Assembly: GCF_000757825.1 (NCBI RefSeq)
Contig: NZ_CP009451.1
Coordinates: 2,170,001 to 2,234,000, forward strand
Origin: Cedecea neteri
GTDB lineage: Bacteria > Pseudomonadota > Gammaproteobacteria > Enterobacterales > Enterobacteriaceae
Direction: 5' to 3'
Length of the DNA stretch: 64,000 nt
The notes below the pieces were generated by a model, which had not been told where the DNA came from, ran no database searches, and saw only the letters and a program-made list of their open reading frames with translations. Made by a program: the position numbers and the translations under genes. Below, one piece after another: positions 1 through 64,000 of this stretch. Within the stretch, counting starts at the first letter, position 1, and each line of letters starts with the position of its first letter.

Positions 1-1043
1 CGTCATACTCCGGTAGCTTCCGTCAATCAGCCACAACATGCCCGCCGCCGCCCCCATTGCGGCCGTCGTCGCCGCGCAAAGTGCTGATAAAGTTGGCAGC
101 TGATGGTGAATGTAAATAGCCGTCAAATGCGACAGAATAAGCGCCCGGGTTAGCTGCTCCTCACTGCTTCTAAGGTGTTCAGCCACCACCACAACCGGCA
201 TCGTGGCCGCAATTCCCTGGTTACCCGACCCAGAGTTACTCATTGCCGGCAAACAGGCGCCGCCCATACGGGCATCCGAGGCGGCAGACGTTCGGATGAT
301 AATATCCGTGAACAGATCTTTCGCCAGCAGCCCCCGCGCTCTCTGGCGCTGCAAAGTTGCACCGATGTGAAGACCATACGGGGCCCGCAGTCCTTCATGG
401 GAAAGGGCGTTATTCAGCAAGGCCGCATCCCGAATAAAACCGATGCTCTCGACGGGGACATTCCCGGCAAACTCAACAATTTGCGACAGCGTAAATTTGG
501 CCAGATCGCAGCAGGATTCAGCATCATCAGTTCGGGGTTCATGGCTGCGGTCAAACAGCACTTTTCCCTGTTTCTCAACGCGAACCACCCTGCTATGCCC
601 ACCAGCAATGGTGACGGTAGCAAACGCATTAGCCGTAAAAACCGTGGCGCTGGCGTAGAGGATTTCGTCGCAAGGCTCACAAATCGAGACGGAGACTCGC
701 CCGTTCGCCAACAGCAGCTTACCGGCGGCAATAGACGCGACCGAAGCGCTTTTCAACACTTCAAGCCCGGCCTGCGGATTGCCCCCCAAGGCACCAACTG
801 CGGCTGCAATCGGCAACCCAACCATACCGGTTCCGGGTACCGTCACCCCCATCCCATTTTTCATCAGATTGGGGGAGACCTTCGCCACAATACGCTCCAC
901 GTTGCCCTCCAGGTGCGAAGCCGCCAGGGCGCTGGCCAGCGCCAGCGAAATGGGTTCAGTGCAGCCTACCGCAGGCCTCACATTTTGTTTTACCGCCCGG
1001 ATTAATTCGGCCCACGCCGGGTTTAATTCTGGATTTAACATAT
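1..1043 (-). CDS. cyuA: L-cysteine desulfidase CyuA (UPF0597/YhaM), 3' end outside the window
   Basis: This reading frame begins at the ATG complementary to 1041-1043 ([17 protein letters not shown]...) and stays open to the window edge, so about 347 of roughly 436 residues are visible. It matches the UPF0597/YhaM family, oxygen-labile Fe-S L-cysteine desulfidases that release sulfide, pyruvate and ammonia. The family-typical N-terminal block with [14 protein letters not shown] is present, as are cysteines expected to bind the cluster (for example SICEPCDE). An AAGG Shine-Dalgarno lies just upstream. It sits 32 bp after cyuP on the same strand, so permease and desulfidase are very likely cotranscribed. 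The stop codon is not seen, so integrity of the C-terminus is unknown. Confidence 0.9.
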
Positions 1044-1075
1044 TTATACCTTAAGTCCTTACTGCAACCAGGCCA

Positions 1076-2398
1076 TCAGGAGAACGCCAGGAAAGGAGAA
1101 ACACAAAGCAATAGCCCGGTAATAATAATAATAATCAGAGATACCCCTTTATATTTATGCAGCGCCGGGACTTTATAAACCAGCCATGCAGGGATCAAAC
1201 ACCCGACCATGCCAAATATTGGGCTACATATTGAGGTAAAACTTAACACGGGTGCATTCAGAACAATCGCACTCCAGGAAAGCAAAATTGCAAAGATCAT
1301 AATGCCGTATTGCACCAGTCGCTCATTAATTTTCTCAGCGGCAATTTTACGGCGTAATATATTAATCACGATACCCTGCGTTGCTTCACGAAACCCGAGA
1401 TAAACCCCAAAGAATGCGGTCATTACCGCAAAAATATTTAATATAACGCCGACGACAGTAACCCATGAACCAGACCCGCCATTAATAAACTGGGCGGCAA
1501 TCGCTAATGCTGAAATATTTTGTTCATAGGCTTTTACCGCTTCATCGTGCCCCATCGCCAAAGTAAACGACACCGCATAGAAAAATACCGTGACAAACAA
1601 AATCCCAAAGGCAATATTCATCGCTCGTAATGCTTTATGGCGAGCGACCTCACGAGATTTTTCTCGCGATCTGTACGAGATAACCATCGGGCTCAGCGTC
1701 TGAATAAACAGAATAGAAGTCAGGGTAAAGGGCAGCGTGATGATGGCATTCTTGATAAGCAACCCCAGCGGAGGCAACGAACCCGCGTTATAGAGATGCC
1801 AAAGGCCAATCATTGATACACCCAGCGCCGCCACAACCAGAAGTTTAGTCATCACCATCAAGCTGGAAACTTTAAACAGCAGCCGCTCACCGCGTGAAGA
1901 TATCGCCACCAGCACGCAAATCAGTATCAGGCCATAAAATGGGTTATCTGAAAGTAACTCGTCCGTTACGCCAAAGGTATGCAGATAAGAAGCGCTGTCA
2001 TTAGTAATGGCGGTAGCGTAAACAAACATCCAGATAACCAACATAATGAAATAAAGCGCCCCTAACAATACCCCCCAGTTTTTCCCAAGATAACCGCTGA
2101 TCACGCTTGGGTAGTCTTTACATTCCGGGGATTCGGCAAGGGTATTAATAAACAACCGCTGGAATAAATACATCGCGGGGTAACCTACAATGGAAGAAAG
2201 CAGGAAAACCCACAATCCCATTAATCCAACCTGAACGGGTAAAAAAACGATCCCCGCACCAATTGCCATACCAATACTCATTATTATCCAGCCAATGTCG
2301 TTACTATCCAGCTTTATTGCATCCTGCCATTCACGTTCGGTCATTCCGGCACGACGAGCAGCCGGTGAGGTCGCCAGAGGGGCGATTATTGTTTCCAT
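1076..2398 (-). CDS. cyuP: Serine/cysteine permease CyuP (YhaO), HAAAP family
   Basis: The 440-residue product is a multi-pass inner-membrane protein with about eleven hydrophobic segments and the look of hydroxy/aromatic amino acid permeases (SdaC/TdcC/YhaO group). The soluble N-terminus ending in EREWQDAIKLDSNDIGW followed by a GMAIGAGIVFLP helix is typical of the family. Together with the adjacent cyuA it forms the cysteine import and degradation pair known from E. coli, where it lies near rnpB as it does here. Substrate is inferred from this pairing: D/L-serine or L-cysteine. It begins 505 bp downstream of the end of the AAA ATPase gene, so it probably has its own promoter in that AT-rich gap. 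Confidence 0.88.
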   Translation of the reverse strand: METIIAPLATSPAARRAGMTEREWQDAIKLDSNDIGWIIMSIGMAIGAGIVFLPVQVGLMGLWVFLLSSIVGYPAMYLFQRLFINTLAESPECKDYPSVISGYLGKNWGVLLGALYFIMLVIWMFVYATAITNDSASYLHTFGVTDELLSDNPFYGLILICVLVAISSRGERLLFKVSSLMVMTKLLVVAALGVSMIGLWHLYNAGSLPPLGLLIKNAIITLPFTLTSILFIQTLSPMVISYRSREKSREVARHKALRAMNIAFGILFVTVFFYAVSFTLAMGHDEAVKAYEQNISALAIAAQFINGGSGSWVTVVGVILNIFAVMTAFFGVYLGFREATQGIVINILRRKIAAEKINERLVQYGIMIFAILLSWSAIVLNAPVLSFTSICSPIFGMVGCLIPAWLVYKVPALHKYKGVSLIIIIITGLLLCVSPFLAFS

Positions 2399-2903
2399 TT
2401 AATATTTCTCTTAATGTAGGATTTAATCGTTATTTTAAATAAAGCAATAATTCCCCGGGCGATGAGATACCGGGGCGAACAATTGGCAGGTCTTTTTTAT
2501 AATAAAACAATGATAGCGCGCTAAAGAGAGAAAAAACTTGCAACTATGCAGGATAAAAAGACGCCAAAGAGAAAATTATTCTCCTGTAAGCATGAAATTA
2601 TGTTGTTTTTTACTTCTCATCAGCCAGTTAGGGGAATAATTAATTACCCGGAGGTATTAAAAATAAGTATCACGTTGTTTTATATTGATTTTTATACATC
2701 AGATTTTTCAAGGCAAATTCACCTTTTCGCCATCGGTGTGAAGTAGCGCAAAAAATGCAGTGAATGGCTTGTTAAGCAGGCCAGAGACAAAAATGATGAA
2801 GTTCACACGGTTAGCCGCTTTTAGCATATCTCTCTGATTATTGTTGCAGCCAGGTTACCGCAAAGCAGATTTCACCAAAGCAGGCGCTGAGGCACAGAAC
2901 GGC
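2399..2903. other. AT-rich intergenic region upstream of cyuP
   Basis: This 505-bp stretch separates cyuP from the end of the ATPase gene. It is clearly richer in A and T than its surroundings and should carry the cyuPA promoter and regulator sites. AT-rich tracts resembling -10 elements occur around 2500-2530 on the minus strand, but I cannot assign one with confidence. A 66-codon frame at 2546-2746 on the plus strand has no Shine-Dalgarno sequence and no recognisable content. Confidence 0.5.
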
Positions 2904-4001
2904 TCATAAAAGCCGGTTTACCCGCGTCTCGCCCTGCTCAATCCCCAGCTCATACAATGTAAATGCCGTGTGCTTTTCAATGAGCTTAGCCAGCTCCGGC
3001 GAGTGGCTGGTCAGCCAGATTTGCGTGTAACGACTCGCCTCGGCTATCAGCCGCGCCAGCGCCGGAAGCATTTGTGGATGTAGGCTGTTTTCAGGTTCAT
3101 TGAGAGCGATAAACTGCGGAGGCCTCGGGCTAAGCAGCGCCACCGTCAGGCACAGAAAACGCAGCGTTCCATCAGAAAATTCAGCGGCCTCCAGAGGCCG
3201 GTTAATCCCCAGTCGGTTCATCATCATCTGGAAGCGCCCGCCGGTGTTATCGCAGAAAAACCTACACTCCGGGAAGGCCTCATCCAGCACGGTAAACATC
3301 AGCTCGCTGTCGCCAATCTCAACGATCGTCTGAAACGCGGCGGCCAGGTTTAAACCATCGCCGGAAAGCACCGGGCTGCGGTAACCCACCTGAGGCAATC
3401 TGAGCCCTGCCCCTTTGGAAATGTCGAACTCGTGGTAAAAGCGCCAGTTTCGCAACGTCTCCCTGGCACTTGAAACTTCCGGGTACAGATGCGGCTCGCC
3501 AAGCTGGCCAAAGAGGGACTCATTTTCATACAGCGTGGCGGCATGGGTGACCTTTTCGCCGTTGACGTTATTGAGGAAAACCGTCTGATTACGGCGCTGC
3601 ATTACCGATGACGATGGGCGGCGCCGATAGCCACTGAGCCAGATTTGCTCCTCTTTGACGATAGGATCGAGGCCAAACATCGTCGGGTACGGAAGCGGTT
3701 CGGGAAACCCAACCTGCAGCTCATATTCAAACGTTTCGGTTTCTACCGCCAGCGTTAACCTGCGCGGCGCGCTGGCGTAGCCTCGGGCTCTATCGCCGGC
3801 CCACATGGCCTTCTGGATCCCACCTTCGTCGGAAAGCCAGTGGGACAGCTGCCCGGTACCCGCCCCGTGGATCAGATGAATCGCCTTATAGATGTTCGAT
3901 TTACCGCATCCGTTCGGCCCAAACACCACGTTCAGCCTTCCTAAATCAATAGAAAGCTTGCGCACCGAACGATAGTTGTCGATATACAGGGATTTGATCA
4001 T
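2904..4001 (-). CDS. AAA family ATPase (RecF/OLD-like, COG4637 type)
   Basis: The 365-residue protein has an N-terminal RecF/SMC-like ABC ATPase fold: MIKSLYIDNYRSVRKLSIDLG, then Walker A GPNGCGKSN near residue 30, and near the C-terminus a Walker B region LNEPENSLHP followed by LTSHSPEL, the switch histidine block. The Walker B aspartate position is Asn (LNEPE), which I recall as common in this subfamily, so it need not mean loss of activity. The start at 3999-4001 was chosen because the family motif begins there; an upstream extension to 4109 is open but has no family character. The role is unknown. Relatives act on DNA or in defence, but no nuclease domain is fused here and no defence partner is adjacent. 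Confidence 0.75.
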   Translation of the reverse strand: MIKSLYIDNYRSVRKLSIDLGRLNVVFGPNGCGKSNIYKAIHLIHGAGTGQLSHWLSDEGGIQKAMWAGDRARGYASAPRRLTLAVETETFEYELQVGFPEPLPYPTMFGLDPIVKEEQIWLSGYRRRPSSSVMQRRNQTVFLNNVNGEKVTHAATLYENESLFGQLGEPHLYPEVSSARETLRNWRFYHEFDISKGAGLRLPQVGYRSPVLSGDGLNLAAAFQTIVEIGDSELMFTVLDEAFPECRFFCDNTGGRFQMMMNRLGINRPLEAAEFSDGTLRFLCLTVALLSPRPPQFIALNEPENSLHPQMLPALARLIAEASRYTQIWLTSHSPELAKLIEKHTAFTLYELGIEQGETRVNRLL

Positions 4002-4077
4002 GATTATTCGCCGCCGTGAAACTTGATGCCCATTATGGCAAATACATGCCGAAGCACACCAGTTTACCGCCTGTCGA

Positions 4078-4179
4078 TTAAAGCGATCCCAGAGCGACCA
4101 GCACATCAAAGATCAACACCACGGCGATCGTGCCGATCGCTATTTTTCTGTCAGCAGCATCAGGCTCCCTGTGCTTCAT
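4078..4179 (-). CDS. Putative 33-residue single-span membrane protein
   Basis: A 34-codon frame encodes a charged N-terminus (MKHREPDAADRK) followed by one hydrophobic segment (IAIGTIAVVLIFDVLVALG) ending in SL. It is preceded by a very strong Shine-Dalgarno tract, AAAGGGAGAAGAG, directly before the ATG. The frame lies 76 bp upstream of the AAA ATPase gene on the same strand, so they might be cotranscribed. I do not recognise a named homologue. The combination of strong ribosome site, charged head and clean membrane helix is what bona fide small enterobacterial membrane proteins look like. Expression is not shown. Confidence 0.5.
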   Translation of the reverse strand: MKHREPDAADRKIAIGTIAVVLIFDVLVALGSL

Positions 4180-4245
4180 CTCTTCTCCCTTTGTCTTCAG
4201 TCAGCCAAATCTCTGACCCGTGCGCTGGCTAATGCCCGCTGCCAG

Positions 4246-4482
4246 CGGGATCTTCATGTCCGGATCCGGCCAATACGCCCTGACGATAACCTGGCTATCG
4301 CCGACGTTATCCGTAAAACCTTCCGCGATAACAAAATCGATCATATCGAAGGCGTAAGCCTGCACGATCCGGCGCTGGCGATAGAGCAGGCCGAAGCATT
4401 CGGTTTCCAACATCTGGACGGTAGCCTCGGCAACACCGGCCACAACAGCTGCGATATCTGTATGCTCAAAACGCTGAAATAA
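4246..4482 (+). pseudogene. Internally deleted GNAT acetyltransferase remnant
   Basis: The plus strand encodes HVRIRPIRPDDNLAIADVIR, the typical N-terminus of an approximately 160-residue GNAT family, which then jumps to EQAEAFGFQHLDGSLGNTGH and CMLKTL, matching the C-terminal end of the same family. About 90 central residues, including the acetyl-CoA binding motif, are missing. The expected start codon is also lost: the codon before HVRIRP is CTT, and the only in-frame ATG is at 4171 and adds unrelated residues. I therefore call it a pseudogene rather than a short protein. It lies next to the rnpB downstream repeats, which may have promoted rearrangement. Confidence 0.65.
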
Positions 4483-4495
4483 TCTTTTTAAAAGT

Positions 4496-4784
4496 AAAAC
4501 ACCCCGCAAAACTTTCATCTTGCGGGGCGTTTCTGAATGGTTGAAGCTGACCGATAAGCCGCTTTCTTTCCATGAATAGCGTCGTGGACAGTCATTCATC
4601 TTATTGTTTCTGAATGCAAAACACCCCGCAAAACTTTCATCTTGCGGGGCGTTTCTGAATGGTTGAAGCTGACCGATAAGCCGCTTTCTTTCCATGAATA
4701 GCGTCGTGGACAGTCATTCATCTTCTTCTTTTCTAAAATGCAAAACGCCCCGCAAAACTTTCATCTTGCGGGGCGTTTCTGAAT

Positions 4785-4806
<22 letters not shown>
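4496..4806 (-). repeat. Tandem rnpB 3'-end/terminator repeats (about 122-124 bp period)
   Basis: Three successive copies of the rnpB 3' segment plus its terminator occur. The block running from the terminator hairpin through GCTGACCGATAAGCC recurs ending at 4560, 4682 and 4806, giving periods of 122 and 124 bp. The copy nearest the gene is the true rnpB 3' end; the outer two carry CTTTCTTTCCATGAATAG in place of part of the gene sequence. Each copy keeps the GTCGTGGACAGTCATTCATC segment of the RNase P RNA and a full terminator. E. coli also has tandem repeats of about 113 bp downstream of rnpB, so the arrangement is homologous rather than new. Confidence 0.9.
4742..4778 (-). terminator. rnpB intrinsic terminator (first of three copies)
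   Basis: Inverted arms AAAACGCCCCGC (4742-4753) and GCGGGGCGTTT (4768-4778) form a GC-rich hairpin ending in a T tract on the minus strand, directly after the mature rnpB 3' end. Near-identical hairpins recur at about 4497-4533 and 4618-4655, with one base changed in one arm, giving three terminators in series. Confidence 0.9.
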
Positions 4807-5161
<355 letters not shown>

Positions 5162-5168
5162 GGCGCGC

Positions 5169-5197
5169 AGTATAGAGGGTTTCACCCTCCCTGTCAC
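5169..5197 (-). promoter_or_regulatory. rnpB sigma-70 promoter
   Basis: On the minus strand GTGACA (5192-5197) and TATACT (5169-5174) are separated by 17 bp, with the RNA 5' end 8 nucleotides after the -10. The spacing and the start at the known mature 5' end support this as the main rnpB promoter. Confidence 0.85.
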
Positions 5198-5220
5198 GCG
5201 GGCCCGCCAGAAACGAAAAG

Positions 5221-6030
5221 CTAGTCGCCGACAAGCACAACATCAATACCGCTTTTACGCAGCGCGCTCAGGCTTTCCGCCGGAATACCTTTATCGGTAA
5301 TCACCCGGTGAATACGCTGGGTATCGATGATTTTATGCAGGCTGGAGCGGTTAAATTTGCTGGAATCCGTGACCACAATAATCCGTTCGGCGACTTCACA
5401 CATTTTACGGTTAAGCCGGGCCTCGTCCTCGTTATGGGTGCTCACGCCGCGCTCTGGATCGATGGCATCCACGCCGAGGAAAAGCATATCGAAATGGAAG
5501 TTTTGCAGCGACTGTTCAGCGCTATCGCCGTAAAACGACAGCGACTGACGGCGCAGGTGCCCGCCGGTCATCAGCACCTCGACGCCTTCGGCTTCCAGCA
5601 GCGCGTTAGCCACGTTGATGCCGTTGGTCATCGCAATCACTTCTTTATGCTGGCGCATAAGACGGGCGATTTCATACGTCGTGGTGCCGGAGTCCAGAAT
5701 CACCTTGTCACCGGGATTAATAAGATCGGCTGCGACCCGCGCAATGCTGCGCTTCAGTGACTTATTCAGCGAGCTTTTATCCTCCACCGAAGGTTCAGCC
5801 ACCGCGCTGCCGGGTTCACAAATCAGTGCCCCACCGTAGGCACGAACGGCAATGCCTTGCTTCTCCAGGAAAGCCAGATCGTTGCGAATAGTGACGGTAG
5901 AGACGCCAAAAAAAGAAGATAAATCATTAACCTGTACGCTTCCCTGCTGGCGAAGGCGTTGAATAATTTGCTCGCGTCTTTCGCTGGTACCCGGAATACG
6001 TTTGTCCGTTGCGGTATCGCTGTTGCTCAT
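5221..6030 (-). CDS. agaR: AgaR, DeoR-family repressor of GalNAc/galactosamine genes
   Basis: The 269-residue protein starts [20 protein letters not shown], followed by a DeoR winged helix ([19 protein letters not shown], about residues 30-50) and a sugar-phosphate sensing domain with [13 protein letters not shown]. Similarity to E. coli AgaR is very high over the whole length. The start at 6028-6030 was preferred over an ATG five codons upstream because it matches AgaR and has an AGGTTACCCT ribosome site. It is transcribed divergently from kbaZ, and AgaR-type operator sequences lie between them and before agaS, so autoregulation and control of both aga units are expected. Confidence 0.95.
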
Positions 6031-6048
6031 AGGGTAACCTTTCAATAT

Positions 6049-6073
6049 ATCTTTCGTTTCATTTCTATTTGCC
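6049..6073 (+). promoter_or_regulatory. AgaR-type operator upstream of agaR
   Basis: The sequence CTTTCGTTTCATTTCTATTT fits the published E. coli AgaR pyrimidine-rich consensus (TTTCRTTTYRWTTYNYTT core). It lies 20-40 bp upstream of the agaR start, a position suited to autorepression. Confidence 0.75.
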
Positions 6074-6228
6074 TATTAACACCTTTCTTTTAGCAGAAAG
6101 CAACCCCCAGGAATCTGCGCTCAAACGGTGCTTTTTTCCCTCATCAACCTTTCATTATGTTTCTTTTGCGAAACAGATCTCAATTCCAGTATCTTTCTTT
6201 TTATTCTCAAACGCCATTCAGGCACGAT

Positions 6229-6251
6229 TAAATGAAATGAATCGAAAGAAA
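6229..6251 (-). promoter_or_regulatory. AgaR-type operator upstream of kbaZ
   Basis: On the minus strand CTTTCGATTCATTTCATTTA fits the same consensus. It sits about 30-50 bp before the kbaZ start. A further partial match, GTTTCTTTTGCG, is near 6160. Two or more sites before kbaZ would match the E. coli arrangement. Confidence 0.7.
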
Positions 6252-6281
6252 ATGTTTTAACCCATCGCCGTGGAGAGGAAA

Positions 6282-7574
6282 GTGAAACAGTTGACCGAAT
6301 TTGTCGCTAGCCATAAACGGAACAACCAATGCGGGATCTTTGCCGTATGTTCTGCACATCCGCTGGTGCTTGAGGCGGCTATGCGCCATGCCCGTGAGGC
6401 CGGAACCAGCCTGCTTATCGAAGCTACTTCTAACCAGGTCGATCAGTACGGCGGCTATACGGGGATGACGCCGGCGGACTTCTGCGGCTTCGTCTACCAA
6501 CTGGCCGAACAGCATCGCTTCCCCCACGCTAACCTGATTCTCGGCGGCGATCACCTTGGCCCAAACCGCTGGCAAACCCGGCCTGCAGAAGAGGCGATGT
6601 CTCATGCCGAAGAGCTGATTCGCAGCTATGTGGCCGCAGGTTTCAAGAAAATACACCTCGACTGCAGCATGTCCTGCGCGGGCGACCCGGTACCGCTCAC
6701 TGACGATATCGTTGCCGCACGTGCAGCGAGGTTAGCTACCATTGCCGAACAAACCTGCATCGACCACTTTGGTCAAGCCGACCTGGTATACATCATCGGC
6801 ACAGAGGTGCCGGTTCCCGGCGGTGCGCATGAAACCCTTGCCGAGCTGGCCGTCACCACGCCACAGGCGGCCAATGCCACGCTGGAAGCGCATCGCAACG
6901 CCTTCTCTGAACAAGGCCTCAGCGCTATCTGGCCCCGAATTATTGGCCTTGTTGTTCAGCCGGGCGTCGAGTTTGACCACACCCGGGTGATTGACTACCA
7001 GCCGGAAAAATCTCGCGCGTTAAGCAAAATGATCGAAGCGTCACAGACCATGGTGTTTGAAGCGCACTCGACGGATTACCAGACAACGCAGGCGCTACGC
7101 CAGCTGGTAGAGGATCACTTTGCAATACTGAAAGTAGGCCCGGCGCTGACCTTCGCCCTGCGTGAAGCGCTTTTCTCGCTGTCGGCCATCGAACGAGAAC
7201 TGCTTCCGGCCCACAAATGTTCCGGGCTAAGGGACGTGCTGGAAAGCGTGATGCTCGACCATCCGGAACACTGGCAGCAGCACTATCACGGCAATGGAGA
7301 TGCGCTGCGTCTGGCGCGCGGCTACAGCTACTCGGATCGGGTGCGCTATTACTGGCCGGATCGCGACATCGACGACGCTTACGATGTGCTGGTCAAAAAC
7401 CTGGCCCATGAACCCCTTCCGCTGCCGTTAATCAGCCAGTATCTGCCGCTTCAGTACGCCAGAGTGCGCGAAGCACAGCTGGCCGCCAGCCCTCACGAGC
7501 TGATTATCGACCATATTCAGGATGTGCTGCGTCAGTATCACGCGGCCTGTCACGGTGAGCCATCTTCTCATTAA
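6282..7574 (+). CDS. kbaZ: KbaZ, tagatose-1,6-bisphosphate aldolase accessory subunit
   Basis: The 430-residue GatZ/KbaZ-family protein contains the conserved blocks [47 protein letters not shown] and [12 protein letters not shown]. KbaZ stabilises and activates the class II aldolase KbaY, here encoded 4 kb downstream, and is thought to be a non-catalytic chaperone-like subunit. I place the start at the GTG 6282, giving [12 protein letters not shown], because it aligns with E. coli KbaZ and follows GGAGAGG at six bases spacing. A GTG at 6270 is in frame but overlaps that ribosome site. It is first in the kbaZ-agaVWEF unit. Confidence 0.93.
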
Positions 7575-7598
7575 CACAATGATAATAAGGGAAATAAC

Positions 7599-8072
7599 AT
7601 GCCAAATATTGTCTTAAGCCGCATTGATGAGCGCCTTATCCACGGCCAGGTTGGCGTGCAGTGGGTCGGATTTTCCGGCGCTAACCTGGTGCTGGTCGCC
7701 AATGATGAGGTAGCGGAAGACCCTATACAGCAAAACCTGATGGAGATGGTGCTGGCGGAAGGGATCGCCGTGCGTTTCTGGCCGCTGCAAAAAGTCATCG
7801 ACAACATCCACCGCGCGGCCGACCGCCAGAAGATCCTGCTGGTCTGCAAAAACCCTCAGGACTTCCTCACCCTGGTGAACGGCAGCGTGCCGGTAAAACG
7901 CATCAACGTTGGCAACATGCACTATGTCGAAGGTAAGAAGCAGGTCGCCAAAACCGTGTCGGTCGACGAACAGGACATTGCCGCCTTTTCCGGGCTGAAA
8001 CAGGCCGGCGTAGAGTGTTTTGTCCAGGGCGTGCCGACGGAATCAGCTCAGGATCTTTATAAACTTCTCTGA
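7599..8072 (+). CDS. agaV: AgaV, PTS EIIB for GalNAc/galactosamine (mannose family)
   Basis: The 157-residue cytoplasmic EIIB domain begins MPNIVLSRIDERLIHGQVGV; His15 in RLIHGQV is the phosphoryl acceptor of mannose-family EIIB proteins. It accepts phosphate from AgaF (EIIA) and donates it to the sugar during passage through AgaW/AgaE. It is nearly identical to E. coli AgaV. It follows kbaZ by 24 bp and is 10 bp from agaW. Confidence 0.95.
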   Translation: MPNIVLSRIDERLIHGQVGVQWVGFSGANLVLVANDEVAEDPIQQNLMEMVLAEGIAVRFWPLQKVIDNIHRAADRQKILLVCKNPQDFLTLVNGSVPVKRINVGNMHYVEGKKQVAKTVSVDEQDIAAFSGLKQAGVECFVQGVPTESAQDLYKLL

Positions 8073-8082
8073 GGTATTTGCT

Positions 8083-8865
8083 ATGGAAATCAGCTTACTG
8101 CAAGCGATAGCGCTGGGCCTGCTGGCCTTTATTGCCGGTCTGGACATGTTCAACGGCCTGACCCATATGCACCGCCCCGTTGTCCTTGGCCCGCTGGTTG
8201 GCCTCATTCTCGGCGATCTCCACACCGGCATTCTCACCGGCGGCACGCTGGAGCTGGTGTGGATGGGTCTGGCCCCCCTCGCCGGAGCCCAGCCGCCGAA
8301 CGTGATTATCGGCACTATCGTCGGCACCGCTTTCGCGATCGGCACCGGCGTGAAGCCAGAAGTTGCCGTCGGGGTCGCGGTGCCTTTCGCGGTTGCGGTA
8401 CAGATGGGCATCACCTTCCTGTTCTCCGTGATGTCCGGCGTGATGGCGCGAGCCGACCGCATGGCGGCTAACGCCGATACCAGAGGCATCGAACGCATCA
8501 ACTATCTGGCGATGCTCACGCTCGGTATCTTCTATTTTCTGTGCGCTTTCTTGCCGATTTACTTCGGCGCCGATCATGCCAAAACGGCCATTGATATGCT
8601 GCCCGCGCGGCTCATCGACGGGCTTGGCGTTGCCGGGGGCATCATGCCGGCTATCGGTTTTGCCGTGCTGCTGAAAATCATGATGAAAAACGTCTACATC
8701 CCCTACTTCATTATCGGCTTTGTGGGCGCGGCCTGGCTGAAGCTGCCGGTGCTGGCGATTGCTGCCGCAGCGCTGGCGCTGGCGCTGATGGATTTACTGC
8801 GCAAAGACCCGACTCCGCCGCAACCCGCTCGCGCTAAGCAAGAGGAATTCGAAGATGGCATCTGA
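8083..8865 (+). CDS. agaW: AgaW, PTS EIIC for GalNAc
   Basis: The 260-residue polytopic membrane protein starts MEISLLQAIALGLLAFIAGL and has the EIIC-man pattern, including GGTLELVWMGLAPLAGAQPPN. It forms the sugar channel with AgaE. Full length here contrasts with E. coli K-12, where agaW is truncated, so this strain should be able to make the complete permease. The start at 8083 follows GAGG at suitable spacing; an in-frame extension upstream overlaps agaV and is not needed. The gene overlaps agaE by 11 bp. Confidence 0.93.
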   Translation: MEISLLQAIALGLLAFIAGLDMFNGLTHMHRPVVLGPLVGLILGDLHTGILTGGTLELVWMGLAPLAGAQPPNVIIGTIVGTAFAIGTGVKPEVAVGVAVPFAVAVQMGITFLFSVMSGVMARADRMAANADTRGIERINYLAMLTLGIFYFLCAFLPIYFGADHAKTAIDMLPARLIDGLGVAGGIMPAIGFAVLLKIMMKNVYIPYFIIGFVGAAWLKLPVLAIAAAALALALMDLLRKDPTPPQPARAKQEEFEDGI

Positions 8866-9730
8866 TACCCAAATCCTTTCTCAGGCCGCAGAGCCTGAAA
8901 CCGTCATCACCAACGGTAACGACAATATCTATGAAGATCAGAATATTGGAGCGGAGCTAACGCGGAAAGACATTAACCGCGTAGCGTGGCGCTCAATGCT
9001 GCTGCAGGCCTCGTTTAACTACGAGCGCATGCAGGCCTGCGGCTGGCTGTATGGCCTGCTGCCCGCCCTGAAAAAGATCCACACCAACAAACGCGATCTG
9101 GCGCGGGCCATGCAGGGGCATATGGGGTTCTTCAATACCCACCCGTTCCTGGTCACCTTTGTTATCGGCATTATTCTGGCAATGGAACGCTCAAAGCAGG
9201 ACGTGAACAGCATTCAGAGCACAAAAATCGCCGTTGGCGCGCCGCTTGGCGGCATCGGGGATGCAATGTTCTGGCTGACGCTGCTGCCGATATGCGGTGG
9301 CATAGGCGCCAGCCTGGCGCTGCAGGGCTCCATCCTCGGCGCTATCGTGTTTATCGTGCTGTTCAACGTGGTGCATTTGGGCCTGCGTTTTGGGCTGGCG
9401 CACTATGCTTATCGAATGGGGGTTGCGGCTATTCCGCTGATTAAGGCGAACACCCGCAAGGTAGGGCACGCCGCCTCCATCGTCGGGATGACGGTCATCG
9501 GTGCCCTCGTTGCAACCTATGTCCGGCTGTCTACTACGCTCGAAATTACCGCCGGTGATGCGGTGGTTAAGCTGCAGTCTGACGTCATCGATAAGCTGAT
9601 GCCGGCGTTTCTTCCGCTGGTTTATACCCTGGCGATGTACGCCCTGGTGCGCCGCGGCTGGAGCCCTCTGCGCCTGATTTGTATTACCGTCGTTTTGGCC
9701 GTTGTTGGGGAGTTTCTTCACTTCTTATAG
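8855..9730 (+). CDS. agaE: AgaE, PTS EIID for GalNAc
   Basis: The 291-residue EIID protein has the family block RSMLLQASFNYERMQACGW and a GAPLGGIGDAMFWLTLLPI segment, followed by C-terminal hydrophobic helices. It completes the membrane part of the mannose-family permease. The 11-bp overlap with agaW implies translational coupling and equal output. Ribosome site AAGAGGAATT precedes the ATG. Confidence 0.95.
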   Translation: MASDTQILSQAAEPETVITNGNDNIYEDQNIGAELTRKDINRVAWRSMLLQASFNYERMQACGWLYGLLPALKKIHTNKRDLARAMQGHMGFFNTHPFLVTFVIGIILAMERSKQDVNSIQSTKIAVGAPLGGIGDAMFWLTLLPICGGIGASLALQGSILGAIVFIVLFNVVHLGLRFGLAHYAYRMGVAAIPLIKANTRKVGHAASIVGMTVIGALVATYVRLSTTLEITAGDAVVKLQSDVIDKLMPAFLPLVYTLAMYALVRRGWSPLRLICITVVLAVVGEFLHFL

Positions 9731-9745
9731 TCAGGAGAAAAGCAG

Positions 9746-10180
9746 ATGTTAAGCATCATTTTGAGCGGCCATGGAGGCTTTGCCAGCGGCCTGGAGCAGG
9801 CGATGAAACAGATCCTCGGCGAGCAGCCGCAGATTATCGCCATCGACTTCCCGGAAACCTCCTCCACGGCGAGGCTTACTGAACAATTTCAAGCGGCTAT
9901 AGGCCAGCTTGATGAACGCGAAGGGCTGGTCTTTCTCACGGACCTTTTAGGAGGAACGCCGTTCAGGGTCGCCTCAACGCTGGCGCTCGAGAAACCAGAA
10001 CGCGAGGTAGTCACGGGCATCAACCTCCAGCTACTGCTTGAAATGGTGCTGGAGCGAGAAGGCTTAAACAGCTGCGAGTTTCGCCAGATGGCGCTGGAGT
10101 GCGGCCATCGTGGCCTGACAAGCCTGGTCGACGAGATGGCTCGCCACCGAGCCACGGAAGCCAGCGAAGAAGGTATCTGA
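9746..10180 (+). CDS. agaF: AgaF, PTS EIIA for GalNAc
   Basis: The 144-residue EIIA domain (MLSIILSGHGGFASGLEQAM) carries His9 in SGHGGFA, the site phosphorylated by HPr. The segment FLTDLLGGTPFRVAS is the conserved active-site loop. It follows agaE by 15 bp after AGGAGAAAAG. It is the last gene of the upstream unit: in E. coli agaA follows here, but in this window a 351-bp gap with operators comes instead. Confidence 0.94.
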   Translation: MLSIILSGHGGFASGLEQAMKQILGEQPQIIAIDFPETSSTARLTEQFQAAIGQLDEREGLVFLTDLLGGTPFRVASTLALEKPEREVVTGINLQLLLEMVLEREGLNSCEFRQMALECGHRGLTSLVDEMARHRATEASEEGI

Positions 10181-10531
10181 AGCAAATGACCGGGTAGCCC
10201 CTCTCCAGTTTCGCCCCCCGTTTAATGAAAGCGGCCTCCTCTGCTGCTTTCGTTATGCATCATTTTGGCCTGCGGCCTGCTCCGCCGCAGACCTTTCCTT
10301 TTCTTTTCCATAACGCTTTAACATCAAAAAATATCTTTTTAAATCATTTAATTAATATAAAAATGACGATCGGCGCCATGGTTTTCGTTTTATTTCTTTT
10401 ATACGTATTGATCTTATCAAAACCTTTCTATACATTTCCTTTAAGCACTAACAACCTTTAAATGAAATAAAACGAAAGGTCGCCATGCGATCCAGCATGA
10501 CACCTGACTCTGCAATGCTAAGGACTTAGTC
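10181..10531. promoter_or_regulatory. agaF-agaS intergenic region with two AgaR-type operators
   Basis: This 351-bp AT-rich gap contains no gene and no detectable agaA remnant. Two matches to the AgaR consensus are visible: TTTTCGTTTTATTTCTTTT at 10382-10400 (plus) and CCTTTCGTTTTATTTCATT at 10461-10479 (minus). They flank TATAC-containing sequence near 10400-10435, so an AgaR-repressed agaS promoter lies here. An imperfect hairpin GAAAGC...GCTTTC near 10228-10252 may end the agaF transcript. Confidence 0.75.
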
Positions 10532-12578
<2,047 letters not shown>

Positions 12579-12600
12579 CTCACTCCCGTAAGGACCTCTG

Positions 12601-14490
12601 ATGAAGACAATAATAAAAAGCTCTCTACTGATGATGTTGCTAAGTCACGTGGCGATGGCCGCACAGTACCAGTTGGAAAACGATAACCTTGCCGTCTCTT
12701 TCGACGATTCAGGTTCGGCAGCGGTGATTAAAGACCGGCTTTCCGACCATAAACTGGCGCCCATCGAGCTGTTTTTCCTGACGCTACCGGATGAAAAGGT
12801 TCTCCATACCGCCGACTTTAAAATCAAAAACGTCAGCAAAACCGCAGACGCCATTCAGATTGATTACGAACGGGACGACTTCTCGGTCAACGTGACCCTG
12901 AAGCTGCTTAAGGGGAAATATGCGGCGGTGGACTATACGCTCCAGGCAAAAGGCCAGCCTCGCGATGTCGCAAAAATTACCTTCTTCCCGACCAAAGGCC
13001 AGGCTCAGGCACCTTATGTTAACGGTGCCATCAACAGCTCCCCGATCGTCGCGGACAGCTTCTATATGCTGCCGCAAAAGCCGATTGTGAATACCTACGC
13101 TTACGAAACCACCACCAACCTGAACGTCGGACTCAAAACGCCGATTAAAACCGACGCGCCGGTGACCTATACGGTCTACTTCGGAACGTTTGAAGCAACC
13201 GACCAGCTCCGCCGCAGCTTTAACCAGTTTATCAACGCCATGCGTCCACGCCCTTATCAGCCCTATCTGCATTACAACAGCTGGATGGACATCGGTTTCT
13301 TTACGCCCTACACCGAAAAAGACGTGCTGACGCGCATGGATGAATACGCCAGCGAGCTGATAAGCAAGCGGGGCGTGAATCTCGACGGCTTCCTGCTGGA
13401 TGATGGCTGGGATGATTTAACCGGAAAATGGCTGTTTGGCCCGGCGTTTAAGCACGGCTTTGGTGCCATCAAAGAAAAAGCCGACAGCCTGCATACTTCA
13501 GTCGGCCTGTGGCTCTCGCCGTGGGGGGGCTACAACAAACCGCGCGACGTGCGCGTTTCACACGCCAAAGAGAACGGTTTTGAAACCGTAGACGGCAAGT
13601 TTGCGCTCTCAGGCCCAAACTATTTCCGCAATTTTAATCAGCAAATCATCGGGCTTATTAAAAACGAACATATCACTTCGTTTAAGCTCGACGGCATGGG
13701 CAACGCGAACTCCTATATCAAAGGCAGCCCGTACGCCTCGGACTTTGATGCCTCCATCGAGTTAATCAGGAACATGCGGGCCGCCAACAAAGACCTGTTT
13801 ATCAACCTGACCACCGGCACCGACGCCAGCCCGTCCTGGCTATTCTACGCCGACTCTATCTGGCGTCAGGGCGATGACATCAACGTCTACGGCAAAGGCT
13901 CTCCGGTGCAGCAGTGGATAACCTATCGTGATGCAGAGACTTATCGTTCGATTGTGCGTAAAGGGCCGCTGTTCCCGATTAACTCGCTGATGTACCACGG
14001 TATCGTCAGCGCCGAGCACGCGTACTTTGGGCTGGAAAAAGTACAGACGGATCGGGACTTTGCGGATCAGGCATGGAGCTACTTTGCCACCGGCACTCAG
14101 CTGCAGGAGCTGTATATTACGCCGTCAATGCTGAACAGCAGCAAATGGGACACGCTCGCCGACGCGGCGAAATGGTCACGGGCAAACAGCAGCGTGCTGG
14201 TCGACAGCCACTGGATTGGCGGCGACCCAACGCAGCTCGAGGTTTACGGCTGGGCATCGTGGAGTAAAGAAAAGGCAATTTTAGGCCTGCGCAACCCGTC
14301 GGATAAGCCGCAAAGCTACTATCTCGACCTGAATAAGAGCTTTGAAATTCCGAACGGTGAGGCCACGAGCTTTACGCTGAAGCAGGTTTACGGCAAGAAC
14401 GAGACGCTGGCCAACGACTACGGTAAGCCGCTGATTGTGACGCTGAAGCCTTTGGAAACGCTGGTGATTGAGGCCACGCCGGTAAACTAA
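12601..14490 (+). CDS. Secreted GH36/GH31-clan alpha-glycosidase (alpha-galactosidase or alpha-GalNAc-ase)
   Basis: The 629-residue protein has a Sec signal peptide (MKTIIKSSLLMMLLSHVAMA, cleavage near residue 21), an N-terminal beta-rich domain and a TIM barrel. Barrel motifs include DGFLLDDGWDD around residues 262-272 and SFKLDGMGN around 360-368; Asp364 is a good candidate nucleophile and Asp425 or Asp426 a candidate acid/base, as in clan GH-D. It follows kbaY by 22 bp behind AAGGA, so it is in the aga operon. I infer that it releases GalNAc or galactose from glycans in the periplasm or outside. Substrate is unproven; GH36-like is from motif pattern, not a search. Confidence 0.7.
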   Translation: MKTIIKSSLLMMLLSHVAMAAQYQLENDNLAVSFDDSGSAAVIKDRLSDHKLAPIELFFLTLPDEKVLHTADFKIKNVSKTADAIQIDYERDDFSVNVTLKLLKGKYAAVDYTLQAKGQPRDVAKITFFPTKGQAQAPYVNGAINSSPIVADSFYMLPQKPIVNTYAYETTTNLNVGLKTPIKTDAPVTYTVYFGTFEATDQLRRSFNQFINAMRPRPYQPYLHYNSWMDIGFFTPYTEKDVLTRMDEYASELISKRGVNLDGFLLDDGWDDLTGKWLFGPAFKHGFGAIKEKADSLHTSVGLWLSPWGGYNKPRDVRVSHAKENGFETVDGKFALSGPNYFRNFNQQIIGLIKNEHITSFKLDGMGNANSYIKGSPYASDFDASIELIRNMRAANKDLFINLTTGTDASPSWLFYADSIWRQGDDINVYGKGSPVQQWITYRDAETYRSIVRKGPLFPINSLMYHGIVSAEHAYFGLEKVQTDRDFADQAWSYFATGTQLQELYITPSMLNSSKWDTLADAAKWSRANSSVLVDSHWIGGDPTQLEVYGWASWSKEKAILGLRNPSDKPQSYYLDLNKSFEIPNGEATSFTLKQVYGKNETLANDYGKPLIVTLKPLETLVIEATPVN

Positions 14491-14497
14491 TAACGTT

Positions 14498-14541
14498 ATA
14501 AGGCCCGAAGGTATGGACTGCTCCCATATCACGGGCCTTAT
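14498..14541. terminator. Hairpin between the convergent glycosidase and unknown gene
   Basis: Arms ATAAGGCCCG (14498-14507) and CGGGCCTTAT (14532-14541) are perfectly complementary with an inner TATGG/CCATA pair. It lies between two convergent genes and can serve both directions. The T tract is short. Confidence 0.7.
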
Positions 14542-14549
14542 TCATGTTG

Positions 14550-15182
14550 TTATTCGCAAGATTTTTCTGCCACCAGCACAATACCATGACGAGATTCATC
14601 AGGAGACAGGCTCCAAATCTCCGACTCTGGAATGCTTTCTCCGTCATAGCTGACACGCTCCCCATCATAGGGATAGAAGTGACCACTCTCGGTATCCAGC
14701 ACATACACCTTAACTTGCTTCGATGAACGGGCAATACGCCGCCAAATTCCCTGCCCCCCTGCGTACTGCTCATGATCGCTCATCAGGATCAGATTCTTCT
14801 CCAGGATAAGGTGCTCATAAAGCGTGGTTGCGACTCGCGTATCACGTGCCGGGCTGTCGACAACCACACCCTCAACCTGAGTCACGGCTTTCGCTTCCCA
14901 GTAACGCTTCACGGCAACAATAGATTCTTCCTGCCTGGTGCTTTTGCGAGGGATAAGATCCAACTTAGCCACAACCAGATGGCGAAGTTCGTTGTTGTCA
15001 TCAAGAGTGGGCTCGGCATAGATAATCGCCGCCGCAGTTTTATCTTTGCGAAAAACGAATAAAGCGGGTTCACCCAGAATTTCCGTGGTTCCAGAAATAT
15101 CGAATGCTCTTTCTAATGCTGCAGGGCTGTAGCTGATGGGGTAAACAACCATCCTCGAATCTCCTGGTATCAATACCGGCAT
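14550..15182 (-). CDS. Uncharacterised protein with a possible acyltransferase-like core
   Basis: This 210-residue protein is not one I recognise. A central region, VVVDSPARDTRVATTLYEHLILEKN followed by LMSDHEQYAGGQGIWRRIAR and KVYVLDTESGHF, recalls the acetyl-CoA binding part of GNAT folds found in some phage and accessory proteins. It sits between the aga cluster and rsmI, has its own upstream region and converges with the glycosidase gene. I chose the start at 15180-15182 because AAGGGAG lies nine bases upstream; an ATG eight codons earlier is in frame. No signal peptide or membrane segment. Its position in an otherwise conserved neighbourhood suggests lineage-specific acquisition. Confidence 0.55.
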   Translation of the reverse strand: MPVLIPGDSRMVVYPISYSPAALERAFDISGTTEILGEPALFVFRKDKTAAAIIYAEPTLDDNNELRHLVVAKLDLIPRKSTRQEESIVAVKRYWEAKAVTQVEGVVVDSPARDTRVATTLYEHLILEKNLILMSDHEQYAGGQGIWRRIARSSKQVKVYVLDTESGHFYPYDGERVSYDGESIPESEIWSLSPDESRHGIVLVAEKSCE

Positions 15183-15294
15183 AAACTTTAACTCCCTTAA
15201 AGTCATTCAGTCATGCACAAATTAACACCAGGGAGTTCGTTTTTTAAACACTAACCGCGTTGCGATGTGAAAACCAGGAGACGGCTCGAGAAAA

Positions 15295-16161
15295 CTATTT
15301 CTCGCTGTTTTCTAAAGCATGTTTATACAAAGCATTTTTCTTCACGCCGTGGATTTCGGCAGCCAGCGCAGCGGCTTTTTTCAGCGGTAATTCTGTTTGC
15401 AACAATGCAAGCGTACGCAGCGCTTCGGCCGGCAGCTCGTCATCGCTTTGGGCTTTAAAGCCCTCAACAATCAGCACCATTTCGCCTTTACGGCGATTTT
15501 CATCTTCCTTTACCCATGCCAGCAGTTCGCCGACGGGTGCACCGTGAATCGACTCCCAGGTTTTGGTCAGCTCGCGCGCCAGCACCACGTAGCGGGATTC
15601 GCCCAGCACCGCACAGATATCTTCGAGGCTATCCAGCAGGCGGTGGGTTGATTCATAGAAAATTAGCGTTCTTGGCTCCTGCTCAATGGCCTTAAGCGCA
15701 TCGCGGCGGCCTTTTGATTTTGCAGGCAGAAAACCTTCGTAGCAGAAGCGGTCGGACGGTAAACCCGCCGCGCTGAGCGCTGCGATGGCGGCGCACGGGC
15801 CAGGCAAAGGCACAACGCGAATGCCTGCTTCGCGACAGGTGCGCACCAGGTGATAACCCGGATCGTTAATCAGCGGCGTACCGGCGTCGGACACCAGCGC
15901 GATGCTTTGGCCTTCCTTCAGTTTTGCCACTAACGTTTCGGCTTTTTGTTGCTCATTGTGATCGTGAAGTGCGAAGAGTCGCGCATTAATCGCAAAATGC
16001 TGCAGCAAAAGGCCGGTATGGCGAGTATCTTCTGCGGCAATCAGATCAACGCTTTGCAACACCGAGAGGGCCCGCTGTGTGATGTCCCCGAGATTGCCGA
16101 TAGGCGTCGGAACGATGTAGAGCGTACTGGCTGAAATCGCCGCCGTTTCGTGTTGTTTCAT
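15295..16161 (-). CDS. rsmI: RsmI, 16S rRNA 2'-O-ribose C1402 methyltransferase
   Basis: The 288-residue SAM enzyme of the tetrapyrrole-methylase fold starts with [15 protein letters not shown] and contains [23 protein letters not shown] and [17 protein letters not shown]. It adds the 2'-O-methyl group of C1402 in 16S rRNA. It is divergent from lpoA with 62 bp between starts, the same order as in E. coli. Confidence 0.97.
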
Positions 16162-16223
16162 TGTCTCATCCGTATTGCCGATTTAATATTGTACATTGGG
16201 ATATAAAAACCACTGGATACAGA

Positions 16224-18302
16224 ATGCTACCCTCAACCTTGAATCGTTCGAAAGCCGGGCGCTGCCTGCCTGTGTTGCTCGCGGCGCTGATTTTTGCCGG
16301 CTGTTCAACTCAAGCACCGGATCAGTCCGCAACGCTGCTGCAGGGCGAGACCACCGCCGGGTCCGCTTACTATCTGCAGCAAATGCAGCAAAGTGCAGAT
16401 GATAGCAAGACCAACTGGCAATTACTCGCCATTCGTTCCCTGCTAAAAGAGGGTAAACCTCAGCAGGCCGTTGCGTTGTATAACCAACTGCCTCAGCAAC
16501 TCAACGATGCGCAAGCTCGTGAACAGCAGTTGCTGGTGCCGGAAGTGAAGATTGCGCAGAAAGACTTCAGCGCCGCCTCTGCCCTGCTGGAAAAAATTGA
16601 CCCGAGCGCACTCGACAAGGGCCAACAGAGTCGCTACTACCAGGCCGTGATTGACGCTTCCCAGGGACGCCCTTCTTTAGCCCTGCTGCGCGCCTACATT
16701 GCTCAGGAACCGCTGCTGAAAGGTGATGTCCATCAGAAAAACATTGATGGCACCTGGCAGGTTTTGTCGCAGTTCTCCCCAGAACAAATGAACAGCCTGG
16801 TGATTAATGCCGACGAAAATACCCTGCAAGGTTGGCTGGATCTGCAGCACGTCTGGAGCGATAACCGTAACGATCCAAACATGCTGAAAGCTGGCATTCA
16901 GGACTGGCAAACGCGTTACCCGAACAACCCAGGCTCGAAAACGCTGCCAACCCAGTTGGTGAACGTACAAAACTTCAAGCCGGCCTCAACCGGTAAAATC
17001 GCCCTTCTGCTGCCGTTAAACGGCCAGGCAGCGGTGTTTGGTCGCGCCATTGAACAAGGTTTTGAAGCGGCAAAAAATAACGGCGTTGCGCCGGTTACCG
17101 CCGTGCAGTCAGCCGCACCGCCTGTAGACCCGAATGCACAGCAGCAGGTTTCCCCGCCGCAGGAGCAACCTCAAGCGCAGGTAGACCCGAATGCAGCCGT
17201 GAGTCCGGCAAGCGCGTCCGTCAGTGACCTGACTGACCAAAAAGCACAGGCCGCGACACCACAAACGGCAACGCCAGCCGCGCAGCCTGATGCACAGACT
17301 GCGCCAGCCGTTGCAGCGAGCCCGGCTTCAGAAATTAAAATTTACGACACCAGCAGCCAGCCGCTCTCACAGGTTCTGGCTCAGGCACAGCAGGACGGCG
17401 CCACGCTTGTCGTCGGCCCACTGCTGAAAAACAATGTCGATCAGCTAGCCAGCACCAACAGCCCGCTGAATATTTTGGCGCTCAACCAGCCAGAAAACGT
17501 CCAGAACCGACCAAACATCTGCTACTTCGCGCTTTCTCCGGAAGATGAAGCCCGCGACGCCGCAGACCACATCTGGCAGCAAAACCACCGTAATCCATTG
17601 ATGCTGATTCCAGCCAATGCCCTGGGCGACCGCGTAGCGAAAGCCTTTGCCACCGAATGGCAGAAGCTGGGTGGCAACCTGGTGCTGCAGCAGAAATTTG
17701 GCTCAATCAGCGATCTGAAGCGCGGGATTAACAGCGGCTCCGGCATCGCCTTAACCGGCACGCCGGTGAACACACCGTCCAATACGCCTCCGGGCGTGAC
17801 CATCGGCGGGCTTACAATTCCAGCGGCACCGACCGACGCACAAATCACCGCAGGCAGCAGCGGCAACGTCGACGCGGTATATATCATTGCCACCGCAGAA
17901 GAAGTTGCTCTGATTAAACCGATGATTGCGATGCGTACCGGTAGCCGCAGCAGCGCTCAGCTGTATGCCAGCTCGCGCAGCTCGCAGGGCGTTAACGGCC
18001 CGGACTATCGTCTGGAAATGGAAGGATTGCAGTTTAGCGAAATCCCGATGCTTTCCGGTGGAAATCCGCAGCTGATGCAGCAGGCGTTACGCAGCGTCAA
18101 TAATGACTACTCGCTGGCGCGCCTGTATGCGATGGGCGTGGATGCCTGGACGCTGGCAAGCCATTTCTCCCAGATACGCCAGGTGCCGGGTTACCAGGTG
18201 AACGGCAACACCGGGCAACTGACCGCCAGCCAGGACTGCGTCATCAACAGGAAATTAAATTGGCTGCAGTTCAGTCAGGGCCAGATAGTCCCGGTATCCT
18301 GA
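16224..18302 (+). CDS. lpoA: LpoA, outer-membrane lipoprotein activator of PBP1A
   Basis: The 692-residue lipoprotein starts [20 protein letters not shown] and has the lipobox LIFAGC with Cys27. The N-terminal domain is TPR-like (residues about 30-255), followed by a long Ala/Pro/Gln-rich linker around residues 300-370, and a periplasmic-binding-protein-like C domain. LpoA spans the periplasm to stimulate PBP1A. The ATG at 16224 was chosen over one at 16161 because it matches the E. coli start and places the signal sequence at the N-terminus. It overlaps yraN by 43 bp. Confidence 0.95.
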
Positions 18303-18655
18303 ACCGCCAGCAACGCGGCGCGCGCTATGAACAGCAGGCGCGCCGCTACCTCGAGCGCAAGGGACTGCGCTTCGTTGCGGCGAACGTGCATGTTCGCGGC
18401 GGCGAAATCGACCTCATAATGAAACAGCAGCAGGTTATCGTCTTCGTAGAGGTGCGCTTTCGGCGTAACGATAAGTTTGGCGGTGCAGCCGCCAGCGTCA
18501 CCCGCAGCAAACAACAGCGTCTGTTATACGCCGCGCAGGTTTGGCTTAGCGGCAGCGGCAAAAGTTTTGATACTGTAGATTGCCGTTTCGATGTGTTAGC
18601 TTTCACCGGCAATGAAATAGAGTGGCTGACCAACGCGTTTGCCGCCGATATCTAA
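18260..18655 (+). CDS. yraN: YraN, UPF0102 nuclease-fold protein
   Basis: The 131-residue protein has the UPF0102 core GGEIDLIM and VFVEVRFR, matching the Glu/Asp residues of PD-(D/E)XK-type nuclease folds. Function is not established. The start is a TTG at 18260, inside the lpoA 3' end; this reading gives [14 protein letters not shown], which aligns with the E. coli start. The 43-bp overlap with lpoA suggests coupled translation. Confidence 0.88.
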
Positions 18656-18676
18656 AAAACTCCAGGTAGAATCAAC

Positions 18677-19267
18677 GTGCTTGAAAGAATCAAAGGCTGC
18701 TTCACGGAAAGTATTCAAACTCAGATTGCCGCAGCGGAAGCCCTGCCGGACGCCATCTCCCGTGCAGCGATGACGCTGGTTCAGTCTTTACTGAACGGCA
18801 ACAAAATCCTCTGTTGTGGCAATGGGACCTCCGCCGCCAACGCACAGCATTTTGCTGCCAGCATGATCAATCGTTTTGAAACAGAGCGTCCTAGTTTACC
18901 GGCCATTGCACTTAATGCAGATAATGTGGTCTTAACCGCGATCGCTAACGACCGTCTGCATCAAGAAGTGTATGCCAAACAGGTTCGTGCGCTGGGCCAC
19001 GCCGGGGACGTTTTGCTGGCTATTTCCACCCGAGGCAATAGCCGTGATATTGTCAAAGCGGTTGAGGCAGCCGTCACCCGCGACATGACCATCGTTGCGC
19101 TGACGGGCTATGACGGCGGCGAACTGGCAGGACTGTTGGGGCCACAGGATGTTGAAATCCGAATCCCTTCTCACCGCAGCGCCCGCATCCAGGAAATGCA
19201 TATGCTGACGGTAAACTGTTTATGCGATCTGATCGACAATACGCTATTTCCGCACCAGGATGGCTAA
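18677..19267 (+). CDS. diaA: DiaA, DnaA initiator-associating protein
   Basis: The 196-residue SIS-domain protein is nearly identical to E. coli DiaA, with [17 protein letters not shown] and [16 protein letters not shown]. DiaA tetramers bind DnaA and promote its assembly on oriC. The start is GTG at 18677, as in E. coli, 21 bp after yraN and behind AGGTAGAATC. Confidence 0.95.
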
Positions 19268-19299
19268 TAGCTAATTTTGAGATAGGAGAAGGAATGAAC

Positions 19300-19875
19300 A
19301 TGAAGGCCATTACGCCACTCGCAGTTCTTATTTCCGCGTTGTTGCTGCAAGGCTGCGTCGGTGCCGTTGTTGTGGGAAGCGCCGCCGTTGCGACAAAATC
19401 CGCGACCGACCCGCGTACCGTCGGGACGCAGGTTGATGACAGCACGCTTGAGTTACGCGTGAACAGCGCGCTCAGCAAGGATGAGCAAATCAAGAAAGAA
19501 GCACGCATTAACGTGACGGCTTACCAGGGCAAAGTGCTGCTGGCCGGCCAGTCGCCAACCCCAGACCTCTCTTCTCGCGCGAAGCAAATCGCGCTGGGCG
19601 TAGACGGCGCAGCCGAAGTCTATAACGAAATTCGGATTATGCCTCCGGTCGGCCTGGGCACCGCGTCGAGCGATACGTGGATCACCACGAAAGTTCGCTC
19701 TCAGCTGCTAACCAGCGATCAGGTGAAGTCTTCTAACGTGAAAGTCACGACGGAGAATGGCGAGGTGTTCCTGCTTGGCCTGGTGACCGAACGCGAAGGT
19801 AAAGCCGCGGCGGACATTGCCAGCCGAGTAAGCGGCGTGAAGCACGTGACCACCGCGTTCACTATCCTGAAATAA
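19300..19875 (+). CDS. dolP: DolP (YraP), dual-BON outer-membrane lipoprotein
   Basis: The 191-residue lipoprotein has signal MKAITPLAVLISALLLQGC with the lipobox cysteine at residue 19, then two BON domains (about residues 45-115 and 124-190). DolP localises to the division site, binds anionic phospholipids and supports outer-membrane integrity and BAM function. I chose ATG 19300 by agreement with E. coli; an ATG two codons upstream (19294) is also near AGGAGAAGG. It ends the lpoA-yraN-diaA-dolP block. Confidence 0.95.
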   Translation: MKAITPLAVLISALLLQGCVGAVVVGSAAVATKSATDPRTVGTQVDDSTLELRVNSALSKDEQIKKEARINVTAYQGKVLLAGQSPTPDLSSRAKQIALGVDGAAEVYNEIRIMPPVGLGTASSDTWITTKVRSQLLTSDQVKSSNVKVTTENGEVFLLGLVTEREGKAAADIASRVSGVKHVTTAFTILK

Positions 19876-19878
19876 CTG

Positions 19879-19917
19879 CCCCTCACCCTAACCCTCTCCC
19901 CACAGGGGAGAGGGGAT
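19879..19917. repeat. GC-rich palindromic repeat, copy 1
   Basis: CCCTCACCCTAACCCTCTCC followed by CCACAGGGGAGAGGGG forms a hairpin centred on CTCTCCCC/GGGGAGAG. The same family recurs at 23098-23182 and inside dsbD at 61008-61047. Here it lies between convergent dolP and the PRD regulator and may act as a terminator or mRNA stabiliser. Confidence 0.85.
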
Positions 19918-19952
19918 AAGCCATAGCCCTTTTAACTAAGGGCCATTGACGA

Positions 19953-21863
19953 TTACAGCTTACTCAGGCACTCCATCGCCACCGCTTTAAAACTGTCAAA
20001 ATCCTTGCTGTCGCGCAGCCGAATCATCGCCCGCTCGCGCAGGAATGTCACAAACAGGTCGTAAATCGCCATCGCCTCTTCGTATTCACTTTTGCTGATA
20101 GCCAGCAGGAAGATCACGTGCGCCGTTTCGTCGCCCCAGCTGATACCGTGCGGTGCCAGCACGGTGTAGACCACGGTTTTTTTCGCCAGCAGGCCTAACG
20201 AGTGCGGCAGCGCAATGCCCTCACCCAACATGGTGCTGACGATCGCTTCTCGCTCCACCACCGACGGATGGAAATCTGAGTCAACGACACCTTCCCGCTC
20301 CAGCTGCTCGCAGAGCGTCAGGAATAGCTGCTGCTGGGTCATCGGCTGGTCGATAATACGAAAGTGGCTGGCATCAAAGAATTTCTCCAGCATGTAAGGG
20401 CGAGTTCTGTCCACCAGTACCAGCTTGCCAAGCTGCTCCAGCTGATAATCGGTCGGGAACGGCGCCATCATCACAACCGGCTTTTCTTTCTCGCTGATGC
20501 GCGCCGTGCTGATCACAAAATCTTCATCCACCGCGTCGAGCTGTTCGTAGTCGCGCAGGGAAATAATGTGGGTTACTTCCACCTGCGGATATTTACGCAG
20601 CAGCATGGCCTGCAGCATGCGCACCGTCGAGTTGCCGGTATCACAAACCAGCAGCACGCGAGGATGACGCTGGTAGCCAATGTTGTAGTGGCGCTCCAGG
20701 CCAACGCCGATATGCAGCACCAGAAAACCAATTTCGTTCTCGCTAATAGCGTAAGGCGTGTATTTTCCCCAGCTTGAGACCGCCGCCAGCGTCATGTCGT
20801 AAGCCAGCGGATAATGCTGCTTGATGTTGGCCAGCAGTGGATTCGGGATGTTTATCTGGTAGCGTACCCGGGTGATCATCGTTTTGATGTGGGTGAGCAG
20901 GTCGGCGTGCAGCTGCTCGTCACCGAGCAGGTTGTAGTTATAGTGGGTGTTGATGTAGCGCAGGATGTAGTTAACCAGCGCTTCGTCATCGTCGGCATTG
21001 ATCGCGCTCGGCGCCACTTCCTGCACCTGCCGTGAAGCAATATGCACCTGCAGCCACTGCTCTTCGGCTTCCGCCAGGGGTTTACCCGCCAGCTGCTGCA
21101 TCAAGCCGGCAATCTGGCGCGCGGCCTCTTTCACCTGTATATCGACGTTATCCGCCGTGAACTCCGGCAAAGGATAGCCCTCGCTGATGCGGCGCACCGC
21201 CACCGAACAATAAAGACGAATAAACTGCTCGCCCTCATCGGTTAAGCGGATGCGGCAGCGGGTAAAACAGTCATGCAGCGAGCTGGTGAGCTGCTCAGGC
21301 ACGCCCGCGTTAAGGGCTTCTTCGGTCAACAGGGGATTTTCGCTGTCCTCTAAGGTCAACTGCCACAGCAGATCCGTCAGGCAGGCGCGAATAGACGTTT
21401 CGCTGCCGAACAGCTTCATGCCGTGGCGCGGGCGCGTCTCAATGGTCAGATGGTAGCGGTTGAACCACTCACGCACCTCCGCCATATCGCTTTGCAGCGT
21501 GGCGCGGCTGACAAACCACTCTTCGGCCAAATCTTCGAGCTTCAGTGAAAACGCCGCCGTCAAAAAACGCACCACGAGGTAATGCACGCGTTCTGGTGAA
21601 GTACGTGGGATACGCAGCTGGCGCGGGCGATGCTGAACCAGCTCGCCGTAACGTTCAGCATCCTCGATATTCAGCTGATAGCCCGCGCCACGGGTCAGCG
21701 TAAACTGAGCCCCGAAGCCGGCCATCAGCGCATTAAGCGCCGTGATATCGGCTCTTACCGTGCGGGTAGAAACGGACAAACGCCGCGCCAGTTCATCCTG
21801 GGGCAGCGTTTCGTTTTGCAGCATCTCAAAAAGCTGAGCCAGCCGTTGATTGGGGAATCTCAC
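19953..21863 (-). CDS. PRD-containing PTS regulator with EIIB and EIIA domains
   Basis: The 636-residue protein has an N-terminal HTH_11 (about residues 5-60), a second Mga-like HTH (about 88-150), two PRDs with candidate phospho-histidines His274, His319 and His384, an EIIB-like domain with VLLVCDTGNST (Cys407) and a fructose/mannitol-type EIIA domain with GEGIALPHS (His554). This architecture is that of MtlR/LicR-type activators, whose activity is set by PTS phosphorylation. It is the last gene of the cluster, 46 bp after the lactonase. Its presence implies that the cluster substrate is sensed through PTS phosphate flow although no classical EIIC is encoded. Confidence 0.88.
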   Translation of the reverse strand: MRFPNQRLAQLFEMLQNETLPQDELARRLSVSTRTVRADITALNALMAGFGAQFTLTRGAGYQLNIEDAERYGELVQHRPRQLRIPRTSPERVHYLVVRFLTAAFSLKLEDLAEEWFVSRATLQSDMAEVREWFNRYHLTIETRPRHGMKLFGSETSIRACLTDLLWQLTLEDSENPLLTEEALNAGVPEQLTSSLHDCFTRCRIRLTDEGEQFIRLYCSVAVRRISEGYPLPEFTADNVDIQVKEAARQIAGLMQQLAGKPLAEAEEQWLQVHIASRQVQEVAPSAINADDDEALVNYILRYINTHYNYNLLGDEQLHADLLTHIKTMITRVRYQINIPNPLLANIKQHYPLAYDMTLAAVSSWGKYTPYAISENEIGFLVLHIGVGLERHYNIGYQRHPRVLLVCDTGNSTVRMLQAMLLRKYPQVEVTHIISLRDYEQLDAVDEDFVISTARISEKEKPVVMMAPFPTDYQLEQLGKLVLVDRTRPYMLEKFFDASHFRIIDQPMTQQQLFLTLCEQLEREGVVDSDFHPSVVEREAIVSTMLGEGIALPHSLGLLAKKTVVYTVLAPHGISWGDETAHVIFLLAISKSEYEEAMAIYDLFVTFLRERAMIRLRDSKDFDSFKAVAMECLSKL

Positions 21864-21909
21864 TACCGTTTCCTTTGGTTATCGGGGCACACTGGCGCCC
21901 CGTCCTGCT

Positions 21910-23061
21910 TTACTTAAACGGGGTGAAGACCATCTGCGACGGGCTTCCCACCGCCGTATAATCCTCGATAAAGGTTAATTTACCGTTGCCCGGCGCCACG
22001 CTAAAGCGAGTGATATTGTCGCTGCGCTGGTTCAGGGCATAAAGATGTTTGCCGGTGCTGTCCAGCGTCAGGCCTCGTGGATAGTCGCCACGCGTCCAGA
22101 TATCGTCCTGATGTGTAAGCTCGCCGTTAGAGCCCACGCTGAAATGTGCGATGCTGTTATGCAGACGGTTGGCCACATACAGCTGCTTGCCGTCGTGGCT
22201 CAATACCAGGCCCGCCGCAAAGCTTGTGCCCTTATAGCCTTTTGGCAGCGAAGAGATGGTCTTCCCTTCGGTCAGCGTGCCTTTCTCACGGTCGAGCTTG
22301 TAATGGCTAAGCGTAGAGGCTTCTTCGTTAATCAGCCACAGGCCTGAACCGTCCGCAGAAAAGACAAAGTGGCGTGGCCCTGCGCCTTTTGAAGAGGCGG
22401 AGATGAACGGCGGATCGTTTGGCTCCAGCACGCCTTTGTTTTGATCAAAGCGATACTGGTAGATCCGATCCAGGCCAAGATCGGTCGAGAAAACAAACTT
22501 GCCGCTCGGATCGGCGGCAATCATATGGGCATGTGGGCCGTTATGATCGCTGGCGGCGAAGCTACCTTCTACCGCTGCTTCTGGTTTCGCCGCGCCCGGC
22601 TCGCCGCTGTCCTGATGTTTGTCGCTGGCTTCCTGCAGGCTGCCGTCGGCATTAACCGGCAGCACGGCGATAGAGCCGCTCACGTAGTTTGCCACCAGCA
22701 GGTGCTTGCCCTGCGGCGTCAGAGACAGGTAAACCGGGCCAGCGCCACCGGAAGAGACCTGGTTTAGTTCGGTCAAACTCCCGTCATCGCCTACGCGCAA
22801 TGCTGCTACCACGCCTTTCTCCGCTTCGCTGGCAACGTACAACGTCTTGCCGTCCGGCGACGCGGTAAGCTGCGCGGCGTTTGGCAGCGAGCTAACCAGC
22901 GTTTTCTCGCTAAGCGCACCGGTTTTGGCGTCCAGCTGGAAGCGATAAAGACCTTCGCCGTTCGGGTTGTAGGTGCCAACCCAGGCATAATGGCTTTGCG
23001 CCGCGCTGTTGCCGGCGGCGAGTAAGGCAAATGAAGCAACAAGCAGAGTGCGTGCAGACAT
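21910..23061 (-). CDS. Secreted seven-bladed beta-propeller lactonase (YbhE/Pgl-like fold)
   Basis: The 383-residue protein begins with a Sec signal peptide (MSARTLLVASFALLAAGNSAAQ, cleavage near 21-22) and continues with lactonase repeats such as YVASEAEKGVVAALRV, NGPHAHMIAADPSGKFVFSTDLG and GAGPRHFVFSADG. Cytoplasmic Pgl enzymes of this family hydrolyse 6-phosphogluconolactone, but a periplasmic version must act on an unphosphorylated lactone or another ligand. The gene lies within the same-strand cluster between the aldolase and the regulator. I infer hydrolysis of a sugar lactone before uptake; this is unproven. Confidence 0.78.
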   Translation of the reverse strand: MSARTLLVASFALLAAGNSAAQSHYAWVGTYNPNGEGLYRFQLDAKTGALSEKTLVSSLPNAAQLTASPDGKTLYVASEAEKGVVAALRVGDDGSLTELNQVSSGGAGPVYLSLTPQGKHLLVANYVSGSIAVLPVNADGSLQEASDKHQDSGEPGAAKPEAAVEGSFAASDHNGPHAHMIAADPSGKFVFSTDLGLDRIYQYRFDQNKGVLEPNDPPFISASSKGAGPRHFVFSADGSGLWLINEEASTLSHYKLDREKGTLTEGKTISSLPKGYKGTSFAAGLVLSHDGKQLYVANRLHNSIAHFSVGSNGELTHQDDIWTRGDYPRGLTLDSTGKHLYALNQRSDNITRFSVAPGNGKLTFIEDYTAVGSPSQMVFTPFK

Positions 23062-23097
23062 GCGTTTGTCCTCGAAGTGTGGTTGATGAGGATTATA

Positions 23098-23182
23098 CCC
23101 TCACCCTAACCCTCTCCCTAAAAGGGAGAGGGGATCTTTCTTTTCCCCCTCGCCCCTTTGGGGAGAGGGTCGGGGTGAGGGG
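23098..23182. repeat. GC-rich palindromic repeats, copy 2 (inverted pair)
   Basis: The segment starts CCCTCACCCTAACCCTCTCC, has AAAAGGGAGAGGGG, then a second arm CCCCTTTGGGGAGAGGGTCG ending GGGTGAGGGG. It thus contains two inverted copies of the element that can form one long stem or two hairpins. It occupies nearly all of the gap between the aldolase and lactonase genes and may lower or separate expression of the lactonase and regulator. Confidence 0.88.
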
Positions 23183-23192
23183 AAACAGTGCT

Positions 23193-23933
23193 TTACCCCA
23201 CCAGTTTCTTCGTCATCGCCAACAGCGTAGCCACATCCGCCGGGCGCGTATTGCCGCTGGCCTTGTCGATAATCGAGCTGTAAATATGCGGGATCACTTT
23301 GCTCACGCCGGCGTCCAGCGCAATCTTCAGGATCTCTTCGAAGTTTTCGAGATCGATACCGCCGGTCGGCTCCAGCCAGAAGTCATGCTTCGCACAGGCT
23401 TCCGCTACAGCCTGATACTCTTCGCGGCACTCCAGCCCGCCCATCGGGAAATATTTGATTGAGCTGCCGCCCATATCCTTCAGCAGCGCAATCGCGGTTT
23501 CAACAGGCACGATGCCGTCTGCCGCACCGGAGCTTAGCGGGCCGGTGGAGATTTTCACCATTCCGACGGTGCCGGTTGGCGAAACCAGGCCGTTAACCAC
23601 GCTGTCGTTCTGGCCCAGCAGCGCACGGCTGGTGCCCACGCCGGTAAAGACCTGGTTGACGTGCTGAGGCTGAATCTGGTCGGAGATTTCACTCACCATC
23701 GCCGATTGATTCGGGTCGCCCGCACCAAGGCCGACGGACAGCGCGTTGTCGATAAGTGCCGCGTAGTCACGCATATCGGCAACCGCACTTTCTACATCCG
23801 GGTAATTTTTAGACAACACGCCGACCAGCACGTGGCCTTCCGCCGCCTGGTAAATCTCTTTGGCGTTCTCTTTAGAGCCTGCCAGCACGTTCAGGCAAAC
23901 GCGGTCGCGGTAAAAATTTGGGGTCAGTTTCAT
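23193..23933 (-). CDS. DgaF-like KDGP aldolase family protein
   Basis: The 246-residue protein resembles DgaF of the Salmonella D-glucosaminate pathway and the TIGR03581/PF07071 family. It begins MKLTPNFYRDRVCLNVLAGS and has IKYFPMGGLECREEYQAV and WLEPTGGIDLENF; a lysine in SSIKYFPMG is the likely Schiff-base residue by analogy with KDPG aldolases. The expected reaction is cleavage of 2-keto-3-deoxygluconate-6-phosphate to pyruvate and glyceraldehyde-3-phosphate. It begins 2 bp after the lyase gene stop, so the two enzymes are tightly coupled. The exact substrate is inferred. Confidence 0.82.
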   Translation of the reverse strand: MKLTPNFYRDRVCLNVLAGSKENAKEIYQAAEGHVLVGVLSKNYPDVESAVADMRDYAALIDNALSVGLGAGDPNQSAMVSEISDQIQPQHVNQVFTGVGTSRALLGQNDSVVNGLVSPTGTVGMVKISTGPLSSGAADGIVPVETAIALLKDMGGSSIKYFPMGGLECREEYQAVAEACAKHDFWLEPTGGIDLENFEEILKIALDAGVSKVIPHIYSSIIDKASGNTRPADVATLLAMTKKLVG

Positions 23934-23935
23934 GC

Positions 23936-25048
23936 TTATTTCTCCTTGCTTACCAGCGCTTTGATGCAGCGGTAAATAATCTCCAGCTGTGCCGCGCTTA
24001 CGCTGCGCACATCCGCTTCAATAATGCCTTCATTCGCCTTATAGCCACGGAAGTAGATGGCGTATTCGCCCTGCTTCAACGCGCTGACCAGCTCGCCGGT
24101 GCTGATGCCGACGGTCGCTTCGTCGAACTTGATTTCGCAGCGGGCGATATCGCGGCCGGCTGCATCCCACACTACGCGGGCGGTTACGCCATTCAGCGTG
24201 TTCAGACTGTCGATAAACGGCATCATTTTGGCGACCATTTCGGCCCCGCTCTCTTTGGCCGCGCTCAGGTAATGTTCAATCGCGCAGGTCAGGCCGAGGA
24301 TGCCTTCTTTGCCAACTTTCATTGCACGCCCGATGCCGCCGGTTTGCAGCTTCACCCACTCGACGTACTGCTCTTTGCCGATCACCAACCCGCTGGTTGG
24401 GCCTTCGATAGCTTTCGCCCCGCTGTAAATCACCAGGTCGGCCCCGGCACGGTAATAGCATGCCAAATCTTCTTCTGCCGCAGCGTCTACGATCAGCGGC
24501 AGGTTGTGTTTACGCGCCACGACCACGGCCTGCTCAACGCTGAGCATGCTTTTCTGCACCGAGTGGTGGGATTTGATATACAGAATGGCCGCCGTGCGTG
24601 GAGAAATAGCCGCAGCCAGCTGATCCGCTGAACATTCGTTGGCGTAGCCTGCTTCGACGATTTTGCCACCGCCCAGGTTCACCATGGTGCCAACCGGCGC
24701 GCCGAAGTTAACGTTGTGGCCTTTCGGCAGCACGATCTCGTTGTTCTCCAGCGGGGCCGCATGCAGGTTCTCGATCAGCCATTGATTGTCTTTCACCAGC
24801 ACCGCCGCCACGGACTGGGCGATACCGGCAGAAGCGCAGGACACCACGGTCGCCGCCTCAACGTCGAGCAGCCCGGCAATGTAGGCGCCTGTCTTATTAA
24901 CCAGATCCTTCATTTCAAAGTAGTGGTTCATACCGGTGGTTACCGCGTCCACCACTTCCGGACGTGGCGTGGACACGCCGAGGGCGGTCATGCGGCCGGA
25001 TGCGTTAATTACCTGTTTTAAATTGTATTTTTCATAGATCGAAGACAT
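23936..25048 (-). CDS. DgaE-like PLP-dependent lyase (SelA/fold-type I family)
   Basis: The 370-residue protein is of the DgaE/SelA-like aminotransferase-fold group, starting MSSIYEKYNLKQVINASGRM, with VVSCASAGIAQSVAAVL for cofactor binding and IVDAAAEEDL then YSGAKAIEGPTSG, where Lys212 is the likely PLP lysine. DgaE converts D-glucosaminate-6-phosphate to 2-keto-3-deoxygluconate-6-phosphate plus ammonia. The start at 25046-25048 was preferred to one at 25123 because homologues begin there and the upstream part overlaps the next gene. The pairing with the DgaF-like aldolase supports a two-step route to central metabolism. Confidence 0.82.
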   Translation of the reverse strand: MSSIYEKYNLKQVINASGRMTALGVSTPRPEVVDAVTTGMNHYFEMKDLVNKTGAYIAGLLDVEAATVVSCASAGIAQSVAAVLVKDNQWLIENLHAAPLENNEIVLPKGHNVNFGAPVGTMVNLGGGKIVEAGYANECSADQLAAAISPRTAAILYIKSHHSVQKSMLSVEQAVVVARKHNLPLIVDAAAEEDLACYYRAGADLVIYSGAKAIEGPTSGLVIGKEQYVEWVKLQTGGIGRAMKVGKEGILGLTCAIEHYLSAAKESGAEMVAKMMPFIDSLNTLNGVTARVVWDAAGRDIARCEIKFDEATVGISTGELVSALKQGEYAIYFRGYKANEGIIEADVRSVSAAQLEIIYRCIKALVSKEK

Positions 25049-25061
25049 GTTCTGTTTTCCC

Positions 25062-26165
25062 TTATTCACAGTCAAACCACTTCCCGGCGCGCACCGCAGC
25101 CAGCGCCACCAGCACCTGGTCACCCGTCAGCGTTTGCTGCTCTGCATCGGTAAATACCGTTGGCTGGCGGCGAAGCTCGAAGACGGTCAGGTCGCCGTCC
25201 AGCCCTACGGCCAGGCGGCCTTTATTTTTCAGACGTAATCCATCGGCAGCGTGAACGGTCACGCAGTCGATCACCTGAGGCAATGACAGGCCGATGGAGA
25301 GGAATTTAGACATCACCGCGCCGAGTGAATGCACCGGGCCGCTGATGCGGTTGCGGCAGTAGATGTCCGAGCTGATGCTGTGCGGCAGAATGCCCTGCTG
25401 AATAGCGACACGCGCCACGTCAAAACTAAAGCTGGCGGTGCCGTGCCCGACGTCCAGACGCACACCGCGCTGAATAGCCTGCGCTACGGAGGCTCTCAGC
25501 TGCCCGGCCGGGTTGAGAATGCGGTTTGGCTTGCCGTTGTAGCAGTGGGTAATGATGTCGCCGCTGGTCAGCAGTTCGGCCACTTCATCGAGGTCCGGCG
25601 GGTTGTTGCCGATGTGCACCATCAGCGGCAAATCGCCGTTTTCTTTCTGGATAGCCTTGGCGCGCACCAGCGGCGTAATGCCGTTATCGCCCACCACGCT
25701 GCTGCTCATCCGCGCTTTTAAGCCCACGATAAAGTCCGGGTGGCGCTTCACCGCGCCGCGCACGGCGTCAGCGTCGATATTCGCCATATTGGACAGTTCG
25801 TTTTGGGCAATCAGGCCCACGCGGGAAATGTTCAGCAGGGCATAAACTTCGGTCGTCGCGCTGCGGGTGATTTGATAAAAATCGTCGACGTCATCGGCGC
25901 CGGTGCTGCCCGCGTCCACCACCGTAGTGACACCGGTATGAATACCCACGCTGTCAGGCTCGTCGTGGTAGATAGGGGACCTGGGGTAACAGTGAACGTG
26001 GGAGTCAATCCAGCCGGCGCTAACGTAGCATTCGCCGTTCAGCTGGCGTTCTTCAGTTGCCTCGCCGGTTATCTTGCCTAAGGCGGCAATCTTGCCGTCC
26101 TTCAGGGCGATATCGATAACGGTATCGTCCACCAGCCGCGCCTCGCGCAGGATCAGGTCAAACAT
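25062..26165 (-). CDS. Metal-dependent amidohydrolase (dihydroorotase/deacetylase-like)
   Basis: The 367-residue protein has the amidohydrolase pattern: SAGWIDSHVHCYP with metal ligands His56 and His58, a candidate carboxylated lysine Lys150 in IVGLKARMSS, His184 in LMVHIGNN, His207 in ITHCYN and a later Asp near SISSDIY. It is close to the group annotated amidohydrolase/deacetylase (TIGR03583, EF_0837-like). In this cluster it probably opens a cyclic amide or removes an N-acyl group before the PLP lyase step. It lies between the DUF4310 gene and the lyase gene (13 bp upstream of the latter). Confidence 0.8.
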   Translation of the reverse strand: MFDLILREARLVDDTVIDIALKDGKIAALGKITGEATEERQLNGECYVSAGWIDSHVHCYPRSPIYHDEPDSVGIHTGVTTVVDAGSTGADDVDDFYQITRSATTEVYALLNISRVGLIAQNELSNMANIDADAVRGAVKRHPDFIVGLKARMSSSVVGDNGITPLVRAKAIQKENGDLPLMVHIGNNPPDLDEVAELLTSGDIITHCYNGKPNRILNPAGQLRASVAQAIQRGVRLDVGHGTASFSFDVARVAIQQGILPHSISSDIYCRNRISGPVHSLGAVMSKFLSIGLSLPQVIDCVTVHAADGLRLKNKGRLAVGLDGDLTVFELRRQPTVFTDAEQQTLTGDQVLVALAAVRAGKWFDCE

Positions 26166-26220
26166 ATTTTTCTCCTTAACTGGCGGGCGAGCCGCAGCCC
26201 GTCCGCCCTGGAAATACTGC

Positions 26221-26862
26221 TTACAACGCTACCGGGAAGATCGAGCCTAAGATCATTGCGCCGAGGATCGCCCCGCCGGTGATCGGTTTGCCCCAGAGAT
26301 AAAACAGCAGAGAGCCCACCAACGAGCCGATACCGATTGGAATCGAAGCCGTCATGGCGCTGAGGATAATCAACGGCCCGAGGAAGCGGCCGGAAGCGTT
26401 ACCCGCGCCCATCATGACGTCCGCCCCGTAGGTGGAGTCGCTCTGATTGATGGTGAACTTACGCGCCAGGATGATGAGGTAGCCAATGGCCAGGCCAATC
26501 ACCAGCCCGGTGATCAACGAAGCGCCAAAGTTAGCGACCGGGAAAACAAAGCCTGCGCCCAGCAGCAGCGCCGGAACGCCGAGGCCTACGCCGGTTTGAA
26601 TCGCCCCACCGATATCCAGAATCCCCACCAGCGAACCTTCAATGATGCGGGCAAACAGGAAGCTTGCGCCAAACGCCGCCACCGCACCGTAAACGCCGGT
26701 ATCAATCCCCGACTTCAGCATCGCCACGAAAGCCACTTCGTTAAACGCGCCGATACCGTACAGGTAGTACATATGCGTCCCGGCAAACACGCCGGAGGAG
26801 AGCAGGCCCACAAAGATTGGGAATGACCAGTCCGCGTACCAAAAACCTTTATTCTGTTCCAT
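26221..26862 (-). CDS. DUF4310 family membrane protein (orphan transporter subunit)
   Basis: The 213-residue protein begins MEQNKGFWYADWSFPIFVGL and contains about six hydrophobic segments, many rich in glycine (LDIGGAIQTGVGLGVPALLLG; SIPIGIGSLVGSLLFYLWG; ITGGAILGAMILGS). It belongs to the DUF4310 family (EF_0832/EF_0833-type cluster proteins), known only as part of a conserved cluster of unknown function. The glycine-rich repeated helices recall PTS EIIC subunits of the mannose and glucitol superfamilies, but that is an impression. It starts 11 bp after the DUF4311 stop, so the two likely form one complex. Confidence 0.75.
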   Translation of the reverse strand: MEQNKGFWYADWSFPIFVGLLSSGVFAGTHMYYLYGIGAFNEVAFVAMLKSGIDTGVYGAVAAFGASFLFARIIEGSLVGILDIGGAIQTGVGLGVPALLLGAGFVFPVANFGASLITGLVIGLAIGYLIILARKFTINQSDSTYGADVMMGAGNASGRFLGPLIILSAMTASIPIGIGSLVGSLLFYLWGKPITGGAILGAMILGSIFPVAL

Positions 26863-26873
26863 GCGTTATCCCC

Positions 26874-27650
26874 TTATTTGCCGCTCAGCGAGTTATGCAG
26901 CAGATCCAGCCAGTTCGGCACGGTCATGTGGAAAGACTCGATCATCTTCATGTCGAACCCACGGAAGAAGGCACTCAGAACAAAGAGGGCAACGATAGCC
27001 GTCATCATCACTTTGGTAACGCGGTGCCAGCCGCTTTCTTCAACGCCTTTACCGATCAGGATGCCAAGCACCAGACCCGGTACGGCGTTACCCATGATCA
27101 GCTGCGCTGCGCCGCCGAAGATGGTTGCCCAGAAACCAGATTTTTTACCGGCGTCGATAGCCGCCAGCCAGAAAATAACCGGCATCACGGTGTTCACCAG
27201 CAGGTTGGCCGCAGGCACCAGCACTTTCACCGCCGTCACCTGAAGCGCCGCCGGCACCGCAGACGCGGTTGAGTTCAGAAACGCCACCACGATCATGCCG
27301 ATGATGCCGCAGGCGATAGCCATTTTTCTTGGGTCGTGGAGGGTTTCCGCCACGTTGCGATTCTTCACCATCAGTGCCGCCGCGCCCCAGTTAGGGATGA
27401 TGCGGTGGTCAACGTCCTGGGTGAACGCACCTGCTGCAACGGAAGAAGCCCACGCGTTGAAGAAGAAGCCGAGGCCAAAGGAGAAGTGAGAAGCCGGGTC
27501 CCCTTCGCAGGAGTTCAGCTCGCCGAGTGTACGAAATGCGCCCATGCCCTGAGTGGTTGGCGCATGGAACATACGCGCGGCTCCGGCACCAACGCCCACG
27601 CCGACGAGGCCGCCGATAATGAGTGATTTTATTAATATAATTAAGAACAT
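26874..27650 (-). CDS. DUF4311 family membrane protein (orphan transporter subunit)
   Basis: The 258-residue protein starts MFLIILIKSLIIGGLVGVGV and has about seven membrane segments with long soluble loops (NSCEGDPASHFSFGLGFFF; QDVDHRIIPNWGAAAL). It belongs to the DUF4311 family, always found with DUF4310 and DUF4312 as far as I know. The Cys in NSCEGDP and the conserved His are polar residues in what may be a substrate path. Together with DUF4310 it is the only integral membrane component of the cluster and so the best candidate permease. An ERIC element separates it from the upstream DUF4312 gene. Confidence 0.75.
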   Translation of the reverse strand: MFLIILIKSLIIGGLVGVGVGAGAARMFHAPTTQGMGAFRTLGELNSCEGDPASHFSFGLGFFFNAWASSVAAGAFTQDVDHRIIPNWGAAALMVKNRNVAETLHDPRKMAIACGIIGMIVVAFLNSTASAVPAALQVTAVKVLVPAANLLVNTVMPVIFWLAAIDAGKKSGFWATIFGGAAQLIMGNAVPGLVLGILIGKGVEESGWHRVTKVMMTAIVALFVLSAFFRGFDMKMIESFHMTVPNWLDLLHNSLSGK

Positions 27651-27654
27651 GAGT

Positions 27655-27787
27655 CTGCCCTTTTCTACCCTGCTTATCTGTCGCTGTAGCCGCGTTAGCT
27701 ACGCTCAGTCACCCGAATCACTTACCCAAGTAAGCTCATCGGACTGCCTTCCCTTGCTGCCTTGCTACAACACCAGCTAATTGGGTA
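27655..27787 (-). repeat. ERIC-like element inside the operon (diverged copy)
   Basis: The 133-bp interval holds CTCAGTCACCCGAATCACTT followed by ACCCAAGTAAGCTC, which on the minus strand reads as the ERIC core GAGCTTACTTGGGTAAGTGA. The outer arms are diverged compared with the copy at 39226. It fills the gap between DUF4312 and DUF4311, two genes expected to be cotranscribed, so it becomes part of the mRNA as a long hairpin. Confidence 0.82.
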
Positions 27788-27799
27788 TAAATGTTTGAA

Positions 27800-28096
27800 T
27801 TAACTAGAGACGAAATCTACCTCATCGAGGTTAAGAGCCGTCACGTTGACGGAAACATCCAGCTCCACGCTGTAGCTCCGCCTTTCCCGACGCAGGAAGA
27901 AGAACAGAAAAGCTTCTTTGCGCACCCTGACCTGCGCCTGAACAACCTGCACGTCCTGTGGCTCAATGCGCAGAAGAATGTGGTTGGTGGATTTGAGCAC
28001 CGTGCCCTGAACGTGGTTCAGGGCGTCGGAGAAGGCTTTGGCTTTGGTATCGCCGCGCCCGCTGACTCGCACCGTAGTTGCGAATTTCTCTTTCAT
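27800..28096 (-). CDS. DUF4312 family small protein
   Basis: The 98-residue soluble protein starts MKEKFATTVRVSGRGDTKAK and belongs to DUF4312 (EF_0831-like). It has alternating hydrophobic stretches suggestive of a small alpha/beta fold of the size of an EIIB domain, but lacks cysteine and has a single histidine. The ATG lies 2 bp after the stop of the SFCGS gene, implying translational coupling. Function unknown; I infer a soluble partner of the membrane pair. Confidence 0.72.
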   Translation of the reverse strand: MKEKFATTVRVSGRGDTKAKAFSDALNHVQGTVLKSTNHILLRIEPQDVQVVQAQVRVRKEAFLFFFLRRERRSYSVELDVSVNVTALNLDEVDFVSS

Positions 28097-28098
28097 AC

Positions 28099-28461
28099 TC
28101 AGCTGCCGTACTTCTTGTTCCAGGCCAGCACCAGGCGCTCGCCCAGCTCTTCTTTATCCATAAAGCCAAAGCCAAGCACGTTGTTGCCTTCGTTAATCGC
28201 CGTCACGCCTTCATCAACGGAGCGCATGCCGTATTTGGCTTTGTAGCCATGTTTGGTTTGTGCGGTGATAGCGCCTGCGCCACCGCTGCCGCAGAAGGAA
28301 ATACCAAAAGTGGCATTTTCTGCTTTCATCACGTCGCCCAGCTTCATGTCGGCGGCGACGCCTGGAATAACCACGGCGCGACCGCCCGCTTTTTCGATCC
28401 CTGCTGCAACTTTCTGGCCTTTGCCCAGACGGTCACCAATCACTACGGTAATTTGTTCCAT
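28099..28461 (-). CDS. Glycine-rich SFCGS family protein
   Basis: The 120-residue soluble protein begins MEQITVVIGDRLGKGQKVAA and contains the signature FGISFCGSGGAGAITAQTKH, with Cys57 in the glycine-rich loop. The family (PF14272, EF_0830-like) is known only from this cluster type. A lone conserved cysteine at a glycine-rich turn in a small alpha/beta protein is reminiscent of the phosphocysteine of PTS EIIB domains; this is inference. The start at 28459-28461 was chosen because AGGAGAAAAAA precedes it and the preceding 21 codons overlap the PRD gene. Confidence 0.75.
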   Translation of the reverse strand: MEQITVVIGDRLGKGQKVAAGIEKAGGRAVVIPGVAADMKLGDVMKAENATFGISFCGSGGAGAITAQTKHGYKAKYGMRSVDEGVTAINEGNNVLGFGFMDKEELGERLVLAWNKKYGS

Positions 28462-28478
28462 TTTTTTCTCCTGATGAT

Positions 28479-28781
28479 TCAAAGATTGTCTTTCGCCACT
28501 TCGAAATGCACTGACAGCAACCACGCTTCTTCTACCGGCAGATTCCCGAACTGATCGACCACCGCCTGCGCCATTTCCATCGACTCGGCGGAGATCTCTT
28601 CGAACAAGCTCTCTTCCACTTCTGGTAACGGCTCCCCGGTGAGAGAGCGATGAATCATCGCCTTCACGTGGGAGGCCAGCATTTGTTCCTGTACCGCGTT
28701 GGGCGTGATGTGCTTACTTTTGAACAGCGCGTAAATAAAATCCTGAATACGCGTCGTTAATTCCTCGGCTTCATTAACCAT
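28479..28781 (-). CDS. Single-PRD small protein (EF_0829-like)
   Basis: The 100-residue protein (MVNEAEELTTRIQDFIYALF) is one stand-alone PTS regulation domain with the two family histidines, His38 in ASHVKAMI and His92 in LSVHFEVAK. It has no DNA- or RNA-binding domain, so it probably relays phosphorylation state or binds another protein, perhaps the C-terminal regulator. The start at 28779-28781 has GGAG five bases upstream; a longer frame to 28967 runs into the leader and has no family character. It is the first gene of the ten-gene cluster. Confidence 0.75.
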   Translation of the reverse strand: MVNEAEELTTRIQDFIYALFKSKHITPNAVQEQMLASHVKAMIHRSLTGEPLPEVEESLFEEISAESMEMAQAVVDQFGNLPVEEAWLLSVHFEVAKDNL

Positions 28782-29235
28782 TACCGCTCCGTTATTCACC
28801 CTGGGTACCTCGTTAACTAATCTGTTTTTTAAACTACCTGGCGGGGTGGAAGGTTTGTAGCGAGTTGTTTTCCACTTCGAAGTGGAAATCGGTGAGGCAA
28901 TAGTGATCTGTTCCACATAAAGGCCCGGAATGGCGGTTTTCAGCTGGCTTACCGTGAATCTGGTCACATAACCGAGTGATAAAAGGCCCCTTTTCCAGCG
29001 GCCCTTTTTGTTCGAAAGTGTGATGGGAGGACAGTTTTGCCGCCATTATTGGCGTTGCTTATGGCAAAGGAATCGACGTTCACGAGGTATCACGCAAAAG
29101 TGAAAGCGGGAGATAGCAAAGAAGTCAGGCGCGCTTTAGGCTGATTTTCGCCTGGTTTTGCCACCAGCATCAGCAATAAAAATTAGCTTATAAGGCAATT
29201 TAATTGCTATGTTAACCTCGTCAGGGAGTGACCGT
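28782..29235. promoter_or_regulatory. Divergent control region between the orphan cluster and higB-higA-mdcR
   Basis: The 454-bp region must carry the promoter of the ten-gene cluster on the minus strand and one for the toxin-antitoxin-mdcR genes on the plus strand. A hairpin with arms AAAAGGCC (28981-28988) and GGCCCTTTT (29000-29008) and flanking A/T runs could be a leader terminator for either strand. Repeated TTCGAAGTGGA/TCCACTTCGAA sequence around 28870-28887 forms a perfect inverted repeat (TTTCCACTTCGAAGTGGAAA), a plausible regulator operator. Confidence 0.55.
28869..28888. promoter_or_regulatory. Perfect 20-bp palindrome upstream of the orphan cluster
   Basis: TTTCCACTTCGAAGTGGAAA is a perfect inverted repeat with no central spacer, 88-107 bp before the PRD gene start. 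It looks like an operator for a dimeric helix-turn-helix protein. The PRD/EIIA regulator of the cluster is the obvious candidate; HigA is another. Confidence 0.6.
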
Positions 29236-29489
29236 ATGTTTCGCGTTCAATTGCATGTGGATGTCTTCGATGAAATAACAGAATTGCCTCCCGTCGTTCA
29301 GGCAAAAATGCTGCGTCTGATTGATAAAATTAAACAAAATGCGACATCGCTGCGTGAGCCTGATAGCAAACCCTTAGGCAATGGGCTGTTTGAAATAAGG
29401 ACGATGGGAACCCTTATCGCACGGGGGCTTTATGTCTACCAAAGCTGGCTTTTCAACGACTAGAGGAGATGCTCAATGAAAAAGAGTAA
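29236..29489 (+). pseudogene. HigB/Gp49-type RelE-family toxin, internal deletion and frameshift
   Basis: The frame from 29236 (MFRVQLHVDVFDEITELPPV) follows this toxin family through NGLFEIRTMGTLIARGLYVY and then changes to QSWLFND and stops at 29463, only 75 residues instead of about 110. The missing family C-terminus is readable in another frame from 29445: LAFQRLEEMLNEKE ending at TAA 29487-29489. So about 20-25 codons, normally covering the strand LLRIFIKKTQKT, were deleted out of frame. The toxin should be inactive. The original stop still overlaps the higA start, as in intact loci. Confidence 0.82.
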
Positions 29490-29763
29490 AAGTATCGACT
29501 GGGAAAAAGCGCGCGCAGACCTGCTAACCAACCCCGAAGTACAGGCCGCTTATGAAGCCGAAGAGCGTAAGCTGCGGCTGCAGGCAATGCTTGCTGAATG
29601 GCGCAGCCATGAAGGGCTAACACGCGCACAGGTTGCCGAGCGTATGGGCGTCACGCCGCCAACGGTCTCTCGTATGGAAGCCAATATTATCAAAGCCAGT
29701 ATTGAAACCGTTGTCCGCTACGCAAAAGCCTGCGGCGTCAAACATCCAAAGATTATCCTCTAA
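29476..29763 (+). CDS. HigA-type XRE-family antitoxin
   Basis: The 95-residue protein has an N-terminal acidic/amphipathic region (KARADLLTNPEVQAAYEAEE) and a C-terminal helix-turn-helix (LTRAQVAERMGVTPPTVSRMEANI). It is the partner of the adjacent broken toxin and remains intact, so it may survive as a regulator. Its TAA stop overlaps the ATG of mdcR by one base (TAATG), which can couple mdcR translation to it. An AGAGGAGAT ribosome site precedes it. Confidence 0.85.
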   Translation: MKKSKSIDWEKARADLLTNPEVQAAYEAEERKLRLQAMLAEWRSHEGLTRAQVAERMGVTPPTVSRMEANIIKASIETVVRYAKACGVKHPKIIL

Positions 29764-30701
29764 TGAAAATCGACGCTGAAATCACCTTCCGTAAGCTTGA
29801 GATCTTTATGGAGTTTATGGAGAAAGGGAACATTGCGCGCACCGCCGAAGCGCTGGGTATTAGCGGGGTTAGCGTGCATCGCGCGCTGCATACGCTGGAA
29901 GAAGGTGTGCGCTGCCCGCTGTTTATTCATAAAGGGCGCAACCTGGTGCCGCTGGAATCTGCGCTCACCCTGCTGGAACACTGCAAAGAAGTGGTGGCGC
30001 TGATGGCGCGCGGCATCGATGAAACCCGTCAGGCCGCGGGCGTTGGCCAGGGCCGGCTGCGCATCGGCACCCTCTATTCCCTGACGCTCGAAACCGTTCC
30101 GAAACTGATCATGGGCATGAAACTGAGGCGACCGGAGCTGGAAATGGATCTCACCATGGGCTCAAATCAGGTGCTGCTGAATATGCTGGAAGACGGCGTG
30201 CTGGACGCCATCCTGATTTCTATTTCCGAAGGCGAAGTCGATCGCTCAAGGCTGGAAGTCCTGCCGATGTTCCGGGACGATATTTTCCTCGCCGCACCGG
30301 CCAGCTTCCCGCTCGACACCAGCCATCCGGCAGATTTACGCGAGTTCCACGGTGAAAAATTTGTTTCGCTCGCGGAAGGCTTTGCTACCTACGCGGGCTT
30401 TCAGGAAGCCTTTAGCGTCGCCGGTTTCGAACCGGAAATCGTCACCCGCGTAAACGACATTTTCTCAATGGTCAGCCTGGTACAGGCGGGCGTCGGGCTC
30501 ACGCTGATGCCCGGCAGAATGAAGAAGGTGTATGAAAATTCGGTGCAGCTTTTAAGGCTTGCCGAGCAGTACCAGATGAAGCAGACCATCGCTATCGTCT
30601 TCGCCCGTAATCGCGAACTTGACCCGAACCTGCTGGCGCTGGCCGCCGAGGGGCGCATGTACGCCCGCTCGTTTATCGATACGCCTAACGCGCCGCCTTA
30701 G
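29763..30701 (+). CDS. mdcR: MdcR, LysR-family regulator of malonate utilisation
   Basis: The 312-residue LysR-type protein has an N-terminal winged helix (ITFRKLEIFMEFMEKGNIAR, then AEALGISGVSVHRALHTLE) and an effector domain. It matches MdcR of Klebsiella by recollection and lies beside the mdc operon, convergent with it. Its 3' end overlaps mdcH by 17 bp. It probably activates mdcA-H in the presence of malonate. Unusually it has no promoter gap of its own: it starts within the higA stop codon. Confidence 0.88.
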   Translation: MKIDAEITFRKLEIFMEFMEKGNIARTAEALGISGVSVHRALHTLEEGVRCPLFIHKGRNLVPLESALTLLEHCKEVVALMARGIDETRQAAGVGQGRLRIGTLYSLTLETVPKLIMGMKLRRPELEMDLTMGSNQVLLNMLEDGVLDAILISISEGEVDRSRLEVLPMFRDDIFLAAPASFPLDTSHPADLREFHGEKFVSLAEGFATYAGFQEAFSVAGFEPEIVTRVNDIFSMVSLVQAGVGLTLMPGRMKKVYENSVQLLRLAEQYQMKQTIAIVFARNRELDPNLLALAAEGRMYARSFIDTPNAPP

Positions 30702-31593
30702 TTTTTTCCGCAAGATGAACGATGGCCGCTACGCTATTTTGTTCCCGGCAGACGGTGATTCCCTCCCGAAACGCCTGCCGTGTCAGGCCCGATAGTACGC
30801 TGCCCGGCGGCATTTCAATAGCCAGACGAACATCGCGCTCGTTGGCGGCAACCATCGCCTCTCGCCAGCGCACCGTCCGCGCCATGTTAAGCGCCAGATC
30901 TTCGGCAATTTGTTCCGGCAGCCAAAGCACGCGGCCCGTGCTGCCGCTGAGATAAGCGCAGGACGGGCGGCTCAACGCCACATCGGCAAACGCCTGCTTA
31001 AGCTTCTGTGCGGGTTCATTTAGCAGCGCACAATGGGACGGCACGCTAACCGCCAATTGGCGAGCTTTTTGCGCCCCCTGCTCCAACGCCCGGTGCGCCA
31101 CCTTCTCCATAGCCAGCTCGCTCCCGGCAATGACGATTTGCTGCTCGGCATTGATATTCGCGATATAGGTTTCGCTGCCCGCCACCAGGGCTTCAACCTG
31201 CTCAAGACGCAGCCCGACGATGGCCGTTAAGCCGTAACCTTCTGGATAAGCCTGTTCCATCAGGTCGCCACGAAGCGCCACCAGCCGCAGGGCATCGGAA
31301 AAACGGATGACGCCGGCCATCACCGCGGCCGGAAACGCCCCGATAGACAGGCCGCTGACCATGTCCGGCTTCACGCCATTACGCTCAAGCTCCTGCGCCC
31401 AGGCCACGCCTGCGATTAGCAGGCAAAGCTGCACCGCGCGGGTATGCTTCAGCGCGGCAGCGCTATCCAGCTGGTTTGCTTCATCGCCTAAAACCGCCCT
31501 TACCTGCGCCATGATGGCGTCACGCTCGGGTAAATTTTGCAGCATGTCCGCCCGCTGCGTTCCCTGTCCGGGAAAGGTAAAAAGTATCTTCAT
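30685..31593 (-). CDS. mdcH: MdcH, malonyl-CoA:ACP transacylase of malonate decarboxylase
   Basis: The 302-residue acyltransferase begins MKILFTFPGQGTQRADML, with the nucleophile motif GLSIGAF (Ser in GLSIG) and the catalytic His in VPSHCALL. It loads the first malonyl group on the MdcC carrier to start the catalytic cycle. It is the last gene of mdcABCDEFGH and overlaps mdcG by 4 bp. Confidence 0.93.
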   Translation of the reverse strand: MKILFTFPGQGTQRADMLQNLPERDAIMAQVRAVLGDEANQLDSAAALKHTRAVQLCLLIAGVAWAQELERNGVKPDMVSGLSIGAFPAAVMAGVIRFSDALRLVALRGDLMEQAYPEGYGLTAIVGLRLEQVEALVAGSETYIANINAEQQIVIAGSELAMEKVAHRALEQGAQKARQLAVSVPSHCALLNEPAQKLKQAFADVALSRPSCAYLSGSTGRVLWLPEQIAEDLALNMARTVRWREAMVAANERDVRLAIEMPPGSVLSGLTRQAFREGITVCREQNSVAAIVHLAEKTKAAR

Positions 31594-32210
31594 CCGTTAT
31601 CCTCCGGCTGCCAGGGATTAACCACGAGCTGCGGCCCCTGATTGGTTTTCAGCAGCACGCGCTTTTCCCTTAGCCATTCCGCCAGCGCAAACGCCCCATA
31701 GGGCGTTTCGATTTGCGTATCGGCCCGGCAAAGCAGTTTGTCGGTCAGGCTCTGCCACTCTGCCAGCGCCTCTTTTGCTATCGGCTGTGGGCAGCGGACC
31801 AGCAAATCAAGGTCGCTCGCGGCGTGCATCACCGGCACTTCGGTTGCCAGCGTATAGCCTACGCTCCCGGTAATGCCCCAGCGCCATGCCCACGGGCGGC
31901 TTGCCAGTTGAACAGCCCCCTGCACCGGCGGCATGGAAACAAACGGGGAATTGAGCAGCAGGTCACGGCTGGATAACGCCTCCGGGCTGACGACGCGCTT
32001 CACGCTCGCCGGATTCACCCAACCCGCAGCTCGCTGGTCGCGCCGCATTCCTCGCACGCCTACCGGAACACGTCCGTCACGCTCGACATCACGCCGCACC
32101 ACCACCGGCAGCGCAGGGCGCCACTGGCTTGTGACCCACTCCTCGTTAGCACCTTCCAGCGCTTCGCGGTCGGTGAGCCAAAGGAGATCGTGGGGGCGTA
32201 ATGTCGGCAT
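31590..32210 (-). CDS. mdcG: MdcG, phosphoribosyl-dephospho-CoA transferase
   Basis: The 206-residue protein (MPTLRPHDLLWLTDREALEG) transfers the 2'-(5''-triphosphoribosyl)-3'-dephospho-CoA prosthetic group, made by MdcB, onto the carrier protein MdcC. A nucleotidyltransferase-like DLDLLVR motif is present near residue 135. It overlaps mdcH by 4 bp and follows mdcF by 3 bp. Confidence 0.92.
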   Translation of the reverse strand: MPTLRPHDLLWLTDREALEGANEEWVTSQWRPALPVVVRRDVERDGRVPVGVRGMRRDQRAAGWVNPASVKRVVSPEALSSRDLLLNSPFVSMPPVQGAVQLASRPWAWRWGITGSVGYTLATEVPVMHAASDLDLLVRCPQPIAKEALAEWQSLTDKLLCRADTQIETPYGAFALAEWLREKRVLLKTNQGPQLVVNPWQPEDNG

Positions 32211-32213
32211 TAT

Positions 32214-33173
32214 TTAAAGTCCTGAAGTCAGCGTAATAAACAGCGGTAGCGACAGGATAGAGAGTACCGAGCTTAGCAACAACACGGCTTCTGCATCCGG
32301 CGACTGCACGCCAAAGCGGTTGCCAAAGACCACGCCAAAGAAGCCGGCGGCCAGGGCAATCATCAGGATGGAAGTAATCGCTACCGGGCCGGTCAGGCCA
32401 AGCGCCAGCACGATGCCCCAGGCGATGAACGGCTGAATCAGCAACTTGGTAACGGTCGCGGCGATCACCATGGTATTGATCTGCAGCCTGCGGGCCGACA
32501 GGATCACCCCGGTCAGGAACAGCGCAGCGGCGGTAGCGGCCAGGCCCAGCGGTTTAATCGAGGCCAGCAGCAGGTCAGGCATACGGATACCGATAGCCGA
32601 CAGCACAACCCCAAGCAATGGCCCCCAGACGATAGGTTTTTTCACCGAACGCCACATCAGCACCGGCAGCATCGCCAGCGTTGAGCCGCTGTTTTCACCG
32701 GCCGCACGGGCTTTTTCACGCTCAAGAATCAGCAGGCAGAACGGCGTCATCAGGACGGAACCGCAGGCAATCGACACCGCCACGGAAAGCGAAGTCGAAG
32801 AGCCTTCACCGAGCACGCTGCCTAAAATTGGCAGGCCGAGCGCAGCATAGTTAGGCAGCGCCACGGTAAGGGTCAGCACGGCGGCATCCTGCGGCGACTT
32901 TTTAAATACGCTGGTCGCCAGGAAGTAAATCGCCGCGTAGGTAATCCACATCGCAAGCACCAGCACCACAATCAGCGGTGACTGCTGAACAATGCCAAGC
33001 CACGGCGTTTGAACGGTCGCGCTAAACAGCGCGGCGGGTAGAGCAAAGTCCATGACAAAAATGTTTAACAGCGAGACATTTTTGTTATCGACCATTTTCG
33101 CTTTGCCGGCGAAAAATCCCAGCAGCATGATGACAAAAATAGGGGCCAGAGCATGAACGATCACGTAAGTCAT
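32214..33173 (-). CDS. mdcF: MdcF, malonate transporter (auxin efflux carrier family)
   Basis: The 319-residue protein of about ten membrane segments belongs to the AEC family: MTYVIVHALAPIFVIMLLGF, SLLNIFVMDFALPAALFSAT, and LPNYAALGLPILGS with the broken helix typical of the fold. It imports malonate. The start at 33171-33173 follows AAGGTGAAGTT; an ATG six codons upstream has no ribosome site. A 126-bp gap with a hairpin separates it from mdcE. Confidence 0.92.
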   Translation of the reverse strand: MTYVIVHALAPIFVIMLLGFFAGKAKMVDNKNVSLLNIFVMDFALPAALFSATVQTPWLGIVQQSPLIVVLVLAMWITYAAIYFLATSVFKKSPQDAAVLTLTVALPNYAALGLPILGSVLGEGSSTSLSVAVSIACGSVLMTPFCLLILEREKARAAGENSGSTLAMLPVLMWRSVKKPIVWGPLLGVVLSAIGIRMPDLLLASIKPLGLAATAAALFLTGVILSARRLQINTMVIAATVTKLLIQPFIAWGIVLALGLTGPVAITSILMIALAAGFFGVVFGNRFGVQSPDAEAVLLLSSVLSILSLPLFITLTSGL

Positions 33174-33246
33174 AACTTCACCTTGAGTCAATAAAGAGAG
33201 TTAGCACGGTCGCGATATTTATTATTTTCGGACGTTTTTTTTACTC

Positions 33247-33266
33247 AGGCACGGCGTACCGTGCCT
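33247..33266. promoter_or_regulatory. Intercistronic hairpin between mdcE and mdcF
   Basis: AGGCACGG (33247-33254) and CCGTGCCT (33259-33266) form a perfect eight-pair stem with a four-base loop in the only sizeable gap of the mdc operon. On the minus strand no T tract follows, so it is more likely an mRNA processing or stability element than a terminator. Confidence 0.6.
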
Positions 33267-33299
33267 GGTTATAGAGTCCGGCAGGTTTGTCTTTTTTTA

Positions 33300-34100
33300 T
33301 TACCAGCTGGCGCGCATACGTTCGCGAACCAGCGCCGAACTGTGGCGATTTTTCGCCAGCAGACGGCATTTCAGCGAAGTCTCGCTACGTGCTTCTTTCA
33401 CCGCCGTACTCAGAGCAGCCTTCACTTTTGCCACATCGTCGCTCTGCGGAGCATCCGGGTGGCTGATATCCAGCAGCGCCGAAAGCAGGCCGAGAGTTTC
33501 ATAGTTGCTGATGTCGTAGGCCATCGGTGGAATGGTGGCGGCCAGCTTCTCCAGCGCCTCCACGGTGCGTAAGGTGATGCGCGCGGCGGACTCTTTCCCC
33601 ATCGCGTGGATCATCACGCCCTTGTCGTTAAAGGCGATCAATCGGTTAGCCTGGTAACCATGGGCGAGAAACGCCCCGGACATCGCTTTGCCGACAATCA
33701 GGCCCACAACAGGATGCCCGGCCAGGCGAGCATTGGCATAAGCGCCTGCGGCACCGGCCAGCGCCTGATGAATACCGAATGCCTCTTCGCGGCGGCCATA
33801 GGCCTGGCTTGGGACATCAATCACCGCAACGATGGCGCGCTTTTCAGCCTTGTTTGCATCTTTAGCGATGGTTTCGCTGACCACTTTTGCCAGCGTCCAG
33901 CCTTCTAACAGCCCCACTTCGCCGCCAGCAGCACGGGGATAATGGTTATTGGCATCGGGCACCACGGCGATAAAGCGGGCAGGTTTCCCGTCAACGTTGC
34001 CGTCGGCGACCTGTACGGAGGCGCACAGCCCCGCCATACGAGGTGCATCCGGAACTAAAGTATCCAGCCAAACGGCGGCGCGATTCAGTTTCTGGCTCAT
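33300..34100 (-). CDS. mdcE: MdcE, malonate decarboxylase gamma subunit
   Basis: The 266-residue protein is a carboxyltransferase-fold subunit (GKAMSGAFLAHGYQANRLIA region). With MdcD it decarboxylates malonyl-S-MdcC to acetyl-S-MdcC without biotin. Its ATG shares a base with the mdcD stop (TAATG), ensuring equal amounts of the two partners. Confidence 0.93.
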   Translation of the reverse strand: MSQKLNRAAVWLDTLVPDAPRMAGLCASVQVADGNVDGKPARFIAVVPDANNHYPRAAGGEVGLLEGWTLAKVVSETIAKDANKAEKRAIVAVIDVPSQAYGRREEAFGIHQALAGAAGAYANARLAGHPVVGLIVGKAMSGAFLAHGYQANRLIAFNDKGVMIHAMGKESAARITLRTVEALEKLAATIPPMAYDISNYETLGLLSALLDISHPDAPQSDDVAKVKAALSTAVKEARSETSLKCRLLAKNRHSSALVRERMRASW

Positions 34101-34930
34101 TAACGTTTCTCCCCAAAAAGCTGTTTGATCTGTTCGGCATCAGCCTGCTGGCTGGTGTCGAAATGGGTCAGGCGATCCAGATACCACGCGTAGTTATCGG
34201 TGCGATGCTGCGCCGGAACGCCTTTGGCGATGGCTTCATTGACCGCCTGCTTCACGGCATGGACGCCGTCGCCAACCAGCGCGTCCACCAGCCCGCTCTG
34301 ATAGCGAACTTCACCGCCGGTCATGCCCCAGATAAACGGCCGGTCGCGGGAGTCATATTCCTCAATACCCGCTTCCTGCTCGATAACCTGCGGGCCGTTG
34401 AGACCAAGACGTGCCTCGCGAGTCACAATCAAATAGCTGCAAAGCGCGGCGGCGATCGACATTCCGCCGAAGCAGCCCACGGTGCCGGCCACAACGCCAA
34501 TCACCGGGGTGTAGCGACGTAAATCGACAATCGCTGCGTGAATATCGGCAATCGCCGCCAGGCCGAGGTTGGCCTCCTGCAGGCGCACGCCGCCGGTTTC
34601 CAGGCAAAGCACAGCCTGAGTAGGAATGCCGTGGCGGTTGTCTTCCGCCGCCAGTTCAAGCGCGGCCGCCATTTTTGCGCCGGACACTTCGCCCATGCTG
34701 CCGCCCTGGAATGCGCCTTCAATGGCAATCACCACCGCCGGGCCACCGTTAATCGTGCCTTTGGCAACGACCATGCCGTCATCAGATTGCGGCACAATGC
34801 CCTGCGGCCCCAGCCACGGCGAGACAATGCCGTCGAACGGGTCGAGCAATTCACGATAGCTGCCTTCATCCAGCAGCAGACGTGCGCGCTCGCGGGCTCT
34901 TAATTCAATAAAGCTGCTGTCGTCACGCAT
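34100..34930 (-). CDS. mdcD: MdcD, malonate decarboxylase beta subunit
   Basis: The 276-residue carboxyltransferase-like subunit starts MRDDSSFIELRARERARLLL and has the oxyanion-forming block TGGVRLQEANLGLAAI and GTVGCFGGMSIAAALC. It forms the decarboxylase core with MdcE. The start at 34928-34930 overlaps the mdcC 3' end by 8 bp; an extension to 34996 overlaps mdcC more and lacks family similarity. Confidence 0.93.
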   Translation of the reverse strand: MRDDSSFIELRARERARLLLDEGSYRELLDPFDGIVSPWLGPQGIVPQSDDGMVVAKGTINGGPAVVIAIEGAFQGGSMGEVSGAKMAAALELAAEDNRHGIPTQAVLCLETGGVRLQEANLGLAAIADIHAAIVDLRRYTPVIGVVAGTVGCFGGMSIAAALCSYLIVTREARLGLNGPQVIEQEAGIEEYDSRDRPFIWGMTGGEVRYQSGLVDALVGDGVHAVKQAVNEAIAKGVPAQHRTDNYAWYLDRLTHFDTSQQADAEQIKQLFGEKR

Positions 34931-35222
34931 GAGCCACCTCCTCAAAGACCTGTTCGATACGGATACGCGCCACGCCCGGCGTCGCGCCAAAATCATGAAT
35001 TTTCAACTCTCCGGCAGGCAGGCTGCTTAGCGCGGCCAGGCGCTCGAAAAGTGCTTTCCAGCGTTTTTCGCTGTTATCGACGGAGGTGGTGATGTCGATG
35101 GTCAGAGTCTGCCCCTGTGCGGCAGAAAACAGGACTTCCATATCGCCGGAGCCCACCACGCCAGCCAGGGCTTTGCCTGTGGCCGTGCGGGTTGCCGGAA
35201 ATGACAACGTAATGTGTTCCAT
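34923..35222 (-). CDS. mdcC: MdcC, malonate decarboxylase acyl carrier protein (delta subunit)
   Basis: The 99-residue carrier starts MEHITLSFPATRTATGKALA and carries the modification serine in VVGSGDMEVLF, where the triphosphoribosyl-dephospho-CoA group is attached. The thiol of this cofactor carries acetyl and malonyl groups. The start at 35220-35222 lies 10 bp after the mdcB stop. Confidence 0.93.
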   Translation of the reverse strand: MEHITLSFPATRTATGKALAGVVGSGDMEVLFSAAQGQTLTIDITTSVDNSEKRWKALFERLAALSSLPAGELKIHDFGATPGVARIRIEQVFEEVAHA

Positions 35223-35232
35223 AACGCCCTCG

Positions 35233-36102
35233 TTAAATAAGTGAGTGAAGCGGGGTGGCATCATTGGCGATGCGGTCCAGCAGCAGCGTGGCGGCGAGCA
35301 AATCAGCCGCCCCGCCCGGAGAAGCATTCAGCGCCAGCATGTTGCGGTCGAGCACGTCCAGCGCGTCGCGGCCTTCCTGGCGCGAAATACCGCCGTTGAT
35401 CAGCACGCTACGGGCACCGTTCTGCATCGTTTCCAGGCCGGTTAACCCGGCGCGAGAGAGCACGCAGGTATCTGACAGCGAAGTCATAATCGCCATCAGG
35501 GCGTCAATGCGAGCCTCGCCCTCGGTTGCTCCGGACTGGCGGCTGCGGCGCAGTTGAGGCAGCGCGAGACGCATAACGTGAGGAAAGCCCTGCTGAGCTT
35601 CTTCTCGTGCGCCCGGCACGCGATAGCGTCTTGTGGCTCTCAACCCTTTGCTAAAGCTCTTTGGTGCTGCCTCATCAGGAAGCCCAGCCAGCCGTGCTGC
35701 CGTAGCGGTAATCTCCGCGCTACTGCCAGCCATACCGTGCATAGCGGCGGCGGAAACCAGCAGGCCAAGCGCCCAGATTGCGCCCCGGTGGGTGTTCACC
35801 CCGCAGGTCGCTGCCATCATCTGCTGCTCCCCTTCGCGCCCCAGGCGCCCGACCAGCTGGCGCAGCGCGATGTCTGCCGGACGTTCCCAGCTTTGTAATG
35901 CCAGAGCATGAAATGTCGGGGTCAGGCTGTGGGCCGATCGCTCCATCAGCGCCAGGCTGAGATCGTGATGGGCGCCATTCCCCCGGCTGTCCACCAGACC
36001 GGGTTTTGGGCTCAGACGGGCTTCTTCAATCAGGCTTTGGGTTGCCGCCCTTGCCAGCCAGCCCGCCCCTGCCTCAACGCCTTTCTGTGGATGTAATTTC
36101 AT
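35233..36102 (-). CDS. mdcB: MdcB, triphosphoribosyl-dephospho-CoA synthase
   Basis: The 289-residue CitG/MdcB-family enzyme starts MKLHPQKGVEAGAGWLARAA and has EARLSPKPGLVDSRGNGAH and the GVNTHRGAIWALGLL block. It makes the precursor of the MdcC prosthetic group from ATP and dephospho-CoA. Its ATG overlaps the mdcA stop by one base (TAATG). Confidence 0.93.
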   Translation of the reverse strand: MKLHPQKGVEAGAGWLARAATQSLIEEARLSPKPGLVDSRGNGAHHDLSLALMERSAHSLTPTFHALALQSWERPADIALRQLVGRLGREGEQQMMAATCGVNTHRGAIWALGLLVSAAAMHGMAGSSAEITATAARLAGLPDEAAPKSFSKGLRATRRYRVPGAREEAQQGFPHVMRLALPQLRRSRQSGATEGEARIDALMAIMTSLSDTCVLSRAGLTGLETMQNGARSVLINGGISRQEGRDALDVLDRNMLALNASPGGAADLLAATLLLDRIANDATPLHSLI

Positions 36103-37757
36103 TACCAGCTCCGGAATTTCGCCGGCGGGTTGTAGAGACCGCCGGACCATTCGACCAGATCGGCCACGCTGCTTGCCGCCAGCAGGGAACGAGTCGCATC
36201 GCTGCGGCGGATCCCCATATCTTCCGGGTAAGCCACTTTGCCGCTCTGGCGAAGCGCCGCGACGCGCTTAGCGTCAACGCCCAGGCCGATGTCGGTGATA
36301 CCGGCCACCGCCGCCACCATCGCACGTCGCTCTTCCAGGCTCTCCGCGCGGTAGAGATACGCAATCCCTTCCTCGGTCAGCACGTGGGTTACGTCGTCGC
36401 CGTAAATCATCACCGGCGCCAGCGGCATACCGGAGGTTTTAGCCACTTCAACGGCATCCAGGGTTTCTACGAAGGTTGGCTTCACGCCCGCCTGAAAGGT
36501 TTCGACCATCTGCACCACCAGCTTTTTGCCGCGCTGCATCGGGTCAGGTTCAGTTATCATGTTCAGCCAGGCCGGTGTGGCATGGCGACGACCGTGCGGG
36601 TCATGGCCCATGTTTGGCGCGCCGCCGAAGCCCGACAGGCGGCCACGCGTCACGGTAGAAGAGTTAGCCAGGCCATCAACCTGCAGGGTCGAACCGATAA
36701 ACATATCCACCGCGTATTGCCCTGCCAGCTGGCACATAGCGCGGTTAGAGCGCATGGAGCCGTCGGCACCGGTAAAGAAGATATCCGGGCGAGCGCGGAT
36801 GTATTCTTCCATCCCCAGCTCACCGCCGAAGCAGTGCACGCTCTCAACCCAGCCGCTTTCAATCGCCGGGATCAGCGTCGGGTGTGGGTTCAGGGTCCAG
36901 TGCTTGCAGATTTTGCCTTTCAGGCCAAGCCGTTCGCCGTAGGTGGGCAGCAGCAGCTCGATGGCGGCGGTGTTGAAGCCGATCCCGTGGTTCAGCGACT
37001 GCACCTGATGCTCGGCGTAAATGCCTTTGATAGCCATCATTGCCATCAGGATATGTTCCTGCTTGATCAGGCGCGGGTCGCGAGTAAACAGCGGTTCGAT
37101 AAAGAACGGCTTATCGGCAACCACCACGTAGTCAATCCACGAGCCGGGAATGTCCACGCGCGGTAGGTCACAGTCGTCGTCCACCAGTTCATTAACCTGG
37201 GCGATAACAATGCCGTCGTGGAAGGCGGCAGCCTCAACCAGCGCTGGGGTATCTTCGGTGCTCGGCCCGGTGTACAGGTTGCCTTTACGGTCAGCTTTAT
37301 ACCCGGCGATAAGCGCGACGTTAGGCGCAAGATCGACGTATAAGCGCGCATAAAGCTCGATGTAGGTGTGAATAGAGCCAATTTCCAACTGCCCGTCTTC
37401 CAACAGTTGAGAAATACGCAGGCTTTGGGTACCGGAGAAAGAGAAGTCGAGCTTACGGGCAATGCCTTTTTCAAAGATATCAAGGTGCTCACTGCGGCCG
37501 ACGCTCGGCATGATCATATGCAGATCGTGTACTTTTTGCGGGCTGACTTCCGCCAGCATGCGGGAGAGAAAATCTGCCTGTTTCTGGTTGTTACCTTCCA
37601 GCACCACCCGGTCACCCGGCGCAATCAGCTTTTCCATCACTGCGACGAGGTCCCCGGTCGGGATCACCTTGCCCTGTACGTTGCTGGACGCCATTCGCCG
37701 CTGCTTCTCGGTGCGGCGTGTGTTCCAGACGCGGGCAGGCGTTTGGCTAGCACTCAT
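36102..37757 (-). CDS. mdcA: MdcA, malonate decarboxylase alpha subunit (acetyl-S-ACP:malonate transferase)
   Basis: The 551-residue protein swaps acetyl for malonyl on MdcC. It has the CoA-transferase-like blocks GDRVVLEGNNQKQADFLSRM, SLNHGIGFNTAAIELLLPTY and GLSGFGG-like GRLSGFGGAPNMGHD. Length equals Klebsiella MdcA as recalled. It is the first gene of the operon and has an excellent AGGAGG ribosome site seven bases before the ATG. Confidence 0.94.
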   Translation of the reverse strand: MSASQTPARVWNTRRTEKQRRMASSNVQGKVIPTGDLVAVMEKLIAPGDRVVLEGNNQKQADFLSRMLAEVSPQKVHDLHMIMPSVGRSEHLDIFEKGIARKLDFSFSGTQSLRISQLLEDGQLEIGSIHTYIELYARLYVDLAPNVALIAGYKADRKGNLYTGPSTEDTPALVEAAAFHDGIVIAQVNELVDDDCDLPRVDIPGSWIDYVVVADKPFFIEPLFTRDPRLIKQEHILMAMMAIKGIYAEHQVQSLNHGIGFNTAAIELLLPTYGERLGLKGKICKHWTLNPHPTLIPAIESGWVESVHCFGGELGMEEYIRARPDIFFTGADGSMRSNRAMCQLAGQYAVDMFIGSTLQVDGLANSSTVTRGRLSGFGGAPNMGHDPHGRRHATPAWLNMITEPDPMQRGKKLVVQMVETFQAGVKPTFVETLDAVEVAKTSGMPLAPVMIYGDDVTHVLTEEGIAYLYRAESLEERRAMVAAVAGITDIGLGVDAKRVAALRQSGKVAYPEDMGIRRSDATRSLLAASSVADLVEWSGGLYNPPAKFRSW

Positions 37758-38143
37758 TATTAACCTCCTGATTCAGCGAATCATTTTGATTGGCTTTAGT
37801 CTGGTTAAAAGTGTGCGCCACGCCGGGTTGGCTATCAATTAAGCTCAGGAACTAATCATTAGCCTTAGAGTAATAATGGATTTACCGTTTTGTGAGCGAG
37901 GTAGAAGGTGAAGATGGCCAGGGTGCGCTACACACAAACGAGGGAGGAAAAAAGTGTACTCTGACGCACCCGGTGTTAAGGTTAGCGGGTCTTCAATACA
38001 GGTTTTAACGTCATGCTACTCACCACAATCCTCAACAATCCTTGGCTGAAACAGCCGCGCATCGCTTAGCGCGTTCAAGCTTTCCCTCTGCAAATTGAAA
38101 CGGAACTTTGTTCCGTCGGCATACTATTGTTGTGAGAAAAAAC
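37758..38143. promoter_or_regulatory. mdcA / acetyltransferase divergent promoter region
   Basis: This 386-bp gap should hold the mdcA promoter on the minus strand and a promoter for the CatB-like gene on the plus strand. A perfect 11-bp inverted repeat, CTAATCATTAG, at 37852-37862, about 100 bp before mdcA, is a candidate MdcR (LysR) half-site cluster. No further feature could be assigned. Confidence 0.5.
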
Positions 38144-38776
38144 ATGTCAAAGACTGAAAAACACTGGTCTCAGGTCGAATACCTGCACGAAACGGTGACT
38201 AACCCCAATATTCATATCAAAGGCCGGCACAGCTATTACAGCGACTGCTGGGATGGCGGCTTTGAGCAAAGCGCGGTGCGCTACCTTCAGGGTGACGCGA
38301 TTAGCCAGCAGTGGGAACCCATTGGCGTGCTCGACCAGCTGTGGATTGGCGATTACGTTTGCATTGCCGCCGAGGCGGTGATCCTGATGGGCGGCAATCA
38401 CACGCACCGCAGCGACTGGTTTTCCCTTTATCCGTTTATCGAAACCATCAAAGACGCTTACCGCGCCAAAGGCGATACCACGCTGGGAGACGGATGCTGG
38501 ATAGGCATGAGGGCAATGATTATGCCTGGCGTGACCATTGGCGAAGGCGCGATTATTGCCGCAGGCAGCGTGGTGACAAAAAACGTCAGCCCTTATAGCG
38601 TGGTCGGCGGCAACCCGGCAAAACCTATCGCCTTGCGTTTCGAACCCGAAGTGATTGAGCGGCTGCTGAAGCTGCAAATTTATCAGCTAAGCGATGAGCA
38701 TTTTCAGGCTATTCAGCCCCTGCTGAGCAATAACGATATTGATGCGCTGGAACGCGCGGTGAGAGCACTGCAATAA
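38144..38776 (+). CDS. CatB-related xenobiotic O-acetyltransferase (hexapeptide repeat)
   Basis: The 210-residue left-handed beta-helix acetyltransferase has the CatB/Vat plan: HIKGRHSYYSDCWDGGF near the N-terminus, a catalytic histidine in MGGNHTHRSDW (His86 or His88), and hexapeptide turns LGDGCWIGMRAMIMPGVTIG through VVGGNPAKPI. Length matches type B chloramphenicol acetyltransferases. Whether it acts on chloramphenicol or another acceptor is unknown. The start at 38144 was preferred to the ORF start at 38108 because family members begin here. It is followed by a strong terminator and stands alone. Confidence 0.78.
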   Translation: MSKTEKHWSQVEYLHETVTNPNIHIKGRHSYYSDCWDGGFEQSAVRYLQGDAISQQWEPIGVLDQLWIGDYVCIAAEAVILMGGNHTHRSDWFSLYPFIETIKDAYRAKGDTTLGDGCWIGMRAMIMPGVTIGEGAIIAAGSVVTKNVSPYSVVGGNPAKPIALRFEPEVIERLLKLQIYQLSDEHFQAIQPLLSNNDIDALERAVRALQ

Positions 38777-38782
38777 AGAGAG

Positions 38783-38808
38783 CGGGCGGGAATAACCCGC
38801 CCGTTTTT
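38783..38808. terminator. Terminator between the CatB-like gene and cybC
   Basis: CGGGCGGG (38783-38790) and CCCGCCCG (38796-38803) flank AATAA and are followed by five T residues on the plus strand. It ends the acetyltransferase transcript and may also serve the convergent cybC. Confidence 0.9.
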
Positions 38809-38813
38809 AAATC

Positions 38814-39200
38814 TTAGCGGAACTTCTTGTGGTAGGTATCGCGCGTGGTTTTGAAGTCAGCCGCAGCGGCCTGAGCTTCTGTGACTTTGCCTTCAGTAGC
38901 CAGCTTCAGCGCACCGTCAATCTGGCCCACGAGGATATCAAACCCGTGGCGGTACTCTTTCATGTTGGCGCTGTCGGCTGCTTCATTTTCCAGCTTTGGC
39001 GGCGTCCCTTTCTGCGCATCCAGAGCTGCTTCACGCATGTTGCCCAGTGAAGTTTTCAGCTCGGCGGCATCTTTGGTGCTCAGCACGGTTTTGTAGTTTT
39101 TGGCGATAATGTCCATGTCGTCGCCAACGTCTTTAGCAAAAGCGACGCCGGACAATAAAACGGATGATACTGCTAACATTGCAATCAGTTGCTTACGCAT
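38814..39200 (-). CDS. cybC: Cytochrome b562, periplasmic
   Basis: The 128-residue precursor has a Sec signal peptide ([22 protein letters not shown]) and a four-helix bundle. Haem ligands are recognisable: Met7 of the mature protein ([10 protein letters not shown]) and the His in TYHKKFR at the C-terminus. [10 protein letters not shown] and [20 protein letters not shown] segments match E. coli (here YRHGFD). Soluble electron carrier of unclear physiological partner. The upstream gap carries an ERIC element. Confidence 0.93.
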
Positions 39201-39225
39201 TTACTCACCTTTCCTTTATCTTTTT

Positions 39226-39349
39226 TCTACTCGTCATACTTCAAGCTACAGCGGTGTTGGCTGCTTTCGCTCACCCCAGTCACTTACCCAAGTAAGCTCC
39301 TGGGGGTTTACTCTCTTGCCGCCTGGCTGTAACTCGAATTATTTAGAGT
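39226..39349 (-). repeat. ERIC element upstream of cybC
   Basis: The plus strand reads CGTCATACTTCAAGCTACAG at one end and CGCTCACCCCAGTCACTTAC CCAAGTAAGCTCCTGGGG in the core, the inverse of the standard ERIC motif GTAAGTGACTGGGGTGAGCG. The copy is well conserved, about 124 bp, and lies between cybC and pmbA; since pmbA ends at 39390 it lies downstream of pmbA and upstream of cybC. Confidence 0.92.
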
Positions 39350-39389
39350 ATTTTTTTGAGGTAGGCGCGGCAGGACGCGCCACATTGCT

Positions 39390-40742
39390 TTACTGACCGG
39401 CTATCTTCATCTCCGGAAGTAAGACTGAACCACACTGAATGTTGCTACGTGTTTCTATATCGTTGCCAATAGTAACTATCTCGCGCCACATGTCCTTCAG
39501 GTTACCGGCGATGGTGATTTCGCTCACCGGATACTGGATCTCACCGTTCTCAACCCAGAAGCCTGCCGCACCGCGAGAATAGTCGCCGGTAATGCCGCTT
39601 ACGCCCTGCCCCATCAGCTCGGTCACCACCAGCCCGGTGCCCATCTGTTTCAGCATTTCCTCAAAGCCGAGGCCTTGACCGGCAATGCGCCAGTTGTGGA
39701 TGCCGCCCGCGTGGCCGGTGCTTTTCAGCCCAAGCTTACGCGCGGAATAGTTGGTCAGCAGCCACTGCTGCAGCACGCCGTCTTTGATGATGTCACGGCG
39801 TTCGGTGCGCACGCCTTCGCTGTCGAACGGCGTGGAGGCCAGGCCTTTCAGCAGGTGCGGATGCTCTTCAATGGTCAGCCAGTCCGGCAGGATTTGCTTG
39901 CCGAGGGAGTCCAGCAGGAAAGTCGATTTACGGTACACCGCGCCGCCTGCAATCGCGCCGACCAGGTGACCGAACAGCCCGGTCGCCACTTCATTGGCGA
40001 AAATAACCGGCGCTTTCATGGTGGACAGCTTACGCGGCGACAGGCGGGACAACGTGCGGCGTGCGCAGTCGGCACCGACCCACTCGGGTGACTTAAGGTC
40101 TTCCATCGCACGGCCGATGGTGTAGGCATAATCGCGTTCCATATCGCCGTTCTCTTCGGCAATCACGCAGCTCGAAAGAGAGTGACGAGTGGAACAATAG
40201 CTTTGCAGCATGCCGTGGCTGTTGCCAAAGACTTTGATGCCGTAATGGCTGTTAAAGCTGCCGCCTTCGGTGTTGGTAATACGCTTGTCCACGTTCAGGG
40301 AGGCGTTTTCCGCTCTCGCGGCAAGCTCAATGGCACGCTCCGGGTCAATCTCCGCCGGGTGGAAGAGATCCAGATCGGGTGCATCAAAGGCCAGAAGTTC
40401 TTTATCGGCCACGCCTGCATAAGGATCCGGCGAAGTATAGCGCGCGATATCCAGCGCCGCCTGTACGGTACGCGCTATCGCGTCCGGGCTAAGGTCGGTG
40501 GACGAAGCGCTGCCCTTGCGGTTTTGATGATAAACGGTGATGCCAAGCGCACCATCGCTGTTGAATTCGACGTTCTCCACCTCACCGTAGCGGGTGCTGA
40601 CGCTGATACCAGTGGTTTTACTGACCGCAACTTCCGCGCCGTCTGACTTGTCTTTCGCCAGCTCCAGCGCCTGTGAAACCGCCTGCTCCAGAACCTGACG
40701 TTGTTGTGCTACTTGCGTGTTTACTTTCATCGCTACTGCCAT
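39390..40742 (-). CDS. pmbA: PmbA (TldE), subunit of the TldD/TldE metalloprotease
   Basis: The 450-residue protein is almost identical to E. coli PmbA, for example [35 protein letters not shown] and [18 protein letters not shown] at the C-terminus. With TldD it forms a zinc metalloprotease that matures microcin B17 and degrades CcdA. I chose the ATG at 40740-40742 ([13 protein letters not shown]) by homology; an extension to 40823 is open but overlaps the control region shared with darP. Confidence 0.96.
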
Positions 40743-40841
40743 AATGTAAGGTGAGTCGTTCAAGTCTAACAGGATCAGAACAATTTCGCAGTGCAGCCCC
40801 ATTGCTGGTAATATCCGCGTCAACTTTTTAAGGAGCCTAAT

Positions 40842-41396
40842 ATGACCAAGCAGCCCGAAGACTGGCTCGACGACGTGCCCGATGATGAAAATGAAGACGA
40901 AGATGATGAGATTATCTGGGTCAGTAAAAGTGAAATTAAGCGCGACGCCGAAGAGCTAAAACATCTCGGCGTTGAGCTGATGGAACTGGGCAAAAATGCC
41001 CTGGAAAAAATCCCGCTCGACGATGATTTGCGTGCCGCGATTGAGCTGGCGCAGCGCATTAAGAAAGAAGGTCGCCGCCGCCAGATACAGCTGATCGGCA
41101 AGATGATGCGTTCCCGCGATATGGACCCTATCCGTCAGGCGCTCGACAAGCTGAAAAACCGCCACAACCAGCAGGTATCGCTGTTCCACAAGCTGGAAGC
41201 GCTGCGCGACCGTCTGGTCGAAGAAGGCGACGAGGCGATGAGCGAAGTCCTGAGACTTTATCCGCAGGCTGACCGCCAGCAGCTGCGCGTGCTTATCCGT
41301 AACGCGCAAAAAGAAAAAGCGGCCAATAAGCCGCCTAAGTCCTATCGTCAGATCTTCTCTTACCTTCGCGAACTCGCCGAAGCGCAGGAAAGCTAA
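40842..41396 (+). CDS. darP: DarP (YjgA), 50S ribosome assembly factor
   Basis: The 184-residue protein has an acidic N-terminus ([20 protein letters not shown]) and the conserved core [20 protein letters not shown]. DarP associates with late 50S precursors. It is divergent from pmbA, as in E. coli, 99 bp between starts, with AAGGAG before the ATG. Confidence 0.95.
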
Positions 41397-41402
41397 GACG
41401 CT

Positions 41403-41441
41403 AGCGCTGGCCCGATGTTCTCCGCGGCCAGCGCTCGATTT
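41403..41441. terminator. Terminator between convergent darP and rhtB-like genes
   Basis: AGCGCTGGCC (41403-41412) and GGCCAGCGCT (41426-41435) form a perfect ten-pair stem followed by CGATTTTCT on the plus strand. Confidence 0.85.
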
Positions 41442-41454
41442 TCTCTGACTTTTC

Positions 41455-42084
41455 TCAGGTCAAATTACTGCGTCGATACAGCGCCACGCCCACCGCCAGC
41501 ACGGCGAGCATTCCCGCACAGCTGCGGTTCACCCAACGCATCACGTTAGCGGAGAACTTACGCATCGCATGGCGGCCACCCCAGGCGTAAATCGTCATCA
41601 TGATGCAGTCGATAATCGCACTGACCAGCGCCAGAATCATGTACTGCATCGCCACCGGCTCCTGCGGGCGGATGAACTGCGGTAAAAATGCCGAGAAGAA
41701 CAGCAGCCCCTTCGGGTTGGATAAACCGACCATCAGCGAGCGTAAAAAAGCCGTTTTTCCCGTGGCCACCGCTGCCGAAGCGCTCACGCTCAGGGCCTTA
41801 GCAGGGGCACGCCACAAAACGTAAGCCAGATACACCAGATAAAGCGCACCGCCCCACTTCACCACCGCAAACAGCTGCTCGGAAGCCTGCAACAATGCGC
41901 CCAGGCCGCAGCCCACCGCGCCAATCAGCAGCAGGTCGGCCAACACCGCCCCAAGAAAGCCGTAGCCCGCAATGCGCATCCCGTAAGTCGCTCCGTTATT
42001 GAGCGCTAAAAGCATCGACGGGCCGGGCGTCACCATCACCGCGCTAACGGCGATGACGTAAAGAAAAAGCGTGGTGATATCCAT
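41455..42084 (-). CDS. LysE/RhtB-family amino acid exporter
   Basis: The 209-residue protein has six hydrophobic segments and the family signature VMVTPGPSMLLALNNGATYG near residues 17-36, plus SNPKGLLFFSAFLPQF. It should export an amino acid or homoserine-lactone-like compound across the inner membrane; substrate cannot be told. The ATG at 42082-42084 follows AGGACTTGATTG; a TTG one codon earlier is possible. Confidence 0.85.
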   Translation of the reverse strand: MDITTLFLYVIAVSAVMVTPGPSMLLALNNGATYGMRIAGYGFLGAVLADLLLIGAVGCGLGALLQASEQLFAVVKWGGALYLVYLAYVLWRAPAKALSVSASAAVATGKTAFLRSLMVGLSNPKGLLFFSAFLPQFIRPQEPVAMQYMILALVSAIIDCIMMTIYAWGGRHAMRKFSANVMRWVNRSCAGMLAVLAVGVALYRRSNLT

Positions 42085-42161
42085 CAATCAAGTCCTGGTA
42101 AGCAAAAACACATCAGCGCCCGCCGGTGATTGGCCGGCGGGCACGTTAAGAAAGTTGTGGT

Positions 42162-42692
42162 TTAAACGCTGCGTTCCATCACGACGCGGCAGAGATCGTC
42201 AAAAAATCGCTGATACCGCACCTCGTCGATAGGCTGCGGGTAACTCAGCACGATCAGTTGATGGTCGGGAATGTCCGCATGGTAGGTCGGGTGGAAATGC
42301 GGGTATGCGTTTTCACTGAACCCGAGGCTTTGGTAAAAGCGCAGCCGCTTATGGGCGATCTCCGTGGTCAGCGGATCGATTTCGAGAATGGTTTGCGGGT
42401 AAAGCTGTAAAAACTGACTCAGCATGCGTTTGCCGTAGCCCTGCGCACGCAGCTGGTCGTTGACTGCAAGGTGCTCAATATAGGCGTAGTCGTCAAAGTC
42501 CCATGCGCCAATCATGCCGACAAACTGCTCGCCGTCGAACCACGCCTGCAGGCTGTAGTTTGGGTTGGCAAGTGCACTGATTTTTGCGGCCGGCTGGCGT
42601 TTTTCGTGGCGCGGAAAGGCGCTTTCATACAGCTCGTCCACGCTTTCAAAGTACGGGGAGCTGCGGTCGGTAATTCGTTTTATCGTTAGCAT
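42162..42692 (-). CDS. GNAT-family N-acetyltransferase
   Basis: The 176-residue protein has the GNAT core: FVGMIGAWDFDDYAYIEHLA (beta4), the pyrophosphate loop LRAQGYGKRML and LRFYQSLGFSEN. Acceptor unknown. It lies between the exporter and epmA on the same strand; epmA has its own terminator before it, so it is probably transcribed separately. A strong GCCCGCCGG/CCGGCGGGC hairpin at 42118-42142 follows it. Confidence 0.82.
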   Translation of the reverse strand: MLTIKRITDRSSPYFESVDELYESAFPRHEKRQPAAKISALANPNYSLQAWFDGEQFVGMIGAWDFDDYAYIEHLAVNDQLRAQGYGKRMLSQFLQLYPQTILEIDPLTTEIAHKRLRFYQSLGFSENAYPHFHPTYHADIPDHQLIVLSYPQPIDEVRYQRFFDDLCRVVMERSV

Positions 42693-42756
42693 GGCGCGCA
42701 GTTTATCAAATACAGGCGGAGAAATAACCTGGCGGCTGGCGGCGTAAGCCAGGGCT

Positions 42757-42783
42757 AAAAAAATGGCCCCAAATGCGGGGCCA
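42757..42783 (-). terminator. epmA terminator
   Basis: On the minus strand TGGCCCC-GCATTT-GGGGCCA (42764-42783) is followed by seven T residues (42757-42763), a textbook intrinsic terminator 45 bp after epmA. Confidence 0.92.
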
Positions 42784-42828
42784 CTATTCTTCGAACGTAA
42801 AGTCTTCGAGCGTTAAGCCTTTTGAGCG

Positions 42829-43806
42829 CTAAGCGCGGTCGACCGTAAAGGCTAAAACCTCGGAGAGGCTTTCTGCCCCCAGCGCCAGCATGATCAGGCG
42901 ATCAACGCCCAACGCCACGCCGGAGCTGTCCGGCATGCCGGCTTCCAGCGCCGCCAGCAGATTCATGTCCACCGGCTGCTGCGGCAGGCCAAGAGCGGCA
43001 CGCTTGCGGTTATCCTGCTCAAAACGCTGCTGCTGTTCACGCGCGTCGGTCAGTTCGTGGAAACCGTTCGCCAGCTCAATCCCTTTAAAGTACACCTCAA
43101 AGCGCTCCGCCACGCGGTGATCTTCGGTGCTGATCTGCGCCAGAGAGGCCTGGCTTGCCGGGAAGTGATACACAAAGGTCGGCTTGTCCTTACCAATGTG
43201 TGGTTCAACGCCCATGGCGAACAGCAGCTGCAACAGCGTGTCCCGGTCTTCTTCTGTGTCGGCGATGTTGCTGAGGTCAAGCTTCGCCGCGGCTTCACGC
43301 AGCTGGGTTTTGTCCGCAGACAGCGGGTCGATGTCCAGATGGCGCTGGAAGACCTGCTGATAAGAAAGGCTTTCTGCGGCGCCGCACTCCAGCACCTGCT
43401 GCAGCAGGTCATCCACCTCATTCATCAGGCGGTACATGTCGTAGTGCGGGCGATACCACTCCAGCATGGTGAATTCCGGATTGTGGTGACGCCCCATCTC
43501 TTCATTACGGAAACTGCGGCACAGCTGGAACACCGGGCCACAGCCCGCCGCCAGCAGGCGTTTCATGTGGTATTCCGGGCTGGTCATCAGGTACAGGTTC
43601 ATACCCTGAGAGTGGCCTGGGCCGACGAAACGGGTTTCAAACGGCACCAGATGAATATCGGTTACCGTCGCCTGGCTCATGCAGGGTGTTTCCACCTCCA
43701 GAACGCCGCGGTCGGCGAAAAAGCGCCGAATCTCCGCCATGATGGCGGCGCGTTTTAACAGGTTGGGGATGGACGCGCTCGGCTGCCAGGTGGCCGTTTC
43801 GCTCAT
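42829..43806 (-). CDS. epmA: EpmA (GenX/PoxA), EF-P beta-lysine ligase
   Basis: The 325-residue class II lysyl-tRNA synthetase paralogue lacks the anticodon-binding domain. Motif 2 ([20 protein letters not shown]) and motif 3 ([15 protein letters not shown]) are intact. It attaches (R)-beta-lysine, made by EpmB, to Lys34 of EF-P; both efp and epmB are 9-10 kb away in this window. The start at 43804-43806 matches E. coli ([17 protein letters not shown]). It is divergent from frdA. Confidence 0.96.
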
Positions 43807-44187
43807 GAGAAAGTCTCCGTATTTATGCAAGGCCGAGAAGTCTACCCGCATCACAGAAAGGAGACAAATTTTGCGCAGAGAATTTTAATTTCGGCGCAAA
43901 TAGCGAGACTCAGGCAAAATTTTTCTCGCGCCCCAGCCGCCATTTTTCTCTTCGCACTACACCATTTAAACAATCATTTTTGTGACGCAATTCATTAACA
44001 GAAGTAATTAATCAGCGCACAGATCGGCAAAAAAATCGAACAAATCAAATTTCCCTAAAATCCCTCCGGTTATACTTCATCTACCTAAAAAGGAGCAGGG
44101 ATACACCTTTCGCAGCCACCGCCTTTATGACGGTGAATACCCTTTGGTCGTATAGCTTTGCGAATTACTACAATCTGGAGGAATGTC
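43807..44187 (+). promoter_or_regulatory. frdABCD control region with FNR-type site
   Basis: In this 381-bp gap ATCGAACAAATCAA at 44035-44048 occupies the place of the E. coli frd FNR site (ATCGA-N4-RTCAA). The -10 TATACT is at 44071-44076. If transcription starts about seven bases on (near 44083), the site is centred at -41.5, the class II activation position. The AAAAAGGAGCAGGGATA leader and CTGGAGGAATGTC before the GTG start also match E. coli. The epmA promoter must lie at the other end. Confidence 0.82.
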
Positions 44188-45978
44188 GTGCAAACCTTTC
44201 AAGCCGATCTCGCCATTATAGGCGCCGGCGGAGCAGGCCTACGAGCAGCCATTGCGGCAGCCCAGGCTAATCCACAGGCAAAAATCGCTCTGATTTCCAA
44301 AGTCTACCCAATGCGCAGCCATACGGTTGCCGCCGAAGGGGGTTCCGCTGCCGTCGCACAGGATCACGACAGCTTCGAATACCATTTTCACGACACCGTT
44401 GCCGGAGGCGACTGGCTGTGTGAGCAGGATGTGGTTGACTACTTTGTTCACCATTGCCCAACTGAAATGACCCAGCTTGAGCAGTGGGGCTGCCCGTGGA
44501 GCCGTCGTCCGGACGGCAGCGTCAACGTCAGGCGCTTCGGCGGCATGAAGATCGAACGTACCTGGTTCGCCGCCGATAAAACCGGCTTCCATATGCTCCA
44601 CACGCTGTTCCAGACCTCCCTTCAATTCCCGCAAATTCAACGCTTCGACGAACACTTCGTCCTCGACATTCTGGTCGATGACGGGCAGGCTCGCGGCGTG
44701 GTCGCGATGAACATGATGGAGGGCGAGCTGGTGCAGATCCGCGCCAACGCGGTAGTGATGGCCACCGGCGGTGCCGGACGTGTTTATCGCTACAACACCA
44801 ACGGCGGCATCGTCACCGGCGACGGCATGGGCATGGCGTTGAGCCACGGCGTACCGCTGCGCGACATGGAGTTTGTGCAATATCACCCAACCGGGCTGCC
44901 GGGCTCCGGCATCCTGATGACCGAAGGCTGCCGCGGCGAAGGCGGTATCCTGGTGAACAAAAACGGCTATCGCTACCTGCAGGATTACGGCATGGGGCCG
45001 GAAACCCCGCTCGGCGAGCCGAAGAACAAATACATGGAGCTCGGCCCGCGCGATAAAGTGTCTCAGGCCTTCTGGCACGAGTGGCGCAAAGGCAACACCA
45101 TTTCAACCCCGCGCGGGGACGTGGTTTACCTCGACCTGCGCCACCTGGGCGAGAAAAAGCTGCTTGAGCGCCTGCCGTTTATCTGCGAGCTGGCAAAAGC
45201 CTATGTCGGCGTCGACCCAATCAAAGAACCTATTCCAGTCCGCCCGACCGCGCACTACACCATGGGCGGGATTGAAACCGATACGAAGTGCGAAACCCGC
45301 ATCAAAGGGCTTTACGCAGTAGGTGAATGTTCTTCCGTGGGCCTGCATGGGGCCAACCGTCTTGGCTCTAACTCGCTGGCAGAACTTGTGGTGTTCGGCC
45401 GTCTCGCGGGTGAGCAGGCGATGGAGCGTGCCGCTCAGGCTCGGCCAGCGAACGATGCCGCGCTGAACGCCCAGGCCGCCGATGTTGAAGGCCGCCTGAA
45501 GCAGTTGGTCAATCAGGAAGGCAACGAAAACTGGTCGAAAATCCGCGACGAAATGGGGCTTTCCATGGAGGAAGGCTGCGGGATTTACCGCACCACGGCA
45601 TTAATGCAAAAAACCGTCGACAAGCTGGCCGAGCTGCAGGAACGCTTCAAGCGAGTGCGCATTACCGACACCTCCAGCGTCTTCAATACCGACCTGCTTT
45701 ACACCATTGAACTGGGCCACGGCCTGAACGTAGCCGAATGTATGGCGCACTCCGCCATCGCTCGTACAGAGTCGCGCGGCGCTCACCAGCGCCTTGACGA
45801 AGGCCATACCGAACGCGATGACGTCAACTTCCTGAAGCACACTCTGGCCTTCCGCGACGCCGACGGCACCACTCGCCTCGACTATAGCGACGTGAAGATA
45901 ACCACGCTGCCGCCAGCAAAACGCGTGTACGGCGCGGAAGCGGAAGACGCTGAGAAAAAGGAGAAGGCAAATGGCTGA
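44188..45978 (+). CDS. frdA: FrdA, fumarate reductase flavoprotein subunit
   Basis: The 596-residue subunit has the dinucleotide-binding motif [15 protein letters not shown], His45 in [11 protein letters not shown] that binds FAD covalently, and [21 protein letters not shown] of the active site. It reduces fumarate to succinate during anaerobic respiration. The start is the GTG at 44188 behind CTGGAGGAATGTC, as in E. coli. It overlaps frdB by 8 bp. Confidence 0.98.
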
Positions 45979-46705
45979 GATGCAAACCCTGAAGATTGAG
46001 ATTGTGCGCTACAACCCGGAAACGGACAGCAAGCCGCATAGCGAAATCTACGAAGTGCCATTTGACGAGCAAACCTCGCTGCTGGACGGACTGGGTTATA
46101 TCAAAGATAACCTCGCGCCGGACCTCAGCTACCGCTGGTCGTGCCGTATGGCGATTTGTGGCTCCTGCGGCATGATGGTCAACAAAGTGCCGAAGCTGGC
46201 CTGTAAAACCTTCCTGCGCGAATACACCAAAGGCATCAAAGTAGAAGCGCTGGCGAACTTCCCGATTGAGCGCGATTTGGTGGTCGACATGACCCACTTC
46301 ATCGAAAGCCTGGAGTCGATTAAGCCTTACATTATCGGTAACTCGCGCACGCCGGATCAGGGGACTAACAAGCAGACGCCCGCGCAGATGGCGAAATACC
46401 ATCAGTTCTCCGGCTGCATCAACTGTGGGCTGTGCTATGCCGCCTGCCCGCAGTTTGGCCTGAATCCTGAGTTCATCGGCCCGGCGGCGATCACCCTCGC
46501 CCACCGCTACAACCTGGACAGCCGCGACCACGGCAAGAAACAGCGTATGCCGCAGCTTAACGGGCAGAACGGCGTCTGGAGCTGCACCTTTGTCGGCTTC
46601 TGCTCCGAAGTCTGTCCAAAACACGTCGATCCGGCCGCGGCCATCCAGCAGGGCAAAGTCGAAAGCTCGAAAGACTTTTTGATTGCCACCCTGAAACCAC
46701 GCTAA
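45971..46705 (+). CDS. frdB: FrdB, fumarate reductase iron-sulfur subunit
   Basis: The 244-residue subunit has an N-terminal [2Fe-2S] ferredoxin domain ([15 protein letters not shown] with a later Cys in LACKTF) and C-terminal motifs for [4Fe-4S] and [3Fe-4S] clusters ([29 protein letters not shown]). It passes electrons from menaquinol to FrdA. Confidence 0.98.
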
Positions 46706-46715
46706 GGAGTGCACC

Positions 46716-47111
46716 ATGACCACGAAACGTAAGCCTTATGTCCGCCCCATGGCGCCAACCTGGTGGCGACAGCTGGGCTTCTACCGTTTTTATATGCTGC
46801 GTGAAGGCACTTCGGTCCCGACCGTCTGGTTCAGCATTGTGCTGATTTACGGACTTTTTTCGCTGAAACACGGGCCGGAAGGCTGGGCAGGTTTTGTCGA
46901 TTTCCTGCAAAACCCGGTGGTAATTATCCTTAATATCATCACCCTGGCCGCGGCGGTACTGCACACCAAAACCTGGTTTGAGCTGGCGCCGAAGGCCGCT
47001 AACGTCATCGTGAAGGGTGAAAAAATGGGGCCAGAGCCGGTCATTAAAGGGCTTTGGGTGGTCACCGGTCTGGTGACGCTGGTTGTGCTGCTTGTAGCAC
47101 TGTTCTGGTAA
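46716..47111 (+). CDS. frdC: FrdC, fumarate reductase membrane anchor
   Basis: The 131-residue hydrophobic protein has three membrane segments and the N-terminal [20 protein letters not shown] of FrdC. With FrdD it anchors FrdAB and forms the menaquinol sites. Ten bases separate it from frdB and from frdD. Confidence 0.97.
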
Positions 47112-47121
47112 GGAGGCTGAC

Positions 47122-47481
47122 GTGATTAACCAAAATCCAAAACGTTCCGACGAGCCGCTATTCTGGGGCCTGTTTGGCGCAGGCGGCATGTGGGGTGCTA
47201 TTTTCGCGCCGGTTATCGTGCTGCTGGTTGGCATCATGCTGCCGCTGGGCCTGTTCCCTGGTGATGCGCTGGGCTTTGACCGTGTCTATGCCTTCGCCCA
47301 CAGCTGGATTGGCCGCCTGTTCCTGCTGCTGATGATTGTGCTGCCGCTGTGGTGTGGCCTGCACCGTATTCACCACGCGATGCACGATCTGAAAATCCAC
47401 GTCCCGGCGGGGAAATGGGTGTTCTACGGCCTTGCTGCCATCCTGACGGTGGTGACCATTATTGGCCTGCTGACGCTGTAA
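47122..47481 (+). CDS. frdD: FrdD, fumarate reductase membrane anchor
   Basis: The 119-residue protein has three membrane segments, starting [20 protein letters not shown], and the [14 protein letters not shown] loop. GTG start at 47122 behind AAGGAGGCTGAC. It ends the frd operon; unlike in E. coli K-12, ampR separates it from ampC. Confidence 0.96.
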
Positions 47482-47497
47482 TCGCTTAGCACGCAAC

Positions 47498-47678
47498 AAG
47501 GCCTGCCATTGTGCAGGCCTTGAGAGTGCTGACAAAGTTCATTGCTCTAAAAAAGTCCGAACTCAGGACTAATAAAAACAATGAATAATGTTCTCTGGTT
47601 TGCCCCAAACAGTCGAAAACCACGTTTTTCGGCTGTTTGTCATCAATCTGAAGGCCTGCCATTGTGCAGACCTTTTTA
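47498..47678. terminator. Serial hairpins between frdD and ampR
   Basis: Four hairpins occur in about 180 bp. AAGGCCTGCCATTGTGCAGG forms the first (47498-47521). AGTCC/GGACT at 47554-47570 is weak. A stem near 47606-47639 has arms CAAACAGTCGAAAA and TTTTTCGGCTGTTTG. AAGGCCTGCCATTGTGCAGA with following CTTTTTATTTT (47651-47678) is a full terminator on the plus strand. The first and last are near copies of one another. They stop frd transcripts before they run antisense into ampR. Confidence 0.8.
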
Positions 47679-48551
47679 TTTTCCACACTCTCCGGCTAGC
47701 CAGGCAGAAAAATCACGCATGGCGGGCGTTTGCGCGCGCGACTGAAGCCTTGTTAACCAGTAACTTCCCAAACTGATTTCCGTCTCAAACGGACGCACAA
47801 TCCGTTCGCTGTTCAGCAAATGGGTGAACATGTTTACCGGCGCAATGGCGATCCCGGCTCCGGCCTGTGCGGCTTCAAGCATGGTTATCGAGGAATCAAA
47901 AACCATAACCAGATGCGTCGGTGACGGGGGGGCTTCATCCGCAGCCTGTAGCCATGCCGCCCATTCATCACGCCTGTAGGAGCGCAACAGCGTGTGGTTC
48001 AGAACATCTTTCGGCGTCTGCAGTTCAGCAGCCAGCGCCGGAGAGCAAAGCGGCGACAGCGGCGCGTCGCACAGAAACGTCGCCTCAGTCCCATGCCAGG
48101 CCCCGCTGCCAAATCGCACCGTATAGTCCAGCCCCTCCGCCGCCGGATCCACGCGGTTGTTATGGGTTGAAAGCTGGAGATCGATATGCGGATAGCGCCG
48201 ACGAAACGCCTCGAGACGCGGCAGGAGAAAGCCGGTGGCAAACGTGCCCACGACGCCTAACTTAAGTTTTTCTCTCGCCTGCGTACCCGAAAAACGGTCC
48301 AGCACGCCCGCGATACGATCAAAGGAATCGTTTAGCACAGGTAACAGGTTTTCGCCTTCCGTGGTCAACATCAGACCACGAGATACGCGGACAAACAGCT
48401 GACAATGCAGATGTTCTTCCAGCGTCTTTACCTGCTGACTGATGGCGGAGTGCGTAACATTCAGCTCAATTGCGGCATGCGTGAAGCTTAGATGCCGGGC
48501 AGCGGCTTCAAAAGCTCTCAGAGAGTTCAGGGGGATATAGCTGCGGGTCAT
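47676..48551 (-). CDS. ampR: AmpR, LysR-family regulator of ampC
   Basis: The 291-residue LysR protein starts MTRSYIPLNSLRAFEAAARH and has the AmpR winged helix SFTHAAIELNVTHSAISQQV and effector-domain blocks QLSTHNNRVDPAAEGLDYT and PPSPTHLVMVFDSSITMLE. AmpR senses muropeptides: UDP-MurNAc-pentapeptide keeps it repressing and anhydro-muropeptides switch it to activation. It is divergent from ampC with 131 bp between starts, the arrangement of inducible enterobacterial AmpC. Confidence 0.93.
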   Translation of the reverse strand: MTRSYIPLNSLRAFEAAARHLSFTHAAIELNVTHSAISQQVKTLEEHLHCQLFVRVSRGLMLTTEGENLLPVLNDSFDRIAGVLDRFSGTQAREKLKLGVVGTFATGFLLPRLEAFRRRYPHIDLQLSTHNNRVDPAAEGLDYTVRFGSGAWHGTEATFLCDAPLSPLCSPALAAELQTPKDVLNHTLLRSYRRDEWAAWLQAADEAPPSPTHLVMVFDSSITMLEAAQAGAGIAIAPVNMFTHLLNSERIVRPFETEISLGSYWLTRLQSRAQTPAMRDFSAWLAGECGK

Positions 48552-49831
<1,280 letters not shown>

Positions 49832-49841
49832 ACGTGACAAT

Positions 49842-49870
49842 GGCCTGCATCATGCAGGCCTTATTATTTC
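49842..49870 (+). terminator. ampC terminator
   Basis: GGCCTGCAT (49842-49850) pairs with its complement ATGCAGGCC (49852-49860), followed by TTATTATTT. The hairpin resembles those flanking the ampR 3' end. Confidence 0.82.
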
Positions 49871-49938
49871 CGGCTTCGCTCACACTTTATTTCCTGCCGC
49901 CATCTACACTTAGCTAAAAACCCTGGAAGGAATCTGCT

Positions 49939-50472
49939 ATGCGCATTTGGCCCGCTGTCACCGCGCTTGCGGTTGCATTATTCGTTGTCTCCTGTAGCGC
50001 CCCAACTCCCCCGCCCAGCGTCACGGTGGTCCAAAACTTCGACGCAAAACGCTTTATCGGTACCTGGTATGAAATCGCCCGCTTAGACCACAGTTTTGAA
50101 AGCGGCCTGAATCAGGTCACGGCTACCTACAGTTTTATGGATGATGGCGGTCTGCGCGTGATAAATCGCGGGTTTAATCCTGACAGGCAGATGTGGCAGC
50201 AGGCTGAAGGGAAAGCGTATTTCACCGGAGACCCAAGCGTCGCGGCGCTCAAAGTCTCGTTCTTTGGCCCGTTCTACGGTGGCTATAACGTGATTGCGCT
50301 GGATAAAGAGTATCGCCACGCGCTGGTGTGCGGGCCGGACCTCAGCTACCTGTGGATCCTTTCCCGCACGCCAACTATCAGCCGCGACCTCAAACAGCAG
50401 CTGCTGGCCATCGCTGCCCGGCAGGGATTCGCGGTGGATAAATTGATTTGGGTGAAACAACCCGGCAGTTAA
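49939..50472 (+). CDS. blc: Blc, outer-membrane bacterial lipocalin
   Basis: The 177-residue lipoprotein has the lipobox VVSC with Cys19, then the lipocalin signature [14 protein letters not shown] and the later LILSRTP-like [11 protein letters not shown]. It binds lysophospholipids and is linked to envelope stress. Convergent with gdx, overlapping by 4 bp. Confidence 0.95.
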
Positions 50473-50786
50473 TGCGTGGAAAGTTTCAGTCCAATGATGC
50501 CGATAACAATCAGAGCCAGGCTAGCCAGACGCATCGGGTTAGCCGACTCGCCAAGTAGCAAAATCCCGGTGATGGCCGCGCCAACGGCACCAATCCCTGT
50601 CCACACGGCGTAGGCCGTTCCCGTAGGTAGCGTTTTCATCGCCCAGGCGAGCAAAGCCATACTGACAACCATCGCAATAATGGTGATAACGCTAGGCCAC
50701 AGGCGGCTAAAGCCATGGGTGTACTTAAGACCAACCGCCCAAACAACTTCCAGTAATCCAGCGATAAACAGAACGATCCAGGCCAT
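50469..50786 (-). CDS. gdx: Gdx (SugE), SMR-family guanidinium exporter
   Basis: The 105-residue four-helix SMR protein carries the essential Glu13 in [17 protein letters not shown] and the Gdx-type signature [15 protein letters not shown]. It exports guanidinium in exchange for protons. A guanidine-II riboswitch lies directly upstream and supports this assignment over a drug exporter. Confidence 0.95.
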
Positions 50787-50799
50787 AACAGCTCCAGTG

Positions 50800-50855
50800 A
50801 AAAATGGGGCCGTCCCCGTTGTGAGATGCGCTTGCGGGTCGTCCCGTAAGGCTTA
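50800..50855 (-). promoter_or_regulatory. Guanidine-II (mini-ykkC) riboswitch upstream of gdx
   Basis: On the minus strand two short hairpins occur in tandem: CGGG-ACGA-CCCG (50835-50846) and GGGG-ACGG-CCCC (50806-50817). Both loops fit the ACGR consensus that binds guanidinium. The second hairpin is about 20 bases before the gdx ATG and close to the ribosome site CTGGAGCTGTT. Ligand binding makes the loops kiss and should free the ribosome site. Confidence 0.92.
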
Positions 50856-51075
50856 GGTGAGAAGGTCATTTTAGCACCCAAACGGCTGCCTGAAAATCCG
50901 TCCGCCCACGGCGCTCATTGAAATAATCGTTTCACCGGCCAGGCCTTACTAAGCCTGGAATTGACAGCGAATTCGAGCGCATTTCCGTGATTCATTTTGC
51001 CAAAATTATTCATATGATAAAACGTGGTTTGCCAGCCTGCAAACGCCGCAGTAATGATTAACGTGAAGCGTGAAA

Positions 51076-51684
51076 ATGTATAAAATATTATTGGTTGATA
51101 GGTGTTACTTCAGCCGTCAGGGACTGACGCACTTGCTCAATCAGAAAAATAATCTGGCTACGGCAGTGAGTATTTCAGAGACAGACAGTTTGCTTCTCGC
51201 CCGGGAAAGAATAATTAAATGGCAACCTAATATGGTGATAGCCGACTTCAACAGCTTCTCAACTGCATTGCATAATATCCAACAACTTTCGACTATTTAT
51301 TCTGCCTGTGGTGATACCACGCGTTTACTGCTGTTGCAAAGCGGGCAGCACTCCACCATTGCCGAGTACTGTGCCGCGCAGGGCAGCACTGATATTTGGG
51401 ATAAGTCACTATCATTACCTGCGCTAACGTCGCTCATTCAGCAGACTATTGCGACTCGCCCGCCATTCCGCGAAGTGAAACGGCATATTACTCCGCTGCT
51501 GACCTTACGCGAAGAGAGAATATTAAAACTCTGGAAGGAAGAAGCGAATAATGAATATATCGCAAGGGTAATGGATATAAGCGTAAAAACGGTTTATACG
51601 TATAAGCGAAACATTCGTTTAAAGCTCGGCGCAGATAATAGACTATCGCTATTTCTGAATATTCCTGAGACGGTTTTAGAATAG
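51076..51684 (+). CDS. ecnR: EcnR/EntR-like LuxR-type regulator with atypical receiver
   Basis: The 202-residue protein has an N-terminal receiver-like domain (MYKILLVDRCYFSRQGLTHLL) with Asp in MVIADFNSF near the phosphorylation position but lacking the usual acidic pair, and a C-terminal LuxR helix-turn-helix (LTLREERILKLWKEEANNEY, VMDISVKTVYTYKRNIRLKL). It lies between gdx and ecnB, where Citrobacter freundii has ecnR (entR), and resembles RcsB-partner proteins such as BglJ and FimZ. I chose ATG 51076; GTG 51070 is also in frame. The coding region is notably AT-rich compared with its neighbours. Confidence 0.68.
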   Translation: MYKILLVDRCYFSRQGLTHLLNQKNNLATAVSISETDSLLLARERIIKWQPNMVIADFNSFSTALHNIQQLSTIYSACGDTTRLLLLQSGQHSTIAEYCAAQGSTDIWDKSLSLPALTSLIQQTIATRPPFREVKRHITPLLTLREERILKLWKEEANNEYIARVMDISVKTVYTYKRNIRLKLGADNRLSLFLNIPETVLE

Positions 51685-51715
51685 CGGCACGGTTATATTA
51701 CCGTACCGCAAATCG

Positions 51716-51862
51716 TTATTGCTGAGCTTTTGTTGCCGCACCAGAAATAGCATGGCCGCCGCTCTGGATATCCTCACCTACACCGCGCGTGGTGTTGCAG
51801 GCGGTCAACAAGGATGAAAGAACGACGAGAGAGAAAAACGCAGCAAGGGTTTTCTTAATCAT
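51716..51862 (-). CDS. ecnB: EcnB, entericidin B toxin lipoprotein
   Basis: The 48-residue lipoprotein starts [20 protein letters not shown] with the lipobox LTAC (Cys22) and ends [26 protein letters not shown], nearly the E. coli sequence. It is the bacteriolytic partner of the entericidin pair, expressed in stationary phase. Too short for ordinary gene calling. Confidence 0.93.
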
Positions 51863-51963
51863 GAGCTTTTCCTTTTACCTGTGTTGTTTGTGTATAGCTC
51901 GTTAAGCATAGACAAAAAATGGCACAACGAAGGAAAAGCGAAGCGATTTAGGACTACGTGAAG

Positions 51964-52098
51964 TTATTTGTTGGCCGCGCGCTCGATGGCACCGCCGAGA
52001 TGTTGCAGGTCTTCGCCAAAACCACGCGTGGTATGACACCCCGACAGCGCAGCGGCCAGCAGCGAGATAAAAAGAAGCTGTTTCAGTAAACGGTTCAT
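51964..52098 (-). CDS. ecnA: EcnA, entericidin A antidote lipoprotein
   Basis: The 44-residue lipoprotein starts MNRLLKQLLFISLLAAALSG with the lipobox LSGC (Cys21), then HTTRGFGEDLQHLGGAIERA. It opposes EcnB. It precedes ecnB on the same strand by 101 bp, and a GGGCAGGGAAA ribosome site comes before the ATG. Confidence 0.92.
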   Translation of the reverse strand: MNRLLKQLLFISLLAAALSGCHTTRGFGEDLQHLGGAIERAANK

Positions 52099-52162
52099 TT
52101 TCCCTGCCCTGATAAAGCGGCGGCGCGAGCCTGAGGCACCGCGCCGCGAACCTTCGCGAAAA

Positions 52163-52729
52163 TTACTTCACGCGAGAAACGTATTCACCAGAACGGGTGT
52201 CAACTTTGATGACTTCGCCGATCTGTACGAACAACGGAACTTTAACCACGGCGCCGGTGGTCAGGGTAGCTGGCTTGCCGCCGGTCCCTGCGGTATCGCC
52301 TTTCAGACCTGGATCGGTTTCAACGATTTCCAGCTCAACGAAGTTTGGTGGGGTCACGGAGATTGGCTGGCCGTTCCACAGGGTCACGATGCACTCAGCC
52401 TGGTCCAGCAGCCATTTAGCGTTTTCGCCAACGGCTTTCTCGTCCGCAGCCAGCTGCTCGAAGGTTTGGTTGTTCATGAAGTGGTAGAACTCACCGTCGT
52501 TGTACAGGTAAGTCAGGTTCATATCGACAACGTCAGCGCCTTCTGCAGAGTCGGTAGACTTGAAGGTTTTCTCAACGCGGGTACCGGTCAGCAGACGACG
52601 CAGCTTAACGCGCGCGAATGCCTGGCCTTTGCCCGGTTTTACGAATTCGCTGGCTTCAACCGCGTACGGTTCGCCATCCATCATGATTTTAAGACCGGCA
52701 CGGAAATCGTTGCTAGAATAAGTCGCCAT
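52163..52729 (-). CDS. efp: EF-P, translation elongation factor P
   Basis: The 188-residue three-domain protein starts [20 protein letters not shown] and carries Lys34 in [12 protein letters not shown], the site of beta-lysylation. It relieves ribosome stalling at polyproline stretches. It is divergent from epmB with 41 bp between starts, placing substrate and modification enzyme under one control region. Confidence 0.97.
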
Positions 52730-52770
52730 AAGGCCCTCTGAATTTGTTAACTGGTAGCTTAGCCAAAAAA

Positions 52771-53799
52771 ATGGCACACATTGTAACCCTAAATCCCCCT
52801 CACAGAGAAGATTGGTTAACGCAACTTGCCGATGTTATAACCGATCCTGATGAACTGCTGCACATTTTAAATGTAGCCGCTGATGAAGAATTGCTCGCCG
52901 GACGTGAAGCAAGGCGTCTTTTTGCCCTGCGCGTCCCTCGCGCCTTCGTCGAACGCATGGAGAAAGGCAACCCTAACGACCCGCTGCTGCGCCAGGTTTT
53001 GACCGCAAAACAGGAGTTCGTTACCGCCCCCGGTTTCACAACCGATCCGCTCGAAGAGCAGCACAGCGTGGTGCCAGGCCTGTTGCACAAATACCGCAAC
53101 CGCGCCCTGCTGCTGGTGAAAGGCGGCTGTGCCGTAAACTGTCGTTATTGCTTCCGCCGTCATTTCCCTTATGCCGACAACCAGGGCAACAAGCGCAACT
53201 GGCAGACCGCGCTCAGCTACATCAGCGAGCACCCTGAGCTGGACGAAATTATCTTCTCAGGCGGCGATCCGCTGATGGCAAAAGATAACGAGCTGGACTG
53301 GCTCATCGGCGAGCTGGAGGCCATTCCTCACATCAAGCGCCTGCGAATTCATAGCCGCCTGCCGATCGTCATTCCTGCCCGCATTACCGATACGCTGGCG
53401 GCAAGAATTGCCCGCTCATCGCTTCAGGTGCTGCTGGTAAACCACATTAACCACGCCCAGGAGATTGGCGACGATTTCCGCTCGGCCATGGCGAAGCTGC
53501 GCCAGGCTGGCGTCACGCTGCTCAACCAAAGCGTGCTGCTGCGCGGCGTGAACGATAACGCGCAAACGCTGGCGAATTTGAGCAATGCATTATTCGATGC
53601 AGGCGTGATGCCGTATTACCTGCACGTGCTCGACAGGGTTCAGGGCGCGGCCCACTTTATGGTGGAAGACGAAGAAGCCCGGGCTATTATGCGGGAGCTG
53701 CTGACGTTGGTTTCTGGCTATATGGTACCGAAGCTGGCAAGAGAGATTGGCGGAGAGCCAAGCAAGACGCCGCTGGATTTGCAGCTGAGGCAGAAGTGA
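52771..53799 (+). CDS. epmB: EpmB, EF-P lysine 2,3-aminomutase
   Basis: The 342-residue radical-SAM enzyme has the cluster motif in [17 protein letters not shown] (CxxxCxxC), the SAM-binding GGDPL in [12 protein letters not shown] and a PLP lysine near the C-terminus. It converts (S)-alpha-lysine to (R)-beta-lysine for EpmA. The start at 52771 matches E. coli ([16 protein letters not shown]). Confidence 0.96.
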
Positions 53800-53885
53800 G
53801 AGCGTAGCGCTCTCACCCTGCTCTTTTCTCCCAACAGAAGAAAAAGCCGCTCAGTGTGGCCGTCTTCTGCTGGGTGAGGGTAAGG
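53798..53885 (+). terminator. Hairpins downstream of epmB
   Basis: GTGAGAGCG-TAG-CGCTCTCAC (53798-53818) starts at the epmB stop and is followed by CCTGCTCTTTTCTCC. A second imperfect inverted repeat, CCCAACAGAAGA with TCTTCTGCTGGG, follows to about 53875. Both lie between convergent epmB and yjeI. Confidence 0.7.
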
Positions 53886-53894
53886 CTTACTGAA

Positions 53895-54248
53895 TCAGTT
53901 CGGGCACTTATAAACCTGGCCGGTCATTTTGCTGGCCGTTGGCGCAAAGCTCGACAGCAGGGTCTGGGTTGGGCTGCTCACGCCGTACAGCACGTTACCG
54001 CCCATCTCGGCCGCATTGTTACGCAATGCATTCGCCGCGCCGCGCATCGAACCGCCTTCATCACCGTGCTGGCCTGACAGCCAGTTGCTCTGTTCCCCGG
54101 TGGCGGTGCCTAACAGACGGCATTCGCTACCCGGCTTGTCTTCCACAAAACGAACGCTCTGGCCGCTGGAGCTCAGCTGATTGCCCGTGCTACATCCTGC
54201 CAGCAGCAGCGCTGCCACAACCACTCCCGATGAGACTTTCATGCGCAT
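53895..54248 (-). CDS. yjeI: YjeI, DUF4156 lipoprotein
   Basis: The 117-residue lipoprotein starts MRMKVSSGVVVAALLLAGCS (lipobox cysteine at residue 19) and has QSNWLSGQHGDEGGSMRGAA and MTGQVYKCPN at the end. Function unknown. The start at 54246-54248 was chosen by homology; the ATG six codons earlier has no better ribosome site. Confidence 0.9.
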   Translation of the reverse strand: MRMKVSSGVVVAALLLAGCSTGNQLSSSGQSVRFVEDKPGSECRLLGTATGEQSNWLSGQHGDEGGSMRGAANALRNNAAEMGGNVLYGVSSPTQTLLSSFAPTASKMTGQVYKCPN

Positions 54249-54318
54249 GTTATTCCCCGTAATCAAGGTATTGAGCCGTTATTGCCCGGTATGACCTTAT
54301 ACCAGACTGTGAACAAAA

Positions 54319-54356
54319 GAAAAAACCCTCAGACATTTCTGGCTGAGGGTTTCTTT
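54319..54356. terminator. groL terminator
   Basis: AAACCCTCAG (54323-54332) and CTGAGGGTTT (54343-54352) form a perfect ten-pair stem with A and T flanks on both sides, usable in either direction, 22 bp after groL. Confidence 0.9.
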
Positions 54357-54377
54357 AACACAAGGTGCGAAGGCGAA

Positions 54378-56033
<1,656 letters not shown>

Positions 56034-56061
56034 TCAAATTCGTTCAGGTTCGTGCGTCAAA

Positions 56062-56391
<330 letters not shown>

Positions 56392-56435
56392 TTAGGTAAC
56401 GCCGTCCCAAATGGGTTATCGGCTGGTGACCTGAT

Positions 56436-56470
56436 TAATGGGGATGCGCCTTCCCCCCTTCAAGGGGGGA
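56436..56470 (-). promoter_or_regulatory. Sigma-32 heat-shock promoter of groSL
   Basis: On the minus strand CCCTTGAAG (-35, around 56458-56465) and CCCCATTA (-10, 56436-56443) with about 14 bp between fit the sigma-32 consensus and the E. coli groE promoter. The -35 lies at the centre of the perfect palindrome CCCCCCTTGAAGGGGGG (56454-56470), less exact in the E. coli sequence I recall. Confidence 0.92.
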
Positions 56471-56489
56471 AAACAAAAAAAACTAAAAT

Positions 56490-56966
56490 TTAACGATCGT
56501 CCCGGCGCTGGTCGTCGAGGCGCTTTGGCCCGTCGTCTTTGCGCTGAAACTCGCCGTCGAAGGTATCGCCCCCCTCGCTGCCGGCGCTAAAACCGCCGCC
56601 CGGCATGCGGGAGAAACGCAAATGCGGCATCAGCTTCAGCGTCAGGTGCTTTTGCACCGGCGGCAGAAGCAGCAGCAGGCCGAGGAAGTCGGTAAAGAAG
56701 CCCGGCAACATCAGCAGGATACCGGCCATGATCAGCGAAACGCTTTTGATCATCTCCGCCGCAGGGCTTTCGCCCGCCGCCATCTTCTGCTGCATCAGCA
56801 TCAGGTTTTTAAAGCCCTGATTACGCACCAGGGACAGGCCAATCACCGAAGTGAAAATAACCAGAATCAGGGTCATAAAGACCCCCAGAACATGTGCCAC
56901 CTGTATGAACAGCGAAATTTCGATGTAAACATAGAGGAAAAAGGCAATAAACGGGATCCAGCGCAC
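56490..56966 (-). CDS. fxsA: FxsA, inner-membrane protein
   Basis: The 158-residue membrane protein has an N-terminal pair of helices (MRWIPFIAFFLYVYIEISLF), a LMAGILLMLPGFFTDFLGLL hairpin and a hydrophilic C-tail. In E. coli, overproduction relieves F-exclusion of phage T7. It lies upstream of groSL on the same strand. Confidence 0.93.
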   Translation of the reverse strand: MRWIPFIAFFLYVYIEISLFIQVAHVLGVFMTLILVIFTSVIGLSLVRNQGFKNLMLMQQKMAAGESPAAEMIKSVSLIMAGILLMLPGFFTDFLGLLLLLPPVQKHLTLKLMPHLRFSRMPGGGFSAGSEGGDTFDGEFQRKDDGPKRLDDQRRDDR

Positions 56967-57310
56967 TATACGCTCCTGTCAATGGGCGAGCCCGGTAGTG
57001 GCCTCGCGAAAAATGGATTGGCAATTATGCGTAGGGGTGAAATGGCGACGACATAGACAAAGATCAATGCTTATTCAGTGAATTTTTTCTGGAAATTTTC
57101 AACTATTGACCTATATCACATATTAATAATTGTTATGCGCAGCGGGTTTTAATAAGTGATCCAGGTTACTGCTTTTCGCTATCATCAGCATATCATCACG
57201 ATAACGCGGTCGAATATGGACATAATCGTCGGCCTATTAAGCTCACAACCACATTTCGTGTGTGTGAATAATACAGCGCATTTATCTGCAGCTTTACTAA
57301 GAAGGTTCAC
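56967..57310. promoter_or_regulatory. fxsA-aspA divergent control region
   Basis: The 344-bp gap is AT-rich. TTGACCTATATCAC at 57106-57119 fits the FNR layout TTGAT-N4-ATCAA with one mismatch in each half, and AAGTGATCCAGGTTACTGC near 57153 has one CRP-like half-site (GTGA). Both suit oxygen and catabolite control of aspA. The aspA ribosome site is AAGAAGGTTCAC. Confidence 0.6.
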
Positions 57311-58747
57311 ATGTTAAATAACATTCGTATCGAAGAAGATTTGTTGGGTACCAGGGAAGTGCCAGCGGATGCCTATTATGGTGTTCACACTCTGAGAGCG
57401 ATTGAAAACTTCTACATTAGCAACAGTAAAATCAGCGACATACCGGAATTTGTACGCGGTATGGTAATGGTGAAAAAAGCGGCGGCAATGGCGAACAAGG
57501 AACTGCAAACCATTCCGAAGAGCATCGCGAACACCATCATTCAGGCCTGTGATGAAGTCCTGAACAACGGCAAATGCATGGATCAGTTCCCGGTAGACGT
57601 CTACCAGGGCGGCGCCGGTACTTCCGTTAACATGAACACCAACGAAGTGCTCGCCAATATCGGTCTGGAACTGATGGGCCACCAGAAAGGTGAATACCAG
57701 TTCCTGAACCCGAACGACCACGTCAACAAATGCCAGTCCACCAACGACGCCTACCCAACCGGCTTCCGTATCGCGGTTTACACCTCGATTATCAAACTGA
57801 TCGACGCTATCAACCAGCTGGGCGAAGGCTTCCAGCGTAAAGCGGTTGAGTTTGCAGAGATCCTGAAAATGGGCCGTACCCAGCTGCAGGACGCGGTGCC
57901 GATGACCCTCGGCCAGGAATTCCACGCGTTTAACGTGCTGCTTACCGAAGAAACCAAAAACCTGCTGCGCACTGCGGAACTGCTGCTTGAAGTTAACCTT
58001 GGCGCAACCGCCATCGGTACTCGCCTCAATACCCCGGATGGCTACCAGCAGCTGGCGGTTCAGAAGCTGGCGGAAGTGAGCGGCCTGCCTTGCGTACCGG
58101 CAGAAGACCTGATTGAAGCAACTTCCGACTGCGGCGCTTATGTCATGGTGCACAGCTCGTTGAAACGCTTGGCCGTGAAGATGTCGAAAATCTGTAACGA
58201 CCTGCGCCTGCTCTCTTCCGGCCCGCGTTCCGGCCTGAACGAAATTAACCTGCCGGAATTGCAGGCGGGCTCGTCCATCATGCCGGCCAAAGTGAACCCG
58301 GTAGTACCGGAAGTGGTTAACCAGGTCTGCTTCAAAGTTATCGGCAACGACACCACGGTGACCATGGCTTCTGAAGCCGGTCAGCTGCAGCTGAACGTGA
58401 TGGAGCCGGTGATTGGCCAGGCGATGTTCGAGTCCATCCACATTCTGACCAACGCCTGCTACAACCTGCTGGAAAAATGCATCAACGGCATCACCGCGAA
58501 TAAAGAAGTGTGTGAGAGCTACGTGTATAACTCCATTGGCATCGTGACTTACCTGAACCCGTTCATTGGCCACCACAACGGCGATATCGTCGGCAAGATC
58601 TGTGCGGAAACCGGCAAGAGCGTGCGCGAGGTCGTGCTGGAGCGCGGCCTGCTGACCGAAGCCGAGCTGGACGATATTTTCTCCGTCCATAACCTGATGC
58701 ACCCGGCTTACAAAGCTAAGCGCTATACCGATGAAAACGAACAATAA
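57311..58747 (+). CDS. aspA: AspA, aspartate ammonia-lyase
   Basis: The 478-residue fumarase/aspartase superfamily enzyme carries the signature loop [20 protein letters not shown] and the [13 protein letters not shown] and [13 protein letters not shown] blocks. It converts aspartate to fumarate and ammonia, supplying the electron acceptor for FrdABCD, with DcuA next door for C4-dicarboxylate exchange. Confidence 0.98.
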
Positions 58748-58765
58748 TTCATCAGCATAAACGCC

Positions 58766-58796
58766 AAAAGGCACGTCCAACCGGACGTGCCTTTTT
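58766..58796 (+). terminator. aspA terminator
   Basis: AAAAGGCACGTCC (58766-58778) and GGACGTGCCTTTTT (58783-58796) form a strong stem ending in five T residues, 18 bp after aspA and before dcuA. Confidence 0.93.
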
Positions 58797-58862
58797 CATT
58801 TCAACGGTATACGAAAACATAACAACTCATTTTCATCTCATTAAAACTTCAAGGAAGCAACC

Positions 58863-60164
58863 ATGATAGTCATCGAGCTCATCATCGTGTTAGCAGCGAT
58901 TTTTCTGGGGGCAAGGCTTGGCGGGATAGGCATTGGCTATGCGGGAGGGCTGGGGGTTTTAGTTCTCGCCGCGATGGGCGTAAAACCCGGCAGCATCCCC
59001 TTCGACGTTATTTCCATCATTATGGCGGTGATCGCGGCTATCTCAGCGATGCAAATTGCGGGCGGCCTGGATTACCTCGTCAATCAAACTGAAAAACTAT
59101 TACGCAAAAACCCTAAATACATCACGATTCTTGCCCCGATTGTGACCTGGTTTTTGACCATCTTTGCCGGTACCGGCAACATCTCGCTGGCCACGCTGCC
59201 GGTGATTGCCGAAGTCGCCAAGGAACAGGGCATCAAACCCTGCCGTCCGCTCTCAACGGCGGTGGTTTCGGCCCAGATAGCCATTACCGCCTCGCCGATT
59301 TCCGCCGCGGTGGTTTACATGTCGTCGGTGATGGAAGGCCATGGCGTCAGCTACATCCAGCTGCTGTCGGTGGTTATCCCTTCCACGCTGCTGGCGGTGC
59401 TGGTGATGTCGTTCCTGGTGTCTATCCTGTTTGACTCAAAGCTGTCCAATGACCCGGTTTACCTCAAACGCCTGGAAGAAGGCCTGATTGAGCTGCGCGG
59501 CGACAAGCAAATCGAGATTAAGCCTCGCGCCAAAACCTCCGTCTTCCTCTTCCTGCTCGGCGTGGTTGGCGTGGTTATCTATGCCATCGTCAACAGCCCA
59601 AGCCTTGGCCTCGTCGCTACGCCGCTGATGAATACCACCAATGCGATCCTGATTATTATGCTGTCGGTTGCTACCCTGACCACCGTTATCTGCGGTGTAG
59701 AAACGGAAAGCATTCTCAACTCCAGTACCTTCAAGGCCGGCATGAGCGCCTGTATTTGTATTCTCGGCGTAGCCTGGCTGGGCGATACCTTTGTTTCCGC
59801 AAACATTGACTGGATCAAAGAGACCGCAGGCAGCGTGATTCAGGGCCACCCATGGCTGCTGGCGGTAATTTTCTTCTTTGCTTCGGCGCTGCTTTACTCC
59901 CAGGCCGCAACGGCTAAAGCGCTGATGCCGATGGCGCTGGCTCTGAGCGTTTCGCCGTTAACCGCCGTCGCTTCTTTTGCCGCCGTCTCTGGCCTGTTTA
60001 TTCTGCCAACCTACCCGACTCTGGTCGCTGCGGTACAGATGGACGATACCGGCACCACGCGTATCGGTAAATTTGTCTTCAACCATCCGTTCTTTATTCC
60101 CGGCACAATGGGCGTAGTGCTGGCGGTCTGCTTTGGCTTCGTGTTCGGCACCATCCTGCTGTAA
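58863..60164 (+). CDS. dcuA: DcuA, anaerobic C4-dicarboxylate transporter
   Basis: The 433-residue protein has about ten membrane segments and starts MIVIELIIVLAAIFLGARLG with the GGIGIGYAGGLGVLVLA and LASTTVTI-like conserved region FAGTGNISLATLPVIAEVAK. It exchanges aspartate, fumarate and succinate. It has a 115-bp gap after aspA with a terminator, so part of its expression needs read-through or its own promoter. Confidence 0.97.
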   Translation: MIVIELIIVLAAIFLGARLGGIGIGYAGGLGVLVLAAMGVKPGSIPFDVISIIMAVIAAISAMQIAGGLDYLVNQTEKLLRKNPKYITILAPIVTWFLTIFAGTGNISLATLPVIAEVAKEQGIKPCRPLSTAVVSAQIAITASPISAAVVYMSSVMEGHGVSYIQLLSVVIPSTLLAVLVMSFLVSILFDSKLSNDPVYLKRLEEGLIELRGDKQIEIKPRAKTSVFLFLLGVVGVVIYAIVNSPSLGLVATPLMNTTNAILIIMLSVATLTTVICGVETESILNSSTFKAGMSACICILGVAWLGDTFVSANIDWIKETAGSVIQGHPWLLAVIFFFASALLYSQAATAKALMPMALALSVSPLTAVASFAAVSGLFILPTYPTLVAAVQMDDTGTTRIGKFVFNHPFFIPGTMGVVLAVCFGFVFGTILL

Positions 60165-60175
60165 ATCTCTTCAAA

Positions 60176-60205
60176 GACGGGTCGTTATTCGGCCCGTCCT
60201 TCCCT
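60176..60205 (+). terminator. Probable dcuA terminator
   Basis: GACGGG (60176-60181) pairs with CCCGTC (60193-60198), followed by CTTCCCTCCT. The T tract is poor, so termination may be partial. Confidence 0.5.
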
Positions 60206-60251
60206 CCTCATGCTATAGTCGATGCCGTTTCCTCCCATAATGAGGTTTGTG

Positions 60252-60575
60252 ATGTCGATGACTCAGGCTGTCGTTGTACTCTGTACCGCACCGGATGAAG
60301 CCAGCGCTCAGGACCTGGCCGCGAAAGTCCTGGCGGAAAAACTTGCCGCCTGCGTTACGCTGCTGCCGGGCGCGACTTCGCTCTATTACTGGGAAGGAAA
60401 GCTGGAGCAGGAGTATGAAGTACAAATGCTGCTCAAGAGCGACGTGGATCACCAGGAGGCGCTGCTTGCCTGCCTGAAAACCCATCACCCTTACCAAACG
60501 CCAGAGCTGCTGGTTCTGCCAGTTGCACACGGAAACAGTGAATATCTCTCATGGCTCTACGCATCATTACGCTAG
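60252..60575 (+). CDS. cutA: CutA, divalent-cation tolerance protein
   Basis: The 107-residue trimeric PII-like protein contains the conserved [20 protein letters not shown] and [20 protein letters not shown]. Role in copper tolerance is suggested from E. coli. I place the start at 60252 ([10 protein letters not shown]) behind TGAGGTTTGTG; it is slightly shorter at the N-terminus than E. coli. It overlaps dsbD by 25 bp. Confidence 0.92.
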
Positions 60576-62284
60576 TCCTGCTGCTTTGCAGTTCGCAGGC
60601 CTTCGCCGGGCTGTTTGACGCCCAGAATAAAACCCAGTTTGTCCCGGTCGACCAGGCCTTCGCCTTCGACTTTCAGCAGTCCGATCGCCAGTTAACCCTC
60701 AACTGGCAAATAAAACCCGGCTACTACCTTTACCGCCAGCAGATAAAAGTGGTGCCCACCAGCGCGGACATTGCGCCTCTGGCTATTCCCAAAGGCACCT
60801 GGCACGAGGATGAGTTCTACGGCAAAACCGAGATCTTCACCCAGCAGCTGAATCTGCCGATTACGATTAACTCCGCCGGTAAAGGCTCGGCCATCAGCGT
60901 CACCTACCAGGGCTGCGCCGAAGCCGGGTTCTGCTACCCGCCGGAAACGCGCGTTGTGCCGCTGAGTGCAGTCGCTCCTCTGGATCAACCCGACTCTGCA
61001 GTTGATTCCCCCCTCTCTCCTGAAGGGGAGAGGGCCGGGGTGAGGGGCGCAGACGACTCCGCCCCCGCATCGCTCCCCTTCTCTGCGCTGTGGGCCTTTC
61101 TGATCGGCATTGGCATCGCCTTCACGCCCTGCGTGCTGCCGATGTACCCGCTGATCTCCGGCATAGTGCTGGGCGGTAAACAACGCCTGTCCACCGCCAG
61201 AGCGCTGCTGCTGGCCTTTGTTTACGTCCAGGGCATGGCGCTGACCTACACCGCTCTCGGTCTGGTCGTTGCCGCCGCCGGGCTTCAGTTCCAGGCCGCG
61301 CTACAGCATCCCTACGTGCTGATTGGCCTGTCGGTGCTTTTTATCCTGCTCGCCGCATCGATGTTCGGTCTGTTCACGCTGCAGCTGCCGTCGTCGCTGC
61401 AAACGCGCCTGACGCTGATGAGCAACCGTCAGCAAGGTGGCTCAGCGGGCGGCGTCTTTGCTATGGGCGCGCTGGCCGGGCTTATCTGCTCGCCGTGCAC
61501 CACTGCGCCGCTGAGCGCTATCCTGCTGTACATCGCGCAAAGCGGAAATATGTGGCTCGGCGGCGGCACGCTTTACCTTTACGCGCTGGGCATGGGCCTG
61601 CCGCTGATCCTGATCACAGTCTTCGGCAACCGCCTGCTGCCGAAAAGCGGGCCGTGGATGGAAAGCGTCAAAACCGCCTTTGGTTTTGTAATTCTGGCGC
61701 TGCCGGTATTCCTGCTGGAACGCGTACTCGGCGACACCTGGGGGCTAAGGCTGTGGAGCCTGCTGGGCGTAGCCTTCTTCGGCTGGGCGTTTATCACCAG
61801 CCTCGGGGCGAAGAAATCCTGGCTGCGCGTGCTGCAAATCATCCTGCTGGGTGCCGCGCTGGTCGCCGCTCGCCCGCTGCAGGACTGGGCTTTTGGCTCT
61901 CCGGCATCCGCTCAGGCAGTCCCTCACCTCAGCTTTAGCAAAATAGCTAACGTTGAGCAGCTCGACGCCGCGCTGGCCAACGCGAAAGGCAAACCGGTGA
62001 TGCTCGATTTGTACGCCGACTGGTGCGTGGCGTGTAAAGAGTTCGAGAAATACACCTTTAGCGATCCGCAGGTGCAAAAAGCGCTGTCTGATACCGTTTT
62101 ACTCCAGGCCGACGTCACGGCAAATAACGCCGATGACAAAGCCCTGTTGAAGCATCTGCAGGTGCTTGGCCTGCCGACCATTTTATTCTTTGATACTCAC
62201 GGCCTCGAGCAGCCTGCAGCCCGCGTAACGGGCTTTATGGATGCCAGCGCGTTTAGCGAGCATTTGCGCAATCGCAGCCAGTAA
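60551..62284 (+). CDS. dsbD: DsbD, thiol:disulfide interchange protein
   Basis: The 577-residue protein has a signal peptide (to about residue 19), an N-terminal periplasmic domain with redox cysteines Cys122 and Cys128 ([12 protein letters not shown]), eight membrane segments with cysteines in [12 protein letters not shown] and [12 protein letters not shown], and a C-terminal thioredoxin domain with DWCVACKEF. It carries electrons from thioredoxin to DsbC, DsbG and CcmG. Residues about 152-166 ([15 protein letters not shown]) are extra compared with E. coli and come from a palindromic DNA repeat inserted in frame in the linker before the first membrane helix. Confidence 0.96.
61008..61047. 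repeat. GC-rich palindromic repeat, copy 3, inside dsbD
   Basis: CCCCCTCTCTCCTGAAGGGG and the following AGAGGGCCGGGGTGAGGGG share arms with the copies at 19879 and 23098 (GGGGAGAGGG and GGGGTGAGGGG). It is open in the dsbD frame, giving [14 protein letters not shown], a peptide pattern I know from other proteins that took up this repeat. Confidence 0.85.
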
Positions 62285-62322
62285 ACAACACTTGATCCGT
62301 TGGGAAACGTAAGGAGAAAACC

Positions 62323-62898
62323 GTGCAACGCGAAGAAGTTTTAGAGCACGCCCTGCATGTCCTTGAACGTGAAGGCATTGCCAGCACGACGCTGGAGATG
62401 GTGGCGCAAGAAGCCGATTACCCGCTCGCTGAGGTTCGACAGTTTTGGCCCGACAGCGAAGCCCTGCTGTACGACGCCCTGCGCTACTTAAGCTCGCAGG
62501 TAGACGTCTGGCGGCGCCAGCTGATGCTGGATGAAGAGATGACGCCGGAGCAAAAGCTGCTGAAACGCTACCATGCCCTGACCGAATGCGTGAGTAACCA
62601 GCGCTACCCCGGCTGCCTGTTTATTGCCGCCTGCACGTTCTACCCCGACGCCGCGCACCCGATTCATCAGCTTGCAGACCAGCAGAAAAAAGCGGCCTGG
62701 GAGTACACTCACGAGCTGCTGACGCAGATGGAAGTGGATGACCCGACGATGGTCGCCCACCAAATGGAGCTGGTGCTGGAAGGCTGCCTGAGTAAGCTAT
62801 TGGTGAAGCGCAGCCAGGCCGATATCGACACAGCCAGGACCCTTGCGGAAGATATTCTGCGCTTTGCGCTGTGCCGCACCGGCGGGGCATTAACCTGA
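62323..62898 (+). CDS. yjdC: YjdC, TetR-family regulator
   Basis: The 191-residue TetR protein begins at GTG 62323 behind AAGGAGAAAACC ([20 protein letters not shown]) with the recognition region [20 protein letters not shown]. It is the homologue of E. coli YjdC, located after dsbD there as well. Target and ligand are not known to me. Confidence 0.92.
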
Positions 62899-63012
62899 AG
62901 CACGTCTTTTTGCTGCCCTTGACTGAAAAGCAGGCAATCAGCATAGTTTTAGGGATTTTTTATGACAAAGCCGTTGACGCCTGGCGGCCTTTACGGTTTA
63001 ATGCGGCCCGTT

Positions 63013-63088
63013 GCCCGGATAGCTCAGTCGGTAGAGCAGGGGATTGAAAATCCCCGTGTCCTTGGTTCGATTCCGAGTCCGGGCACCA
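63013..63088 (+). tRNA. pheU: tRNA-Phe (anticodon GAA)
   Basis: GCCCGGATAGCTCAGTCGGT begins the acceptor and D arms, GGGGATTGAAAATCCCC is the anticodon arm with GAA, and GGTTCGATTCC is the T arm; the 3' CCA is encoded. Length 76. The gene is identical in layout to E. coli tRNA-Phe and is followed by a terminator. Confidence 0.98.
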
Positions 63089-63099
63089 CTATTTAGAAG

Positions 63100-63123
63100 A
63101 ACCCGCCTATGGCGGGTTTTTTG
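63100..63123 (+). terminator. tRNA-Phe terminator
   Basis: AACCCGCC-TAT-GGCGGGTT followed by six T residues lies 12 bp after the tRNA. Confidence 0.94.
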
Positions 63124-63134
63124 CTTTCTGGCGT

Positions 63135-63164
63135 CTGGACTCTGGACTCTGGACTCTGGACTCT
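63135..63164. repeat. Heptanucleotide tandem repeat (CTGGACT x4)
   Basis: CTGGACT is repeated four times without change (63135-63162) and continues CTC. It is a simple sequence tract just after the tRNA-Phe terminator. No coding role is visible. Confidence 0.9.
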
Positions 63165-63341
63165 CCATCGAACAAGTTCGATTATTCAGCTGCATCAACA
63201 TCACCCTCTTCCAGCCACCTTTCCAGTGCCAAATAAAAGCGACAGCGCTCATCTGCACAAATGTCCAAACGGGGATCTAACCTGGTTTTTTTGAGTGATG
63301 TGTAGGGCGGCGGTTCTTACGAACCCCAAAAAGCATTCAGC

Positions 63342-63425
63342 CTACTGAAGCCAAAAATTCAGCGTGATCAGGCCGCAGGTGAGCAGCGCGGTGAGGATTA
63401 ATTCGAAACTGTAGCGTCGCAACAT
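63342..63425 (-). CDS. ydgU: Small membrane protein, YdgU-like
   Basis: The 27-residue protein has a basic head (MLRRYSFE) and one membrane segment (LILTALLTCGLITLNFWL). GGAG lies eight bases before the ATG. It sits downstream of asr on the same strand, the place of ydgU in E. coli, and the sequence resembles YdgU as I remember it. It is separated from asr by a hairpin, so expression may depend on read-through. Confidence 0.65.
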   Translation of the reverse strand: MLRRYSFELILTALLTCGLITLNFWLQ

Positions 63426-63443
63426 TATCTGAACTCCAGAAAG

Positions 63444-63467
63444 AAACACCCGGCAAGCCGGGTGTTT
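63444..63467 (-). terminator. asr terminator / intercistronic hairpin
   Basis: AAACACCCGGC and GCCGGGTGTTT form a perfect 11-pair stem with a two-base loop; on the minus strand CTTTC follows. It lies between asr and the YdgU-like gene and probably terminates most asr transcripts. Confidence 0.82.
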
Positions 63468-63506
63468 GTGTTAACGCTTCAAGCTAACGGGGTAGCCCCG
63501 CCTGAC

Positions 63507-63935
63507 TTATGCTGCTGGCTGAACAGCTGGTTTTGCTGCAGCTTTATGGTGTTTTTTCACGTGTTTCTTAGCAGCCTGCGCTTTCTGAGCAACAGGTTTT
63601 ACTGCTTTTTTATGATGCTTTTTAGCCGCCTGAGCCTTCTGTGCTGCCGCAGGTTTTACTGCTTTTTTGTGGTGCTTTTTGGCAGCCTGAGCTTTCTGCT
63701 CGGTCGCTGGCTTAGCGGCTTTTTTATGATGCTTTTTAGCGGCCTGAGCTTTCTGAACGGCAGCTTTTTTGTGTTTCTTATGGTGCGTTACTTTTGCCGC
63801 TGGAACTTTAGCAGCAGGTGCAGCGGCGGTGGTTGCCGGAGCAGCGGCTGGTGCGGTAGCGGTAGTGTCAGCAGCGAAAGCAGCGGAAGACAGACCCATA
63901 GCAGCGGCAACAACCAGAGCTAATACTTTTTTCAT
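63507..63935 (-). CDS. asr: Asr, acid-shock protein
   Basis: The 142-residue periplasmic protein has a signal peptide ([21 protein letters not shown]), an Ala/Thr/Pro-rich segment and a basic region with repeated [16 protein letters not shown] units (four or five copies at roughly 16-19 residue spacing). In E. coli asr is strongly induced by low pH through PhoB and RstA, and the precursor is processed. Repeat number varies between species. Its presence beside tRNA-Phe differs from the E. coli map. Confidence 0.94.
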
Positions 63936-64000
63936 TTCGACATCCTCGAATTTGTTTTTGTGTGTACCCCACTGCGGGGCCGTTGAAATGAACTATAGGC
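63936..64000 (-). promoter_or_regulatory. asr leader and promoter -10
   Basis: On the minus strand the -10 TATAGT (63992-63997) is followed by a leader containing the hairpin CCCCGCAGTGGGG and a CGAGGATG ribosome site. The -35 and any RstA or PhoB box lie outside the window. Confidence 0.65.

Follow-up and report, generated by a model that had tools for sequence, protein, structure and literature searches.

A conserved operon of Cedecea neteri joins four unexplained protein families to three enzymes and may serve the uptake of an N-acetylated amino-sugar acid

What might be the biological role of a ten-gene operon in Cedecea neteri in which members of four families for which the databases and literature searched describe no function (SFCGS, DUF4312, DUF4311 and DUF4310) stand next to three enzymes of known type? 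The operon lies in a window of 64,000 nucleotides (the whole stretch of DNA analysed here), and all ten ORFs that an earlier note had placed on one strand at 19953-28781 were recovered on the minus strand together with their family matches (table 1). Our preferred reading, to which we give a probability of roughly 0.52, is that the operon, under control of the PTS, imports and degrades a 2-amino-2-deoxy-aldonic acid in N-acetylated form, of which N-acetyl-D-glucosaminate (GlcNAc1A) is the most likely, and that the cargo is delivered phosphorylated. DUF4310 and DUF4311 would form the membrane carrier, with DUF4312 and the RpiB-fold SFCGS protein as its cytosolic partners, and would hand over the cargo in phosphorylated form; the amidohydrolase would strip off the acetyl group, the DgaE-type lyase would remove water and ammonia to yield 2-keto-3-deoxygluconate-6-phosphate, and the DgaF-type aldolase would split this into pyruvate and glyceraldehyde-3-phosphate. 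Conserved histidines would let the stand-alone PRD and the regulator sense the phosphorylation state of the PTS.

Table 1. Genes of the operon, with positions in the window and the basis of each assignment.
Feature	Position	Strand	Basis
Stand-alone PRD protein of 100 aa (EF_0829 family), with H38 and H92 invariant	28479..28781	-	TIGR03582 127 bits, cut-off 69; both His in 76/76 rows
Glycine-rich protein SFCGS (EF_0830 family) of 120 aa, modelled with an RpiB fold, Cys57 invariant	28099..28461	-	PF14272, TIGR03577; pLDDT 91.9
DUF4312 (EF_0831 family), 98 aa, soluble, without conserved His/Cys	27800..28096	-	PF14189, TIGR03578; conservation; no hydrophobic segment
Candidate permease subunit DUF4311 (EF_0832 family), polytopic membrane protein of 258 aa	26874..27650	-	PF14188, TIGR03580; hydropathy
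Candidate permease subunit DUF4310 (EF_0833 family), polytopic membrane protein of 213 aa	26221..26862	-	PF14187, TIGR03579; hydropathy
Amidohydrolase (EF_0837 family), probable N-deacetylase	25062..26165	-	TIGR03583 562 bits, cut-off 432; solved relatives 8wzy, 2ics
DgaE-family PLP ammonia-lyase	23936..25051	-	TIGR01437 600 bits, cut-off 385; alignment to 7lc0 DgaE
DgaF-type 2-dehydro-3-deoxy-phosphogluconate aldolase	23193..23933	-	NF047796 399.9 bits, cut-off 300; solved relatives 3m0z and others
Peripheral lactonase, a secreted 7-bladed beta-propeller with a signal peptide judged by eye	21910..23061	-	PF10282
HTH/Mga/PRD/EIIA_2 transcription regulator	19953..21863	-	PF08279, PF05043, PF00874, PF00359

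The operon belongs to the EF_0829-EF_0839 / AHA_3910-3917 cluster of NCBIfam (TIGR03577-TIGR03583). Seven 'hypoth_equivalog' models are exceeded at their cut-offs (TIGR03582, TIGR03577, TIGR03578, TIGR03580, TIGR03579, TIGR03583 and, by the aldolase, TIGR03581), as are TIGR01437, a DgaE-type model of subfamily level, by the lyase and NF047796, the DgaF equivalog, by the aldolase. The models of this cluster are hypothetical equivalogs, and fold, module structure and kinase linkage are not in their descriptions. The stand-alone PRD protein has no Pfam match at E <= 0.001, and at the same threshold no EIIC, EIID or ABC domain occurs among the ten proteins.

The gene set is far from a chance association, because it recurs in nearly all of 80 loci from Bacillota and Proteobacteria retained from one scan (relatives of DUF4311 were encoded by 501 stretches in one scan). 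DUF4311 and DUF4310 occur in all 80 loci, SFCGS in 79, PRD in 78, DUF4312 in 77, the amidohydrolase in 76, the lyase in 75 and the aldolase in 72, in agreement with the previous suggestion of one functional system. The lactonase had been counted as a component as well; found in just 1 of the 80 loci, it is peripheral. A regulator of the window type is present in 27/80 loci (identity > 25%, cover > 40%), and other loci have weaker PRD-regulator matches, the domains of which were checked for two (L008 and L016). The claimed lack of a classical EIIC holds for the window (Pfam) but fails for 16/80 relatives, where blastp places an EIIC resembling a PF02378 protein in the neighbourhood of the cluster (with the domain check confined to L009, and with an identity of only 28% in L056).

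In some genomes the transport and enzyme genes come apart. L016, L024 and L031 are transport loci without the enzymes, in which a PRD-bearing gene, SFCGS and DUF4312 remain beside DUF4311/DUF4310, and from this co-segregation we infer that DUF4312 and SFCGS are cytosolic partners of the membrane carrier. The lyase is found elsewhere in all three genomes, adjoined by the amidohydrolase and the aldolase (L146, L147 and L145), and these displaced enzymes come after a classical PTS EIIC and a MupG/GH170 glycosidase and before a KDG-kinase-like gene. The order EIIC, MupG, amidohydrolase, lyase, aldolase, kinase is seen in four of the six fetched regions (L160-L163); no SFCGS match occurs in these EIIC-driven modules, and their genomes encode SFCGS elsewhere. 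In L165 a lyase of the same subfamily and an aldolase adjoin EIIA/B/C/D of the mannose family, with neither deacetylase nor kinase within the 19 kb read. By this search no lyase is encoded anywhere in the L050 genome, which is a MAG.

DUF4310 and DUF4311 stand, as polytopic proteins by hydropathy, as candidates for the permease postulated earlier. No EIIC Pfam family was matched by 16 DUF4311 and 21 DUF4310 members (E <= 10, HMMER filters on), and hhalign comparisons of the two with EIIC-GAT and CelC were negative, a weak test since EIIC-GAT against CelC was negative too; a joined DUF4311-DUF4310 model was poor (pLDDT 60.4), with no structural match at E <= 0.001. The transport module has no EIIA domain by Pfam, the only EIIA_2 match of the operon being the regulator. 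DUF4312 had been taken for a phosphoryl-transfer domain; a role of this kind through His or Cys is not supported, as across 78 rows the family keeps none of these residues of the window protein. PTS sensing, in turn, is borne out by H38 and H92 of the stand-alone PRD, kept in every row, and by HPr in 29 of the 30 holder genomes searched (the sole miss is the MAG of L052). Though not EIIA domains, the PRD histidines and four invariant histidines of DUF4311 (H55, H82, H105 and H252, in 81/81 rows) could act as phosphate carriers.

A KDG-kinase-like gene adjoins 13 of the 16 clusters with MupG and none of the 64 without it, 58 of which extend 1.5 kb past the core; these counts are phylogenetically non-independent, being mostly from Enterococcus. 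Such linkage with MupG clusters only hints at phosphorylation of the cargo by the DUF transporter. The linked kinase follows the aldolase in some loci and lies between lyase and aldolase in L053/L063, two positions that make two origins probable. Three MupG loci are without it (L013, L018 and L041), of which L013 stops at a contig end, with a kinase opening another contig of its genome. L021, a MupG-less DUF cluster in which a contig end falls inside the lyase, likely has a linked kinase nonetheless, because the kinase of that genome stands at the start of another contig, ahead of a gene that is also downstream of the kinase in Enterococcus loci. Rechecking this locus lowered our estimate for phosphorylated cargo from even odds to slightly below them, and arrival in that form via the DUF carrier is proposed tentatively.

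Alternatively, free acid would enter through DUF4310/DUF4311 without phosphorylation, a KDG kinase encoded elsewhere would act once deamination has taken place, which is the order in the ong pathway of Pseudoalteromonas, and SFCGS would be regulatory or structural. The established GlcNAc1A route phosphorylates at KDG only (PMC9537276, PMC12017989), the transport module has no detectable EIIC-, EIIA- or EIIB-like domain and no recognisable phosphoryl-transfer domain, many holder genomes contain kinase-family matches at 23 to 33% identity, and L021 probably breaks the link with MupG; yet we regard such an importer as doubtful in view of the visible kinase linkage (0/64 against 13/16), the invariant PRD histidines and the fact that, of 25 Bacillota holders with a MupG-less DUF locus, 5 give no kinase match at E <= 0.001 (L050, L051, L070, L077 and L080, at least one of which, L050, is a MAG). 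Close kinases (43 to 61%) are present in other genomes with such a locus; in L016, L024, L031 and L034 they are part of a separate EIIC/MupG module.

With regard to the enzymes, the aldolase exceeds the DgaF equivalog cut-off, which upholds the end products named in the earlier note, pyruvate and glyceraldehyde-3-phosphate. The lyase scores 373.8 bits with the DgaE equivalog model, short of the cut-off of 600, and three further lyases that were tested also fall short. Its conserved residues, by alignment to 7lc0, include K213, H162, H163 and R304/R335/R349, and the equivalents of DgaE Arg301/332/346, at which phosphate was docked by hand (PMC9529869), are conserved; lyases of different contexts are intermixed in the tree and all have the three arginines, which are therefore uninformative on a phosphorylated versus free substrate. 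The dgaABCDEF system of Salmonella for D-glucosaminate (PTS DgaABCD, lyase DgaE, aldolase DgaF) has the lyase subfamily and aldolase equivalog in common with the window, and its end products are identical to those of the proposed route (PMC9529869). Its importer is a PTS, of the mannose family by a reference title, and the available text of that source names no deacetylase. Deacetylation is the more likely role of the window's amidohydrolase, rather than lactam opening, and the protein is weakly similar to 9kb1 (PpOngB) and 9kb3 (E 8e-4). The ong pathway of Pseudoalteromonas (OngIT, OngB, OngC, KdgK), for which the logic of deacetylation, deamination and a kinase is established for GlcNAc1A, shares deacetylation, PLP-dependent deamination and KDG-6-phosphate, but has an SSS-family transporter, a fold-type III deaminase, a separate kinase and, in OngB, a subtype V amidohydrolase; PRD, SFCGS and DUF proteins are unmentioned in the available text (PMC9537276, PMC12017989).

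We consider uptake and catabolism of an amino-aldonate quite probable, and its N-acetylation fairly probable, in keeping with the N-substituted amino-sugar acid suggested before; GlcNAc1A is the likely identity. In Lacticaseibacillus paracasei the cellobiose-type EIIC ChbC and the GH170/MupG-family hydrolase ChbE serve diacetylchitobiose (PMC12791066), and the listed targets of the N-acetylglucosamine antiterminator NagY include EF0834 (PMC12502629), which locus-tag order identifies as the EIIC of the E. faecalis cluster. A different N-acyl D-amino acid or a muramic-acid derivative, in place of a chitin-derived aminohexonate, seems an unlikely substrate: 6-phospho-muramidase was the activity first described for MupG (PMC6262408, PMC12791066) and other amidohydrolase-superfamily enzymes handle N-acetyl-D-amino acids (PMC12017989), but the KDPG aldolase equivalog points to a six-carbon 2-keto-3-deoxy acid and the GH170 enzyme beside a cellobiose-type EIIC has the chitin-type substrate just mentioned. 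LPMO_10, found in 13/34 holders and absent from the window genome, has no significant association within one order (15/41 holders against 63/254 non-holders, Fisher p 0.13), a result that counts for such an alternative substrate and against GlcNAc1A.

The SFCGS protein has, in a confident model, the fold of ribose-5-phosphate isomerase B (RpiB), with RpiB structures among its matches. The earlier note had taken it for a phosphoryl-transfer domain and proposed a comparison with the EIIB fold; the RpiB fold found instead, together with an hhalign E of 0.34 with EIIB against 1.2e-4 with RpiB, speaks against an EIIB-type domain, although the invariant Cys57 keeps a phosphoryl role conceivable. Lactose EIIB 3nbm comes only at rank 48 among the structure matches (E 0.014), and none of the 12 PF02302 (EIIB) matches in the window genome is at SFCGS. 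RpiB/LacAB isomerases share with SFCGS the fold and a cysteine after the third strand, Cys57 (80/80 rows) pairing with Cys66 of the window genome's own RpiB (L113; hhalign probability 56%), the equivalent of which in E. coli RpiB we take to be the catalytic base. SFCGS differs from them in its shorter chain (120 aa against 149 aa in that RpiB), in its co-inheritance with membrane proteins and in missing the gathering score of PF02502 (LacAB_rpiB; 13.3 against 24.7 bits), a family matched at E <= 10 by 24/43 SFCGS members (best E 0.0023). That SFCGS is an RpiB-like isomerase or epimerase which uses Cys57 as catalytic base on the acid taken up, next to membrane proteins that form an ordinary carrier of a new family, is suggested by the modelled fold, the paired cysteines and the RpiB-family hexosulose-uronate isomerase 4u8f among its matches, but is very improbable given that SFCGS keeps with the membrane proteins and not the enzymes where the modules part (3/3), is unmatched in L160-L163 although those genomes have one elsewhere, and scores below the Pfam cut-off.

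Within the preferred reading of a phosphorylating carrier, Cys57 is a rather doubtful candidate for a phosphoryl carrier. It is unlikely, though conceivable, that the system represents a new class of phosphorylating transporter, in which two membrane proteins of a new family would work with an RpiB-fold protein carrying or activating phosphoryl on its invariant Cys, charged by HPr via the stand-alone PRD as a carrier and not a regulator. A second example of the plan would then be the yhf operon of E. coli (YhfY PRD, YhfU DUF2620, YhfT membrane protein, PLP enzymes, phosphotriesterase homologue), which has a trio of the same kind. The small PRD YhfY matches TIGR03582 with E 1.6e-6 but at 28 bits, under the 69-bit cut-off; YhfU has a weak LacAB_rpiB match (E 0.065), and its Cys52, present in 5/5 YhfU, pairs with SFCGS Cys57; the hhalign comparison of SFCGS and YhfU is weak (probability 2.9%). 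YhfT is polytopic like DUF4311/DUF4310, with no relatedness detected by hhalign, and the yhf enzymes differ from those of the window, with no DUF4312 annotated.

The comparative evidence gives four widespread families a concrete role and a testable substrate: the four unexplained proteins are most likely a new kind of sugar-acid importer feeding three enzymes of known type, and the candidate substrate is an acetylated amino-sugar acid, such as one freed by chitin oxidation. If the carrier phosphorylates its cargo, sugar import would have recruited an isomerase fold; should GlcNAc1A be the substrate, enterobacteria and lactic acid bacteria would have in this operon a second route, and a widespread one, for oxidised chitin.

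The operon under study comprises ten genes, transcribed in the order stand-alone PRD, SFCGS, DUF4312, DUF4311, DUF4310, amidohydrolase, DgaE-type lyase, DgaF-type aldolase, secreted lactonase and HTH/Mga/PRD/EIIA_2 regulator. Seven of the first eight genes exceed the cut-off of NCBIfam hypothetical-equivalog models that take their names from EF_0829 to EF_0839, and the lyase is over the cut-off for the subfamily TIGR01437. Hydropathy analysis marks DUF4311 and DUF4310 as polytopic and reveals no hydrophobic segment in DUF4312, SFCGS and PRD. The spacer between the DUF4312 and DUF4311 genes measures 149 bp, whereas 77 related loci have a median of 21 bp (60 to 162 bp in five of these). The window's spacer contains GTAAGTGATTCGGGTGACTGAGCG, present in one copy in the window, and may represent a small mobile or repeat element within the operon. 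The aldolase–lactonase gap carries a hairpin (CCCTCTCCC..GGGAGAGGG), which perhaps sets the core operon apart from the lactonase. A gene pair recognized by eye next to the operon is possibly a toxin–antitoxin system.

Coordinates of features in the window and in loci from related genomes
Sequence	Positions	Strand	Feature
Window	19953-28781	minus	Ten-gene operon
Window	23062-23192		Aldolase–lactonase gap with hairpin
Window	27651-27799		DUF4312–DUF4311 gap
Window	29209-29763		RelE/HigB-like and XRE-like pair, divergent from the operon
Window	50806-50850	minus	Guanidine-II riboswitch
L007 (E. coli)	5936-12423		yhf operon
L057 (Providencia)	9275-9949		225-aa SFCGS frame
L165 (Vagococcus, G364)	8128-15502		Lyase and aldolase with mannose-family PTS

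A DUF4311 alignment headed by an Enterococcus sequence, used in a single scan of genome contigs, gave 501 encoding stretches, of which the best 80 were kept, a sample biased toward relatives of that leading sequence. A blastp comparison with the proteins of the window as queries (identity >25%, cover >40%) placed DUF4310 and DUF4311 in all 80 loci, SFCGS in 79, PRD in 78, DUF4312 in 77, the amidohydrolase in 76, the lyase in 75 and the aldolase in 72, part of the missing genes being due to contig ends (e.g. L050, L020, L021 and L054); the window-type regulator occurs in 27 of the loci and the lactonase in one. In draws from the window's order and phylum, DUF4311 is over the cut-off in 41 of 295 and 5 of 249 genomes, respectively. 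Two Lactococcus clusters look decayed, one (L053) having no match for PRD, SFCGS and DUF4312, the other (L063) having split lyase and MupG (GH170-family glycosidase) frames and no DUF4312 match. The Providencia SFCGS frame, with no separate DUF4312 match, is possibly an SFCGS–DUF4312 fusion or a frameshift, and frames of 273–274 aa in two genomes (G199:C60, i.e. locus L006, and G258:C45), matching DUF4311 weakly and partially (profile positions 143–181), are possibly its distant relatives.

The transport and enzyme genes are separable. In three loci (L016, L024 and L031) the transport genes occur without the enzymes though the contig continues, while SFCGS, DUF4312 and a PRD-bearing gene stay next to the membrane proteins; this is our main ground for assigning SFCGS and DUF4312 to the transporter. 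A lyase search in the genomes of these three loci and of L053, L050 and L020 returned a protein over the cut-off in five of the six, the sole miss being the metagenome-assembled genome of L050; in the genomes of L016, L024 and L031 the separately placed lyase is flanked by the amidohydrolase and the aldolase.

The aldolase satisfies the DgaF equivalog, and the lyase falls within the DgaE subfamily but outside the DgaE equivalog, as do three other lyases tested, one of which adjoins a mannose-family PTS. Residues Arg301, 332 and 346 of DgaE, the site where phosphate was manually docked (PMC9529869), align with R304, R335 and R349 of the window lyase, found in 74, 73 and 73 of 75 aligned sequences (the remainder being gapped there) and in all 77 long lyases from all contexts. 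The amidohydrolase is close to two solved structures, 8wzy and EF_0837 (2ics), and shares weak similarity with PpOngB, a deacetylase of N-acetyl-D-glucosaminate (GlcNAc1A). Esterase or deacetylase activity in vitro has been reported for EF_0837-type enzymes. A deacetylase combined with an amino-acid lyase and a KDPG aldolase would point to an N-acetyl 2-amino-2-deoxy-hexonate as the substrate. GlcNAc1A is a natural compound of this kind, made from chitin by LPMOs (PMC9537276, PMC12017989). LPMO_10 occurs in 13 of 34 searched genomes carrying the DUF transport cluster (holders), and in 15 of 41 holders versus 63 of 254 non-holders in the order draw (p 0.13), with none in the window genome; these counts make chitin oxidation a candidate rather than an established source.

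Several observations concern a PTS link. All 76 aligned PRD sequences retain H38 and H92, and all 81 DUF4311 sequences retain four histidines, with no conserved His or Cys in DUF4312 among 78; searches for HPr succeeded in 29 of 30 holder genomes. EF0834 of E. faecalis, a cellobiose-type PTS subunit by annotation and a listed target of the N-acetylglucosamine antiterminator NagY (PMC12502629), falls, by tag order, inside the E. faecalis version of the cluster. The E. coli yhf operon repeats the trio of PRD, RpiB-like and membrane proteins (YhfY, YhfU and YhfT) with other enzymes; YhfU has a weak LacAB_rpiB match, and its Cys52 pairs with SFCGS Cys57. YhfT is present in the window genome too.

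Of the 80 loci, 16 have a MupG-family gene no more than 3 kb from the cluster, and 15 of these 16 also have an EIIC resembling the PF02378 protein encoded in locus L009 (domains verified on one representative each). We retrieved six regions surrounding matches to the lyase or the kinase, of which four (L160–L163) encode EIIC, MupG, amidohydrolase, lyase, aldolase and a PfkB kinase, in this order, with no DUF transport genes within the fetched stretches; a GntR regulator precedes the module in L160. A DUF transport locus also exists in the genome of each of the four, as only holders were searched. In a fifth region (L164) the kinase comes first, at the contig start, and in the sixth (L165) lyase and aldolase accompany mannose-family EIIA, EIIB, EIIC and EIID.

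The best NCBIfam matches of the kinase are 2-keto-3-deoxygluconate (KDG) kinase models, under their cut-offs. It adjoins the core in 12 loci with MupG and EIIC, one with MupG only and none of the 64 without MupG, 58 of which extend at least 1.5 kb past the core (Fisher p 1.8e-12, with independence overstated, the loci being related). Enterococci have it downstream of the aldolase; in L053 and L063 it separates the lyase from the aldolase. The linkage therefore probably arose twice. In Lacticaseibacillus paracasei, diacetylchitobiose requires a cellobiose-type EIIC (ChbC) and a MupG-family GH170 enzyme (ChbE) (PMC12791066). If a disaccharide ending in an aldonic acid were imported, the glycosidase would free the acid in unphosphorylated form, and the deaminated product would then have to be phosphorylated by a KDG kinase. 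The absence of the kinase from clusters with the DUF transporter only and from the mannose-PTS version fits a phosphorylating transporter, and no kinase match was found in 5 of 25 Bacillota holders with a MupG-less DUF locus (L050, L051, L070, L077 and L080). Against this reading counts L021, a MupG-less cluster cut inside the lyase: in its genome a 58% identical kinase opens another contig, and the gene after it shares 58 to 64% identity with the one downstream of the kinase in Enterococcus loci, which makes a linked kinase likely there despite the lack of MupG. L018 and L041 have MupG and no linked kinase, as does L013, which stops at a contig end and whose genome contains the kinase. Lyases and amidohydrolases from different contexts intermingle in FastTree trees. 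L021 slightly lowered our confidence both in delivery of phosphorylated cargo by the DUF transporter, which we now judge a little less likely than not, and in the whole explanation of the operon, whose probability we put at just over one half. One Vagococcus genome, G364, has three importers for one pathway: a mannose-family PTS next to a lyase/aldolase pair (L165), an EIIC/MupG module in L161 and the DUF transport module in L016.
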